Notes under the pieces: generated by a model
The model's database searches: none
Told to the model about the DNA's origin: nothing
The model's input: only the letters and a program-made list of their open reading frames with translations
Position numbers and translations under genes: made by a program
Source: Atribacterota bacterium
GTDB lineage: Bacteria > Atribacterota > Phoenicimicrobiia > Phoenicimicrobiales > Stramentimicrobiaceae
Reading direction: 5' to 3'
DNA: 52,268 bases
NCBI GenBank assembly: GCA_028717805.1
Contig: JAQUNC010000001.1
Coordinates: forward strand, 1 to 52,268
Shown: positions 1 to 52,268 of the stretch, piece after piece
Position numbering within the stretch: the stretch's first letter is position 1
How the letters are laid out: every line of letters begins with the position of its first letter

Positions 1-108
1 ACAGGTTTTTTTGTTTATCCTATTGATTCTTTGGATAATAATATCCGTATTTTTGCTATCAAAGACGCCACCGAAAGAGTCGAATTCCCCAATAATTTAT
101 CACTATAG
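1..108 (+). CDS. C-terminal end of an unidentified protein (partial)
   Basis: Frame 1 is open from the first base to a TAG at 106-108, giving the last 35 residues of a protein that begins outside the window. The visible part mixes hydrophobic and polar residues, with FFVYPIDSLDNNIRIFAI near its start and EFPNNLSL at the end. I do not recognise the family. It lies upstream of the pilin genes and could belong to the same locus, but nothing here shows that. Codon use looks like the neighbouring genes. Confidence 0.5.
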   Translation, partial: TGFFVYPIDSLDNNIRIFAIKDATERVEFPNNLSL

Positions 109-257
109 GTGAAAGCTAAGCAGTATCAAGCATATCATATAGCATTTATGTAAGAATAATTGAGAGCAAAATAGTTTATAGTTGATAGTTTGCAGTTATT
201 AGTTTTATATTTTTTTACGATATACGTTATGCTGGTATACTGGTATACTGAAATAAA

Positions 258-365
258 TGACGCAATACGCACGACGCATGACAAATTGTTATTGCCAGAA
301 GCGAAGCGATGAAGCAATCCCATCCTATTACTCCCGGAACGGTTTTACTGAAAACCGAAAACTTT
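258..365. repeat. Interspersed repeat family A, copy 1
   Basis: The order is ACGCA-rich lead, CCAGAAGCGAAGCGATGAAG, CAATCCCATCCTATTA, then a TTTTACTGAAAACCGAAAAC tail. The same order recurs at about 5229-5345, 7573-7670, 8977-9083, 9083-9185 and 21048-21147. The ATTGC and GCAAT ends of the core can pair, giving a weak hairpin. All copies are intergenic. Confidence 0.7.
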
Positions 366-406
366 CCACCAAAAACCAAAAATTATTTACAAAAACCTAC
401 TTTTTT

Positions 407-436
407 TGTCTAACATAAAAAAATTAGGGAATAATT
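407..436 (+). promoter_or_regulatory. Shared pilin promoter-like motif, copy 1
   Basis: TGTCTAACAT (TAACAT at 411-416), then 8 bases, then TAGGGAATAAT (425-435). The same two-part motif stands upstream of three other pilin-type genes (1013-1041, 4704-4732, 10139-10167). The pilin start is about 110 bases downstream. That it is a promoter is inferred from position and repetition. Confidence 0.5.
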
Positions 437-544
437 AAGAATATAGGAGAAAAAAATCAGCCCTTAAATTTATAGATGTCTTATTTAAACTAATTGTTTA
501 TCACTATGTTTATGCTCAAAGATCAAAAGAAAACGGGAGAAAAT

Positions 545-1003
545 ATGGAACCTATAAAAAGATACAAAATGAAAAATAAAAAAGGTTTTACCTTGATTGA
601 ATTAATGGTTGTGGTAGCAATAATTGGAATTTTAGCCTTAATCGGGCTTAGAATCTACGCTGGTCAACAGAACAAATCTAAAGACGCCTTATTAAAAGGA
701 AATGTTTCCACGATCCACTCACTTATTCAATCCGAATTGGCTGACAATACAGTAAGCAACGTGGAGGTTTGGGGAATGGTAGATAATATTATTAATAAAT
801 CCGGTATCCATCTTCCTGCTGGCAGTCCCCAGACCACAAATATTCCAGGAATGGGTGCTACAGAACCTGATATAACAGGAAATGGCGGCTGGGTCTTTGT
901 CTTTGTAGATGATGTTTCTAATCCTGCTGTATTTTATATCAATGGTGTCAATGCGGAGGAGTCTGGCTGGGTTTTTGAAAATCATCTGGAGGCAAAAAAA
1001 TAA
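545..1003 (+). CDS. Type IV pilin (major-pilin-like), paralogue 1
   Basis: A prepilin of 152 residues. A short basic leader ending KNKKG is followed by FTLIELMVVVAIIGILALIG, the canonical class III signal: cleavage after Gly, Phe as first mature residue, Glu at mature position 5, and a hydrophobic N-terminal helix. The frame opens at 494, but I chose ATG 545 because GGGAGA lies just upstream (535-540) and the leader length is then normal. The C-terminal half is a variable pilin head with a FYING segment that also occurs in the next gene. The two genes are clearly paralogous over the N-terminal 70 residues. The protein should be processed by the prepilin peptidase at 9241 and assembled by PilM-Q downstream. 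It is either the major pilin or an alternative major subunit; the sequence alone cannot say which. Confidence 0.9.
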   Translation: MEPIKRYKMKNKKGFTLIELMVVVAIIGILALIGLRIYAGQQNKSKDALLKGNVSTIHSLIQSELADNTVSNVEVWGMVDNIINKSGIHLPAGSPQTTNIPGMGATEPDITGNGGWVFVFVDDVSNPAVFYINGVNAEESGWVFENHLEAKK

Positions 1004-1383
1004 TAAAAACTCTGTCTAAAATATTTTTTATAGGGAATAATTATAAAAGAAGTAGTTAACACATAACAAGATAGGAAAAATATTTAAGATAGTTAGAGAT
1101 ACGGTAAAAGATAACTGAAATTTCTTAAGAAAGGAAGGGATAGCATCGCAAAAGATAAAACATATAAAGTGAATGATCTTCACTTTATTCATTGTAAAAA
1201 AGCTAACAGTTGATACGAGAAAAAATAATCTTTACAGATTATACTGAATGCAAAATTTAAATTAAACTTGAACCGAAAGCTAAAAACCGAAAACTTTTCA
1301 ACTAACAACTTAAAATGCAACTTAAATTTTTTACTAAATACTAACGACTAAATACTATATTTAAAATTGGAGGAATTTTTAAA
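1004..1383. other. Intergenic region between the two pilin genes
   Basis: 380 bases with no gene. It starts with copy 2 of the pilin promoter-like motif (1013-1041) and ends with the ribosome binding site TGGAGGA at 1368-1374. In between is A/T-rich sequence with an ACCGAAAGCTAAAAACCG tail resembling the 3' part of repeat family A (about 1268-1320). The transcript leader of pilin 2 would be over 300 bases long if it starts at the motif. Confidence 0.55.
1013..1041 (+). promoter_or_regulatory. Shared pilin promoter-like motif, copy 2
   Basis: TGTCTAAAAT (TAAAAT at 1017-1022), 8 bases, TAGGGAATAAT (1031-1041), starting 10 bases after the stop of pilin 1. Same layout as copies 1, 3 and 4. It would allow pilin 2 to be transcribed separately from pilin 1. 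Confidence 0.5.
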
Positions 1384-1803
1384 ATGTTCATGTACTTACA
1401 AAAAAACAAAAAAGGTTTTACCTTAATCGAATTGATGGTCGTCGTGGCCATTATCGGTATCCTGGCACTGTTAGGATTGAGACTGTATTCCGGACAGCAG
1501 GCTAAAGCTAAGGAAGCTATAGTAAAAGCCAATGCTGGTACCATTCAAACCTTGATTCAAGCCGAGTTAGCAGATACAGCCACTGTAACTGTTGCTGATA
1601 TATTCGCAAAGTCTGGAATATTCAATCCTTTTACTAATACTAAACAGGCGGATAGCGCAACTGGAAAAGGGAATGTGGTAGTAAGCCTTGGAACTGCTAT
1701 AACAGGTAGTGATGTAGCTGAATCCGGTGTTTACTTTATTAATGGATATAAGGAAGATGGAGCTAATTTTGTTTATGATCTTAGTTTAACTGCCAGAAGA
1801 TAA
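1384..1803 (+). CDS. Type IV pilin (major-pilin-like), paralogue 2
   Basis: A 139-residue prepilin. The leader MFMYLQKNKKG is followed by FTLIELMVVVAIIGILALLG, with Glu5 present. The start is well supported: TGGAGGA ends nine bases before ATG 1384. The mature chain is about 128 residues, close to the small single-domain pilins used as major subunits. The N-terminal 60 or so residues match paralogue 1 almost position for position (GLRxYxGQQ, then TIxxLIQxELAD), so the pair arose by tandem duplication with divergence of the head. A strong intrinsic terminator follows at 1826, and this gene has the best ribosome binding site of the two, so it is the likelier abundant pilin. That last point is inference. 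Confidence 0.92.
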   Translation: MFMYLQKNKKGFTLIELMVVVAIIGILALLGLRLYSGQQAKAKEAIVKANAGTIQTLIQAELADTATVTVADIFAKSGIFNPFTNTKQADSATGKGNVVVSLGTAITGSDVAESGVYFINGYKEDGANFVYDLSLTARR

Positions 1804-1825
1804 TTAGCTTGATTATTGAAGTATG

Positions 1826-1864
1826 AAAAATGGACTCTATTTTTGAAAGAGAGTCCATTTTTTA
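1826..1864 (+). terminator. Rho-independent terminator after pilin 2
   Basis: AAAATGGACTCT (1827-1838) pairs with AGAGTCCATTTT (1850-1861), a 12-bp stem with an 11-base loop and a T-run leading out. It separates the pilin pair from the membrane protein gene at 1966. Confidence 0.85.
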
Positions 1865-1965
1865 TACTTGTCTTTCTCTTTTATTAATACCTTATCTTTG
1901 CATTAATTATTAATTTTAGATAAAAAGATTTGCAGTATATATTTCAAAAAAATAAATTGTAGATT

Positions 1966-3975
1966 ATGCTTAATATTGATTTTAGAAAAACTGAATTATT
2001 CTTATTAAAACTTTTTATTTTGGTTTCACCAACAGTAGTGTACAAGTATGTTTTTTATTTTAGAGCCAGTCAATTCTTCTGGGTAAAATTTTTCACCATC
2101 GTCTTGTTAACGGTTTATCTGGTTTCTTTAATTAAGCCTGGTCAAATTTTACCGGTTAGAATTACTAAAATATACTTACCCATTATTTTATTTATATTGG
2201 CTATGCTGATTTCCAATTGGATAAACTCCACGGAAATACCCATTGATCTGGAGCAGGTAGTCATTTATGCAAACTATTTCATTTTATTCTTTCTTATGAT
2301 TAATTTTGTTGATAACGAAGAGCAATTTAATCAATTTATTCTTCTATTATTTTTAACAAGCACTTTTATTGCTTTGTATATTATGCTCCATTATTACGGA
2401 ATCATTGCCTATCTTCATGATTTTGGACCCATTATTTCTCCCATTGGACAGAAGAATTGGACTTCAAATTATATAAGCCTAATATTTTTTATTCTTTTTG
2501 TATTTTTTTTATTGGAGAATAACAGGAATATAAAAATAATCTATTTTATTTCTTTATTATTTCAATATACTGCTCTGATGATTTGCCAGAGTAGGGGGAT
2601 ATGGATCAGTATTATTGTAAGCTTAATCATTGGATTCTATTTCATTTATAAATATAGCATGGCTAGTCTATTTAAAAATAATAAAAAATGGCTAATTACA
2701 TTGCTTTCATTTTTTATTCTAATAGCTGCTATCTACTCAACAGACAACGTATTCAATAAAAGTCCCCTTACTGTTACCGAAAGAGCCCTGTCTACATTTG
2801 ATAAGGACGATCCATCCATTAATCGTCGTTTGATGATCTATAAAATTACTTTAGCTATGATTAATGATAAATACCTATTGGGGGGAGGAATTGGTTCTTT
2901 TAAGTATAATTTTTTAGATTACCAGGCAGATTATATTGAAAGAAATCCATCTTATATCAAAAATGCTAAAAAAGTAGCAGAAGCACATAATGAATACCTG
3001 CAAATGTTTAGTGAAACTGGATTGTTAGGATTATTATCTTTCTTATCGATCCTAATAGTTTTTTTCTTAAATGCTTATCATTTTTTTATTACTGAGAATA
3101 AAGAAAAGAATAAAATAATCTTATTAGGATTAATTTTGGGAATCATTTGTTTTCTTATACATAGTATGTTTACCTTTCCCTTGCATGTTCCTTCTTGTGG
3201 CGCTGCTTTTTTTATTCTATTTGCTTTGGCATTTGTTTTTACAAAAAAATATCAATTTAAAACAATGATAATTAATAAATCATCTGTTAATAATCAAATA
3301 ATATTAAAATTATTGAGTCTTTTGCTATTAGTGATTGTGATATCCTCTTCTTTATACTTTATAAATATTATGGTGATAAAACCTTTTTTAGCCCATCGAT
3401 ATGCTTTTTGTGCTGAAAATAGACTGGCAAATAATAAAATAGACGAAGCATTAATATATTATAAATTATCACTGAAAAACAATCCTCGATATGGCCAAAT
3501 GTGGCTTAATATGGGAGCATTATATTATAATGCTAATATGAATAATGAAGCGATGGAGAGTTTATTGGAATCAAAGAAGTTTTATAATCATCAAAATATT
3601 TATTTCAATCTGGGATTAGTTCATGCAAAATCAGGAAATCTTAGAGCAGCAGAGGAAGAATTTCAAAAGGCAATTTATTTAGAACCAAAATCCTGGCTTG
3701 CCTATAATTCTTTAGCATCACTTTATGTTTACCAGAATGAATATGAAAAAGCAATTGAGATATGGAAGAAAGCAATTCAACTTGGACTGGACTTTGAAGA
3801 GAAGCATATCTTTTTATACTATATTGGTTTGGGATATCAGCGATTGGATAAACAGGAAGAAGCTTATAATTATTTTCTGGAAGCCTTGCAGGAAGCCCCT
3901 GATGATAGCCCGATAATGAAAGATATCGAACAGCAATTATTAAATATTTATCTAAATACCAATGCCTCAGCATAG
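1966..3975 (+). CDS. O-antigen ligase/polymerase-like membrane protein with C-terminal TPR repeats; candidate pilin glycosyltransferase
   Basis: A 669-residue protein. Residues 1 to about 470 hold roughly ten to twelve hydrophobic segments. The central loop has the Wzy_C/WaaL-type pattern: RRLMIYKITLAM, LLGGGIGSFKYNF, and EAHNEYLQMFSETGLLG with His341, the position usually invariant in the family. Residues about 485-665 are TPR-like helical repeats (for example NNEAMESLLESKKF and RAAEEEFQKAIYLEPKSW). Relatives include O-antigen ligases, O-antigen polymerases and the PglL/TfpW pilin O-oligosaccharyltransferases. Because it sits between pilin genes, transfer of a lipid-linked glycan onto pilin is a reasonable guess, but surface polysaccharide assembly is equally possible on sequence alone. 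ATG 1966 has no clear ribosome binding site. The gene is very A/T-rich. Confidence 0.8.
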   Translation: MLNIDFRKTELFLLKLFILVSPTVVYKYVFYFRASQFFWVKFFTIVLLTVYLVSLIKPGQILPVRITKIYLPIILFILAMLISNWINSTEIPIDLEQVVIYANYFILFFLMINFVDNEEQFNQFILLLFLTSTFIALYIMLHYYGIIAYLHDFGPIISPIGQKNWTSNYISLIFFILFVFFLLENNRNIKIIYFISLLFQYTALMICQSRGIWISIIVSLIIGFYFIYKYSMASLFKNNKKWLITLLSFFILIAAIYSTDNVFNKSPLTVTERALSTFDKDDPSINRRLMIYKITLAMINDKYLLGGGIGSFKYNFLDYQADYIERNPSYIKNAKKVAEAHNEYLQMFSETGLLGLLSFLSILIVFFLNAYHFFITENKEKNKIILLGLILGIICFLIHSMFTFPLHVPSCGAAFFILFALAFVFTKKYQFKTMIINKSSVNNQIILKLLSLLLLVIVISSSLYFINIMVIKPFLAHRYAFCAENRLANNKIDEALIYYKLSLKNNPRYGQMWLNMGALYYNANMNNEAMESLLESKKFYNHQNIYFNLGLVHAKSGNLRAAEEEFQKAIYLEPKSWLAYNSLASLYVYQNEYEKAIEIWKKAIQLGLDFEEKHIFLYYIGLGYQRLDKQEEAYNYFLEALQEAPDDSPIMKDIEQQLLNIYLNTNASA

Positions 3976-4246
3976 TCGGTAGATGAAGATACAGATATTT
4001 GATTACCTATGTTAACTTACCTTTGGGTGGGAATAAATGCCTGAGCAGATTTTAACCGACAACTTAACACTTTTAATATAACGAAAATAATCACTTATTA
4101 CTAATTACTGTATTAAATTTGCAAACTATAATATACTCGACACTGATATGATTGATAGATTGTTGTATTTTGGTTGTTGACTGGTGATTATCTTTATAAT
4201 ACCCGATGCAGATATATTTTTGGCTTTCTTTACTATCAGAGTGTAG
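3976..4246. other. Intergenic sequence before the relic gene
   Basis: No gene seen. Near 4040-4075 there is an ATTTTAACCGACAACTTAAC fragment that resembles the tail of repeat family A. The minus-strand open frame at 4126-4383 partly overlaps the AbiEii-like relic and looks like a shadow of it. Confidence 0.5.
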
Positions 4247-4698
4247 AATATTAACAATAATGTTAATATTCTGTGCTTTACAAAAAGATATGGAAAAAGA
4301 TTTCTGAATCCCAAAAAATTAAAGATTGAAAGAAGAAAGAGTCTAGAAAATTCAGATTTTGAAGATAAAATTGCATATTCCAAATATAATAATACACAGG
4401 TGCTTGTTAAAGGATTTACCTTGGAACAGATGATGAAAAATGAGATTCAGGCTTTATTGGATAGAAAAGAAATTAGAGATGCTTCTGATATTAAATTTTG
4501 GTAAGATAAGGGAATTGAATTACCTGCCGAAATAGAGAAGAATATGGAAATAAAAAAATTGTTAATCATTTTAAGAAAAGTGATTATCATGTTGCTTTAG
4601 GTTCATTGTTAGAATCGGAAATCCAAGATTATTATAAGCAAAATGGATTTTCTTATTTAATACAAATACTTAATCAAAAGTTATCTTATATAAAATAA
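4247..4698 (+). pseudogene. Decayed AbiEii-like nucleotidyltransferase gene (C-terminal remnant)
   Basis: Reading 4247 onward gives a chain containing VLVKGFTLEQMMKNEIQALL and DRKEIRDASDIKFW. This is the pattern of the AbiEii/AbiGii toxin family near its C-terminus (leucine-rich segment, then K-x-ALLDRKExRDxxDI). The frame hits TAA at 4502-4504, continues in frame as DKGIELPAEIEKN, and near 4551-4561 the sense shifts by one frame to NHFKKSDYHVALGSLLE and NGFSYLIQ, ending at TAA 4696-4698. One stop and one frameshift, with no intact N-terminal half or start, indicate a relic of a type IV toxin-antitoxin or abortive-infection gene. No partner antitoxin is seen nearby. Confidence 0.6.
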
Positions 4699-4703
4699 TA
4701 TTT

Positions 4704-4732
4704 TGCTAAAATCTGTTATAATAGGGAATAAT
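4704..4732 (+). promoter_or_regulatory. Shared pilin promoter-like motif, copy 3 (with extended -10)
   Basis: TGCTAAAAT (TAAAAT 4707-4712), 9 bases, TAGGGAATAAT (4722-4732). Inside it TGTTATAAT (4714-4722) is a perfect extended -10 box. Nearly all of a 36-base stretch (4701-4736) is repeated at 10136-10171 with a single substitution. It lies 66 bases before the start of the pilin-like gene. Confidence 0.65.
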
Positions 4733-4798
4733 AAAAGTAAAAAGATATGCAATTAAATGCTATTATTTAATAAATTAACCAATATAGAGGTGGCAGGA

Positions 4799-5197
4799 AT
4801 GAAAATAAACAGTCAAAAAGGAATCACCATTCTTGCTTTAATTATCTGGGTGCTGATTATAGGTTTGGCAATCATCTATGCACCTAAAGCTTATCAATAT
4901 GTGCTAAATGCCAATATCAAACGTATTGTTACTTCTAATGTACAGTCCGTAGAAGCAGAAATCCGTTCTGAACTTATCAGCAAGCATCCTGTTCTCATCT
5001 GGAACAATATTGATGAATTAATCAAGCGCTTAAATTTTCAAAATCCAATAATGTTGGAGCAGCAAATTAAAAATGGTTGGGACCGGCCTGGTGATGTGGT
5101 AGTGACCTTTGATGGCATCAATACCTTTCGACTGGATGGCATTGGACGCGATGGCTCCTCACTTCGCCTCAACATAATAATTCAAAAAGCCCCATAA
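4799..5197 (+). CDS. Pilin-like protein lacking Glu5
   Basis: The frame opens at 4757, but I prefer ATG 4799 because AGAGG lies about eight bases upstream and the leader then has the usual length. The 132-residue product begins MKINSQKG followed by ITILALIIWVLIIGLAIIY. This looks like a prepilin signal (basic leader, Gly at the cut site, hydrophobic helix), except that mature position 5 is Ala instead of Glu. The remainder is a small mixed domain ending in a hydrophobic strand (SSLRLNIIIQ). Lack of Glu5 is known for tip pseudopilins of the GspK type, and some single-pass proteins only resemble pilins. It could be a minor pilin or an anchored assembly factor. It has copy 3 of the pilin promoter-like motif, linking it to the pilin genes. 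Confidence 0.65.
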   Translation: MKINSQKGITILALIIWVLIIGLAIIYAPKAYQYVLNANIKRIVTSNVQSVEAEIRSELISKHPVLIWNNIDELIKRLNFQNPIMLEQQIKNGWDRPGDVVVTFDGINTFRLDGIGRDGSSLRLNIIIQKAP

Positions 5198-5576
5198 GGA
5201 TATAATATAATGTATTACACTGTTTAGTCACGCAATACCCACAACGCAGGACGAATTTGTCCTTGCGAGGAGCAAAGCGACGAAGCAATCTTATCCCATT
5301 ATACCTAAGGAAATATTAACTGAAAATCGCTCACCGATAACTGCCAATATCTTACATATTTTATAACTTGTAACAAATATCCTCTTTACTATTTAGAAAA
5401 GTAATCTCTCTTGTCAATATTTCATAAATATATTATGATATTCCCAAGTTTTAAATTACTTGACTTGTACTATTGCTAATTAACAAATAATTATAGTATA
5501 TATTTTTTAACTATCTATCTGTAGTAGAGAATAAATATTCAGAACAAGCCGCTCTATAATTATCAGAAGGATAATA
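5198..5576. other. Intergenic region with repeat A
   Basis: About 380 bases without a gene. It contains repeat family A copy 2 (about 5229-5345) followed by unremarkable A/T-rich sequence up to the ribosome binding site AGAAGGA (5565-5571) of the deacetylase gene. A minus-strand frame at 5507-5707 is a shadow. Confidence 0.6.
5229..5345. repeat. Interspersed repeat family A, copy 2
   Basis: This is the best preserved copy: ACGCAATACCCACAACGCAG, then CCTTGCGAGGAGCAAAGCGA, then CGAAGCAATCTTATCCCATT, then a TATTAACTGAAAATCG tail. The TTGC(GAGGAGC...)GCAA ends can pair. It is the consensus form of the short element also seen in copies 1, 3, 4, 5 and 6. Confidence 0.75.
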
Positions 5577-6476
5577 ATGGGAGAAATGATAAACAAGATT
5601 AGATACAACCGAAAATGGCAATTATCAGGTCTGGCAATAATTATAATTATAGGATTACTGGCATTCTGGTATTTTCGTACCAATCCAGTATTACCCCAGA
5701 TGACCATTTACTTTTTAAATGAGGTGAAATTGCCTGAAGCAGGAGATACTATACTGGTTTTTTCCCCTCATCCTGATGATGAAACCATTGCCTGTGGTGG
5801 GTATATCATTGAATCGATAAATATAGGAGCAGAGGTCTATATTGTGCTGATAACTGATGGTAATCGCCGTAGCTTAAAGGATTTGCGTTATGTAGAATTT
5901 GAAAACGCTACCAGTATGATGGGTGTACCTAAAGAAAATCTGGTTTATCTAAACTATCCGGATAGTAGACTGGCTTTTCTTAATCCTCAAGAACTTAAAG
6001 AAATACTGGCAGAACAGATAGAAAAGTTTCAACCAAATATCCTTTTTTATCCCCACCCTGATGATGCTCATAGAGATCATTCCACAGCTGGTAAAATAAT
6101 TGAAGAGATTCTCCAGGAAATGAAGGAAAAAGTAGAGGTAATGGAATATTTAGAGGAATATGAGGAGTTAGTAAAGGAAGAGGTCTGGGAAGAATTACAA
6201 GAAGCAGAAAAAATTACTCAGAAGATTTTCTATTATAAGTATTTAGTGCATCACAGCTATTTCCCTCATCCCAAACGATATGGGCCAGATTTATATATAT
6301 TACCCCCATTAGACCTTATTACCATAGATGGTGGCTGGGGAAAGTTTATTCTTTCCAGTGAGACCAAACAAACTAAAGAAAAAGCCCTCAGAGCGTATAT
6401 CAGTCAGATCAGAAATCCTTTATTGAAGAATCTTTTGGAGGCTTCCATCAGAGAAAATGAACTATTCGCAAATTAA
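5577..6476 (+). CDS. PIG-L/LmbE-family deacetylase, membrane-anchored
   Basis: A 299-residue protein. Residues 17-35 form one hydrophobic anchor, so the catalytic domain probably faces the cell exterior. The zinc-binding PHPDDETIACGG motif of the family lies at about 65-76, a second PHPDDAHRDHSTAG block at about 161-174 supplies further metal and active-site residues, and HHSYFPHP follows around 224. Family members remove acetyl groups from N-acetylglucosamine-type sugars. Residues about 177-212 form a strongly acidic helical insert rich in Glu and Lys, longer than I would expect in this family. Start ATG 5577 is backed by AGAAGGA six bases upstream. Between pilin genes and a ligase-like glycosyltransferase it could act on a pilin or envelope glycan; that is inference. 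Confidence 0.85.
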   Translation: MGEMINKIRYNRKWQLSGLAIIIIIGLLAFWYFRTNPVLPQMTIYFLNEVKLPEAGDTILVFSPHPDDETIACGGYIIESINIGAEVYIVLITDGNRRSLKDLRYVEFENATSMMGVPKENLVYLNYPDSRLAFLNPQELKEILAEQIEKFQPNILFYPHPDDAHRDHSTAGKIIEEILQEMKEKVEVMEYLEEYEELVKEEVWEELQEAEKITQKIFYYKYLVHHSYFPHPKRYGPDLYILPPLDLITIDGGWGKFILSSETKQTKEKALRAYISQIRNPLLKNLLEASIRENELFAN

Positions 6477-6514
6477 GTTAATGGTTAAAGGTTAAAGTTA
6501 ATGTTAATGTAATT

Positions 6515-6560
6515 AATGGGGTCAGGTCTTGAATTATAATTACATTTATTTTTTGTTATG
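6515..6560. repeat. REP-like element of the GGGGTCAGGTCTTGAATTAT type
   Basis: The segment AATGGGGTCAGGTCTTGAAT, followed by TATAATTACAT, is a word I associate with solitary elements linked to REP-associated (IS200-like) transposases. One copy is seen and no transposase gene is nearby. The preceding TTAATG-rich stretch (6478-6515) is a simple imperfect repeat. Confidence 0.45.
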
Positions 6561-6611
6561 TTTTATGAGTTGTACTAATTGAAATATATAACTGAAATTT
6601 AGAGTATAAAG

Positions 6612-7267
6612 ATGATAGGGCAGGGGAATATAGATATAAAGATAAGAAATTTTAGACCGGAAGAGCAAAAAACTATCCGTAAAATCAGTGTTCAGAGTAG
6701 TATTTTTGGAGAATATAAAAATCAACTGTTAAGTGAAGAAATAATTGCTGATTTGCTAACTTCATATTTTCTAACAAACGAACCGCAGTCCTGTTTTGTC
6801 GCAGAGAAAGATGGTGAGGTTATAGGTTATTTGCTGGGTAGCTGTGATGTAATTAAGATGCGTAAGGTTATAAAAAGCAAAATTTTACCGTCTCTGACAA
6901 AAAAATATGGCACAATGGTCTAATATTTCGTTCCCATAACTTGAGATTAATCAAGAACTTGTTGTATAGTTATTTCAAGGGCGAATTTACTGTTCCTGAT
7001 TTTTCTCGGGAATATCCGGCAGCTTTACATATTAATATTGCTTCTGAATATCGAGGGAAAATGATTGGTTCATTATTAGTTAATCACTTTCTGCAATTTT
7101 TAAAAGAGAAGAAAGTTAAAGGTATTCATTTTGGAGTTCTTTCCGAGAAGGCAAAGAGATTCTTTTTAAAGCTAGATTTTGAGATATTGTTTAGTGAGGA
7201 ATATACCTTTTTACGATTTATAAGCGGGGAAACACTTCCCCATTACATTATGGGTAAAAAATTATAA
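6612..7267 (+). pseudogene. GNAT-family acetyltransferase interrupted by a one-base frameshift
   Basis: Two frames together make one protein. The first (6612-6923) encodes IKIRNFRPEEQKTIRKIS and CFVAEKDGEVIGYLLGS, the N-terminal GNAT strands. The second, from about 6905 to 7267, encodes the acetyl-CoA-binding half, with HINIASEYRGKMIGSLLVNH (the R/Q-x-x-G-x-G/A-like loop) and GVLSEKAKRFFLKLDFEIL. The break is in a run of seven A at 6899-6905. An eighth A would give an uninterrupted frame reading TKKIWHNGLIFRSHN across the junction, about 218 residues in all. It could be a true inactivating mutation, a sequencing error in a homopolymer, or slippage. The ORF-like second half could not fold alone as a GNAT. 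The substrate is unknown. Confidence 0.75.
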
Positions 7268-7764
7268 ATAAAGTAATGATACTCGTAGTATAAATTTCTA
7301 AGTTTTTAGATCATAGTCATAAGTTTTTAGACAATAATGTGGTAATAATTGATTGAGATAGTTACTTTTATTCGTAATTACATCTTTGTATTTGGTCATT
7401 GGTATTTATATTGCAAATAATTAGATAATAATTTCAATCAATTAACTAGCAGAAAAACGAAAACTAAATATCAGGTAACAGCGACTAACTACAATTTTAA
7501 ACAACATAACGAGATTAAGGTATAAATTATACGGTATCCTTATTTGAATACGATTTGCATAGGAATAAATTTTCATTATGAGTGAACGAGGCGAGCAAAT
7601 CAATCTCATTCAGTTATACCCGATAACCTGATAGATTTTAACTGAATACTGAGAACTGAAATCTGCCAGCTAAACAATAATGACTAAGGCTAATGTAACG
7701 GTGTACATTATGTCATATTACAGTATACTTACGAAAAATAAATTGAAAGGCACACTTATTGTAA
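7268..7764. other. Intergenic region with repeat A and GTATAC-type elements
   Basis: About 500 bases without a gene. It holds repeat family A copy 3 (7573-7670), a TATACGGTATCC element near 7527, and AGTATAC near 7723. No terminator or clear promoter was found. The AbrB-like gene that follows has only AAAGG far upstream. Confidence 0.55.
7573..7670. repeat. Interspersed repeat family A, copy 3
   Basis: A diverged copy: CATTATGAGTGAACGAGGCG, AGCAAATCAATCTCATTCAG, TTATACCCGATAACC, then ATTTTAACTGAATACTGAG. The order of blocks is as in copy 2, with the hairpin core eroded. Confidence 0.55.
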
Positions 7765-8853
7765 ATGTTATTATCACTTATCTTGATCTTTGTTTTAGGA
7801 TATTTAGGTTATCGTATTTTTAGTTTCTTGCATATTCCCGGTGGTGCTGTAACCGGCTCCCTGGTTACCCTTGCTGTTATTACCAGTCAAGGCTATGAAT
7901 GGGTGGAGCTATCTTCTTATCTAATAACTTTTATGCAGATAATTATAGGAGTTATGATTGGGTGTAGATTTAAAAAAGAACAGATTCCAGTCATAAAGTC
8001 TATTTTTATCCCTGGTTTAATATCATCAGCCTGGATGATATTAATTAGTCTGGCAGTTGGTTTTCTCCTGGCGAAAATGACTGGGATAGACCTGGGGACA
8101 GCACTTTATGCTTCAGTACCAGCAGGTTTATTCGAGATGGGCTTAATTGCCCTTTCTTTAAGTCTAAGCGTTCCGATTGTAACGCTTTTACAATTTGTAC
8201 GCGTAATTTCCATAAATTTAAGCTTACCAGTGATTGTTTCTAATTGTGACAATTGGGATAAAAACGGTAAAACAAACTGTCAGTTAAAGACTGATAAGGG
8301 AAAATACCCCAATCCCAATAATAAAATAAAACAATCTAAGGCAACAACAAAAGAAAGAGCATATATATGGGAAATATTACTGGTGTTGTTTTTAGGAAGT
8401 ATCGGTGGATTTACAGCCAAGTATTTAGGCATTCCCGTTGGTGGCATGCTGGGATCTATGATTGTGGTTGGGGCTTTACGTATTGCCGGAATGCCTTTAA
8501 AAGAACTTCCCCCATGGCTAATCCTGATTACCCAGATTATTGTAGGAGGATATCTTGGTACTACTTTTGTTCCAGAGATGCTATCTACTTTAAAATCTTT
8601 ATTGTTTCCTGTTTTATTTTTTTCAATTTTTGTGGTTTTAAATGGAATATTAATCGGTTTTATGTTTCATAGACTATTAAAGTGGGATTTAGCTACTGCA
8701 TTACTGGCAACTGCCGCAGGCGGGGTTACCTTGATGACCTTAACTGCCATAGAAATAAATGCCGATCCAGTCCGGGTGAGTATTACTCAGACCTTGAGGA
8801 TTGTTATAATTTTACTTATTATGCCTACGCTGATATTACGTATTATATCCTGA
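7765..8853 (+). CDS. AbrB-family integral membrane protein
   Basis: A 362-residue, strongly hydrophobic protein with two repeated halves. Each half has a glycine-rich membrane hairpin: FLHIPGGAVTGSLVTLAVIT near residue 20 and YLGIPVGGMLGSMIVVGALR near residue 220. Each is followed by an IIGVMIGCRF or IIVGGYLGTTF segment. This duplicated layout is that of the AbrB/AbrB_dup membrane family (PF05145), often annotated as putative ammonia monooxygenase or transporter; it is unrelated to the AbrB DNA-binding protein. The true substrate is not known. Residues about 155-195 form an unusually long hydrophilic loop between the halves (Asn/Lys-rich). ATG 7765 lacks a good ribosome binding site. It appears to be transcribed alone. 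Confidence 0.82.
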   Translation: MLLSLILIFVLGYLGYRIFSFLHIPGGAVTGSLVTLAVITSQGYEWVELSSYLITFMQIIIGVMIGCRFKKEQIPVIKSIFIPGLISSAWMILISLAVGFLLAKMTGIDLGTALYASVPAGLFEMGLIALSLSLSVPIVTLLQFVRVISINLSLPVIVSNCDNWDKNGKTNCQLKTDKGKYPNPNNKIKQSKATTKERAYIWEILLVLFLGSIGGFTAKYLGIPVGGMLGSMIVVGALRIAGMPLKELPPWLILITQIIVGGYLGTTFVPEMLSTLKSLLFPVLFFSIFVVLNGILIGFMFHRLLKWDLATALLATAAGGVTLMTLTAIEINADPVRVSITQTLRIVIILLIMPTLILRIIS

Positions 8854-8951
8854 TACTTTGTTTCTGAAGTGATAGATAAGTCTAACAAAAGGTATTTAAA
8901 TGAACCTTACACCCTAATAATCAGCAAATTGTTAAAAGTAAAATTATCAAG

Positions 8952-8972
8952 GTAAGCGAACTTACTTTTTTT
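8952..8972 (+). terminator. Possible intrinsic terminator after the AbrB-like gene
   Basis: GTAAG-CGAA-CTTAC followed by seven T. The stem has only five pairs but a stable-looking tetraloop and a long T-run. An upstream AAAAGTAA may extend pairing. It lies 100 bases after the stop codon. Confidence 0.4.
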
Positions 8973-8976
8973 CTTA

Positions 8977-9185
8977 TTACGAGTTACGAGGAATGAGGAG
9001 ACGAAGCAAATTTATCTAATCATATAATTATTTCCTGGAGAACTTACGACAAAAAATAAAAAACCTGAAGTAAAAAACTTGAATGTCATGGCAAGTGACC
9101 GAAGGGAGCAAAGCAATCTCATCCCATTATGCTCGAAAAAATTTTAACTGAAAACCGACAACAAAATAATAAAAACTAACGGCGA
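8977..9185. repeat. Interspersed repeat family A, copies 4 and 5 in tandem
   Basis: Copy 4 reads TTACGAGGAATGAGGAGACG, AAGCAAATTTATCTAATCAT and ends with ACCTGAAGTAAAAAACTTG. Copy 5 begins at about 9083 with TGTCATGGCAAGTGACCGAA, GGGAGCAAAGCAATCTCATC, CCATTATGCTCG, then TTTTAACTGAAAACCGACAA. Two adjacent copies in one spacer suggest repeated insertion or local duplication. Confidence 0.6.
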
Positions 9186-9240
9186 ATTTCACGGTATACG
9201 CTATACGGTATACATAATACTTATTTATTTAGGATGCAAT

Positions 9241-10026
9241 ATGCATAACTATCTATTTCGATTGTTCACAGGAATAATTATTGTTACAATTGGTCTGGTA
9301 ATCGGTAGCTTCAGTAATGTCTGTATCTATCGTATTCCCCGCAGAGAATCTCTCATTTTCCCTGGCTCGCATTGTCCTAAATGCAACCATCCTATCAAAT
9401 TTTATGACAATATTCCGCTGGTCAGTTATCTCCTCTTAAAAGGTAAATGCCGCTACTGCCAGGAAAAGATATCAGGACAATATCCGCTGGTAGAATTCTC
9501 AACTGGTTTTATTTATCTGATTTTATTCTTATCTTATGGATTGCAATTGAAAACCTTTGTTTATATGTTATTTTGTTCGGCTTTAATTATAATTACCTTT
9601 ATAGATTTAAAAGAAAAGATGATTCCCGATGTCATCTCTCTTCCTTTTATGGCACTCGGTTTCTTATTAAGCTTTGTTCCAGGTAGCTTATCTCCCATTA
9701 ATTCCTTGCTGGGCATTTTATCAGGAGGCGGTAGCTTGCTCTTAATAGCTGTGGTTGGCAGCTATCTCTTCAAAAAAGAAGCAATGGGGGGAGGGGACAT
9801 TAAATTAGCTGCTATGGTAGGTGCCTTTTTAGGATGGCAATTAACTCTGCTTTCTCTTTTTCTGGGTTTTCTTCTGGGATCTATTGTCGGTATTATCATA
9901 TTAATCAAAAACAAAGGAAATAAAGATCAAAGTGATTCCCTTCCTTTTGGACCATTTATTGCTCTGGGGACTGTAATTGCCCTTCTTTTTGGTCAAGCTA
10001 TTATCGACTGGTATCTTATAATATAG
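9241..10026 (+). CDS. pilD: Prepilin peptidase (A24 family leader peptidase/N-methyltransferase)
   Basis: A 261-residue, multi-spanning membrane protein that cleaves prepilins after Gly and methylates the new N-terminus. The N-terminal cytoplasmic domain has the expected two Cys pairs, Cys45/Cys48 (HCPKCNHP) and Cys70/Cys73 (KCRYCQEK), preceded by GSFSNVCIYRIPR. The catalytic aspartates are Asp122 in IDLKEKMIPD and Asp186 in MGGGDIKLAA (the GxGD motif). Full length for the family. It should process all prepilins of this locus (545, 1384, 10205, 10923, 13109 and probably 4799 and 13697). ATG 9241 follows AGGA by six bases. No co-transcribed pilB or pilC is seen beside it, unlike many classical pilBCD clusters. 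Confidence 0.95.
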   Translation: MHNYLFRLFTGIIIVTIGLVIGSFSNVCIYRIPRRESLIFPGSHCPKCNHPIKFYDNIPLVSYLLLKGKCRYCQEKISGQYPLVEFSTGFIYLILFLSYGLQLKTFVYMLFCSALIIITFIDLKEKMIPDVISLPFMALGFLLSFVPGSLSPINSLLGILSGGGSLLLIAVVGSYLFKKEAMGGGDIKLAAMVGAFLGWQLTLLSLFLGFLLGSIVGIIILIKNKGNKDQSDSLPFGPFIALGTVIALLFGQAIIDWYLII

Positions 10027-10138
10027 GAAGAATGTAAAAATTAAATCTTACATTAATTCTTACTAATTTTCTCTTTACCTGAAATCTGAAATGTGAAGAA
10101 TGTTAATAAAGATTATTTTAACGTGGCATATATGTTTT

Positions 10139-10167
10139 TGCTAAAATCTGCTATAATAGGGAATAAT
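10139..10167 (+). promoter_or_regulatory. Shared pilin promoter-like motif, copy 4 (with extended -10)
   Basis: TGCTAAAAT (TAAAAT 10142-10147), 9 bases, TAGGGAATAAT (10157-10167), with TGCTATAAT (10149-10157) inside as an extended -10. The flanks match copy 3 almost base for base from 10136 to 10171. The FimT-like start follows 37 bases later, and this motif probably drives the whole minor-pilin cluster. Confidence 0.65.
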
Positions 10168-10204
10168 AAAAAATAAAAGATGTTTTTATAATATATACCA
10201 GTAA

Positions 10205-10675
10205 ATGAAATACTATTATAATAATAGTAGAAGAAACAAAGGATATACTCTCCTCGAATTAGTTATCATAGTAGGTATCATTTCAATACTTTTAGCAGCA
10301 TCATTTAGAGGTTTAATAATAGCTAAACACAATTTAGAATTGAATCTGGCAGCACATCAGTTAGCCGCAACATTGAAAGATTGCCAATCCAGAGCAATGT
10401 ATACTGGTAGTTATTATAAAATAGAATTTTATCCATCTTTAAATAGATACCGGGTATATCGGGAGAATGAATTGGTTGAGGATGTGCAGCTGGAAAATAT
10501 AAATTTGCATTATACCAATTTTACAGATTATAAGGTTAGATTTTACAATAACGGAACACCAAGTATGGGTGGTACAGTAACCTTGAAAACAAAAAACGGC
10601 AGGACTCTATATGTGATTATGACTCCGGTGACAGCACGCACCAGAGTCAGTACCAAACCACCAGCAAACTGGTAG
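10205..10675 (+). CDS. Minor pilin, FimT/GspH-like
   Basis: A 156-residue prepilin: leader ending SRRNKG, then YTLLELVIIVGIISILLAAS with Glu5, followed by a LAAHQLAATLKDCQSRAMYT helix. That helix (an Asn/Leu-Ala-x-x-Leu...Ala-Arg-x-x-Ala type segment) is typical of GspH/FimT minor pilins. The C-terminal part has the family's strands, including KVRFYNNGTPSMGGTVTL, similar to the GxxxGGTxxL end of GspH heads. As first gene of a FimT-PilV-PilW-PilX-like set, it likely belongs to the tip complex that primes pilus assembly. ATG 10205 has no strong ribosome binding site. Confidence 0.85.
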   Translation: MKYYYNNSRRNKGYTLLELVIIVGIISILLAASFRGLIIAKHNLELNLAAHQLAATLKDCQSRAMYTGSYYKIEFYPSLNRYRVYRENELVEDVQLENINLHYTNFTDYKVRFYNNGTPSMGGTVTLKTKNGRTLYVIMTPVTARTRVSTKPPANW

Positions 10676-10922
10676 GTTTTACGCAGCAAAACCGGTATAT
10701 AATATATGGTATGTAGTATGTAGTTTAAAGAGACAAGAATTGTTGCATGAATGCAGGATTGCAATTTTGCAATAATGCTGATAAGCCACTATGAAAGAAA
10801 AGTGAAGAAATGATTTAATATATTTATATAATTAAATCCATTAACTATTAACTAACGAAAAACAAATAACTAAAAAATTTGCCAATATATATCACTTACA
10901 GATGAAAGAGGGGTGACCTAGA
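10676..10922. other. Intergenic region between minor pilin genes
   Basis: About 250 bases. GGTTTT (10675-10680) and AAAACC (10688-10693) can form a small hairpin right at the stop of the FimT-like gene but lack a T-run. The rest is A/T-rich with GGTATATAATATATGG near 10693. The ribosome binding site AAAGAGGGGTGA of the next gene ends the region. Confidence 0.45.
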
Positions 10923-13094
10923 TTGTTAGAAATTAGAAAATCTTTATTCCGAAATCAAAGGGGATTTTCATTAATTGAGCTAATGGTAGCAATTGCTATT
11001 TTAGGCGCTGCTGCTTTTGGTATATTCCAGTCCTTCCAAGCTGGATTCTGGGGAATGAGTGATGCTCGGGCACGAACTATTGCCACTAATATTGCTCAGA
11101 AAAAATTGGAAGAGATAAAGGGTAAATCCCTTGCTGAAGGGACATATCCTGACCCGGATAATCCTATTGTTGTTTCAGGCAAAGATTTTAATGTAGAAAT
11201 AGTTGTTAAGGATGTTGTAGAAAAGGGCTTATCGACTGGTCTAAAAAAAATCACTACTACAGTAGAATGGCAGAAGCGCAATGGAACACGAGCCAATGTT
11301 ACTGTAGAAGGATTGCAAAGCAAAGCTCTTGCCCCTCCTGATACTGATGTTCCTACTGCTATCTTGCTTAGTATTAGTCCCAGTGACATAAAAGTTGCCG
11401 AACAATCCTTAATTAAAGTAACAATTTTGGATCAAGATAACTATCCGATTGCTTTTGAAGGCCAGATTAATCTATCCATGAATCCAGAAACTTTGGGAGA
11501 CCTGAATGATGAGTTTCTTATTTTTAATGGTGAAAGTTATATTACAACAGAATTCATCGCCAATGATAGTGGAGAGGCAGGGGTGGTAGTAATTAACGCG
11601 GTAGATGATGCTGGGGAACTAATTCCTGATTCAGATATGATTACTATTCTTGGTGGAGAACCAGTAGGTATTGATTTATCTGCTGATCCTAATTCGATTA
11701 TCATTAATGGTGATACCTCTACTCTTACGGTAAAAATTACAGATGAAGATGGTGTTCTGGCTGATTACTGGACGGGAATAGTGGAATTAACGCTTACATC
11801 GGGTAATGACACTGGAGATTTAGGGGAACCGCCAGTAGGCGATACCATTACCCTGAGCTTTGAGGAAGAGAATATAAAGACTACCTTGTTTACTTCCTCT
11901 GCACAGGAAGGAGAAGCGATAGTAACAGCAACTGACCAAGCGGGAATATTAGATTCTGATAGTGTAACCATAAATGTTACCAGTGGTCCACCCTATCAGA
12001 TTGATATCTCTGCTGAACCAAAATCTATTTTTATTGCAGGATATGAAGGTGGACCTACTTCCTCTACCATCACAGTAACTATTAAAAATGAAACAGGGAT
12101 TCCTGTTAGTGGTTTTATAGGAACAATTTCCCTATCCATATTATCTGGAGAGGAAAGCGGATCACTGTTAGCTAATAGTCTACCTTTTAATGGAGAGAGT
12201 ACCCTTTCTACTACCTTTACTTCTGCCACGATTCCTGGCAATGTAATTATTGAAGCAAGAGATACCACTTCGACAGAACCATTGGCTCCCGATACGGATT
12301 CACTTACTGTAGCCACAGGTCCACCTCAATTCATTGAAATAGTGGCAGCGCCAGATATCATTGTCAATGATGGAGTTGATTCCTCTACTTTAACCGTAAT
12401 CTTGAAAGATTTCCATGGGAATGTTTCTTCTTTTGATGAAGATAAAGAACTTACTTTTTCTCTTAATCCGGATAAAGGTACGGTAAATAATACTCCTTTA
12501 ACCTTGCCAGCCGGGCATAGCCAGATTAGCACAACCTATATCTGTGCTGATGAATCCTTTGAAGGCAATGTAGATATTACTGTCAACTGCGAAGGAATTT
12601 TGGAGGGCAGCACTACAACTGTTCAAGTTGCTCAAAGAGCTATTAGAGAATCAGAAAATCCCAATATTCGTTATGGAGGAAGATGGATTTATGATTACTG
12701 GCGAAGGACTTGGATCTGGAGTGAAGATAGAGAACAAATATTTTTTGACATTGATGTTTTGGGAGGAACCATTGATATCTCGCAGATTGATTTAGCCTGG
12801 AAAGAAGGGACTTCCTTGGGTTTGCAAGCAATAACAATAAGAGATATCAGCTCTAATGTTAAGGTGCAAAGAAGCTGGTACTATTCTTATCCTTCTATCC
12901 CAATTTATCCGGCATTTTATGAGATTAGTAGTTTTCAAATTAACCAGACGCTTGGTGTAGGGACTTATACCATACAATTGGATTGTAGAGGGGAAATTGA
13001 AAATAGAACACTTATTATTCAATTCCATGGTACCTATTCAGGCAAAACAAATATTTATCAATTAGAATTCTTAAGTCCTGATTATATTGTTTAG
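10923..13094 (+). CDS. Giant PilV-like prepilin fused to about four Ig-like repeats
   Basis: A 723-residue protein. Residues 1-13 are a short leader, then GFSLIELMVAIAILGAAAFG with Glu5. Residues 30-135 are PilV/GspI-like (DARARTIATNIAQKKLEEIK). From about 140 to 566 come four related segments of roughly 100-110 residues, each opening with a form of PxxIxxSxxPxxI and closing with a Val/Thr-rich strand and Gly, Gly, Gly or Gln before the next. They resemble invasin/Big_1-type Ig-like domains (LTVKITDEDG, ITVTIKNETG and LTVILKDFHG occupy the same place). A separate C-terminal domain of about 155 residues (570-723) is Trp/Tyr-rich at its start. The start codon is TTG 10923, seven bases after AAAGAGGGGTGA. 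It likely displays an adhesive stalk at the pilus tip. Confidence 0.85.
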   Translation: MLEIRKSLFRNQRGFSLIELMVAIAILGAAAFGIFQSFQAGFWGMSDARARTIATNIAQKKLEEIKGKSLAEGTYPDPDNPIVVSGKDFNVEIVVKDVVEKGLSTGLKKITTTVEWQKRNGTRANVTVEGLQSKALAPPDTDVPTAILLSISPSDIKVAEQSLIKVTILDQDNYPIAFEGQINLSMNPETLGDLNDEFLIFNGESYITTEFIANDSGEAGVVVINAVDDAGELIPDSDMITILGGEPVGIDLSADPNSIIINGDTSTLTVKITDEDGVLADYWTGIVELTLTSGNDTGDLGEPPVGDTITLSFEEENIKTTLFTSSAQEGEAIVTATDQAGILDSDSVTINVTSGPPYQIDISAEPKSIFIAGYEGGPTSSTITVTIKNETGIPVSGFIGTISLSILSGEESGSLLANSLPFNGESTLSTTFTSATIPGNVIIEARDTTSTEPLAPDTDSLTVATGPPQFIEIVAAPDIIVNDGVDSSTLTVILKDFHGNVSSFDEDKELTFSLNPDKGTVNNTPLTLPAGHSQISTTYICADESFEGNVDITVNCEGILEGSTTTVQVAQRAIRESENPNIRYGGRWIYDYWRRTWIWSEDREQIFFDIDVLGGTIDISQIDLAWKEGTSLGLQAITIRDISSNVKVQRSWYYSYPSIPIYPAFYEISSFQINQTLGVGTYTIQLDCRGEIENRTLIIQFHGTYSGKTNIYQLEFLSPDYIV

Positions 13095-13108
13095 TGAGAT
13101 AAGTAGTT

Positions 13109-13636
13109 ATGAAAAAAAATAAGATAAAAAAAGAAAATATAGGGAAGTTGTTAAATAAAACATTGACTTCACATTTCGGTTTTAGCCTTATTGAACTTAT
13201 GGTTGTGGTCAGCATTCTTGCTTTAGTCGTCCTGGGATTAGTGACTATATTTTCCGGAGGGATGCGCTCTTATATCAGCGGAAATGCGCAACTGGAGGCA
13301 CAACGTAATGCCCGACAGGGGATGGATAGAATGGTCCGAGAACTCCGCCATGGAAAAAAAGTTAAGACCTGGACCTCTCATTCTATTACCGTAATAATTC
13401 CGGAAATTGATGAGGAAGATGGATATGAGGTAACCTATGCCTGGTCAGGAACCCCATATGATTCAATGTATCGCACTGTTTCAGGGGGGAATAGTTCTTT
13501 CATTGATAATATATTGAATTTGGATTTTGATAATGCCAAAAGTTCCAGGATAAACATTGAATTAGAAGTTGATGTTGATCGAGATGAGAAAGCTGATATT
13601 TCGCTCAATACTGCGGTTACACTTAGAAATTTCTAA
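13109..13636 (+). CDS. Minor pilin, PilW/ComGF-like
   Basis: A 175-residue prepilin with a rather long leader (about 24 residues) ending SHFG, then FSLIELMVVVSILALVVLGL with Glu5. The helix continues into QLEAQRNARQGMDRMVRELR, the Arg-rich amphipathic segment characteristic of PilW/GspJ-type minor pilins. The head has an acidic DVDRDEKADI segment near the C-terminus that could bind a metal. It follows the PilV-like gene by 14 bases and precedes the PilX-like gene, matching the usual pilV-pilW-pilX order. Ribosome binding site is weak, so coupling to the upstream gene is likely. Confidence 0.82.
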   Translation: MKKNKIKKENIGKLLNKTLTSHFGFSLIELMVVVSILALVVLGLVTIFSGGMRSYISGNAQLEAQRNARQGMDRMVRELRHGKKVKTWTSHSITVIIPEIDEEDGYEVTYAWSGTPYDSMYRTVSGGNSSFIDNILNLDFDNAKSSRINIELEVDVDRDEKADISLNTAVTLRNF

Positions 13637-13696
13637 ATATATATAATATATATTACTATAAATTAAATTAACTGTTTTCAAAGGGGTTGCTTTATT

Positions 13697-15364
13697 ATGA
13701 AAAAAAATAAAGATATTTTTAGGCTCCTGCACCAAAATCTTGTTTCTCAAAAGGGATTAGCTTTAGTTGCTACTTTAATATTTGTGGTTGTTTTAACAAC
13801 TTTTGGAATTGCTATACTATCCATGACCCGAAACGAAATAAAACTGGCAACTTTGCAGGAAGAATCTACCAAGGCATTTTACCTTGCCGATGCGGGGGTA
13901 GAGAGAGCAATTAACTGGTTAGAGAACCAAGACCTCCCACCAAACGCAGAGGATCTTCCGCCCGAAAATCTTGATGGAACACATATTTTTGAATTAGCTA
14001 CTGGGAAGTATAGAGTTGGAATAGAACCTAATATAACCGGAGAAACAACAGCAGGATATATAATCAATTCCGAAGGTTGGATTACCCATGAAGATGACAG
14101 TAAAGTTTCGCGAAAGATTAGAACACTGGTAACAATTGCCAATTTTGCTCAATATGCTTATTTCTCAGATGAAGAAGCCTTTCCCTTTAATACTGATATA
14201 CCTGGTTGGGGTGGTTATGCTGGTCAGACTATCTGGTTTACCGGAAATGATAGCTTCGGAGGCAGAGTTCATAGTAATAGTCAATTCCATATTGTGGATA
14301 TCCCTGATTTTACGGGTAAAGTTACTTCTACTGAAGAAACCATTGATTTCTGGGGGAGTGCCTATCGACCAGATGGTTCTGATTTTCCAACAGACGGTGA
14401 AGGATTTATGGGTGGATATGAATTGGGTGTGGATGAGATTCAGCTACCTCAATTCAGAAATATAAGTGACCTTGATGATGAAAATAGCTTACAGAGAATT
14501 GCCGGAGGATCATGGAGTGTAGGTGATTTTCCTTCAACCGATGGTGTTAAAATTCCCTCTGTTATAAGTGGCACCGATAAAGTTACGACTGGTGGAATTT
14601 ATATTAAGGGTAATGTAAATAGTATTGAATTGAATGTAGATAACACAACAGGGACGGAAGGACCCAATTCCAAGATTACCATAAAACAAGGGTCTTATCC
14701 CACTAAAACTACCCATATTACTTTAGTAAAGGAGCCGATTACTTTACCGCCTGGTAGCAAACTTAATGGAGTAGCTGCTGATGGTACAGTTATTCCTGCT
14801 AATACAACCCTATATCTTGAAGAAGGAACAACTGACTATAAAAGTTATATCGGTTTAACAAATGGGGTGATGTTTGTTGAAGGTGCTATTGGCAGCTTGT
14901 ATGGAGAGAATCATCGGGGGAAAATGAGTATAGTCTCCACCCAATCTATTACCATTTCAGATAATATTTATTATTATGACCGCGATAAAAGTAAAGACCT
15001 TTTCGAAGATGATATTCAAGCAATAGATGATAGTTTGGGATTGATAGCGGCAAAAGATGTAAAAATAGCTTCCAGTGCTCCGAATAATATTGAAATTGAT
15101 GCAATTATTATGGCTTTAAATACCTCCTTCTTTTACAATGGATGGCAAAATTATATGAGAGATACTTTAAGTTTACTGGGAGGATTAATTCAGAAGCAGA
15201 GAGGTCCGGTAGGTACTCATAATGCCGGAGTAAAGATAACTGGATACAGTAAGCAGTATATTTATGATACCAGAATGGCTAATCCAGCAAGTGGCTATCT
15301 TCCACCTTATTTTCCGAGTACTGGCAAGTATGAAAAAATGTGGTGGAGAGAGGTGGTTGATTAA
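13697..15364 (+). CDS. PilX/DUF4900-like minor pilin subunit
   Basis: A 555-residue protein. The N-terminus SQKG-LALVATLIFVVVLTTF resembles PilX_N: Gly at a possible cut site and a hydrophobic helix without Glu5, as in PilX and GspK. It continues with TRNEIKLATLQEESTKAFYLADAGVERA (about 37-64, shown in part), the EIxxA...EAFYLAEAGxxxA hallmark of PilX. The large remainder has FTGNDSFGGRVHSNSQFHI near residue 180, as in DUF4900 proteins, and several predicted beta-rich stretches with Gly and Asn. At more than three times the length of a classical PilX it would be a large tip subunit. Start ATG 13697 has AAGGGG upstream. It is the last pilin-type gene of the cluster. Confidence 0.8.
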   Translation: MKKNKDIFRLLHQNLVSQKGLALVATLIFVVVLTTFGIAILSMTRNEIKLATLQEESTKAFYLADAGVERAINWLENQDLPPNAEDLPPENLDGTHIFELATGKYRVGIEPNITGETTAGYIINSEGWITHEDDSKVSRKIRTLVTIANFAQYAYFSDEEAFPFNTDIPGWGGYAGQTIWFTGNDSFGGRVHSNSQFHIVDIPDFTGKVTSTEETIDFWGSAYRPDGSDFPTDGEGFMGGYELGVDEIQLPQFRNISDLDDENSLQRIAGGSWSVGDFPSTDGVKIPSVISGTDKVTTGGIYIKGNVNSIELNVDNTTGTEGPNSKITIKQGSYPTKTTHITLVKEPITLPPGSKLNGVAADGTVIPANTTLYLEEGTTDYKSYIGLTNGVMFVEGAIGSLYGENHRGKMSIVSTQSITISDNIYYYDRDKSKDLFEDDIQAIDDSLGLIAAKDVKIASSAPNNIEIDAIIMALNTSFFYNGWQNYMRDTLSLLGGLIQKQRGPVGTHNAGVKITGYSKQYIYDTRMANPASGYLPPYFPSTGKYEKMWWREVVD

Positions 15365-15407
15365 CATATTGTAATAATTACAATATTGTTTGTTTAATAA
15401 TATTATT

Positions 15408-15683
15408 ATGAATAAGATGAATATTAAGAATAATTTTAAATTAAAGAGTATTGTTTACCTAGTTATGGCATTAGTTATCATTATACTGTTGTTTTCAGTA
15501 TTTAGGCATATTAATAAGCAAAATATTGAATATCGGAAAATAGAGCAAGAGTCAGTAATTAGAAAACAGGAGGAGAGCTTAGAAGAAGAAACGAGAGAAA
15601 AAGAAGAATTACCAGTATTAGAAGAAGAAAGCACTGGAACAATAGAACCGGAATTCAGGGATGATACCATAATGATATTCTAG
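15408..15683 (+). CDS. Small single-pass membrane protein with acidic tail
   Basis: About 91 residues from ATG 15408 (an upstream TTG at 15390 is also in frame; neither has a clear ribosome binding site). One hydrophobic segment, IVYLVMALVIIILLFSVF, lies near residues 14-31. Behind it is a highly charged, Glu/Lys-rich region, probably coiled coil, of about 50 residues. I recognise no family. Position between the PilX-like gene and pilM suggests a role in the pilus, but coding status rests only on an open frame, the membrane segment and codon pattern. Confidence 0.5.
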   Translation: MNKMNIKNNFKLKSIVYLVMALVIIILLFSVFRHINKQNIEYRKIEQESVIRKQEESLEEETREKEELPVLEEESTGTIEPEFRDDTIMIF

Positions 15684-15854
15684 CCTAATATCACAATATT
15701 TATAGTTCTTGACTTAATTATTGTTAATAGTTTTAGATTGAGTAATCTTTTTGATAAAAAATTTAAATAATAGCTTGTATATTTTGTTTCTTATATAATA
15801 TAATATAAAAAATTATGATTGTTTTTTGTGTCTATTGTTTTAAAATAAAAAAGG

Positions 15855-15884
15855 TTGTTTTAAATTATTTTTTACTGATATAAT
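15855..15884 (+). promoter_or_regulatory. Probable promoter of the pilMNOPQ operon
   Basis: TTGTTT (15855-15860), an 18-base spacer, and the extended -10 TGATATAAT (15876-15884, TATAAT at 15879-15884). It lies about 70 bases before pilM in an A/T-rich region, without a terminator between it and the gene. Confidence 0.55.
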
Positions 15885-15954
15885 AAGAGAAGATTGTTAA
15901 GCTTGTGTCTTAATGGAAGTCAAGACGCAGGTAAATAATGACTGGAGAGAGTAA

Positions 15955-17136
15955 ATGCTTGCTATAGATTTTGGTGCAAGATCTATCAAAGTAGTAAAAT
16001 TAAGCAGGACAGGGAGTGGATATCATCTGGATAATTTTGGGATGGTATTAACTCCACCGGATAGTATTTTACATGGAGAGATTAAAGATATTGAAGCGGT
16101 TAGTCAAGCTTTAAACAAAATGCTTCATAAGAAGAGACTCTATGATCGTGGTAGTATTATTGCTATTACCGGTCAGAAGGTTATTATCCGCGAAATTACT
16201 ACCCCCTTGATGACTGAAAAGGAACTGTCAGAAGGATTACAGTGGGAAGCCCCAAAATATGTCCCCTATGATTTAAAGGAATCTTTGCTGGATGCAAAAA
16301 AAATAGAAGAATTAGAAGAAAAAGAAGGCACCAAAATGATGAAGGTTTTATTGGTCGCTGCACCAAAAACCCTTGTTGAACAACAGATTTCAGTATTAAA
16401 GAATATAAAGATGCAACCTAAAATAGTAGACATAGTTGCCAATGCCCAGATAAGAGCGTTTGAAAGTTACCTTACTCCATCGTCCAGTAGTACAGAAGAT
16501 GGAACTATGATTGATATTATTCTCTCTATGGGAGCCAGTACCACAGAAATTACTTTACTGGAAGGGGATCGATTAAAATTTACCAGGACTATTCTTAAAG
16601 GTGGAAGTGATATTACCAGATTAATTGAGAAGAAATTCAATCTCCCCTTTCAAGAAGCAGAGGCGCTTAAACGTCATGTTGGTCTCTCCTTGCCGGAGGA
16701 AGCGTTGATTGCCGAAGATAATAACGACATAAAAGTAGAAGAAAAAGCAGAGACTGATGCAATTTTAGAACAAATGGATGAAGAACAAATTAATACAAAA
16801 ATAGATAAAAAAGATGAATCAATGCCTGCCGAGGAAGAGATTGCTGATTTAATTCATACCGGTGTTACAGATGTTTTTAATGAAATTCGTAAGTCATTAA
16901 ATTACTTTAAGACCCAATATCAGAAAGTGAAATATCAAAGAATTATCTTATGCGGTGGCATGACTCAGTTACTCAACATCGGACAAACGCTGAAAAAACA
17001 ATTCGGTATCACTGTTGTGATTGCTAATCCCTTAAAAAGTATTTCTGTTAATGAACAAGAAGTCGATATTAATCACCTTGATAAATATAAGTCTGCCCTC
17101 GCTACTGCTATCGGATTAGCAAAAAGAGAAAGGTAA
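15955..17136 (+). CDS. pilM: Type IV pilus assembly protein PilM (actin-like ATPase)
   Basis: A 393-residue cytoplasmic protein of the FtsA/PilM actin-like fold that binds PilN and couples the inner-membrane complex to the motor. Visible marks are the N-terminal nucleotide-binding block AIDFGARSIKVVKLSR, the QVxxR-like ITGQKVIIREITTPLM segment, EGLQWEAPKYVPYDL (characteristic of PilM), the second phosphate-binding region DIILSMGASTTEITLL, and C-terminal ILCGGMTQLLNIGQTLKKQF. An acidic insert of roughly 45 residues at about 245-295 (rich in Glu, Asp, Lys) enlarges one subdomain. ATG 15955 follows TGGAGAG by seven bases. First gene of a five-gene run ending with pilQ. Confidence 0.93.
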   Translation: MLAIDFGARSIKVVKLSRTGSGYHLDNFGMVLTPPDSILHGEIKDIEAVSQALNKMLHKKRLYDRGSIIAITGQKVIIREITTPLMTEKELSEGLQWEAPKYVPYDLKESLLDAKKIEELEEKEGTKMMKVLLVAAPKTLVEQQISVLKNIKMQPKIVDIVANAQIRAFESYLTPSSSSTEDGTMIDIILSMGASTTEITLLEGDRLKFTRTILKGGSDITRLIEKKFNLPFQEAEALKRHVGLSLPEEALIAEDNNDIKVEEKAETDAILEQMDEEQINTKIDKKDESMPAEEEIADLIHTGVTDVFNEIRKSLNYFKTQYQKVKYQRIILCGGMTQLLNIGQTLKKQFGITVVIANPLKSISVNEQEVDINHLDKYKSALATAIGLAKRER

Positions 17137-17146
17137 ATAATAAAGT

Positions 17147-17767
17147 ATGGCAAAAAATAAAAATATCATCAGAGATATTAACCTATTACCATCGGAATAC
17201 CGGGAAAAAGAGAAATTTAACTTATTCAGGATATTGATAGCAACTTTTATAATTCTGCTCTTTGCTGCCTCAGGTTTTCTATATTTCTATCTGGAGAACG
17301 AAATTTTAACCAGGGAGAATGAAGTAAGGAATTTGGAAACTCAGTTAAAAGCCATTGAAAAGGTCATTCAGGAAGTAAAAAATCTGGAAAAGGATAAGGC
17401 TGAATTAGCTGAAAGAGTTGCGGTAATAGAAAGTTTGATTACAAATCAATCCCGCATGACCAGAGTCTTAGGTGATTTTAGCGAGTCAACTTTCTCTGAG
17501 GTGTGGCTTAATAACTTAAGTATAAATGCTAATCAATCTTTTAATTTAGTTGCCAATACTTTTAATAATTATTTAGTTGCTCAGTATATGAATAGTTTGA
17601 AAGATCACCAGGGTTTTGATGCCATTGAATTACAATATATTCGTAAGCAGACTACCAGAATTCCGGAGATGGAAAAGAATATTGATACAGTAAGTTTTCA
17701 GTTATCGGGAATTTTTATTCCTTATTATCGTTTATTAAACAAAGAAAGCAGTGTTTCAGCAAAATAG
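17147..17767 (+). CDS. pilN: Type IV pilus inner-membrane protein PilN
   Basis: A 206-residue bitopic protein. Near the N-terminus IRDINLLPSEYREKEKF carries the conserved (D)INLLP motif that docks in PilM. One membrane helix lies at about 26-46, followed by a coiled coil (residues 47-95) and a small ferredoxin-like periplasmic domain. It pairs with PilO. It starts 10 bases after pilM; the ribosome binding site is weak (AAAGG within the end of pilM), which suggests translational coupling. The lengths and the order pilM-N-O are standard. Confidence 0.92.
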   Translation: MAKNKNIIRDINLLPSEYREKEKFNLFRILIATFIILLFAASGFLYFYLENEILTRENEVRNLETQLKAIEKVIQEVKNLEKDKAELAERVAVIESLITNQSRMTRVLGDFSESTFSEVWLNNLSINANQSFNLVANTFNNYLVAQYMNSLKDHQGFDAIELQYIRKQTTRIPEMEKNIDTVSFQLSGIFIPYYRLLNKESSVSAK

Positions 17768-17779
17768 AGGAGTATTATT

Positions 17780-18328
17780 GTGAAGTTAAATAGAAATGCA
17801 AAAATTATTATTTCCATTCTTTTACTCATTATTTTTGCCTATTTAAATTATTCCTTTATCTATCAACCAAGAAATATTAGAATAAAACAATTAGACCAAC
17901 AAATTAGTTCATTACAGAATAGGATTGCTGAGGGAAAGCTTATTGCCGCTCGGTTGGAAGATTTGAAAAAAGAAAACCAGGAGCTGACTGAACGTTTAGA
18001 ATTCGTTGAAGTGCTTCTACCTCAAGAAAAGGAAATTCCGGAATTTCTGATTCTCTTACAGGATACTATGAATGAGTTTAATATTGACTTCTCCACTTTT
18101 ACCCCACAGAATTTAATACAGGAACAAAATGTTATCTATGCTAAATTACCCATCAACATAGTTTTTACTGCTAACTATTTTGAAACCATTAAATTTTTAG
18201 ATAGATTAGAGAATTTTCCCAGAATTGTTGATGTTAGAGATTTAAAGCTTAATCCTGTTGGTGAAGATGTCGAGAATGTTAATGTTAATATGAGCATTTT
18301 TACCTATGTCTTAAGGAAAGGAAGATAG
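17780..18328 (+). CDS. pilO: Type IV pilus inner-membrane protein PilO
   Basis: A 182-residue protein with a short cytoplasmic tail, one membrane helix at 8-25, a coiled coil (about 30-75, IRIKQLDQQISSLQNRIAEG) and a periplasmic domain. LPQEKEIPEFLILLQDTMNE is the conserved PilO entry to the first strand, and NYFETIKFLDRLENFPRIVD is the family's hallmark helix and strand. It starts with GTG 17780, seven bases after GAGGAG. It forms heterodimers with PilN in the alignment complex. Confidence 0.92.
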   Translation: MKLNRNAKIIISILLLIIFAYLNYSFIYQPRNIRIKQLDQQISSLQNRIAEGKLIAARLEDLKKENQELTERLEFVEVLLPQEKEIPEFLILLQDTMNEFNIDFSTFTPQNLIQEQNVIYAKLPINIVFTANYFETIKFLDRLENFPRIVDVRDLKLNPVGEDVENVNVNMSIFTYVLRKGR

Positions 18329-18331
18329 TAA

Positions 18332-19021
18332 ATGAGCAGGTTAAACCGTGTATTGCTAATTATTGTAATTGTTCTGGCAGTGGTAACAGCATTGGTTTGG
18401 TTTAAACCAGATTTACTAACCTCTTTTTCTTTATCGTCGTTAAATCCCTTTAGCAAAGAAAAAAGTTTACCGGTAACTACCAATACATCCACTGCTCAAC
18501 TATCACCCGGGGAAAACATCACAACCACTACTCAACGAGATACTGCTCAAACTCCCCAAAGTAGGATTGAAAACACCGCTCTTAATGAAACTGAAGAAGA
18601 GCTAACTCCGTTTGAGAAAGAAATAAGACAGAGACATGAAAGTTATCAAACCAAAATCTATACCTATGAACCATATGAACCCCCAGTATTACGTAATCCC
18701 TTTCAGAGAGTAGTCAGTACTGTATATGTAGGAGACGAGGAGGAAGAGCGGCTGGCTAAAGAGTTAAGAACTGAAGAAGACATTCGTAGATTTGTCCAAC
18801 CGGAGTTGCCTCCGGGAACTAAATTTACCGGATTGATTTCTTCCGGTGATACCAAATTGGCTATTATTGAAATGGAGGATGAAACCTATATAGTTAAAGA
18901 AGGCGAGCTGATTCAGGATAAATATTTAGTTAAATCAATACAGGATGACCAAGTTATTATTGAAATTAATGGATATGAGATTGCACTAAAATTGGGAGGT
19001 GAGGAGGACAGTAATGATTGA
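18332..19021 (+). CDS. pilP: PilP-like pilus assembly protein
   Basis: A 229-residue protein. An N-terminal membrane helix (about 6-25) is used instead of the lipoprotein signal found in many PilP proteins. A long Thr/Ser/Pro-rich linker (about 45-90) leads to YEPYEPPVLRNPFQRVV, the conserved YxPxGxRDPF-like segment, and a C-terminal beta domain, TKFTGLISSGDTKLAIIEME to IEINGYEIALKLGG. That domain contacts the PilQ secretin. Start ATG 18332 is three bases after the pilO stop; the ribosome binding site lies inside pilO. The gene overlaps pilQ by eight bases, so the two are translationally coupled. Confidence 0.82.
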   Translation: MSRLNRVLLIIVIVLAVVTALVWFKPDLLTSFSLSSLNPFSKEKSLPVTTNTSTAQLSPGENITTTTQRDTAQTPQSRIENTALNETEEELTPFEKEIRQRHESYQTKIYTYEPYEPPVLRNPFQRVVSTVYVGDEEEERLAKELRTEEDIRRFVQPELPPGTKFTGLISSGDTKLAIIEMEDETYIVKEGELIQDKYLVKSIQDDQVIIEINGYEIALKLGGEEDSND

Positions 19022-20915
19022 ACAAATGAAAAAAAGGCATATAAATAATGACCATAACAGAACTAAGATTGATTGTCTGGAAAATAGCACAGCTGATTTT
19101 AGCAGAAAGAAAGTTTTCATTGTTTTGATTTCTTTATTATTATTTTTCTTTTTATTTGATGTTTGTCTTGCTCAAGTAAATATTACCATTACTAATATCT
19201 GGTATAAGAAGATGCCCAATTTTACCAGAGTAACTATCAAGGCTAATCAGCCAATTCAAGAATTTGAATCAATGTATGTAGGAGACCCGGATCGGGTTGT
19301 TATTGACATTAATAATGCTGATTATAATATTACCGGGTTGGTAAAGAATACCCTCTTCTTGAATATGGGTTCTGTCAAACAGGTCAGGTGTGGACAGATT
19401 GAGTCAGATAAAGTAAGATTTGTCATTGATTTATTTCAACAGGTAGATTACGATCTGGCGCTGGATAGCACCAAACAGTTATTGCAAATTAATGTTTATG
19501 ATTATAAAGAGTTCCTCACTCCTGAAAAACAAACATTTACTGTGGAACCTCTTAGGGCAGAAGAGATTAAAAAAATAAAAGAACAAGAAGCGGCTATGGT
19601 CCCCTCTCTGGTGGATCAGGTTACTACTCCCATTACTATGAACCTAAAGGAAACTGAGGTTGTTGATGCTATTCGAACCCTATCTATGTTGAGTGGTATT
19701 AATATTGTGGCAGACGATTCAGTTACCGGGAATATTACCCTTAATTTAAATGAAGTTTCTTTTAAAGAAGCTTTAAATTGGATTTTAACTTTAAAGAGAC
19801 TTAGCTATGCTCAGGTAGGGAATGCTCTGATTATTGGTACCGAAGATATTATTGAAACATATCGGGAAAAGATAACACGTATTGTTCATCTGGAAAATGC
19901 CAGTGTAGAAAATACCAAGAGTGTTCTGGATAATTACTTTGGCGATAATAGTAATATCAAGATAACCCCGGATGCCAGGTTGAATAACCTTATTGTTGAA
20001 GGAACGGAAGAAATGGTATTAAAAGCGGAAGAGCTGATTGCGGAAATGGATACCAGCTTGATTACCCGAAGCTTTAAGATTGATAATGCCACTTTTTCGG
20101 AAGAAGTTGATGAAATTAAGAGAATGTTAGGTATTGTTATTCCGGATGAAAATAGAATTATAATTGATTACCGGCAAAATGAAATTATTATTAAGGGAAA
20201 CCAGGAAGAAATTGCTAATGCTGAGACCATGATTCAAGGACTGGACAAACGTGCGCCACAGATTATGATTGAATCTAAAATTGTGGAGATTACCCTGGAT
20301 GCCGAAAAGGATCTGGGAATCTCCTGGTCTTCCGGTGCCACCGATGAGGAAGGGGTTGTTCCTGGTAGGATAGTACTGGGTGAAATAACCTTAGGTGGTT
20401 CATTTGAAAGACAGGGTTTAATTAAAGCAACCCTTGATGCCTTACAAAGAAAAGGGGAAACGAATGTTTTATCAAATCCCAAAATACTAACTCTTGACGG
20501 TAAAAAAGCTGTGATTCTTTCCGGTCAGAAAATTCCGATTCGTGAAATTACTGAAGAAGGTATAGAAACGATTCGCTACCTTGATGTTGGCTTAAATATG
20601 ACCATTACACCCAGATTAAGTATGGATGATAAAATTACCTTGGATTGCGATATAAAAGTTGAGTCATTAGGAGCTGAATTAATTCAAGGATATCCCATCA
20701 TTAATTCCAGGCAGGAACAGGCAATTATACGCTCACCTTTAGGAGTAACTAATGTGATAGGAGGATTGATTACCTCAGAAGACATCGAAAATATTACTGA
20801 AATACCATTTTTAAGTAAATTACCCCTTATTGGTGAGTTATTTAAATTTACCAATCATACCAAGAAAAGATCTGAAATTATTATCCTGATTACTGCCCAT
20901 AAAGTTGAATATTAA
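19014..20915 (+). CDS. pilQ: Type IV pilus secretin PilQ
   Basis: A 633-residue outer-membrane secretin through which the pilus leaves the cell. The start is ATG 19014, six bases after GAGGAGG; the frame is open slightly further upstream. A basic, unusually long N-region (about 32 residues) precedes the signal segment VFIVLISLLLFFFLFDV (about 34-50). Then come an AMIN domain (about 56-150), an STN/secretin N0-like domain (about 205-274), two NolW-like N domains (about 288-345 and 352-410) and the secretin barrel (412 to the end). Within the barrel are IMIESKIVEITLDAEKDLG, NVLSNPKILTLDGKKAVI, VTNVIGGLI and IPFLSKLPLIGELFKF. One AMIN domain is fewer than in some PilQ proteins. Its presence shows the cell has an outer membrane. 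Confidence 0.95.
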   Translation: MIEQMKKRHINNDHNRTKIDCLENSTADFSRKKVFIVLISLLLFFFLFDVCLAQVNITITNIWYKKMPNFTRVTIKANQPIQEFESMYVGDPDRVVIDINNADYNITGLVKNTLFLNMGSVKQVRCGQIESDKVRFVIDLFQQVDYDLALDSTKQLLQINVYDYKEFLTPEKQTFTVEPLRAEEIKKIKEQEAAMVPSLVDQVTTPITMNLKETEVVDAIRTLSMLSGINIVADDSVTGNITLNLNEVSFKEALNWILTLKRLSYAQVGNALIIGTEDIIETYREKITRIVHLENASVENTKSVLDNYFGDNSNIKITPDARLNNLIVEGTEEMVLKAEELIAEMDTSLITRSFKIDNATFSEEVDEIKRMLGIVIPDENRIIIDYRQNEIIIKGNQEEIANAETMIQGLDKRAPQIMIESKIVEITLDAEKDLGISWSSGATDEEGVVPGRIVLGEITLGGSFERQGLIKATLDALQRKGETNVLSNPKILTLDGKKAVILSGQKIPIREITEEGIETIRYLDVGLNMTITPRLSMDDKITLDCDIKVESLGAELIQGYPIINSRQEQAIIRSPLGVTNVIGGLITSEDIENITEIPFLSKLPLIGELFKFTNHTKKRSEIIILITAHKVEY

Positions 20916-21047
20916 TTCGTGATGAGTATTGCGTAATTAGTAATAAGTAATTAGTTAAGAAGTAAATGATAAACACTAGTAAGTAGAAAAACAAACATAT
21001 TACTTTTAATTACAAACCAATAACTAAATACTAAATATTAACGGCCA

Positions 21048-21147
21048 GAATATCATAACAAAGAGCGTAGTAACGAAGCGTTCTCATTCAATTATATCTA
21101 AGAAAATATTTACTGAAAACTAAAAACCATAAACTGAAAACTTTTTA
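21048..21147. repeat. Interspersed repeat family A, copy 6
   Basis: TATCATAACAAAGAGCGTAG, TAACGAAGCGTTCTCATTCA, ATTATATCTAAG, then TATTTACTGAAAACTAAAAA. The core differs from the consensus (GCGTTCTC for GCAATCTC), but the block order is kept. The TAAACTGAAAACTT end stops just before the ribosome binding site of the lipoprotein gene. Confidence 0.55.
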
Positions 21148-21167
21148 TAAAAAGGGAGGGGAAGGGT

Positions 21168-22247
21168 TTGACCAAAAAAATATCTAAAGAGAATAAGAAA
21201 ATAGTCCTGTTATTATCAATTTTTATATTGTTTGCTATAACACTTTCCGGTTGTAACTGGTTTGGTGAAGGTATTTTAAATGTTTTTGACCCCAAAGCCC
21301 AGATAAGAGTTAATTTTACTGAAATAAAATTTGCTGAAGACGAAGGTACTATTGATTTGGAGATTTACTCTATTAACCAGGTGGAATTTATTGGAGAAGG
21401 TTTTGGCTATAAATATTATAATGATGGAGTATTGATTCCTGATTTAACAAAGACAGTTGGTATGGCATTTTATGTTGCCCACTCTGATTCTCCCGGGACT
21501 CCCGGAGATATAACTGAAATAACAGATTTGCCGTTATATTATCAGCAGGTGTTGGATTATGTTAAGATGAATCCAATGATTACAGAAATTACTTGCACAA
21601 TTAGCTTAATTGGCACTGATGGTGCAGGGCATGGCATATCTAAATCAGTCACAGTAGAATTTCCGGCTATTCAGCCTGGTGTTGACTTTGAGCCTCCAAC
21701 GGCTGAAATAGATGTAATTCCAGATACAACTGGCACAGCTCCGTTTAGTGTAATTTTTGATGCATCAAAATCCAAAGATGATAGGGGTATAGCCAGCTAT
21801 AGTTGGGATTTTGGAGATGGTTCAACAGGAAGTGGAGTTGTTGTTGAGCATACCTATAATAATGTTGGTGCTTATAATGTAACACTTACCGTAACAGATT
21901 ATTTTGGTAATAAAGGATATGCTTTTGAAAGTATTACAGTAGATTACTTTACTGCAATAAATATCATTGTTGTTGCAGTACCAGCATCCTTTGCTAGTGG
22001 TGGAGGAGATTCAACCATAACTGCCTATGTTATAGATTCTGTTGGTGAACCAGTAGTAGGCGTAAATGTAATATTCAGCACTGAAGGAGGAACCTTGTCT
22101 AACACAGTAGATGTTACCGATGCGGATGGTACTGCCACAACTGCGTTGGCAGTCCCGCCTAATTCTACTGATAATAATATAACTATTAAAGTAACTGCGC
22201 ATGTTGGTAGTCAAAGTGGATCTACCACTATCACTGTGCTTAAATAA
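21168..22247 (+). CDS. Lipoprotein with PKD and Ig-like (Big_1-type) domains
   Basis: A 359-residue exported protein. The leader is basic, then hydrophobic (about 14-26), ending in the lipobox LSGC with Cys29 as lipidated residue. Residues 30-175 are unassigned. A PKD domain follows (about 180-265: PFSVIFDASKSKDDRGIASY, SWDFGDGST, VEHTYNNVGAYNVTLTVTD), and then a Big_1-type Ig domain (about 270-359: DSVGEPVVGVNVIFSTEGGT, VTDADGTATTAL). Start TTG 21168 sits six bases after GGGAGGGGA. It directly follows pilQ, so it may be a surface adhesin or a pilus-associated lipoprotein; an accessory role for PilQ is a guess. The repeats are the same broad class as those in the PilV-like protein. Confidence 0.85.
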   Translation: MTKKISKENKKIVLLLSIFILFAITLSGCNWFGEGILNVFDPKAQIRVNFTEIKFAEDEGTIDLEIYSINQVEFIGEGFGYKYYNDGVLIPDLTKTVGMAFYVAHSDSPGTPGDITEITDLPLYYQQVLDYVKMNPMITEITCTISLIGTDGAGHGISKSVTVEFPAIQPGVDFEPPTAEIDVIPDTTGTAPFSVIFDASKSKDDRGIASYSWDFGDGSTGSGVVVEHTYNNVGAYNVTLTVTDYFGNKGYAFESITVDYFTAINIIVVAVPASFASGGGDSTITAYVIDSVGEPVVGVNVIFSTEGGTLSNTVDVTDADGTATTALAVPPNSTDNNITIKVTAHVGSQSGSTTITVLK

Positions 22248-22257
22248 ACCATAAAGA

Positions 22258-22360
22258 ATTGTCACAGAAATAGGGGACGGTTCTCTGTGTCATTGTGATA
22301 CAGAGCCGTCCCTGTATGTCATGGGGACTGTCATGGGGACGGTTCTCTTGACATAGAAGG
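22258..22360. repeat. REP-like element of the GGGGACGGTTCTCTGTGTC type
   Basis: AGGGGACGGTTCTCTGTGTC (22272-22291) pairs with GATACAGAGCCGTCCCTG (22297-22314) across a short loop, a nearly perfect hairpin. A third, direct copy ATGGGGACGGTTCTCTTGAC follows at 22333. This word is familiar to me from elements mobilised by REP-associated tyrosine transposases (RAYT). No transposase is in the window. Confidence 0.6.
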
Positions 22361-22381
22361 GAAAGACTCTCTGATTAACTA

Positions 22382-22422
22382 TACCCCACTGGTATTTTAT
22401 ATGATACCAGTGGGGTTTTCTA
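22382..22422 (+). terminator. Rho-independent terminator after the lipoprotein gene
   Basis: CCCCACTGGTAT (22384-22395) pairs perfectly with ATACCAGTGGGG (22404-22415) across an 8-base loop, followed by TTTTC. It closes the pilMNOPQ-lipoprotein transcript. Confidence 0.8.
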
Positions 22423-22503
22423 TTGGAAATTACCAATTTTTTAATTTGACTTGATTTTACTTTGCTGTAAAATGATAATTAGAAAAAAATAATTTTCCCG
22501 AGT

Positions 22504-22869
22504 GTGATGAAAATGGCTAATAATCAAAATGATGAAAAAAAGACACTAAAAAGAAAATATTTCTGGTTACGCCTCTTGATGCATATTCCCAATTTTTTTA
22601 AATTAGCCTTTCGTCTGGTCAGGGATAAAGATGTTCCTCTGTATCTGAAAATAATTTCTTATGCCGCTTTTATTTATGTTTTATCTCCATATGATTTAAT
22701 TCCGGTTATTTTATTACCCTTTATTGGCTGGATAGAAGATGTCATAATTTTTTATTGCTGTATGAAATTATTGGTTAATCTCAGCCCTCCTGAGGTTGTG
22801 GAAAAACATGTTAAAGCAATTGATATGGAAATGAAGCAACGATTCAGTCAGTTTTATTATAAAAGATAA
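22504..22869 (+). CDS. YkvA/DUF1232-family membrane protein
   Basis: A 121-residue protein. Residues about 42-95 carry the DUF1232 signature: VPLYLKIISYAAFIYVLSPY, DLIPVILLPFIGWIEDVIIF. The SPYDLIP turn between two hydrophobic segments is diagnostic. Function is unknown for the family; some members are called YkvA. The start is uncertain: GTG 22504, ATG 22507 and ATG 22513 are all in frame and none has a strong ribosome binding site. It probably stands alone between the terminator at 22382 and the promoter at 22896. Confidence 0.82.
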   Translation: MMKMANNQNDEKKTLKRKYFWLRLLMHIPNFFKLAFRLVRDKDVPLYLKIISYAAFIYVLSPYDLIPVILLPFIGWIEDVIIFYCCMKLLVNLSPPEVVEKHVKAIDMEMKQRFSQFYYKR

Positions 22870-22895
22870 ATGGTATTTATCGCTATAAACTTTTT

Positions 22896-22924
22896 TTGAA
22901 TTAAAAATCTTACTATGCTAAAAT
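22896..22924 (+). promoter_or_regulatory. Promoter for the LacI-type regulator gene
   Basis: TTGAAT (22896-22901), a 17-base spacer, TAAAAT (22919-22924) with TG one base upstream (extended -10). A leader of about 210 bases would precede the regulator; I see no clear structure in it. Confidence 0.5.
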
Positions 22925-23139
22925 TTTATTGACCACAAAAATGATGAAAATTAGTTAATACTGATAGATTTATGAAGTTTAAAATAATTATATCACCAAA
23001 AAAAGGCTGGGAAGTTTTTAAAATAAAAAAACAGGAAACTTTTAATAAAACTGGAAATGATTTTAAAGATAACTTGCATTACTTTACTAGGATCAATTAA
23101 ATGATTAAGATAAGATATCCATAAGAGGAGTGAGTTAAA

Positions 23140-24153
23140 ATAAGAGAGTATACTATCAAAGATATTGCTGAAATTGCCGGTGTGTCTCAACGAACAGTTT
23201 CCCGCGTAATTAACAGAGAAGCAAGGGTTAGTCAAAAAACAAGGGAAAAGATAAACCGTATTATCAGTTCGACTGGTTATCAGGTCAATTTAGTTGCCAG
23301 GTCACTTCGAAAAAAAAGGACCGGAATCCTCATTGTTTTTTTAGAAAAAAATACCACCAATTATATGGGAAGTTTTACCAATGTTTTTATTAATAATCTG
23401 AATGATATGGCCAATGATTTTGGGTATAAACTTATTGTGTCTAAATCTTCAGCCTATCAGGTGGAAGAAAATAAACATGATGGCTTTTATTTACTAAAAC
23501 ATGGCCTGGCAGATGGAGCTTTTATTTTTGATACCCGTGAGGTGGACATGCGCATTGACTACCTTGTAAACAGTAATATTCCCTTTGTTATAATCGGAAG
23601 AGATAATATATATGATTCTACATCCTTTGTTAACCTGGATAACTTTAAAGTAGGATACATAGGTGCAGAGCATTTGATTAAAAGAGGCAGAAAATCAATC
23701 GTATTCCTTCTGGGTGATAAGAATTTTACCGTTAGTCAAGATCGAGCAAAAGGATTTTTACAAGCTATAAAAGAGTATAATATTATATATGAACTGGTAA
23801 AAATTGAATATGGAATCAGAAGTCCACAAATGGCATATCAGAGGATGAAAAATATTATGGATCAAAAGATTCCAGATGCAGTTTTTGTTTCTGGGGATGA
23901 AAGAGCACTCGGGGTATATCATGAGATACAGGAAAGAAAATTACGAATACCTCAGGATATCGCTGTATTAGGTATTGACAATATTTTAATATCAGAATAC
24001 TATTATCCTGCCCTATCAACGATTGACCATTCTATTTATCAGATGTCCGAATGGGCTATGAAGATATTGGACATCCAGTTAAGAGATTTAACTAACCAAC
24101 CCTGTCGGAGAAAGATATTCCAGCCAAAATTAATCATCCGAGATTCAACATAA
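23140..24153 (+). CDS. LacI-family transcriptional regulator with an apparent ATA start
   Basis: A 338-residue regulator. The N-terminal helix-turn-helix reads REYTIKDIAEIAGVSQRTVS, with RVINREARVSQKTREKI and the hinge-helix segment VNLVARSLRKKRTG following. The ligand-binding domain resembles periplasmic binding proteins (GRDNIYDSTSFVNLDNFKVG, DAVFVSGDERALGVYHEIQE, DIAVLGIDNILISEYYYPAL). No ATG, GTG or TTG exists between the in-frame stop at 23131 and the helix-turn-helix. GTG 23182 would remove half of it. ATA 23140 gives the normal length and lies nine bases after GAGGAG (23125-23130). Thus the gene either uses ATA or has a base error. It should control the downstream transport operon through the palindrome at 24253. 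Confidence 0.85.
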   Translation: MREYTIKDIAEIAGVSQRTVSRVINREARVSQKTREKINRIISSTGYQVNLVARSLRKKRTGILIVFLEKNTTNYMGSFTNVFINNLNDMANDFGYKLIVSKSSAYQVEENKHDGFYLLKHGLADGAFIFDTREVDMRIDYLVNSNIPFVIIGRDNIYDSTSFVNLDNFKVGYIGAEHLIKRGRKSIVFLLGDKNFTVSQDRAKGFLQAIKEYNIIYELVKIEYGIRSPQMAYQRMKNIMDQKIPDAVFVSGDERALGVYHEIQERKLRIPQDIAVLGIDNILISEYYYPALSTIDHSIYQMSEWAMKILDIQLRDLTNQPCRRKIFQPKLIIRDST

Positions 24154-24211
24154 CCTCCAATTCTCCATAATTAAGCCATAAAGATATTAAGATAGCAGTA
24201 AATATTTTTAT

Positions 24212-24240
24212 TTGACAATGAAAAAAGGTAATGATATAGT
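24212..24240 (+). promoter_or_regulatory. Promoter of the sugar transport operon
   Basis: TTGACA (24212-24217), exactly 17 bases, TATAGT (24235-24240), with TG one base upstream of it (extended -10). This is the best promoter in the window. The predicted start point near 24247 is immediately followed by the palindromic operator. Confidence 0.8.
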
Positions 24241-24252
24241 GATAATATATAA

Positions 24253-24270
24253 AATGCCATCGATGGCATT
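24253..24270. promoter_or_regulatory. LacI-type operator palindrome
   Basis: AATGCCATCGATGGCATT is a perfect 18-base palindrome with the central CG typical of LacI-family operators. It lies just after the predicted transcription start, where a bound repressor would block initiation or early elongation. The regulator gene lies 100 bases upstream. Confidence 0.8.
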
Positions 24271-24308
24271 CCTTTTTGTTAATGGTCAAAAAAGGAGGTG
24301 GTAAAGAG

Positions 24309-24335
24309 TTGGCCATTAATTTTATTAAAATTTAA
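24309..24335 (+). CDS. Possible 8-codon leader peptide
   Basis: An AAAGGAGGTG sequence (24291-24300), the strongest Shine-Dalgarno site around, stands eight bases before TTG 24309. That frame reads M-A-I-N-F-I-K-I and stops at TAA 24333-24335, which runs straight into the AAGGGGG site of the binding-protein gene. Translation of this mini-frame could deliver ribosomes to the next start. Evidence is positional only. Confidence 0.35.
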   Translation: MAINFIKI

Positions 24336-24348
24336 GGGGGATAATTAA

Positions 24349-25650
24349 TTGAAAAAAATTAAGCGATCTCTTCATTTTTTTAAAATATTTTTACTTGCTG
24401 CTATTTTTCTGCTGAGTTTTGCTTTTAACGGAATTTCTGCTGATAAAGAGGCCAAAATTTTAGAGATTTATCACTGGTGGACTTCAGGTTCAGAAAAAGC
24501 TGCCATGGACGCATTAATTGGACAATATCTCAATGAATACCCTGATGTTACTGTTTTAGAAAGCCCTGTTGCCGGTGGGGGTGGTTTGGAGATGCGGCAA
24601 GTGATGCATACATTAATGCTAGCAGGAGAAGCTCCTGATTCATTTCAGAGCTATCCGTTTGGTTTGATACCTTACTGGGAAGCAGATATGTTAATTTCTA
24701 TTGATGAGGTATGGACGGATGAAGTGAAAGAAGCTGTACCAGATGTGGTAGAAGATATGTGTAAAATGCCTGATGGCCATTATTATGCCATTCCCTGCGG
24801 AGTGCAACAGGCTGGCGTTTTCTTTTACAATACCAAGATATTTGCAGAAAACGGATTAACTGAACCGAAAACATGGGATGATTTTTGGAACATTTGCGAA
24901 ACTCTAAAGAAAAAAGGCATTGATCCAATTGCACTGGGTGATAAAAATGCCTGGCCATTAACATATATTTTCCGTACCCTTACTGCCAGTCAAGGAGTTA
25001 CCTATTATGAAGATTTTATTAATGGGAAAGTAAGCACAGAATCACATCTGCAGCTGGTTGATACACTGGAAAAAATGGTTAAGATGAGTCAATACTATAA
25101 TTCTGATCATGCAGCTCTAACCTGGGATGAAGCAATGGGGCGTGTTGTTACTGGTGCAGCAGGATTTAGTATTATGGGTGACTGTGGTGCTGGTGAATTT
25201 ATTGTAGCAGGAAAGGAATATCCTGATGATTTTGGTGCTTTTTATGCTCCCGGAGCTGCTGATATTTTTGGGGTGAGCTTGGATGTATTTGCATTGCCAA
25301 AAGGCACTAAGCATCCCGTTCAGGCAATGAACTGGTTTAAGATTATTGCTACGAAGGAAGCTCAAAGTTCTTTTGCAGGACCTAAGGGTTTTATCCCTGC
25401 CAGAACTGATTCATTAATGGGTGAAGGTTTCTCTAATTATCAGAAAGATGAATCAGCTGTTCACTTCAAGGAAGCTGCATATTATCGTCCTGGAATGTGG
25501 AGTGGTACTCCAGCAACCTTTATGGGTCATTTGCAGGATATTATATCTCAGGAAATCGGAATTAATAAGGATGCTGCGGCTGCTGCGAAAGCCATAGCCA
25601 GGATTGTTCAAGAAACTGATTGGCCAAAACAATGGGATTTAACACCATAA
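24349..25650 (+). CDS. ABC transporter sugar-binding protein (extracellular family 1)
   Basis: A 433-residue protein with a signal peptide (residues 1 to about 31: basic start, FFKIFLLAAIFLLSFAF core, cleavage near ISA-DKE). The mature chain starts LEIYHWWTSGSEKAAMDALI, the form seen in family 1 binding proteins for glucose, mannose and oligosaccharides. PVAGGGGLEMRQVMHTLMLA and PDSFQSYPFGLIPYWEA follow; GVQQAGVFFYNTKIFAENGL is the usual hinge-crossing strand. It delivers a carbohydrate to the permeases encoded next. Start TTG 24349 lies eight bases after AAGGGGG. The ligand cannot be read from sequence; the GH38 gene in the same run suggests a mannose-containing compound. Confidence 0.9.
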   Translation: MKKIKRSLHFFKIFLLAAIFLLSFAFNGISADKEAKILEIYHWWTSGSEKAAMDALIGQYLNEYPDVTVLESPVAGGGGLEMRQVMHTLMLAGEAPDSFQSYPFGLIPYWEADMLISIDEVWTDEVKEAVPDVVEDMCKMPDGHYYAIPCGVQQAGVFFYNTKIFAENGLTEPKTWDDFWNICETLKKKGIDPIALGDKNAWPLTYIFRTLTASQGVTYYEDFINGKVSTESHLQLVDTLEKMVKMSQYYNSDHAALTWDEAMGRVVTGAAGFSIMGDCGAGEFIVAGKEYPDDFGAFYAPGAADIFGVSLDVFALPKGTKHPVQAMNWFKIIATKEAQSSFAGPKGFIPARTDSLMGEGFSNYQKDESAVHFKEAAYYRPGMWSGTPATFMGHLQDIISQEIGINKDAAAAAKAIARIVQETDWPKQWDLTP

Positions 25651-25701
25651 ATGAAAATTTTATGTTACTGTAGTATTAGTAAATAGTATTGATAGAGAGG
25701 T

Positions 25702-25752
25702 AATGTAAGGTTTTCATTAATCTAAAAAATAGATTGATGGAAGCCTTACATT
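25702..25752 (+). promoter_or_regulatory. Long intergenic hairpin between binding-protein and permease genes
   Basis: AATGTAAGG (25702-25710) pairs with CCTTACATT (25744-25752), and TTTTCATTAATCTA with TAGATTGATGGAAG inside, leaving a loop of about five A. There is no T-run after it. Such structures after binding-protein genes stabilise the upstream message and lower permease expression. Confidence 0.65.
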
Positions 25753-25786
25753 ATTAATGTATGATTAAAAAAATAGGAGCAGTTAA

Positions 25787-26662
25787 TTGGAACAGGGTAA
25801 GAAAGAAAAACTAATTGCTTTAATGGTCATTTTGCCTGGTCTCATCATTATATTCATCTTTTATTATATTTTTACAGGATGGAATTTTATTATTTCCTTA
25901 ACTGATTGGGAAGGATTTATTCCCAGTTATAATATTATCGGACTAAAGAATTATATACAGCTTTTTCATGATTCTCTATTTTGGATTTCATTAAAAAATA
26001 ATATATTATTAATTGTTCTTTTTGTTCCCGGAGTAATAATTATAGGTTTATTAATGGCAATTTTGCTTGATCAAAATGTGAAGGGAGAAGGGATTTTCCG
26101 CAGCATATATCTATTGCCTTTCTCGCTCTCTTTCGTAGTAACGGCAACTTTATGGTCTTGGATGTACAGTCCCAGGGATGGAATAATCAATTTTATTCTT
26201 CAAAAAATGAACCTTGAATCTTTTCAGCAAGGATGGATTACAAGTCCCCAGCTGGTAATGTATTGTATTATCATTGCTCTTATCTGGCAATTTGCCGGTT
26301 ATTCCTGTATTATTTTTTTGGCAGGAATCCGATCAATTCCCCAAACTCAAATAGCTGCAGCCAGAGTGGATGGAGCTTCAAATATTACCATTTATAGGCG
26401 AATTATTTTACCTCAATTAAAAGCATCTTTTATTACATCTTTTATTGTTTTTATGTGTTTTGCATTGAAGGCATTTGATTTTATCTGGGTTCTTAATCGT
26501 GGTGGACCTGGATATTCTTCCCATATTTTGGGGATAACTATGTTTAAAGAGACTTTTTCTTTTGATCGTTTTGCTTATGGGGCATCTTATTCAACAATAA
26601 TTTTATTACTCAGTATGGTTATTGTTATTCCCTTTTTATTACGTATTTATAGGGAGAAATAG
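25787..26662 (+). CDS. Sugar ABC transporter permease (MalF/UgpA-type)
   Basis: A 291-residue membrane protein with about six helices. The cytoplasmic EAA loop that contacts the ATPase reads AAARVDGASNITIYRRIILP (about 188-207). PGLIIIFIFYYIFTGWNFII at the N-terminus and FKLxRxG-like VLNRGGPGYSSHILGITMF fit the binding-protein-dependent permease family. The start is TTG 25787, eight bases after AGGAG. It ends three bases before the second permease. Confidence 0.92.
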   Translation: MEQGKKEKLIALMVILPGLIIIFIFYYIFTGWNFIISLTDWEGFIPSYNIIGLKNYIQLFHDSLFWISLKNNILLIVLFVPGVIIIGLLMAILLDQNVKGEGIFRSIYLLPFSLSFVVTATLWSWMYSPRDGIINFILQKMNLESFQQGWITSPQLVMYCIIIALIWQFAGYSCIIFLAGIRSIPQTQIAAARVDGASNITIYRRIILPQLKASFITSFIVFMCFALKAFDFIWVLNRGGPGYSSHILGITMFKETFSFDRFAYGASYSTIILLLSMVIVIPFLLRIYREK

Positions 26663-26664
26663 CT

Positions 26665-27480
26665 ATGAATACAATCAAACCGACTCGGATAGTCTTGTAT
26701 GGATTGTTAATATTACTAGTTATATACAGCCTGCTTCCATTATGGAGTTGTATTGTTACTGCCTTAAAAAGCTCAAAAGAGGTTGTGCTAACAACGCCGA
26801 TTACACCACCGGTGGAGCCAACAATGGTAAAACTTATTGAATCCATCGATTTATTAAAAAGGTCTTTAATCAATAGCATAATCCTGGTCTTTTCCGGTGT
26901 TATGGTTGCCACTTTCTTTGGTTCTTTTTTAGGATACATCTTTTCCAAGTGTAAATTTCGAGGGTCATTTTTTATCTTCATTCTGGTGGTATTATGTCTT
27001 TATATCCCACCCCAGGTGCAACTGATACCTATGGTTCGCACTATTTCAAGATTGCATTTATTTGGAAATCTGGGTGCTCTGGTTTTGTTGTATATGTTGT
27101 TTGGGATTCCTATGTGTACTTTTGTCTTTAAAACATTCTATGATGATGAAATACCAAATAGTTTCATTAATGCTGCCAAGGTGGATGGTGCAGGTATATG
27201 GACAATTTACCGACGTGTTATTCTACCGCTCTCAGTCCTTCCTTTTGTGGTAGCTGCCCTGCTACAGGTAGTTGTAATTTGGAATGATTTTATTTGGGGA
27301 CTGGTCCTGACCAGTGGTAAGGCGAATTTACCGATAACAGTTGCCATGGCCAATTTAAAGGGTTCTTTCGTGGCGGAATGGAATTTACAAATGGCAGGTG
27401 CCTTATGGGTATCTTTGCCTACCTTGATTATTTTTATCTTTTTAGGAAAGTATATTATTCGTGGTTATAGTAATGTATAG
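26665..27480 (+). CDS. Sugar ABC transporter permease (MalG/UgpE-type)
   Basis: A 271-residue membrane protein with about six helices. SLLPLWSCIVTALKSSKEVV is the usual post-first-helix segment of MalG-type permeases. The EAA loop is INAAKVDGAGIWTIYRRVILP (about 170-190, shown in part). VWNDFIWGLVLT and ANLKGSFVAEWNLQMAG are further family marks. ATG 26665 follows GGGAG. It forms the heterodimeric channel with the preceding gene product. Confidence 0.92.
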   Translation: MNTIKPTRIVLYGLLILLVIYSLLPLWSCIVTALKSSKEVVLTTPITPPVEPTMVKLIESIDLLKRSLINSIILVFSGVMVATFFGSFLGYIFSKCKFRGSFFIFILVVLCLYIPPQVQLIPMVRTISRLHLFGNLGALVLLYMLFGIPMCTFVFKTFYDDEIPNSFINAAKVDGAGIWTIYRRVILPLSVLPFVVAALLQVVVIWNDFIWGLVLTSGKANLPITVAMANLKGSFVAEWNLQMAGALWVSLPTLIIFIFLGKYIIRGYSNV

Positions 27481-27491
27481 GAGGAAACAGT

Positions 27492-28598
27492 ATGGCCAAC
27501 TTAACCATTAAAGGATTGACTAAAAAATATGATGAAACAATTGCTGTAAATAAGTTGGATTTAGAAGTTAAAGATCGAGAATTCCTAGTTTTAGTGGGAC
27601 CCTCGGGTTGTGGCAAAACAACTGTTTTAAACAGTATTGCTGGTCTGGTAAATATCAATGAAGGGGAAATATGGTTTGGGGAAGAATTAGTTGATGCCCC
27701 ACAGAAGAAAATATTTAAAATTCCCCAGCAACGTGGAGTAGCAATGGTTTTTCAGGATTACGCAATCTATCCACATATGACAGTTTATTCCAATATGGCA
27801 TTTCCTCTGGAAGTTCGGAAAATAGAGAGTAAGGAGATAGAGAAAAGAGTAACACAAGCTGCAAAATTATTGGGTATCGATCATTTACTCCAGAGAAAAC
27901 CTAAGGCGTTGAGTGGTGGGCAAAAACAACGGATTGCTTTAGGCAGAGCAATAGTAAGAAATCCAAAAATATTTTTGATGGATGAGCCATTAGCTAATCT
28001 TGACGCTAAACTTCGTGTACAGGCACGGGTGGATTTAAAAAAATTGCAAGAAGAATTAGGAGTCACCACTATCTTTGTGACCCACGACCAGATTGAAGCC
28101 ATGACCATGGGTGACCGAATTGCATTAATGAACAATGGCCGGATTGAACAGATTGGGACACCGCTTGATTTGTATCTAAAACCGAAAAACATATTTGTCG
28201 CTGATTTTATCGGTAGCCCGCCTATTAATAAATTCCAGGGAAATCTAGTGAAGAAAGAAAAAAACATCGGTATTGATTTGCGGTTTTTATTTTATCCCTT
28301 AACTGCAGAACAAAGTGAATCCATTGTTGACAAAGAATTTTCCAAAATAATCATCGGAATAAGGCCAGAAAATGTTCTGATTGTTCGTAATCAAAAAGAA
28401 GGCTTATTTCAAGCAAACATACTACGCATTGAACCAGTTGGGAAAGAGTATAACATTCATCTCAAAGTAGAACAGACGCTATTCATATCAATTGAAAATT
28501 CTGTAGATTATTTTCGGGAAGGAGATACAGTGTGGATTACTTTTTCTAAAGATTATATTTATCTATTTAATCAAGAATCCGGTGAAGTTCTTTCTTAA
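27492..28598 (+). CDS. Sugar ABC transporter ATPase (UgpC/MsmX/MalK-type)
   Basis: A 368-residue ATPase. Walker A is GPSGCGKT (36-43), the signature LSGGQKQR (140-147), Walker B FLMDEP (161-166), the D-loop LANLDAKL, and the switch His is in FVTHDQIEAMTMGDR (about 196-210). Residues about 240-368 form the MalK-type C-terminal TOBE/OB domain (KIIIGIRPENVLIV). ATG 27492 follows AGGAGG by seven bases. It powers the two permeases encoded upstream. Having its own ATPase, this system does not rely on a shared MsmX-type subunit. Confidence 0.94.
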   Translation: MANLTIKGLTKKYDETIAVNKLDLEVKDREFLVLVGPSGCGKTTVLNSIAGLVNINEGEIWFGEELVDAPQKKIFKIPQQRGVAMVFQDYAIYPHMTVYSNMAFPLEVRKIESKEIEKRVTQAAKLLGIDHLLQRKPKALSGGQKQRIALGRAIVRNPKIFLMDEPLANLDAKLRVQARVDLKKLQEELGVTTIFVTHDQIEAMTMGDRIALMNNGRIEQIGTPLDLYLKPKNIFVADFIGSPPINKFQGNLVKKEKNIGIDLRFLFYPLTAEQSESIVDKEFSKIIIGIRPENVLIVRNQKEGLFQANILRIEPVGKEYNIHLKVEQTLFISIENSVDYFREGDTVWITFSKDYIYLFNQESGEVLS

Positions 28599-28645
28599 TT
28601 ACATCTTTTTCTAAATCATTAATCTTTGTTTTGAGGAGAAATCGA

Positions 28646-28813
28646 GTGTCAAAAAAAATGAAACAACTAATAATTTTTTCTGTTTCCATTATCGCTTCAG
28701 CTATTCTATTTTTTTATTTGTTAGAAACCTTACTGGTCTGGAGATTGTTTTTTGCTATTATAATGTTCTTGTCTACCTATATTATGTTTGATGGATTTGT
28801 AAAATATAGATGA
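28646..28813 (+). CDS. Small membrane protein, about 55 residues
   Basis: GTG 28646 follows GAGGAG (28633-28638) by seven bases and fits better than the upstream in-frame TTG 28631, which precedes that site. The product has two hydrophobic segments: LIIFSVSIIASAILFFYLL and LVWRLFFAIIMFLSTYIMF. A short basic end follows. No family recognised. It sits inside the transport operon, between the ATPase and amidase genes, and could be an accessory transporter subunit. Confidence 0.55.
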   Translation: MSKKMKQLIIFSVSIIASAILFFYLLETLLVWRLFFAIIMFLSTYIMFDGFVKYR

Positions 28814-28858
28814 GTGATAAAGTTATGATTGTTAGTTTATTGAGGAGGATTATCTTTG

Positions 28859-29680
28859 ATGAGTAAGAAATTTAAAATTGCACTGGCACAAATCGATTGT
28901 CAGCTTAAGGATAAGGATAAAAATATTGACCATACCCTGGAAATTTTAGACCAAGTTAAAGGACATGCCGATATCATCTGTTTCCCGGAGCTATTTACTA
29001 CTGGTTATGATTTTGAAGTAATCGGAAGTGCCTTTTATGACCTGGCAGAAACGATTCCGGGCGAAACTACTGCAATATTGTGCAAGAAAGCCAGACAATA
29101 CAAGATGGCTATCATCGGAGGCATTGTGGAAAAAGATGAGTTCAGTCCAGATATCCTCTATGATTCTGCCATTGTTATCAATAAAGAGGGAGAAATAGCC
29201 GGGAAATATCGAAAATATTTTCTGTATCCCTTAGAACATAGATATTTTAAAGCCGGGAAAGAAATTCCAATATTTAATCTGGGAACTATCCGAGTGGGAG
29301 CTGCAATCTGTTATGACCATGCTTTTCCTGAATTATTTCGAGTGCTTACTCTGAAGGGTGCGCAAATTATCTTTATTCTTTCGGCAATACCGGAAGGATT
29401 TCAGTATCTTTTAAATTTGCGGGCTTGTGCCAGAGCACAGGATAACCAGGTCTTTATTGCTCATGTTAACAGAGTTGGGCAGGATGGGGAAACTCGATAT
29501 TGTGGCTTGAGCAAAATTGTAAATCCCAGAGGTGAACTTATATCAGAAGCCTCACCGACTTCGGAAGATGTGATTATTGAGCAGATTAATCTAGAAATGA
29601 TTATGCAGGAAAGAAAACAGGAGAAAATCACAAAAAGCCTTAGAGCTGAAATTTATCAGGAGCTAAAACGGCTTATATAA
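28859..29680 (+). CDS. Carbon-nitrogen hydrolase (nitrilase superfamily)
   Basis: A 273-residue cytoplasmic enzyme with the superfamily's Glu-Lys-Cys triad: Glu44 in CFPELFTTGY, Lys119 in GKYRKYFLYP, Cys151 in GAAICYDHAFPE. A second Glu usual for the family lies in YPLEHRYFKAG. Members hydrolyse amides, N-carbamoyl compounds or nitriles; this one looks amidase-like, but the substrate cannot be told. TTG 28856 directly before ATG is also possible; GAGGAGG ends eight bases before TTG. Its place between a sugar transporter and an alpha-mannosidase suggests that the imported compound carries an amide, or that it is a housekeeping passenger. Confidence 0.88.
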   Translation: MSKKFKIALAQIDCQLKDKDKNIDHTLEILDQVKGHADIICFPELFTTGYDFEVIGSAFYDLAETIPGETTAILCKKARQYKMAIIGGIVEKDEFSPDILYDSAIVINKEGEIAGKYRKYFLYPLEHRYFKAGKEIPIFNLGTIRVGAAICYDHAFPELFRVLTLKGAQIIFILSAIPEGFQYLLNLRACARAQDNQVFIAHVNRVGQDGETRYCGLSKIVNPRGELISEASPTSEDVIIEQINLEMIMQERKQEKITKSLRAEIYQELKRLI

Positions 29681-29771
29681 CATTTCATTTTTTCAAATAC
29701 TTCTTAATCACCCTTTTGAAACATAATTGAATACCAAAATAATTTATTTTTCTATTAATTAATCGGTCTTT

Positions 29772-32700
29772 ATGAAAAAAGCAATGAATAAAATGTCAAA
29801 AGAAATAAAAATACATATTATTTCTCATACTCATTGGGATCGGGAATGGTTTTTAGACAATAAATATACCAGTGAGTGGTTAATTCCTTTTTTTAACTCT
29901 CTATTTTCAATACTAAAAAAAGAGACTGAATATACATTTGTATTGGATGGACAGAGTCTGATTGTGGAAGATTTTTTTAAGGAATTGAGAAGACAAAAAA
30001 GGGATTCTTCAAAATATCGTAAATTAATACAAAAGTATTGTAAACAGAGGAGGGTTCTAATTGGCCCCTACTATATGCAACCTGACAGTCAATTAGTCAG
30101 CGGCGAATCCTTAGTCCGAAATTTGTTAATTGGACATCAAATTGCGGAAAGACTTGGTAGTATCATGAAAGCGGGATGGTTGTTAGATAATTTTGGTCAG
30201 GTATCTCAGACTGTTCAAATACATGATCAGTTTAACCTGAAAGGATTGTTTGTTTGGAGGGGAGTTGAAATGGAACCGACTGGGATCCGTTCTGAATTTT
30301 TATGGGAAAGTCCAGATAAAACTAAATTACTTGCAATCTATCTCTTAAGCAGTTATCGGAATGCTATGCGCCTGGGAAGGTACAAAGAAATTATGAATGA
30401 AAGAATTTTAAATGAAGTTCAAAAAATATTTCCTTTTGCCACTACTTCCAATGTTCTGTTAATGAACGGCTATGACCAGGAAATGGTCCCGGATGAATTT
30501 ATTTCAGATTTAAAAAGACAATCTTTCCCGAATATGCAAGTAACACAAAGTACGCCTGAAAAATATCTAGAAACCATTAAAAAAGAAAATCCTGAATTAA
30601 AGGTACTGAAGGGAGCTCTTTATAGTGGACGATACATATCAGTATTTCCAGGTACACTATCAACGAGGGTATATTTAAAGTTTCTGAATGACCAATGTCA
30701 GCAAGAACTGGAAAGGTATGCAGAGCCTTTATCAGTTCTATCTTGGTTGGCAGGATGGAAATATAATAGAAAAGAATTAATGGACTGTTGGAAAAAATTA
30801 TTAAAGAATCATCCCCATGATAATATTTGTGGAGTTAGTATCGATGATGTTCATACGGGTATGGAGAAAAGCTTTCATCATATTTTGTCAAAATCACGTC
30901 ATATTTCAAATAATAAACTGAATGAACTCGCTATGAGTGTTGATACCTCAGCTAAACCAAAAGATTCCACAACTTACTTGTTGTTTAATCCTACTCAAGA
31001 GATTCGAAATAAGGTCCTCAGCATCACCAGAAATCAGAAGAGAAAAACTACTTTTATTGATTCACAGGGAAGAGAATTACTGCAAGAAAAAGTGAATACG
31101 AATAGTTATCATGTTTATGTAGAGGGAATTCCCTCTTTCGGATTTAAAGCGATTTATACCAGTAATAAGCAAGAAAAGTCTTCTCGGAGTTCAAAATTGA
31201 CCATTTCTGATCAAGTGATTGTAGAAAAAAATAGAATAGAAAATAAATTTGTACAAATTACAATAAATAATAATGGGAACATAGATGTGTTTGATAAAAT
31301 CAATCAATGTCATTATCGAGGACTGGGAAGTTTTATTGATAGTGCTGATGCTGGAGACGAATACAACTATTCCTATCCTGAAAATGATATTATTTTTAGT
31401 ACTGAAAATTGTAAAGCAAGAATAGAAATAATTGAAAAAAGCAGTCTAAAGGTAATTGTGAAAATAAGTCTGGGTATGCAATTACCTGAATCTCTCTCTG
31501 CAGACCGGAAAACACGTTTAAATAGATACAGAGAATTTCCAATTATTACCTGGATTTCTCTCGAAGCCCAATCACCTATTATTCGCTTTAAGACAAGTTT
31601 AAAAAATACCGTCAAGGATCATCGGTTAAGAGTTTTATTTTCTTCAGATATCGATACCCGGTATTCTTTTGCAGGCACTCAATTTGATATTACAAGACAT
31701 CGGATTAAAGTAGGGACTTTTGATGATCATAATATCCCGGACAATGTGCAACGTATTATGATTGGAGCAAGAGAGAAAAAGCCCGTAATGACTTTCCCCC
31801 ATTGTAGTTTTGTTGATATCAATAATGGGCAAAGAGGAATAGCATTATTAGATAGAGGCCTAAAGGAGTATGAAATTCTTCCTGAGCGAAACACAATTGC
31901 CATTACTCTTTTTCGATCAATTGGTTGGTTGGCCAGGGGGGATCTCTTAACCAGGATCGGTGATGCCGGACCTACAATTTTTACCCCTGAAGCTCAATGT
32001 TTACGTCAAATGACTTTTCACTATGCCCTTGTCTTCCACCAGGGAGATTGTTACCAGGGAGGTATACCCCGATTAGCGGAAGAGTTTAATATCCCTCCCA
32101 GGTTAGTGAAGACTAATAATGGTCATAAGGGTAATTGGAAAGAGAATAAGAGTATATTACAGGTAAAATCGAAAAACGATATTTTGAGAGTAACTGCACT
32201 AAAAAAGATGGAAAAAGGAAGTGCCACTATTCTTAGATTATTCAACTGTTCTCCGAATAAGGTAAGAGGAGAGATTTCAGCAGATAATATAATTCGAAAA
32301 GTATATCTGGTTAATCTTAAGGAAGAAATCATCAAGGAGATTCAAACTTTAAATAAATACAAATTTAAATTAACTGTAAAACCCAAAAAGATTGTTACCC
32401 TAAAATTATTCTTAGAAAAGCAGAGATTAATTGGTACAAAGAGAGATTTTATTTCCAATCAGAAAAATGTTGAATTTTTAGACATTGAAAATAGTTATGA
32501 AGCAAATTTTAATACCCTCAAGACAGTTCCATTGCTTTCCAGGAGTGATATTCTTCAAGAAGAGCTGAGAATAAAGGAAATCGAGAAAAAACTTGAAAAA
32601 GCAAAAAAGAGGATTATTAACATTAGAAATAGGATGCATAAAGATGACCATCCTGATTCAGCAAATTCAAGAGAATTTGATTTTTGTTACCATAGGGCGA

Positions 32701-32975
32701 GAGGAGATGTAGAAGCCTTTCAAAGAGAGATGCTGGAAGCAAATTTATCGCTATTGCTGGCAAAGAAAAAATATCTCCAGACTTATGCTCAGAAACCCAG
32801 TTACATTGGGGAGTCCTTGAAAGAAATAAATGAGAAATTAAGAAAAATAGGATATGCCTTGAATAATGCCAGGATTAATAAAAGAGCTTATGAATATATT
32901 GTTGAATATTACCAACATCGTCTAAATATTCTTCAAAATAAGACCACTCTTCCATCTAATTTTAAGCAGAATTAA
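29772..32975 (+). CDS. GH38 alpha-mannosidase with coiled-coil C-terminal extension
   Basis: A 1067-residue enzyme without signal peptide, so cytoplasmic. The N-terminal catalytic domain has SHTHWDREW (zinc ligands His21 and Asp23), QPDSQLVSGESLVRNLLIG, GWLLDNFGQVSQ with Asp139 as nucleophile, and NHPHDNICGVSIDDVH (His347-His349) as further ligand region. The middle and beta-rich domains follow (to about 880). Residues about 920-1067 are a charged, helical, probably coiled-coil tail (LRIKEIEKKLEKAKKRIINI) that I do not expect in GH38. GH38 retaining enzymes cleave alpha-mannosides. ATG 29772, 29784 or 29793 may start it; none has a clear ribosome binding site. With the transporter it would hydrolyse an imported alpha-mannoside. 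Confidence 0.9.
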   Translation: MKKAMNKMSKEIKIHIISHTHWDREWFLDNKYTSEWLIPFFNSLFSILKKETEYTFVLDGQSLIVEDFFKELRRQKRDSSKYRKLIQKYCKQRRVLIGPYYMQPDSQLVSGESLVRNLLIGHQIAERLGSIMKAGWLLDNFGQVSQTVQIHDQFNLKGLFVWRGVEMEPTGIRSEFLWESPDKTKLLAIYLLSSYRNAMRLGRYKEIMNERILNEVQKIFPFATTSNVLLMNGYDQEMVPDEFISDLKRQSFPNMQVTQSTPEKYLETIKKENPELKVLKGALYSGRYISVFPGTLSTRVYLKFLNDQCQQELERYAEPLSVLSWLAGWKYNRKELMDCWKKLLKNHPHDNICGVSIDDVHTGMEKSFHHILSKSRHISNNKLNELAMSVDTSAKPKDSTTYLLFNPTQEIRNKVLSITRNQKRKTTFIDSQGRELLQEKVNTNSYHVYVEGIPSFGFKAIYTSNKQEKSSRSSKLTISDQVIVEKNRIENKFVQITINNNGNIDVFDKINQCHYRGLGSFIDSADAGDEYNYSYPENDIIFSTENCKARIEIIEKSSLKVIVKISLGMQLPESLSADRKTRLNRYREFPIITWISLEAQSPIIRFKTSLKNTVKDHRLRVLFSSDIDTRYSFAGTQFDITRHRIKVGTFDDHNIPDNVQRIMIGAREKKPVMTFPHCSFVDINNGQRGIALLDRGLKEYEILPERNTIAITLFRSIGWLARGDLLTRIGDAGPTIFTPEAQCLRQMTFHYALVFHQGDCYQGGIPRLAEEFNIPPRLVKTNNGHKGNWKENKSILQVKSKNDILRVTALKKMEKGSATILRLFNCSPNKVRGEISADNIIRKVYLVNLKEEIIKEIQTLNKYKFKLTVKPKKIVTLKLFLEKQRLIGTKRDFISNQKNVEFLDIENSYEANFNTLKTVPLLSRSDILQEELRIKEIEKKLEKAKKRIINIRNRMHKDDHPDSANSREFDFCYHRARGDVEAFQREMLEANLSLLLAKKKYLQTYAQKPSYIGESLKEINEKLRKIGYALNNARINKRAYEYIVEYYQHRLNILQNKTTLPSNFKQN

Positions 32976-33296
32976 TAGCCTAAATGGATAGCTTGTTAAA
33001 TTAGTGACTGCTAATAAAGTAAGGTGACCTGTAGAGAAAATCATTATGGTATTAAATGTTGCGGAATAAAAACGGGTTAAGCCTATTTTCGAAAAATTCA
33101 TTTTAAATTATGGTCTTTACGATTCACTCCCTATCAATTTAGGTAGTTAAAAAGAAAGTAATATCTCAATCTTCTTTAATTTAATTCGGTGTTTCCCCTA
33201 AAAACCTCATTGCATTATCAGTTAATAAAATATAAAATAGAGATAGGCAGAATAACTGGAATAAAATAAAAATTTATAAAATTGGAGGGATGTATT
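32976..33296. other. Intergenic region, mostly featureless
   Basis: About 320 bases without a gene. No terminator seen after the GH38 gene. TTGCAT (33210-33215) and TATAAA (33231-33236) are only 15 bases apart and make a poor promoter. AGATAGGCAGAAT at 33241-33253 recurs directly before the rimO start. The ribosome binding site GGAGGG (33284-33289) ends the region. Confidence 0.5.
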
Positions 33297-34445
33297 GTGA
33301 AAGAAATCACTAAAAAAACAATTGAAAAGCTGATTGAGGAAAAAGATGATCTTAGTATTTCAATTTATATGCCGACTATATCTGCAGCAAGTAGTGACGT
33401 AAAAAAAATGCCCATCCAACTAAAAAACCTGCTTAATAATGTTAAAAAGGAATTACAGGATAAATATAATGTGGATATTCGTAATATTGAAGACTTATTA
33501 AAACCAGCCACGAATTTATTGGGAGATAGAGTTTTTTGGCAAAACCAGAAAGAAGGATTAGCTATCTTTGTCAGTCCCGGACAATTCCACTATTTTCGCT
33601 TAAACAGTTCGTTAGCGGAGAAGTCTTCAGTAAGTAAGTATTTTAATATTATACCTTTGATTCCAGAGACTATGTTTAATAATATTTACTATGTATTAGC
33701 CTTAAGCAGAAATATGAACAGAATATTCCGGGCTACCAGAGGAAGTATTATGCAGTTAGATATTGAAGGTATTCCGGAGAGCTTAAAAGAAATATCTAAA
33801 TATTCCGAAAACGAGAAGAGTCTTTCTTCGCATACCTCTGGCTCAGAAGGTGCTGGAACAATTTTCCATGGAGTAGGAGAAATTGATGCTGATAAGAGAG
33901 AAGAGTTAATGCAATATTTCCGACAAATAGATCAAGGTTTGAATAAATACCTGGATAAAAAAACTAAGTCTCCTTTAATTGTAATATGTGTAAAAGATCT
34001 TTTCCCGATGTATTATGAAGCAAACTCTTATCCCTACTTATTAGAAGAAAGTATAGAAGGCAATCCTGATGAAATTTCACCCGATACAATTTTAAAGAAC
34101 GCCTTTCCCATAGCTTCAGGTTATTTCCATAGCCAATTGGAAAACATCACATCTTTATATCATAATATAAAAGGTACCGGTAAGACCTCCACCCAGTTGG
34201 AAGATGTCGTTTCAGCTGCATACTTTAGTAGAGTAGAACAATTGTTAATAAAGAATAGGGCTTCTCAGTATGGTAGTTTTAATCCGGAAGAGAATCGGGT
34301 ATATCTGACAGAACAAGGAAATGAACAATATGATTTATATAATTTTGCTGCTATAAAGACTATTTCCAATGGTGGACAGGTATATATTCTTGATGAAGAA
34401 AAAATGCCTGATGGAGAAAACATTATTGCTTTTTACCGATTCTAA
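33297..34445 (+). CDS. baeRF-family protein (bacterial release-factor-1-like), function unknown
   Basis: A 382-residue protein. Start GTG 33297 is seven bases after GGAGGG; the frame opens at 33282, but that start would lie before the ribosome binding site. The layout matches bacterial archaeo-eukaryotic release factor-like (baeRF) proteins. SISIYMPT is near the N-terminus, FWQNQKEGLAIFVSPGQFHY near 85, YVLALSRNMNRIFRATRG near 140, GVGEIDADKREELMQYFRQI near 200, PLIVICVKDLFPMYYEANSY near 230, and a C-terminal domain ending VYILDEEKMPDGENIIAFYR. Related proteins are thought to bind ribosomes, but no activity is established that I can point to. It is flanked by gene-free stretches on both sides. 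Confidence 0.6.
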   Translation: MKEITKKTIEKLIEEKDDLSISIYMPTISAASSDVKKMPIQLKNLLNNVKKELQDKYNVDIRNIEDLLKPATNLLGDRVFWQNQKEGLAIFVSPGQFHYFRLNSSLAEKSSVSKYFNIIPLIPETMFNNIYYVLALSRNMNRIFRATRGSIMQLDIEGIPESLKEISKYSENEKSLSSHTSGSEGAGTIFHGVGEIDADKREELMQYFRQIDQGLNKYLDKKTKSPLIVICVKDLFPMYYEANSYPYLLEESIEGNPDEISPDTILKNAFPIASGYFHSQLENITSLYHNIKGTGKTSTQLEDVVSAAYFSRVEQLLIKNRASQYGSFNPEENRVYLTEQGNEQYDLYNFAAIKTISNGGQVYILDEEKMPDGENIIAFYRF

Positions 34446-34943
34446 AAGGTGGTTGGTTTAAGAAGGTTATAGTTTTCAGCTTGTGTTTATATATTTTTGG
34501 GTAAATTAGAATGGGATTGCTTCCCTCATCTCTTAATCTGGTTAAGGGATAGGAGAAGCAATTTCAAGTATTTATTCTCACAAATGGTATTCTTTAGCCA
34601 TTAGCGTTAATTAGTTTACAGTGGTTAATTTTTAATTAAGAGCAATAGATTAATATTTCTATAAATAAAAATACTTGCTTTTTGCTTATTAATTATTACT
34701 TATCACTGTATTTTTGAAACATTATACGGAATAGGTAATATTATAGTGCACTATACACTCAATGAGTAAGACTAATAAGTCGTTGTAAGGTAGAATAGCA
34801 ATTATGGCAATCTAATACTCTTAAATTTACACTGACGTTATCAGGTATACTGATTGAACCTATTTACCATATTTCTTCCCAATGATACTATATTTAAAAA
34901 TATATTTGAAAAAGATATTTATATGTTATAGATAGGCAGAATT
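34446..34943. other. Intergenic region with a long hairpin and GTATAC-type elements
   Basis: About 500 bases without a gene. It contains the hairpin at 34516-34562, palindromic ATAGTGCACTAT near 34743, and otherwise A/T-rich sequence. AGATAGGCAGAAT (34930-34942) lies directly before the rimO start and repeats 33241-33253. No certain promoter for rimO was found. Confidence 0.5.
34516..34562. repeat. Intergenic inverted repeat after the baeRF-like gene
   Basis: ATTGCTTCCCTCATCTCTTA pairs, with a few wobbles and mismatches, with the sequence ending GGATAGGAGAAGCAAT. The outer arms ATTGCTTC and GAAGCAAT are perfect. The arms echo the GAAGCAAT ends of repeat family A, so it may be a related element. 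No T-run follows. Confidence 0.5.
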
Positions 34944-36290
34944 ATGCGTATAAGCATCCAATCACTCGGTTGTCCTAAAAATTTAGTAGACAGTGAAGTT
35001 ATTTGCGGTTATCTATTAGAATATAACTATACCTTAACTAATGATATAGAAGATTGTGATATTGCCTTAATCAATACCTGTAGTTTTATTGAACCGGCAG
35101 TTGAAGAATCCATTGATGCTATTTTAAAGGCGGCACAATTAAAAAAAGATGGCAAAATAAAATACATCGTGGTAGCCGGTTGTCTTTCTCAAAGATATGA
35201 GCTCCAAGAACTGATAAAATCATTACCTGAGGTGGATGCTTTTATTGGCATTAATGAGATAGCCAGAATTAACGATATTATGGAAAAAGTTACTAGAGGA
35301 GAAAATGTATTTCAGGTAAATTTAAAACCATGTTTTATTTACAAGGAAAGTTCTCCACGCTTTCTTTTTACTCCTGGACACTACACCTATCTTAAAATAG
35401 CCGAGGGTTGTAATAATGCCTGTGCATATTGTCTTATCCCCCATATTAAAGGTAGCTATCGTAGTCGAACTATGGAGTCAATTTTTTCAGAAGCTCAATT
35501 TTTGATAGATAAATATCCTTTAAAAGAAATAATTCTAATAGCTGAAGATACTACCTATTATGGAGTAGACCTTTATGGCAAGCCATCACTGGCAAGCTTG
35601 TTGTATAAATTGGTTCAATTAAAGTGGTCTGAGGAGAATCGCATTAGAATTCTTTATACCCATCCTGCTCATTACGATGATCAGTTAATTGATTGCCTGG
35701 CTAAAAATGACCTATTTTGTTCCTATCTGGATATACCTCTCCAGCATATCAGTAATTCGGTATTGCAGAGAATGAATAGAAAAGTTAATAAGAAAGACAT
35801 AATAACACTTATTGAAAAATTGAGAAAAAATATTCCCGGATTAACCTTGCGCACTACCTTTATGGTAGGATTTCCTGGAGAGACAGACGCTGATTTTCAG
35901 GAACTGTGTGATTTTGTGCAGGAATATCAGTTTGAACAGGTAGGAGTCTTCACTTATTATAATGAGACCGGTTGTTTGGCCAGTAAATACTCGGATCAAA
36001 TACCGAAAAAGATTAAGAAAACAAGATTAGATACATTAATGAAAATACAACAAAAAATTGCTTTAAATCATCAAAAGAGAAAGGTAGGTAAAAAGATAAA
36101 AGTATTAATTGACGAGATTTCTGAAAAAAAGAAAGATATTCTGGTAGGTCGTTCCTGTGCTGAAGCTCCTGAAATCGATGGGAATATTTTTATCTTGAAT
36201 GGGAAGAAAAAGGATATAGGGAACTGGGTGAAGGTTGAAATTAGTAAAGCATATCCTTATCATTTAGATGGTAATATATGTTATGAATAG
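34944..36290 (+). CDS. rimO: Ribosomal protein S12 methylthiotransferase RimO
   Basis: A 448-residue radical-SAM enzyme that adds a methylthio group to an Asp of ribosomal protein S12. The N-terminal UPF0004 domain supplies three cluster cysteines, Cys10 (SLGCPKNLVDSE), Cys46 (NTCSF) and Cys80 (AGCLSQRY). The radical-SAM triad is Cys156, Cys160, Cys163 (EGCNNACAYCLIPHIKG), and a TRAM-type domain ends the chain. SLGCPKNLVDSE and IPHIKGSYRSR separate RimO from the tRNA enzyme MiaB. The length is normal. ATG 34944 has AGGCAG close by. Confidence 0.95.
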   Translation: MRISIQSLGCPKNLVDSEVICGYLLEYNYTLTNDIEDCDIALINTCSFIEPAVEESIDAILKAAQLKKDGKIKYIVVAGCLSQRYELQELIKSLPEVDAFIGINEIARINDIMEKVTRGENVFQVNLKPCFIYKESSPRFLFTPGHYTYLKIAEGCNNACAYCLIPHIKGSYRSRTMESIFSEAQFLIDKYPLKEIILIAEDTTYYGVDLYGKPSLASLLYKLVQLKWSEENRIRILYTHPAHYDDQLIDCLAKNDLFCSYLDIPLQHISNSVLQRMNRKVNKKDIITLIEKLRKNIPGLTLRTTFMVGFPGETDADFQELCDFVQEYQFEQVGVFTYYNETGCLASKYSDQIPKKIKKTRLDTLMKIQQKIALNHQKRKVGKKIKVLIDEISEKKKDILVGRSCAEAPEIDGNIFILNGKKKDIGNWVKVEISKAYPYHLDGNICYE

Positions 36291-36479
36291 AAATTTAATA
36301 TTTGCAGATTGAGAAAAATTATGGTTATAATAACATAACTAATTATTTTTTATTTTTAACCTGCATTTTTAGAAATTGGTAATGCTGTTCTCACAGATTA
36401 ACTAGCAAGATAGATATGAAGTAAATAAGAAATATCATGTTTAATGCAAGAGCTAAATAAGGAGAAAGGAAGCCGTACT

Positions 36480-37589
36480 TTGATAAAGGAGAGAATAAAA
36501 AAATTCTGGCTGGAAATAAATAAAGGTGTAATACAACCCAATGCCTTCCTGGTTATTAATCCTAAAAATATCTTTTATTTGACCCAGTTTAAAGGAGAAG
36601 GCCTTCTACTTTCTACTCCTGATCAAAACTATCTTATTACTGATTCACGTTATACCGAACAGGCAAAAACAGAAGTGCAACATTGTGATATTATTATCCA
36701 GGAATTGAAACAGAATGATGCTCAGACTATTTCTTTATCTAATCTTATTGCAGAATTGAAGATAAAGGAATTAGGATTTGAATCCGATTTTCTTAAAGTT
36801 AGCGATTATCAAAAATATCAACAGGTTATGCCACAATTAAAATTATTTCCCTTTACCAATATCCTTGAAATAGTTCGTATAGTTAAAGATCAATCTGAGA
36901 TTAATTTGATAAAAAAAGCTGTGCAAATTGCTGATACTGCTTTTCAGGAAACCGTGGGAGAGTTATCACCCGGGATTTCTGAGCTTGCCCTGGCCAACCG
37001 ATTGAATTATAATATGCGAAAAGAGGGTGCTACCAAGGAAGCCTTTGATTTGATTGTAACTTCAGGTGAGAGAGGTGTCCTGGTTCATGGTGCACCATCT
37101 GATAAACAGATTAAAGATGGCGAACTCATAGTAATTGATTTTGGTTGTAATTATGGCATGTATAACTCGGATTGTTCCCGAACATTAATATTAGGAAAAC
37201 CAGATAAAGGGCAGGAGCAAATATTTAATATTATCAAACAAGTGCAAATAGAGACATTACAGAAAGTTAAAGCTGGGGTACAATGTAAAGAACTGGATGA
37301 ATTTGCCCGCTTGGTAATAGAAGAAAGTGGTTATGGCGATTTTATTCAGCATTCCTTAGGTCATGGCGTTGGATTGGATATTCATGAGTTTCCACACCTT
37401 AATTCTTACGATAAAACCATATTACAACCAGGTATGGTAGTAACAATTGAACCTGGTATTTATGTTCCTGGTCTGGGAGGAGTACGAATTGAAGATACGG
37501 TAGTAATAACCGAAAAAGGTTGTCATATACTTACTATGCTACCTAAAGAGCTATCTCTTGCTTTTTATTCCGAAAAAAATTTTATATAA
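36480..37589 (+). CDS. M24 metallopeptidase, Xaa-Pro aminopeptidase/dipeptidase-like
   Basis: A 369-residue cytoplasmic peptidase. The N-terminal creatinase-like domain ([20 protein letters not shown], then DSRYTEQA) precedes the pita-bread catalytic domain. Metal ligands are Asp220 (VIDFGCNYG), Asp231 (NSDCSRT), His295 ([13 protein letters not shown]), Glu324 ([10 protein letters not shown]) and Glu338 ([10 protein letters not shown]). The frame opens with ATG 36444, but TTG 36480 has AGGAAG seven bases upstream and gives the standard N-terminus, so I prefer it. It likely removes residues before or at proline. It is followed by glyA after 14 bases and starts a long housekeeping run. Confidence 0.9.
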
Positions 37590-37603
37590 ATAGGAGAAAA
37601 GAA

Positions 37604-38830
37604 ATGAGTTTAGAAAAGGTTGATTTAGATATATATCAACTTATCAAGAAAGAAGAAGAGCGTCAAAAATATACTCTAGAACTTATTGCTTCTGAAAATT
37701 TTGTCAGCGATGCAATTTTGGAAGCCCAGGGTTCTGTCTTAACCAATAAATATGCAGAAGGTTATCCCGGTAAAAAGTATTATGGCGGATGTCAGTTTAT
37801 TGATAAAGTGGAAATTTTAGCCATTGAGAGGGCTAAACAATTATTCTCAGCTGATCATGCTAATGTACAACCTCATTCAGGATCACAGGCCAATATGGGA
37901 GTCTATTTCAGTATATTAAAACCCGGAGATACTATCCTCTCTATGAACCTTGCTCATGGTGGTCATCTTACTCATGGCAGTCCGGTAAATTTTTCTGGAA
38001 TGCTATATAATATAATACCTTATGGCGTTACCAGAAATACGGGACGAATTGATTATGATGAATTGGAAAGTTTGGCTTTACAGAATAAGCCCAGAATGAT
38101 TGTTGCCGGCGCCAGTGCCTATCCCAGAGAAATAGACTTTGCCAAATTTCGAGAAATAGCTGATAAAGTTGGAGCATTTCTGATGGCCGATATTGCTCAT
38201 ATTGCCGGATTGGTTGTTGCCGGTGAGCATATAAGCCCAATTCCACATTGCCATTTTGTTACTACTACAACTCACAAAACATTAAGGGGACCAAGAGGAG
38301 GCTTAATACTCTGCCAGGAAGAATTTGCTAAACAAGTTGATAAGAGTATTTTCCCTGGTATTCAAGGGGGTCCCTTGATGCATGTTATTGCTGCTAAGGC
38401 GGTTTGCTTTAAAATGGCTATGCAAGATGATTTTATTACTTATCAGAGACAAATTAAAGAGAACGCCTCTGTCCTGGCTCAGAGGTTAATGGAAATGGAT
38501 TATCGGCTGGTATCTGGGGGAACTGATAACCACTTGATGCTGGTTGATTTAAGGAATAAGGGCCTTACCGGTAAACAGGCGGAAAAGGCATTAGAAGAGG
38601 CGGGTATTACAGTGAACAAAAATGCTGTACCTTTTGATACCCAACCACCTATGGTTACCAGCGGTATTCGTATTGGTACACCGGCTATGACTAGCCGAGG
38701 TATGAAAGAAAAAGAGATGACCCTTATTGCTGAATTAATTGACAGAGTACTTTGTAATATTGATAATGGAAAGGTAAGGCAGGAAGTACGGCAAGATGTA
38801 CAGACATTATGTCATCAGTTTGTTGTTTAA
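37604..38830 (+). CDS. glyA: Serine hydroxymethyltransferase
   Basis: A 408-residue PLP enzyme that converts serine and tetrahydrofolate to glycine and 5,10-methylene-tetrahydrofolate. Lys225 in [15 protein letters not shown] is the PLP lysine. [49 protein letters not shown] and [15 protein letters not shown] are the other conserved blocks. Full length. ATG 37604 follows AGGAG. The folate link to folC at the end of the window may be coincidental. Confidence 0.97.
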
Positions 38831-38917
38831 CCTGGCGCTGAAACAGCATTTATTATTAAAATCAATGTGATAAATAATTGAATAATATATATTCTAGAAA
38901 GGTAAGGGGGAGTTAAC

Positions 38918-39475
38918 TTGATTTCTACCAGCGATTTTAAAAATGGCTTAAGCATAGAATTAGATAATTATTTATATACTATTATTGAATTTCAACACGT
39001 TAAACCTGGTAAGGGAGGTGCCTTTGTTCGAACAAAATTAAAAAATGTACAAACCGGAGCAGTTATTGATAGAACCTTTCGAGCTGGTGAAAAGTTTGAA
39101 CAAGCAATCATAGAACGTAAAGATATGCAATATATTTATAATGATGGTCATAATTATTATTTTATGGATAAGGATACCTATGAACAAGTACCCATAGATA
39201 TGGAGATGATAGGTGATTCAGCTGATTTATTGAAAGAAGGAAATGATGTTGAAGTTACCTCCTGTAAGGGTATGATAATCGGTATTCAACTGCCAACCAC
39301 TATTGCCTTACAGGTAGTAAAGACCATGCCTGGAGTAAAGGGGAATACGGTATCCGGGGCTATGAAACCTGCAATTGTGGAAACCGGTGCGATCATACAG
39401 GTTCCTCTCTTTATCAAGGAGGGGGATATTATTAAAATAGCAACAAGTGATAAAAAATATCAGGAAAGAGTATAA
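38918..39475 (+). CDS. efp: Translation elongation factor P
   Basis: A 185-residue protein with three beta-barrel domains that rescues ribosomes stalled at proline runs. The domain I loop is PGKGGAFVR with Lys32 at its tip. RTFRAGEKFEQAIIERKDMQ is the conserved domain II start, and the C-terminal block GNTVSGAMKPAIVETGAIIQ is typical. Start TTG 38918 lies seven bases after AAGGGGGAG. The next gene begins eight bases after its stop. Confidence 0.96.
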   Translation: MISTSDFKNGLSIELDNYLYTIIEFQHVKPGKGGAFVRTKLKNVQTGAVIDRTFRAGEKFEQAIIERKDMQYIYNDGHNYYFMDKDTYEQVPIDMEMIGDSADLLKEGNDVEVTSCKGMIIGIQLPTTIALQVVKTMPGVKGNTVSGAMKPAIVETGAIIQVPLFIKEGDIIKIATSDKKYQERV

Positions 39476-39482
39476 AAAATAT

Positions 39483-39911
39483 ATGGAATTAGCGAGTATT
39501 GTTACCGATAAGGGGAGTATCAATATTTCCCGAATTACCATTGAAGTATTAATTGGTCTTGTTTTGCAGGATATAAATGGCATAATACATCCAAGGAAGA
39601 CTGGTATGCCAAAAATTATCCAGTCTTCGGTCGATGACACCGGTAAAGAAAGCAACAATATTACTCAGGAAATCAGGATAGAAATAAAACCAGATTCGTT
39701 GTTGGTCAATCTCTTTTTGAACATTCAGTATGGTATAAGAATCCCTGATTTAACCTGGGAAGTCCAGACAAAGGTGAAGGAAAAAATTAAAGAGGCAACC
39801 AGTCTGGACGTTGATCAAATCAATGTTCATATTCAGAGCATACGTTTTTCTAAGAAACACTATAATAAGGGAAAATTAGTTGCTTCAGGGAGCTTTTTAA
39901 AAATATTCTAA
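39483..39911 (+). CDS. Asp23/Gls24-family protein
   Basis: A 142-residue protein starting MELASIVTDKGSINISRITI, the usual entry of Asp23/Gls24 proteins; the pattern ends near WEVQTKVKEKIKEATSLDVD and INVHIQSIRF. An in-frame GTG at 39447 lies inside efp; ATG 39483 is preferred. In Firmicutes such genes (for example yqhY) sit between accB/accC or efp and nusB, as here. Role unknown in general, with suggested links to envelope or lipid balance. An insert with basic and Ser residues (about 40-60) replaces the short loop of most relatives. Confidence 0.8.
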   Translation: MELASIVTDKGSINISRITIEVLIGLVLQDINGIIHPRKTGMPKIIQSSVDDTGKESNNITQEIRIEIKPDSLLVNLFLNIQYGIRIPDLTWEVQTKVKEKIKEATSLDVDQINVHIQSIRFSKKHYNKGKLVASGSFLKIF

Positions 39912-39955
39912 AGACAAAGTACAATTTGATAATAAAATAAGTGCTTGGGGAAGTT

Positions 39956-40375
39956 ATGGGGAATAGAAGAGTAGCCAGGGAGATGGCGTTGAAAATACTA
40001 TTTCAAGTTGATCTTGTTCATTGTAATGTCAATGAGGCAAGTTCATACACCTTTCAAATTGAGGACCTATTGCAATGCAATGATTCTGATAGTATTATCT
40101 CTTTTTCCCAAGATTTAGTAAAGGGAGTCCTGGCAAATCTAAATGAAATAGACGCGCTAATTAGAAAACATGCGAATAACTGGTCATTAGAAAGAATGGC
40201 CAATATTGACCGTAATATTTTACGAATTGCTATTTATGAAATAGTCTTTATTGATAACATTCCTAAAAGTGTTTCCATAAATGAGGCAGTGGAATTAGCA
40301 AAAAAATACAGTACTGAAAATTCCTTTGGTTTTGTCAATGGCGTTTTAGGTAAAGTTGAAAAAAATGATAATTAG
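39956..40375 (+). CDS. nusB: Transcription antitermination factor NusB
   Basis: A 139-residue all-helical RNA-binding protein that, with NusE, assembles antitermination complexes on rRNA transcripts. RRVAREMALKILFQVDL is the Arg-rich boxA-binding start, LERMANIDRNILRIAIYEIV and KSVSINEAVELAKKYSTENS the C-terminal hallmark, followed by FGFVNGVLGKV. ATG 39956 is five bases after GGGG, and GTG 39941 is an alternative. Standard position between asp23-like and xseA. Confidence 0.95.
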   Translation: MGNRRVAREMALKILFQVDLVHCNVNEASSYTFQIEDLLQCNDSDSIISFSQDLVKGVLANLNEIDALIRKHANNWSLERMANIDRNILRIAIYEIVFIDNIPKSVSINEAVELAKKYSTENSFGFVNGVLGKVEKNDN

Positions 40376-40411
40376 TATAAGTACAAAAAAATTAAAAATT
40401 TAAGGCCTTAG

Positions 40412-41647
40412 ATGTTAATAAACTCTATCAATGAAAAAATATTTACCGTAAGCAGCATTACTCATCATATTCAAATGCTTTTTAATTCCGATCCTCTTCT
40501 TCATAATATCACCATTATAGGTGAGATAAGTAATTTTAAATATCATTCTTCAGGTCATATGTACTTTGTTTTAAAAGATGATCAAAGTCAGATAAAATGT
40601 GTGATGTTTCGGGGGAATAATCAGGGACTTGATTTTGAGCCAGGAGATGGAATAAGTGTAAAAGCAAAAGGAGAGGTAAGGGTGTATGAAAGAAGAGGAG
40701 AATATCAGTTTTATGTTTCTCAAATGACTGAAGCAGGAAAGGGTGCCTTATTTGCTGCCTTCGAAGCTTTAAAGGAAAAACTAAAAGCAGAGGGGCTGTT
40801 TAGACCTGAAATAAAAAAGACTTTACCAAAAATACCTCGTAAAATTGCTGTTATTACCTCACCTACCGGAGCGGCTATCAAAGATATTATTTCTATTACC
40901 TTGCGGCGATTTACTAATATGCATATTATTATTGTTCCAGCTCAGGTGCAAGGAGATGAGGCAGCAAGACAGATTGCCGAAAATATTGACTTCCTTAACC
41001 AGGAATTACCGGAACTGGACTTCATTATCATCGGTAGAGGAGGAGGGTCAATTGAAGAATTATGGGCTTTTAATGAAGAGAGATTAGCCCGGGCTATTTA
41101 CGCTTCCCAGATTCCCATTGTATCAGCTGTGGGTCATGAGACTGATTTTACCATCTCTGACTTTGTAGCAGATCTTCGTGCTCCTACTCCTTCGGGGGCA
41201 GCTGAAATGACTATTCCTGATAAAGAAAGTTTAGTCCAGCATCTTAGATTAATGCAGGGGAAATTAAATCGTATTATCTGGCATATTATGGAATTGAAAG
41301 AACAGAGATATTTGAATACAGTGGTAAATTTAAAATATCAAAGCCCGAAAAACCAGATTCTTCAACATCTACAAACCATTGATGATTTACATAATCGATT
41401 GAAATTGAATATGAAACATATTGTTAATATAAATGAAAATATTTTAATAAACTATAAAGAGAAAATCATTACTTTAAGCCCTAAATCGATACTGAGTAGG
41501 GGATATAGTATTTGTTTGAAAATACCTGAAAGGATAGTAGTTAAAAAAATTAATCAGGTAGAAAAAGATAATCAAATTGAGGTTCTAATTCAAGATGGTA
41601 AAATTTCAGCAAATGTTTTCGGAAAGGAGGAAATAAAGAATGAGTGA
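40412..41647 (+). CDS. xseA: Exodeoxyribonuclease VII large subunit
   Basis: A 411-residue catalytic subunit that degrades single-stranded DNA. The N-terminal OB-fold is HNITIIGEISNFKYHSSGHM and YFVLKDDQSQIKCVMFRG. The catalytic region has IAVITSPTGAAIKDIISITL, IIIGRGGGSIEELWAFNEE and IVSAVGHETDFTISDFVADL, followed by RAPTPSGAAEM. The C-terminal part is helical, with the conserved SPKSILSRGYSI motif. It overlaps xseB by eight bases, so the two subunits are made together. Confidence 0.96.
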   Translation: MLINSINEKIFTVSSITHHIQMLFNSDPLLHNITIIGEISNFKYHSSGHMYFVLKDDQSQIKCVMFRGNNQGLDFEPGDGISVKAKGEVRVYERRGEYQFYVSQMTEAGKGALFAAFEALKEKLKAEGLFRPEIKKTLPKIPRKIAVITSPTGAAIKDIISITLRRFTNMHIIIVPAQVQGDEAARQIAENIDFLNQELPELDFIIIGRGGGSIEELWAFNEERLARAIYASQIPIVSAVGHETDFTISDFVADLRAPTPSGAAEMTIPDKESLVQHLRLMQGKLNRIIWHIMELKEQRYLNTVVNLKYQSPKNQILQHLQTIDDLHNRLKLNMKHIVNINENILINYKEKIITLSPKSILSRGYSICLKIPERIVVKKINQVEKDNQIEVLIQDGKISANVFGKEEIKNE

Positions 41648-41909
41648 TAAGAAAAAAAAGGATGAAGATATATCTTTTGAAGATTCATTAAAAAAACTGG
41701 AAGAAATTGTAGAAGAACTGGAAAAAGGCGAACTTAATTTAGATGAGGCATTAAAGTTATACGAAGAAGGAATGCATTTTTCAGATAAATGCTTAAAAAA
41801 ATTAAATGAAACAAAACAAAAAGTTGAAAAGCTAACCAGAGAGGGTGATAAAAAATATCATACTGAACCATTTTCTGTAAATAATAATGAAGAGGCTAAT
41901 AACAAGTAA
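41640..41909 (+). CDS. xseB: Exodeoxyribonuclease VII small subunit
   Basis: An 89-residue subunit. SFEDSLKKLEEIVEELEKGE, then LNLDEALKLYEEGMHFSDKC, is the full family pattern (residues about 11-52). The C-terminal tail (about 25 residues, Lys, Glu and Asn-rich) extends beyond the core. ATG 41640 has AAAGGAGG eight bases upstream inside the end of xseA. The next gene starts on the base after its stop. Confidence 0.93.
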   Translation: MSDKKKKDEDISFEDSLKKLEEIVEELEKGELNLDEALKLYEEGMHFSDKCLKKLNETKQKVEKLTREGDKKYHTEPFSVNNNEEANNK

Positions 41910-42770
41910 ATGGAATTAACTTCCTACTTACAGGAAAAAAAGAAAATTATTGATCAGTACCTGGTAGAAAAACTACCTTCAGAACAAGAAAATCCTTTCC
42001 TGATACATCGATCTATCCGTTATAGTGTTTTAAATGGTGGTAAAAGGCTCAGGCCGATATTGACCTTAATGACTGCGGAATTATTAGGGAAATCCTATGA
42101 ACTGGTATTACCTACTGCTGCCGGGATTGAATTAATCCATTGCTTTACCCTGGTTCATGATGATTTACCCTGCATGGATGATGATGACTATCGCAGGGGG
42201 AAGTTGACCAATCATAAAATTTTTGGAGAAGGTATGGCGGTATTAACTGGCGATGCTTTGTTAGTAATGGGATTGTCTTTTATTTGTCAGAATGCAGAAT
42301 TAGAAGGAGTTAGTAAAAATTCAGTTATTCTGGTATTACAGAATATACTTGATATGCTGGGAACAAAGAAGATGCTGGGAGGGCAGGTAGAGGACATTAA
42401 CTGGCAGTCTCAAAACCAGAATACAGATAATATCAAGGATATTTATTTAAAAAAGACTTCAGCTTTAATCTGTGCTTCTTTGGAAGCAGGAGCTTTATTG
42501 TCTCAAGCGAGTGAAGAACAAATTTCAGCATTGAATGGATTTGGTGAGAATATAGGCCTTGCTTTTCAAATTACTGATGATTTACTTGATTTACAACAGG
42601 ATAAAAAAGGTTATGATAAACCAACCTATCCCGCAATTTTTGGTGTTGAAAAATCGAGAGATTGGATTCAGCAATATTGCAGATTGGCAAAAGAAAGTAT
42701 GTCAATTTTTGGAAGTAAGGCTGACTTATTTTGTAAATTGGTAGATTATGTACAACACCGGAAAGAGTAA
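41910..42770 (+). CDS. ispA: Polyprenyl synthetase (farnesyl/geranylgeranyl diphosphate synthase)
   Basis: A 286-residue prenyltransferase. The first Asp-rich motif is Asp84 to Asp90 in VHDDLPCMDDDDYRRGKLTN, and the second is DDLLDLQQD (about 223-231). GGKRLRPILTLMTAELLGK is the substrate-binding start. The CxDxxDD-like insert places it with bacterial short-chain enzymes, such as IspA, usually located after xseB. The chain length of product cannot be decided by eye. It starts directly after xseB without its own clear ribosome binding site, so translation is probably coupled. Confidence 0.93.
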   Translation: MELTSYLQEKKKIIDQYLVEKLPSEQENPFLIHRSIRYSVLNGGKRLRPILTLMTAELLGKSYELVLPTAAGIELIHCFTLVHDDLPCMDDDDYRRGKLTNHKIFGEGMAVLTGDALLVMGLSFICQNAELEGVSKNSVILVLQNILDMLGTKKMLGGQVEDINWQSQNQNTDNIKDIYLKKTSALICASLEAGALLSQASEEQISALNGFGENIGLAFQITDDLLDLQQDKKGYDKPTYPAIFGVEKSRDWIQQYCRLAKESMSIFGSKADLFCKLVDYVQHRKE

Positions 42771-42805
42771 ATGTATATTTTTAGAGAGAGAAGAGTGTAG
42801 GAGCC

Positions 42806-43531
42806 ATGCTAAGAGCTTATAATCGCAAGTATGATGAAATCAGACCAATAAAAATAATGCGAAATTATATAAAATATTCTGAAGGGTCTGTACTTATTGA
42901 GATGGGAGATACTAGAGTAATCTGTACCGCAAGTGTAGAAGAGAAGGTGCCTGCTTTTTTAAGAGGAACACAGCAGGGTTGGATTTCAGCTGAATATTCC
43001 ATGATTCCCCGTGCAAATCAGTTCAGGAATATAAGGGATTCGGTGAAGGGAAAAATTGACGGAAGATCTCAGGAAATTCAACGATTGGTAGGTCGCTCAC
43101 TAAGAGCAGTAACCAACCTGGAAAAGATTGGTTCTAGAATGATCTGGATGGATTGTGATGTATTGCAGGCAGATGGCGGAACCAGAACAGCTTCTATTAT
43201 CGGTTCTTTTATTGCTTTGATTGATGCATTGCAATACTTAAAAGCTGAGAAAAAGATTGGCACCATTCCAGTAAAACATTTTTTAGGTGCAATGAGCGTA
43301 GGAATTGTAGATGGAGAGATATTGCTAGATTTGGATTTTAAAGAAGACAGCCATGCTCAAGTAGACATGAATTTAGTAATGACTGAGCGGGGGGATGTGG
43401 TTGAAATTCAGGGAACTGCTGAAGATCGACCCTTTTCTATGAGAAATTTAATTAAATTAATTGAATTAGCTAAAATTGGTATGAAACAGGTTATTTCGGT
43501 AGAGAAGGAAATAATTGGGGAGCTATGCTAA
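42806..43531 (+). CDS. rph: Ribonuclease PH
   Basis: A 241-residue phosphorolytic exoribonuclease that trims tRNA 3' ends. [60 protein letters not shown] and [20 protein letters not shown] are the conserved blocks, with the phosphate-binding Arg residues present. Full length. ATG 42806 follows TAGGAG. It overlaps rdgB by seven bases. A cluster of tRNA genes, including one without encoded CCA, lies 800 bases downstream. Confidence 0.96.
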
Positions 43532-44130
43532 GATTAATACTCGCTACTCGTAATGAGGGAAAAGTAAAAGAAATCAGAGCAAAACTGAAAGATTATCCAA
43601 TAGTAGTAGAATGCTTGCAGAATTATCCTCAAATTCCTGAAATTGAAGAAAATGGTAAAACATTTTCTGACAACGCAGTTCTTAAAGCAACTATAGTTTC
43701 GCATTATACCAATTTACCTGCTCTAGCAGATGATTCTGGACTGGAAATTGATTCTTTGGGTGGGAAACCTGGTGTATATTCTGCCAGATGGGGAAAAACT
43801 GATGAGGAAAGAATTGAAAAGGTTTTAAAGGAGCTACAAGGTATTACTGAGAAACAAAGAAAAGCTTGTTTTATCTGTGTTATGAGCTTAGTAATTCCTG
43901 AAAATATAGTCTATACTACAAAGGGTATTTGTTCCGGAAAAATTACGTTGTTACCCAGAGGACAATCTGGTTTCGGTTATGATCCCATTTTTATTCCAGA
44001 TGGATATGAACTTACTTTCGCTCAAATGGGAGAGCAAATAAAAAATAAGATAAGCCACCGCTCTATTGCTCTTGATAAGATAGTTCAAAAAATTATTGTT
44101 CATTATAATTTTAAAAAATTGTCAGAATAG
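43525..44130 (+). CDS. rdgB: XTP/dITP diphosphatase (RdgB/HAM1)
   Basis: A 201-residue house-cleaning pyrophosphatase that removes non-canonical purine triphosphates. [17 protein letters not shown] is the family's SxNxxK-type start, [13 protein letters not shown] and [20 protein letters not shown], with SARWGK following, carry the catalytic Asp/Glu, and [15 protein letters not shown] and [10 protein letters not shown] close the signature. Length normal. ATG 43525 overlaps the end of rph, with GGGGAG upstream. The rph-rdgB pair is common in bacteria. Confidence 0.96.
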
Positions 44131-44293
44131 TTAAAACTATTCATAAAGAAAGTAAATTTAAACCTCTTTTTTCATTTCTTAAAACTACTCCCTATAACTG
44201 GTATCTGATATATTATTTATTTACATTATTTTTAATTTTAATTATAATGAAATTACTTGCTTCCCAAATTACAGGAAAAGAGGGATAACTTTG

Positions 44294-44322
44294 TTGACTT
44301 CTAATTTGATATACTATATAAT
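44294..44322 (+). promoter_or_regulatory. Promoter of the tRNA cluster
   Basis: TTGACT (44294-44299), a 17-base spacer, TATAAT (44317-44322). Its predicted start point, near 44329, is only a few bases before the tRNA-Pro gene at 44333. Confidence 0.75.
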
Positions 44323-44332
44323 ACTTTTGTTT

Positions 44333-44410
44333 CGGGGTGTAGCGCAGTTTGGCTAGCGCACCTGCTTTGGGAGCAGGGGGTCGGAGGTTCAAATCCTCTC
44401 ACCCCGACCA
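44333..44410 (+). tRNA. tRNA-Pro (anticodon TGG)
   Basis: Acceptor CGGGGTG pairs with CACCCCG, discriminator A, CCA encoded (44408-44410). Anticodon stem CCTGC/GCAGG with loop TTTGGGA, anticodon TGG at 44368-44370. T arm GGAGG-TTCAAAT-CCTC present. First gene of a seven-tRNA cluster. Confidence 0.95.
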
Positions 44411-44413
44411 TGA

Positions 44414-44489
44414 GCGGGAATAGCTCAGTTGGTAGAGCACTAGCCTTCCAAGCTGGTTGTCGCGGGTTCGAGACCCGTTTCCCGCTCCA
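44414..44489 (+). tRNA. tRNA-Gly (anticodon TCC)
   Basis: Acceptor GCGGGAA pairs with TTCCCGC, discriminator T as usual for tRNA-Gly, CCA encoded (44487-44489). Anticodon stem CTAGC/GCTGG with one G-T pair, loop CTTCCAA, anticodon TCC. T loop TTCGAGA. Only three bases from tRNA-Pro. Confidence 0.95.
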
Positions 44490-44510
44490 TTTTATGAAAA
44501 TATTAAGCCT

Positions 44511-44587
44511 GCGCCTGTAGCTCAATAGGATAGAGCAACGGACTTCTAATCCGTAGGCTGGGGGTTCGACTCCCTCCAGGCGCGCCA
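44511..44587 (+). tRNA. tRNA-Arg (anticodon TCT)
   Basis: Acceptor GCGCCTG pairs with CAGGCGC, discriminator G, CCA encoded (44585-44587). Anticodon stem ACGGA/TCCGT, loop CTTCTAA, anticodon TCT. T arm GGGGG-TTCGACT-CCCTC. Shares most of its body with the tRNA-Arg (TCG) at 44686. Confidence 0.95.
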
Positions 44588-44599
44588 TGAAAGTATAAT

Positions 44600-44678
44600 G
44601 GTGGGCGTAGCTCAGTCCGGTTAGAGCACTGGATTGTGGCTCCAGTGGTCATGGGTTCAAATCCCATCGCTCACCCCA
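44600..44678 (+). tRNA. tRNA-His (anticodon GTG)
   Basis: Acceptor GTGGGCG pairs with CGCTCAC (one G-T), discriminator C, CCA encoded (44676-44678). G at 44600 is available as the extra G-1 opposite C73, the identity element of tRNA-His. Anticodon stem CTGGA/TCCAG, loop TTGTGGC, anticodon GTG. Confidence 0.95.
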
Positions 44679-44685
44679 TTTCTGA

Positions 44686-44759
44686 GCGCTCGTAGCTCAA
44701 TTGGACAGAGCTGTGGACTTCGGATCCAAGGGCTGGGGGTTCGACTCCCTCCGAGCGCG
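44686..44759 (+). tRNA. tRNA-Arg (anticodon TCG), no encoded CCA
   Basis: Acceptor GCGCTCG pairs with CGAGCGC, discriminator G, then CCT rather than CCA, so the 3' end must be completed by a CCA-adding enzyme. Anticodon loop CTTCGGA, anticodon TCG. Anticodon stem GTGGA/TCCAA has a G-A mismatch at its outer pair. D and T arms are intact. It is the only one of the seven without CCA. Confidence 0.88.
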
Positions 44760-44837
44760 CCTATCTTGATGCTAAATACTAATAACGAGTTCATTTAAAC
44801 TGAATATGTTATACTATATACGGTATACTAATTATAT

Positions 44838-44913
44838 GGGCCGTTAGCTCAGTTGGCAGAGCACCTGACTTTTAATCAGGGTGTCACAGGTTCGAATCCT
44901 GTACGGCCCACCA
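44838..44913 (+). tRNA. tRNA-Lys (anticodon TTT)
   Basis: Acceptor GGGCCGT pairs with ACGGCCC, discriminator A, CCA encoded (44911-44913). Anticodon stem CCTGA/TCAGG, loop CTTTTAA, anticodon TTT. The 78-base spacer before it contains CGGTATAC, but I see no good -35 box there. Confidence 0.95.
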
Positions 44914-44926
44914 TTATTAAAAATTG

Positions 44927-45011
44927 GCGAGGGTGGTGGAACTGGTAGACACGCTGGATTTAGGATCCAGTGGGTAACTCCATGCGGGTTCGAGTCCCGC
45001 CTCTCGCACCA
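44927..45011 (+). tRNA. tRNA-Leu (anticodon TAG)
   Basis: A class II tRNA with a long variable arm (TGGGTAACTCCA). Acceptor GCGAGGG pairs with CTCTCGC (one G-T), discriminator A, CCA encoded (45009-45011). Anticodon stem CTGGA/TCCAG, loop TTTAGGA, anticodon TAG. Confidence 0.95.
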
Positions 45012-45019
45012 AAAACGTT

Positions 45020-45045
45020 GCCGCAAAGTTAATTTGCGGTTTTAT
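45020..45045 (+). terminator. Rho-independent terminator of the tRNA cluster
   Basis: CCGCAAA (45021-45027) pairs with TTTGCGG (45033-45039) across a 5-base loop, followed by TTTTATT. It lies eight bases after tRNA-Leu, and tig begins 34 bases later. Confidence 0.75.
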
Positions 45046-45078
45046 TATGATAAGTGGAAGCTTTGGAGGAAGAATATC

Positions 45079-46374
45079 ATGGTTCATATTGAAAAGGATA
45101 AAAAAGAAAAAAATAAAATTGAAGTAAAAGTAACAGTGGAACAGGAAAAGGTTGATGAGGCATTTAAAGATGTATATCGCGATTTCTCTCAAAGAGTAAA
45201 GATTCCGGGATTTCGTACCGGGAGAGTACCCATTAATATATTAGAAATGAATTTAGGAATAGAATATATTAATCAGCAGGTTGCCGAAAAACTCATTAAA
45301 GAAAGTTATACCAAGGCTATAGAAGAAAGCAATCTTGATCCCATTGATGTTCCCAAAATAAATTTAGTACAGATTGAAAAGGAAAAACCTTTTATTTATA
45401 AAATGGTTTTGGAAATAAAACCAGATTTTAAAATACCCCCCTTAGATGATATTTCTCTGGAACAGAAACAACCAGTAGTTTCCAAAAAGGAGATAGAGGA
45501 AGAACTTAAAAAGATTAGAGAAAGTCATGGTAAGTTAAAGGCAATAGAGGATAGGGAATCAAAAATAGGGGATTTTTTGGTATTGGATTATGAAGCCTTT
45601 CTTGATGATAAACCACTCGAGAATAGTAAAAAAGAAAAACAGATAATTCAACTCGGCGAAAGAATACCACCTGAATTCAATAAAAATCTGTTAGGCATAA
45701 AACCGGGTACCGAAAGAGAGATAAAGGTAAAATTTCCAGATAATATAGCTGATAAAAAATTAGCAGGAAAAGAAGTAGTCTATAAAGTTAAAGTTGCAGA
45801 AATAAAGGAGCAAGAATTACCGGAATTAGACGATAATTTTGCTCAAAGTGTTGGTGATTATAAAAAATTAGCAGATTTAAAAGAACATATTAAAAAACAA
45901 TTAATGGAACAGGCAAAGTATGAATCAGAAAGAGAATTCCAGGATATATTAATGGAGAAGGTTTCTGAAAAGTGTAATTTTGAAGTTCCGGTAGTACTGG
46001 TTGAGAAACAGTTAGAAAGTATGATGGGTAACTTAAAAGAAGATTTAAAAGCAAGAAATATGACCCTGGAGGAATACTATAAAGTAATTCAAGCAGATGA
46101 AGCAAAAGTTAAGCAGGAATATCGCTCAATTGCTGAAAAACAGATAAAAAAAGAATTGATTATTGACAAAATTATTCAAGATGATAAAATTACTGCTACT
46201 GAAGAAGAGGTCAATAAAAAAATTGAAGAAATTGCGGAGAGTACGAATCAAAAACCATTGAAGGTAAGAGCAATGTTTGAAAAAAACAAGACCTTAGAAA
46301 ATCTAAAAGAACAGATTAAAAGAGAAAAAGTGATAGCAATACTCTCCCAAAAGGTAAAAATTGTTAAAAAATAA
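45079..46374 (+). CDS. tig: Trigger factor, ribosome-associated chaperone
   Basis: A 431-residue chaperone and peptidyl-prolyl isomerase at the ribosome exit tunnel. The ribosome-binding loop is [16 protein letters not shown] in the N-terminal domain. The central FKBP-like domain (about 155-240) includes [20 protein letters not shown]. The long, Lys/Glu-rich C-terminal helical domain makes up the rest. The frame is open back into the tRNA-Leu gene, but ATG 45079 has GGAGGAAG six bases upstream and gives the normal N-terminus. It is followed by clpP after 14 bases, the standard tig-clpP-clpX order. Confidence 0.95.
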
Positions 46375-46388
46375 AGGAGATTTTTATT

Positions 46389-46988
46389 ATGTATTTAGTT
46401 CCTATAGTAGTGGAGAAGACTCCTCAGGGAGAAAGATCCTATGATATATATTCACGATTATTAAAAGAAAGGATTATTTTCTTAGGAAGTCCTATTGATG
46501 ATCAGACTGCCAATATAATTATTGCCCAGTTGTTGTTTTTAACAGCAAGTGATCCCGAAAAGGATATCTATATTTATATCAATAGTCCTGGTGGTTCAGT
46601 AAGTTCCACCATTGCCATTTACGATACTATTCAGTATATTAAATCTGATGTTTCTACTACTTGTATTGGAATGGCTGCTAGTGGTGCCGCATTGATTCTT
46701 GCCTCTGGTGCTCAGGGAAAGAGGTTTTCTCTGCCTAATTCCAGAATTATGTTACACCAACCTTTGGGTGGTGCACAAGGACAGGTCTCTGATATAGAGA
46801 TACAAACTAAAGAGTTGTTACGAATTAAGAAGAAGATAAATGAAATATTAGCCTATCATACCAATCAGCCTTTGGAGAGAATTGAAAAAGATACTGACCG
46901 TGATTTTTATATGACCGGAGAGGAAGCCAAAGAATACGGGATAGTTGATGATGTAATAAAGAAGCGCAGTGATATTCAAAAGAACTAA
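46389..46988 (+). CDS. clpP: ATP-dependent Clp protease proteolytic subunit
   Basis: A 199-residue serine protease forming the ClpP barrel. Catalytic triad Ser98 ([11 protein letters not shown]), His123 ([12 protein letters not shown]), Asp172 ([15 protein letters not shown]). [20 protein letters not shown] is the oligomer-lining block. Full length with a short propeptide. ATG 46389 follows AAGGAG. It works with ClpX encoded next. Confidence 0.97.
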
Positions 46989-47003
46989 CTTGAGGTGTTT
47001 ATT

Positions 47004-48275
47004 ATGAAATGTTCCTTTTGTGGAAAAGAGCAAATTGAAGTTGGGAAAATTATTTCTGGTCCTAATGGAGTAAATATCTGTAGTGAATGTATTCAGGTCT
47101 GTAATTATATTCTCAAAGAAGAGGACATAAAAAAAGTAAACAAGGATTTTTCAATTAAGAATATTCCCACTCCTGAAGAAATAAAAAAATTTTTAGATCA
47201 ATATGTGGTAGGGCAGGAAAGGGCAAAAAAAATACTTTCTGTATCTGTCTATAATCATTATCAGAGAATTAAGAATAATCTCTTTAAGAAGGATGGAAAA
47301 AGAAAAAAGAAAATAGCAAAGGATTTTGTGGAACTGGAAAAGAGTAATATTCTTCTTCTGGGTCCTAGTGGCTGTGGGAAGACGCTTTTAGCCAAGACTT
47401 TAGCTGATAAGTTAGAAGTTCCCTTTGCTATTGCCGATGCTACTACCCTGACTGAGGCAGGATATGTGGGAGACGATGTAGAAAATGTTTTGCTCAAGTT
47501 ATATCATGCAGCAGAAGAAAACGTCCAGAGAGCACAGATAGGGATTATCTATATTGATGAAATAGATAAAATTGCCCGAAAGTCTGAAAATCCCTCTATT
47601 ACTCGTGATGTATCTGGAGAAGGAGTACAACAAGCCTTATTAAAAATTTTGGAGGGTACTATTGCGACTATGCCCATGCAGGGCGGAAGAAAACATCCCC
47701 ATCAGAGTAATATTGATATTGATACTACCCAGATTTTATTTATCTGTGGTGGTTCCTTTGAAGGACTGGAAAATATTATAAGAAGTCGATTACAATCCCA
47801 TAATATTGGGTTTAATACAGATTTTTTAAGCAATAAACGTCTGCAGGAAAATGACATTTTGAAGAATGTTTTACCGGAAGATCTGATTAAATTTGGTTTA
47901 ATTCCAGAATTAGTTGGACGCTTAACTATTATTGCTCCTATAGAAAATCTTGACAGAGAGTCTTTAATGGATATATTAACCAAACCCAAAAATGCTATTA
48001 CTTTACAGTATAAACAGATTTTCCGAAATCAGGGCGTTGAGTTAAAATTTACCCAGTCCGCCTTAAAAGCAGTAGTAGAAAAGGCTCTAAGCCGAAAAAC
48101 AGGGGCAAGGGGATTAAGATCAATCATTGAAGAATCTATGCTCGATATTATGTATGAAATTCCTTCTCATAAAAATATAAAAGAATGTATCATAACTGAT
48201 AAGGTTATTGAAAGTAATGAAATGCCCATTCCAATTAAGGAAAAGCAAAAAAAGCAAATAAAAGAAACCGCTTAA
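47004..48275 (+). CDS. clpX: Clp protease ATP-binding subunit ClpX
   Basis: A 423-residue AAA+ unfoldase. An N-terminal zinc-binding domain has Cys3, Cys6, Cys26 and Cys29 ([16 protein letters not shown]). [18 protein letters not shown] is Walker [21 protein letters not shown] Walker B, and the pore loops are [15 protein letters not shown] (GYVG) and RKHPHQS. The C-terminal [17 protein letters not shown] block includes sensor-2 Arg. ATG 47004 lies six bases after TGAGGTG; an upstream GTG 46995 is less likely. A Lys-rich insert near 94-113 is slightly longer than usual. Confidence 0.97.
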
Positions 48276-48313
48276 TTGCCATAACTGTTTTCCTTAATGG
48301 TTGGTTATTTTGC

Positions 48314-48342
48314 TTGACAACCTGCAATAATGATAGTAACAT
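48314..48342 (+). promoter_or_regulatory. Probable promoter of the valS T-box transcript
   Basis: TTGACA (48314-48319) with TAACAT (48337-48342) 17 bases later. The -35 box is perfect, the -10 box moderate. The T-box leader begins just after it. Confidence 0.55.
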
Positions 48343-48349
48343 AACAAAT

Positions 48350-48575
48350 AAATATATTGGTGTTGAAAGGATAGAGTAAATAAGATCTAACTATGAATAG
48401 GTTTTATTGAAAGTCCTCCTGGAGCCTTTAGCTGAAACAGTAGTAAGTTTCAACGGTAGTACCGTTAAAATTGTTTAAGTGCCTATTCTTTATATCTTTT
48501 TACTGAAGAACAGGAATTAAGGTGGTACCGCGAACCCTTTTCGCCCTTAGAGAGGATGAAAAGGGTTTTTTTATG
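48350..48575 (+). promoter_or_regulatory. T-box riboswitch of valS
   Basis: The conserved T-box AATTAAGGTGGTACCGCG lies at 48515-48532, directly before the terminator stem AACCCTTTTC (48533-48542) / GAAAAGGGTT (48558-48567) and its T-run. The leader upstream folds: AATAGG (about 48397) can pair with CCTATT (about 48482), with GAAAC/GTTTC and AACGGT-AGT-ACCGTT hairpins inside. Uncharged tRNA-Val would favour the antiterminator. A GTA appears twice in the AGTAGTAA loop, but I cannot fix the specifier codon by eye. Confidence 0.9.
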
Positions 48576-48623
48576 GTTTTTTTACTTATTGTTACAATTT
48601 AATAATGTTCAGGAGTAATTCCT

Positions 48624-51299
48624 ATGAAAAACAATAAATATAAAGATAGCCAATTATTAACCCTCTATAATCCTAAAATAGTAGAAGACCGATGGTATCA
48701 ATTCTGGTCAGATAATAACACTTTTCAAGCTAACAATAATAAAGAAAGAGAAAAAAACTATTCAATAGTGATACCACCGCCCAATATTACAGGTTCACTG
48801 CATATTGGTCATGCCTTGAATAACACTCTGCAAGATATTATTATTCGATGGAAAAGGATGCAAGGATTCAATGTGTTATGGCTTCCGGGCACCGATCATG
48901 CAGGTATCGCCACCCAGAATGTTGTGGAAAGAGAAATAGCTAAAGAAGGAAAGACCAGATATGACCTGGGCAGAGAGAAGTTTGTAGAGCGGTGCTGGCA
49001 ATGGCGCGATGAATATGGTTCTAATATATTGAATCAACTTAAGAAGATGGGATGTTCTTGCGATTGGTCTCGTTTAAGATTTACGCTCGATGAGGGATTG
49101 TCTAAAGCAGTAAGGAAGGTATTTGTAACCCTTTTTAAAGAGGGGCTTATTTATCGTTCTAACTATGTTATTAATTGGTGTCCACGTTGTCAGACTGCCT
49201 TGGCGGATATTGAAGTTGAGCAGAGAGAGGAAAATTCAAAATTATATTATATAAAATATCCCTTAAAATACTCACCAGAAGAATATATTGTAGTTGCTAC
49301 TACGCGACCGGAAACTATGTTGGGCGATACAGCTGTTGCCGTAAATCCAAATGATTCGCGATATAAAAAATATGTTGGTAAAATAGCAATTTTGCCTCTG
49401 GTAGGTAGAGAATTACCAATTGTTGCTGATAAGTATATTGATCTGGAATTTGGAACAGGAGCAGTAAAGATTACTCCCGCTCATGACTCAAATGATTTTG
49501 AACTTGGGAAGAGGCATAAATTACCGGAAATTAATATCATCAATAATAATGGTACTACTAATCAAAATGCAGGTGAATATGCCAATCTCTCGATGCAACA
49601 GGCTAGAGAAAAAATAGTTGCTGATTTACAGGAACAGGGATTTATGGAAAAGATTGAAAATTATAATCATGCTATAGGACATTGTTATCGATGTGATACT
49701 ATAGTTGAACCTTATTTATCTCAGCAATGGTTTGTTAAAATGAAAGATTTAGTTAAACCAGCCATTAAGGCTGTTCAAGATAAACAAACTAATTTTATCC
49801 CTGAAAGATGGTCTAAGGTTTATTTCGAATGGATGTATAATATTAAAGACTGGTGTATTTCAAGACAATTATGGTGGGGGCATCGTATTCCAGTATGGTA
49901 TTGTCAGGATTGTCAGGAATTTATAGTTGAAATGGAAGATCCCCAGGAATGCCCTAAGTGTCATAGCAAGAATATAATACAGGATGAAGATGTCCTTGAT
50001 ACCTGGTTCAGTTCAGCCTTATGGCCTTTTTCTACTATGGGATGGCCAGATCAAACTCTGGACCTGAAAGATTTTTACCCTACCAACCTGTTGGTAACTG
50101 GATTTGATATTATCTTCTTCTGGGTAGCTCGAATGATGGTAATGGGGCTTAAATTTATGGGAGACGTGCCTTTTAGACAGGTTTTTATTAATCCCCTGAT
50201 TAAAGATATTGAAGGGAAGAAGATGAGTAAATCGAGAGGCAATGTTATAGATCCTCTATTAATGATTGAGCAATATGGCGCAGATGCTCTACGTATGACC
50301 TTAGCATCAATGACCATTCAAGCAAATTACATTCGTTTGTCACAAGATAAGATTGAAACATTTCGAAATTTTACTAATAAAATATGGAATGTGGCACGAT
50401 TTTCTTTAGCAAACCTGAATGATTTCAATCCCTCAGAAATAAAGGAAGAAGAATTAGAATTGAACCTGTTTGAGCAATGGATATTAGGACATCTAAATAA
50501 ATGTATCAAAAAAGTAACTGAGGGATTAAATAATTACAAATTTAGCGATTCAGCTATGGCTATATATGAATTTACCTGGAATTATTTTTGTGACTGGTAT
50601 GTAGAACTAGTGAAAGAAGCATTATATCAAAATGACAGTGGCATCAGGAAAAAATCTACTCAATATGTTATCTGGTATGTATTAGAACATATATTAAGGT
50701 TATTACATCCCTTTATGCCCTTTATAACTGAAGAGATATGGCAAAAAATTCCACATCAAGGGCTGAGCATTTCCTTAAGTGAATGGCCTGTATGCCAAAA
50801 GGAGAAAATTAAACCTAATATTGAAAAGAAAGTTGTTGTTATTCAGGATGTTATTAAGGTGGTTCGCAATATCAAGGCGGAAATGAACATTCCCTTAACT
50901 AAGCAAGTTGAAATTTATATTAGAGTAGTGGATAATAAAAAAGAAAAAATATTACAGAATAATTTATCTTATATTAAAAATTTAGCATATGCCAATTCTA
51001 TAATAATAGGAAATACTGTAGAAAAACCCAAATATTCAGCAACCGGTGTTTTAGAAGATATAGAAATTTTTATTCCAATACAGAATGTGATTGATATTGA
51101 GGAAGAAATAAAACGGTTAGAGAAGAAGTTAACAAAGATAGAAAGAGAAATAGTCATTATCAACAAAAAATTAAAAAATGTTGATTTTATGCAAAAGGCA
51201 CCAAAAGCCATCCTTAATAAAGAAAAAGAAAAAATGAAAGAATTAGTAGATATACGAGATAGAATTTCCTGTAATTTAAATACCATAAAATCAGTATGA
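48624..51299 (+). CDS. valS: Valyl-tRNA synthetase
   Basis: An 891-residue class Ia synthetase. HIGH signature: PPPNITGSLHIGHALNNTLQ (HIGH at 60-63). KMSKS is at 533-537 (GKKMSKSRGNVIDPL). The editing domain lies between about 190 and 340 (TTRPETMLGDTAVAVNP, KITPAHDSNDFELGKRH). Cys pairs NWCPRC, GHCYRC, WYCQDC and CPKC are zinc-type. The C-terminal coiled coil (about 825-891) is the tRNA-binding arm of ValRS. It is preceded by the T-box and overlaps folC by four bases (ATGA), the common valS-folC pair. Confidence 0.97.
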   Translation: MKNNKYKDSQLLTLYNPKIVEDRWYQFWSDNNTFQANNNKEREKNYSIVIPPPNITGSLHIGHALNNTLQDIIIRWKRMQGFNVLWLPGTDHAGIATQNVVEREIAKEGKTRYDLGREKFVERCWQWRDEYGSNILNQLKKMGCSCDWSRLRFTLDEGLSKAVRKVFVTLFKEGLIYRSNYVINWCPRCQTALADIEVEQREENSKLYYIKYPLKYSPEEYIVVATTRPETMLGDTAVAVNPNDSRYKKYVGKIAILPLVGRELPIVADKYIDLEFGTGAVKITPAHDSNDFELGKRHKLPEINIINNNGTTNQNAGEYANLSMQQAREKIVADLQEQGFMEKIENYNHAIGHCYRCDTIVEPYLSQQWFVKMKDLVKPAIKAVQDKQTNFIPERWSKVYFEWMYNIKDWCISRQLWWGHRIPVWYCQDCQEFIVEMEDPQECPKCHSKNIIQDEDVLDTWFSSALWPFSTMGWPDQTLDLKDFYPTNLLVTGFDIIFFWVARMMVMGLKFMGDVPFRQVFINPLIKDIEGKKMSKSRGNVIDPLLMIEQYGADALRMTLASMTIQANYIRLSQDKIETFRNFTNKIWNVARFSLANLNDFNPSEIKEEELELNLFEQWILGHLNKCIKKVTEGLNNYKFSDSAMAIYEFTWNYFCDWYVELVKEALYQNDSGIRKKSTQYVIWYVLEHILRLLHPFMPFITEEIWQKIPHQGLSISLSEWPVCQKEKIKPNIEKKVVVIQDVIKVVRNIKAEMNIPLTKQVEIYIRVVDNKKEKILQNNLSYIKNLAYANSIIIGNTVEKPKYSATGVLEDIEIFIPIQNVIDIEEEIKRLEKKLTKIEREIVIINKKLKNVDFMQKAPKAILNKEKEKMKELVDIRDRISCNLNTIKSV

Positions 51300-52268
51300 G
51301 CAATAGTTATAAAAAAGCAATTGAATATATTTATAATCTTAATAAATATGGAATTAAATTAGGCTTAAAAAATATTACTTATCTTCTTTCACTTTTTGAT
51401 AATCCACATTTAAAGAATAAGGTAATTCATGTGGCTGGCACTAATGGTAAGGGATCCACTGCAGCTATTATTTATACCATTTTACAAAAGGCTAAGTTTA
51501 AAGTTGGTTTATATACTTCCCCCCACTTGGTATCTTTCCAGGAAAGAATGAGTATAAACGGAGAAGATATTACTCAAGAGGAGGTATGTAGTTTACTGGA
51601 AAGATTGAAACCTGCTATTCATAAAGTTGCTAATACGGAAGGGTATCAGCATCCTACCTTTTTCGAAGTTATTACCACAATGGCCTACCTTTATTTTTAT
51701 GAAAAGAATGTCGATTTTACCATTATGGAAGTGGGTTTAGGTGGAAGACTGGATGCCACAAATGTCTGTCAGCCCTTGTTATCAGTAATTACCCATATTG
51801 ATTTTGATCATATGGATAAACTTGGTAATAGCTTAGCTGATATTGCTGGGGAGAAGGGAGCGATTATTAAACGAAATACTCCTGTTGTGAGTGCTCAACA
51901 GTTTCCGGAAGCCGCAGATATAATTAGAAAAATTGTGCAGGACAAAGAAGCTCCTTTCTATGTTTATGGAGATCATATAAATGCTACGCTGCTAAATTCT
52001 ACGCTAAAAGGTAATTATTTTAATTATGCAGGAATTTATCACAATATCAATAATCTATATCTTCCATTAGCTGGTGAGTTTCAGATTGAAAATGCTTCTT
52101 TAGCTATGGCAATAACTGAATTGATTAATAATAAAGGGTTTGTCATTACTAAAGATGATATTGTTAGTGGTGTAAGGAATAGCCAATGGCCGGGTCGTTT
52201 TGAAATCGTTAGAGAAAAGCCTATGGTCATATTGGATGGAGCTCATAATCCTAATGGAGTTAACCAAT
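51296..52268 (+). CDS. folC: Folylpolyglutamate/dihydrofolate synthase, cut by window end
   Basis: 324 codons are visible before the window ends. It starts with ATG 51296 inside the valS stop (ATGA overlap). KVIHVAGTNGKGSTAAIIYT is the ATP-binding P-loop of the Mur-ligase family, GLYTSPHLVSFQERMSINGE the second block, FFEVITTMAYLYF and IMEVGLGGRLDATNV the catalytic region, and ILDGAHNPNGV the final visible motif. It adds glutamate to folates and joins dihydropteroate with glutamate in bifunctional members. About 100 residues are missing. Confidence 0.95.
   Translation, partial: MSNSYKKAIEYIYNLNKYGIKLGLKNITYLLSLFDNPHLKNKVIHVAGTNGKGSTAAIIYTILQKAKFKVGLYTSPHLVSFQERMSINGEDITQEEVCSLLERLKPAIHKVANTEGYQHPTFFEVITTMAYLYFYEKNVDFTIMEVGLGGRLDATNVCQPLLSVITHIDFDHMDKLGNSLADIAGEKGAIIKRNTPVVSAQQFPEAADIIRKIVQDKEAPFYVYGDHINATLLNSTLKGNYFNYAGIYHNINNLYLPLAGEFQIENASLAMAITELINNKGFVITKDDIVSGVRNSQWPGRFEIVREKPMVILDGAHNPNGVNQ

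Follow-up and report, generated by a model that had tools for sequence, protein, structure and literature searches.

The window analysed here, a stretch of 52,268 nucleotides from an Atribacterota bacterium, was found to contain an operon that rather probably imports and starts dismantling a compatible solute of the mannosyl-glycerate type, most likely mannosylglucosylglycerate (MGG), which is alpha-Man-1,2-alpha-Glc-1,2-glycerate. The clade of its GH38 alpha-mannosidase, the neighbouring genes, the orthologues of its LacI-family regulator and a recurring palindrome together led us to read the operon as importing an MGG-type solute and then removing its mannose. The initial annotation had already put forward a compatible solute of this mannosyl-glycerate class as a substrate; the context of the GH38 clade supports that class and points to MGG within it.

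The intact nitrilase-superfamily amidase and GH38 alpha-mannosidase annotated earlier in 28859–32975 were both recovered as uninterrupted reading frames with Pfam matches, and the proposed transport operon was likewise confirmed, with a LacI regulator and sugar ABC transporter genes upstream on the same (+) strand. The regulator (23140–24153; LacI HTH and Peripla_BP_3 above cut-off) probably starts with ATA at 23140, where the ORF finder gave GTG at 23182. It is followed on the + strand by a sigma-70-like promoter, TTGACA-17-TATAGT with TG preceding the second hexamer (24212–24240; 11 of 12 consensus bases), which was the best of the 61 listed in 22800–34500, for which shuffles gave a mean of 50. 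A perfect 18-base palindrome, AATGCCATCGATGGCATT, with no strand assigned (24253–24270), is the probable LacI operator. The importer parts are complete, comprising a sugar-type solute-binding protein (24349–25650; SBP_bac_1, 109 bits), two BPD_transp_1 permeases (25787–26662 and 26665–27480) and a MalK/UgpC-type ATPase with a TOBE domain (27492–28598; PRK11650, 421 bits against a cut-off of 432), a composition that we take to be that of a family 1 sugar ABC importer of CUT1 type. The best solved relative of the binding protein was 2b3b (168 bits), presumably a Thermus-type glucose-binding protein. A 55-aa small hydrophobic protein with a GTG start, probably a two-helix membrane protein (28646–28813), precedes the amidase (28856–29680; CN_hydrolase PF00795, 184 bits), which has possible start codons TTG at 28856 and then ATG at 28859, and the GH38 gene (29772–32975) is the last of the set. 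The whole gene set from LacI to GH38 is retained in one other genome, G009, at protein identities of 69–85 %, indicating that the arrangement in the window is not a chance juxtaposition. An Rfam search of the operon returned no matches.

All four GH38 Pfam domains (N-terminal, middle, C-terminal and C2) scored above cut-off. The metal and catalytic positions, taken from excerpted text on the Streptococcus pyogenes GH38 enzyme (PMC2815779), correspond to H21, D23, D139, D235 and H349 and were invariant in alignment A3. By family the protein is predicted to be a Zn-dependent retaining alpha-mannosidase. The S. pyogenes alpha-1,3-mannosidase (2wyh) shares the fold family and five of the five metal and catalytic residues but matches at 281 bits over two stretches, lacks the C-terminal extension and lies in another context. 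This extension (32424–32972, + strand; approximately residues 885–1067) is specific to the clade of the window protein and predicted to be helical, with helices at 924–955, 964–1005 and 1016–1056 in a low-confidence AlphaFold model built from four sequences (pLDDT 57, pTM 0.53).

In a tree of 105 rows, which included all 80 named GH38 loci, the window GH38 fell in a nine-member clade with SH-aLRT support of 100, one member (L144) being on a long branch. Five pairs of rows each represented fragments of a single gene and six rows were cut off at a locus edge; outside the clade, the count of a C-terminal motif, G..LN.AR..[KR]R, was for this reason limited to complete rows. The window protein and 8 of 9 clade rows carried the motif, compared with none of the 90 complete rows outside the clade. 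For all seven clade members that are not in the window-type operon, a glucosylglycerate-degrading gene was adjacent or one gene away; six of these genes were phosphorylase-like and one was hydrolase-like. A gene resembling that for MGG synthase (MggS) was present for six of the seven. Among the 80 named loci, an MggS-like gene was nearby in 3 of 4 clade members compared with 1 of 76 others. Among 50 genomes of the phylum, the clade GH38 was found in five, MggS (at least 46 % identity) in eight and both in four, a co-occurrence with a hypergeometric probability of 0.0014, uncorrected for kinship. In a shuffle test of a preset 'MGG context' label, 500 of 500 shuffles were as low, an outcome that carries no information; the label included G009, with its genes on another contig, and L070, then known only by a glycerate kinase.

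Clade members accompanied by MGG-synthase-like and glucosylglycerate-degrading genes were found in the Bacteroidota, Spirochaetota, Chloroflexota and the phylum of the window. The MggS model NF041101 was the best match of all nine MggS-like proteins scored, at 195–469 bits and below the cut-off of 640 in every case, and the phosphorylases scored fell below the NCBIfam cut-off for sucrose phosphorylase; the names used here are therefore based on the best match, the motif and the gene context. According to excerpts of a 2020 review, a (T/S)ETN motif marks the strict glucosylglycerate phosphorylases of GH13_18 (PMC7178133). TETN was present in 7 of 10 phosphorylase sequences, including all seven linked to the GH38 clade, and the other three, from G019 and G020, had TQTN. 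The context of the clade would favour MGG over mannosylglycerate or its amide. Like the window operon, the clusters of MggS, GH13_18 phosphorylase and glycerate kinase house GH38 orthologues and share the same LacI family member and palindrome, whereas the window operon is without MggS and phosphorylase and has a different importer, along with the amidase and the small 55-aa protein.

The regulator provides a second connection to these clusters. LacI orthologues of at least 58 % identity were found in five other genomes of the 61 searched, G009 and four more, and all four adjoin MggS-like and/or phosphorylase genes. With up to two mismatches, the palindrome occurred at four sites in nine genomes against 0.33 expected, an expectation that assumes the base composition of the window for all nine. 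The site at 24253–24270 was the sole one in the window genome, and all four sites directly precede either the window operon or, in genomes that bear MGG genes, an ABC importer or MggS gene. Only sites with up to two mismatches were counted because those with three were no better than a reversed control (11 versus 13 sites in the nine genomes). G009 has a three-mismatch site at the matching place before its copy of the operon, and its MggS operon, which together with phosphorylase genes lies on a different contig, had no site with up to four mismatches. In G020 and G024 the LacI gene was present and the palindrome site absent. The palindrome could alternatively be bound by a CdaR-type regulator. 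Three further three-mismatch sites in the window genome were dropped, two of them by genes without a visible link. The third, C37, is found upstream of a different ABC importer operon.

As we picture the operon at work, LacI would, when no substrate is present, occupy the palindrome that closely follows the promoter and block transcription, until the solute or one of its breakdown products freed it. Uptake of the intact solute would then fall to the binding protein and ABC importer, and GH38 would cut the terminal mannose from MGG to leave glucosylglycerate. Relatives would then split glucosylglycerate with the phosphorylase (or hydrolase) and pass the glycerate to glycerate kinase. A glycerate kinase is also encoded in the window genome, in which no MggS match was found. 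Searches of this genome likewise gave no orthologue of glucosylglycerate phosphorylase, a different GH13 protein matching only in part and at 31 %, nor any hydrolase of PF22422; in the operon itself, neither MggS nor a glucosylglycerate-degrading gene stands alongside GH38. Since neither known type of glucosylglycerate-degrading enzyme was found, the second step of the pathway appears to be missing, and glucosylglycerate may be kept as an osmolyte or cleaved by an unrecognised enzyme. With import and mannose removal kept and no MGG synthase found, the organism would likely be a scavenger. In excerpts of the same review, glucosylglycerate phosphorylase is the only known possible sink of glucosylglycerate in many producers (PMC7178133). 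Our literature search found no account of how cells remove mannose from MGG, a gap that the GH38 clade would close by offering a single enzyme open to testing, along with a motif by which to recognise it.

The absence of the next enzymes for glucosylglycerate also suits a more general uptake of alpha-mannosides, such as mannobiose or manno-oligosaccharides, with the amidase serving another imported nitrogen compound or being a passenger. Such a role is consistent with the similarity of the binding protein to glucose-binding proteins and with the cleavage of alpha-1,3-mannobiose by the S. pyogenes enzyme, as described in excerpted text (PMC2815779). In G019 the transporter and amidase are kept with another LacI and no GH38 at that locus, suggesting that the transporter may carry something else. 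We nevertheless consider general mannoside uptake unlikely, as the clade, its neighbourhoods, the LacI orthologues and the palindrome all indicate MGG genes.

The initial annotation suggested, as a hypothesis, that the amidase acts with the mannosidase on one amidated mannoside, and this pairing found no support. Close relatives of the amidase occurred in 3 of 386 genomes, all three behind the same transporter and 55-aa protein, and matches fell from 545 to 183 bits past these three. No amidase relative (E 1e-10) lay near GH38 in any of the 80 named loci, and among the five genomes with the window-type GH38 (at least 56 % identity, the window genome included) the amidase–GH38 pair was present in two. 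The expected co-occurrence thus held in one of four relatives with this GH38 and failed in the other three, and was rejected as a general rule. The amidase travels with the transporter, not with GH38, and together with the 55-aa protein would form part of the transporter module. Around five distant relatives of the amidase (168–184 bits), inspection by eye and BLAST against a small reference set revealed no sugar importer.

A match of the amidase to a known housekeeping subfamily, which would have counted against the initial annotation, did not turn up; taken with the co-occurrence in one of four relatives, the outcome for its two refuting conditions is mixed. None of its 11 NCBIfam matches attained a subfamily cut-off or was called omega-amidase: the models for deaminated-glutathione amidase (NF033621) and N-carbamoylputrescine amidase gave 76 bits against 355 and 111 against 410, NF043013 gave 55 against 500, and the best profile relative, NF040852 'nitrilase', gave 160 against 500. 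A housekeeping amidase was accordingly rejected. The best solved relative was 3ivz (141 bits), which we take to be a Pyrococcus nitrilase, and the only other amidase match in the window genome was a 553-residue reading frame, presumably NAD synthetase by its size. Residues E45, K120 and C152, which we assign to the Glu-Lys-Cys nitrilase triad by their motif positions, were invariant in the three close relatives aligned.

This intact triad and the adjacency of amidase and GH38 in the window and G009 would fit import of a neutral amide, mannosylglyceramide or an MGG amide, which the amidase would convert to acid and ammonia before GH38 removed the mannose. Mannosylglyceramide is documented in excerpted text for Rhodothermus marinus, where it is favoured at high salt (PMC1224877). 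Against this, three of the five genomes that have this GH38 lack the amidase, as do all 80 named loci, and in G019 it occurs with the transporter and no GH38 at that locus; the mannosylglycerate-pathway synthase (MPG synthase, TIGR02460) was moreover found in 0 of 61 genomes. An amide is thus rather improbable, and mannosylglyceramide in particular is possible but unsupported.

The lack of that synthase also weighs against an operon for mannosylglycerate, which GH38 would split directly to mannose and glycerate as does E. coli MngB but without phosphorylation. This would remove the need for a glucosylglycerate-splitting enzyme, and the sole NCBIfam match of the window GH38 was PRK09819 mannosylglycerate hydrolase, although at 484 bits it was far under the cut-off of 1138. 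Contig 29 groups a CdaR-like gene, glycerate kinase and a TRAP binding protein, but 43 of 61 genomes have a glycerate kinase, so that its presence is nothing unusual. The E. coli mngRAB system similarly combines a regulator, an importer and a cytoplasmic GH38 for a scavenged mannosyl-glycerate solute; it differs in PTS import and a phosphorylated substrate, MngB using the 6-phospho form according to excerpted text (PMC2815779), where the window operon has ABC import. MngB (877 aa) is 28 % identical to the window GH38 over 849 residues, lacks the C-terminal extension and falls in a different supported GH38 group. Mannosylglycerate is accordingly a quite doubtful substrate.

More doubtful still is a salvage of mannosylglucosylglyceramide, the neutral MGG amide and an osmolyte that would be undescribed, in which the amidase would yield the acid, GH38 would remove mannose and the 55-aa protein would aid the importer; were this true, community cells would exchange charged and neutral forms of the solute. 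The 55-aa protein belongs to no Pfam family. Its frame, between the ATPase and amidase genes, is conserved in the three amidase operons, and changes between the window genome and G009 were distributed 17/4/22 over the three codon positions. This frame, the promoter and the palindrome (the latter two spanning 24212–24270) are all additions to the initial annotation.

Both the amidase and the GH38 alpha-mannosidase that the initial annotation had paired were present as unbroken plus-strand ORFs with the expected Pfam domains (amidase, 28856-29680, CN_hydrolase at 184 bits; GH38 protein, 29772-32975, all four GH38 domains matched), and a genome search found no second GH38 gene. They are preceded on the same strand by genes for a LacI-type regulator, a sugar-type binding protein, two permeases and a MalK/UgpC-type ATPase. 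Missed initially were a 55-codon ORF between the ATPase and amidase genes (28646-28813), a promoter (24212-24240) and a perfect 18-base palindrome (24253-24270) starting 12 bases 3' of that promoter. The short ORF was found in all three amidase operons, and its changes between the window genome and the compared genome G009 were fewest at second codon positions (4 versus 17 and 22). A scan also placed a terminator-like hairpin with a 20-pair stem (25704-25750) between the binding-protein gene and the permease genes, which might adjust how much binding protein is made relative to the membrane components.

The genome panel comprised 61 genomes: the window genome, 49 from its phylum and 11 others. 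GH38 matches, including weaker ones, occurred in 22 of these and full-length orthologues in four, namely G009 (69 %) and G022, G010 and G013 (56–57 %). G009 retained the entire operon from LacI to GH38, with 69–85 % identity per protein. In the other three, GH38 was found with a different ABC importer, a glycosyltransferase resembling mannosylglucosylglycerate (MGG) synthase (MggS) and a sucrose-phosphorylase-like GH13 protein.

Named genomes were scanned with the five aligned GH38 proteins as query, and the best 80 of 580 confirmed matches were taken as loci. All 80 entered a maximum-likelihood tree of 105 GH38 proteins (109 minus four identical; frames shorter than 650 residues excluded). 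The window protein fell in a nine-member group (SH-aLRT 100) with the four orthologues and proteins from Marinifilum caeruleilacunae (L069), a Spirochaetes MAG (L070), a Spirochaeta MAG (L071) and an Anaerolineae MAG (L144), the last having a long branch that drew a warning from the tree software. MngB, the mannosylglycerate enzyme of Escherichia coli, lay in a separate supported group. The clade shares a C-terminal extension, with the motif G..LN.AR..[KR]R in eight of nine members and the variant LNQMRIKRRIFDY in L144; the motif was absent from all 90 non-clade rows whose C-terminus was complete, a count that omits six rows truncated at the edge of a locus.

Putative genes of MGG metabolism recurred beside this clade. 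MggS-like genes and GH13_18-like genes (putative glucosylglycerate phosphorylases) were near GH38 in G022, G010, G013, L069, L071 and L144, with MggS a fragment at a contig start in G013 and the phosphorylase of G010 divided between a contig end (first 142 residues) and another contig. In L070 a glycerate kinase was followed by a PF22422 protein (198 bits) whose best NCBIfam match was glucosylglycerate hydrolase (185 bits, cut-off 550). Thus all seven clade members besides the window and G009 had a putative glucosylglycerate-degrading gene adjoining or one gene from GH38, and six of them an MggS-like gene. Glycerate kinases adjoined or lay near GH38 in L069, L070 and L144 (MOFRL type) and adjoined the phosphorylase in G010. 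Among the best 80 of 580 matches, MggS was near GH38 in three of four clade members versus one of 76 others. All nine MggS-like proteins scored had the MggS model NF041101 as top match, at 195–469 bits, below its cut-off of 640. The motif TETN, given in a review (PMC7178133) as the signature of strict glucosylglycerate phosphorylases, was present in all seven clade-linked phosphorylases, that of G009 included; three further phosphorylase-like sequences (two from G019, one from G020) had TQTN instead. In G020 (L062, 3-536), a GH130-type fragment adjoins the phosphorylase-like gene (beta-1,2-mannobiose phosphorylase model, 296 bits, cut-off 450).

The sole non-clade locus with MggS among those 80 of 580 matches, L082, belongs to a second GH38 lineage. 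G019 (L153, L211, L150) likewise has a GH38 of a second lineage, 33.9 % identical to the window protein and ending just 5' of the palindrome and an ABC importer. Together with L082, it points to two separate recruitments of GH38 into MGG clusters.

LacI orthologues of at least 58 % were found in six of the 61 genomes, counting the window genome, and all four besides the window and G009 had MGG-type genes. LacI neighboured MggS in G015 and G024, had MggS and phosphorylase on either side in G019 and adjoined the phosphorylase in G020, where the contig ends. The window LacI seems, from its sequence, to start with ATA at 23140, preceded by a Shine-Dalgarno-like GGAG; no ATG, GTG or TTG lies between the in-frame TGA at 23131 and this ATA (window 23131-23185). 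This non-standard start was conserved in four of five orthologues compared, with ATA also in G009, G019 and G015 and ATG in G024 (loci L042, L150, L151, L154).

With up to two mismatches, the palindrome occurred four times in nine genomes versus 0.33 expected from base composition, the window's site having none; at three mismatches it was not commoner than a reversed control (11 versus 13). All four sites lay shortly 3' of a -10-like box (the window's from the scan, the others read by eye). The G015 site was about 280 bases 5' of MggS, and those of G019 were 5' of two ABC operons, one after a GH38 end and the other sharing its contig with glycerate-kinase and ROK-kinase genes. G009 had a three-mismatch site at the position equivalent to the window's and no site within four mismatches near its MggS operon; G020 and G024 had none. 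LacI is the probable binder of the palindrome, with a CdaR-like regulator as an alternative, since genes for such regulators lie close to MGG-type ones in both G015 and G013. Their best match was PRK11477 (211–234 bits, cut-off 612), with the window genome's CdaR-like gene scoring likewise, and G013 had no such palindrome.

The simplest account is that the operon serves an MGG-type solute, which the importer would take in and from which GH38 would cut mannose, the glucosylglycerate being handled afterwards. Counting against this, the window genome had no MggS match, phosphorylase orthologue or PF22422 protein. Either mannose is used and glucosylglycerate kept, or an unrecognised enzyme splits glucosylglycerate, or a different mannoside has become the substrate of the window GH38. 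A glycerate kinase weighs little, being common (43 of 61 genomes); in the window genome it lies on contig 29 (L229, 1199-7041) consecutively with a CdaR-like regulator and a TRAP importer including its binding protein, probably for glycerate uptake and use.

The initial annotation had hypothesised that both enzymes act on an amidated alpha-mannoside such as mannosylglyceramide. The substrate class was partly right; the tie of the amidase to it was unsupported. A profile of three close amidases, searched against 386 genomes, scored 545–554 bits in three of them (the window genome, G009 and G019) and no more than 183.5 bits in any of the remaining 383. Since the amidase lay behind this transporter's ATPase and the 55-residue gene in all three, it is by neighbourhood a component of the transport module. 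G019 had the window-type transporter and amidase at 59–75 %, with the binding protein 3' of the amidase, a LacI only 29 % identical to the window's and no GH38 at that locus. Of the four relatives with a full-length orthologue of this GH38, one had the amidase, which comes close to the lack of co-occurrence that would have counted against the pairing. Among the best 80 of 580 GH38 loci, MggS-like genes occurred in four and amidase relatives in none (BLAST E 1e-10), some neighbourhoods being short (loci of 3.5 to 23.3 kb). The amidase reached no curated subfamily, omega-amidase included. Mannosylglycerate as substrate is disfavoured by the lack of a source in the phylum, its pathway synthase (MPG synthase, TIGR02460) being found in none of 61 genomes with a positive control in Thermus composti, and by MngB acting on the phosphorylated form, according to PMC2815779.

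Judged by gene context, the GH38 clade is a strong candidate for the missing MGG mannosidase and would be a new element, as would the scavenging-type operon built from it. The literature covered on MGG, glucosylglycerate, mannosylglycerate and mannosylglyceramide enzymes held no title on an MGG mannosidase, and novelty is limited to that literature.

Elsewhere in the window, a protein with PKD and bacterial Ig-like group 1 domains (21168-22247) is probably a lipoprotein, judged from its start. Seven tandem tRNA genes and a T-box leader lie at 44333-45008 and 48354-48551. Immediately 3' of the operon, and also in G009, is a bacterial aeRF-like family protein (33282-34445; ribosome hibernation factor model, 118 bits versus a cut-off of 330).
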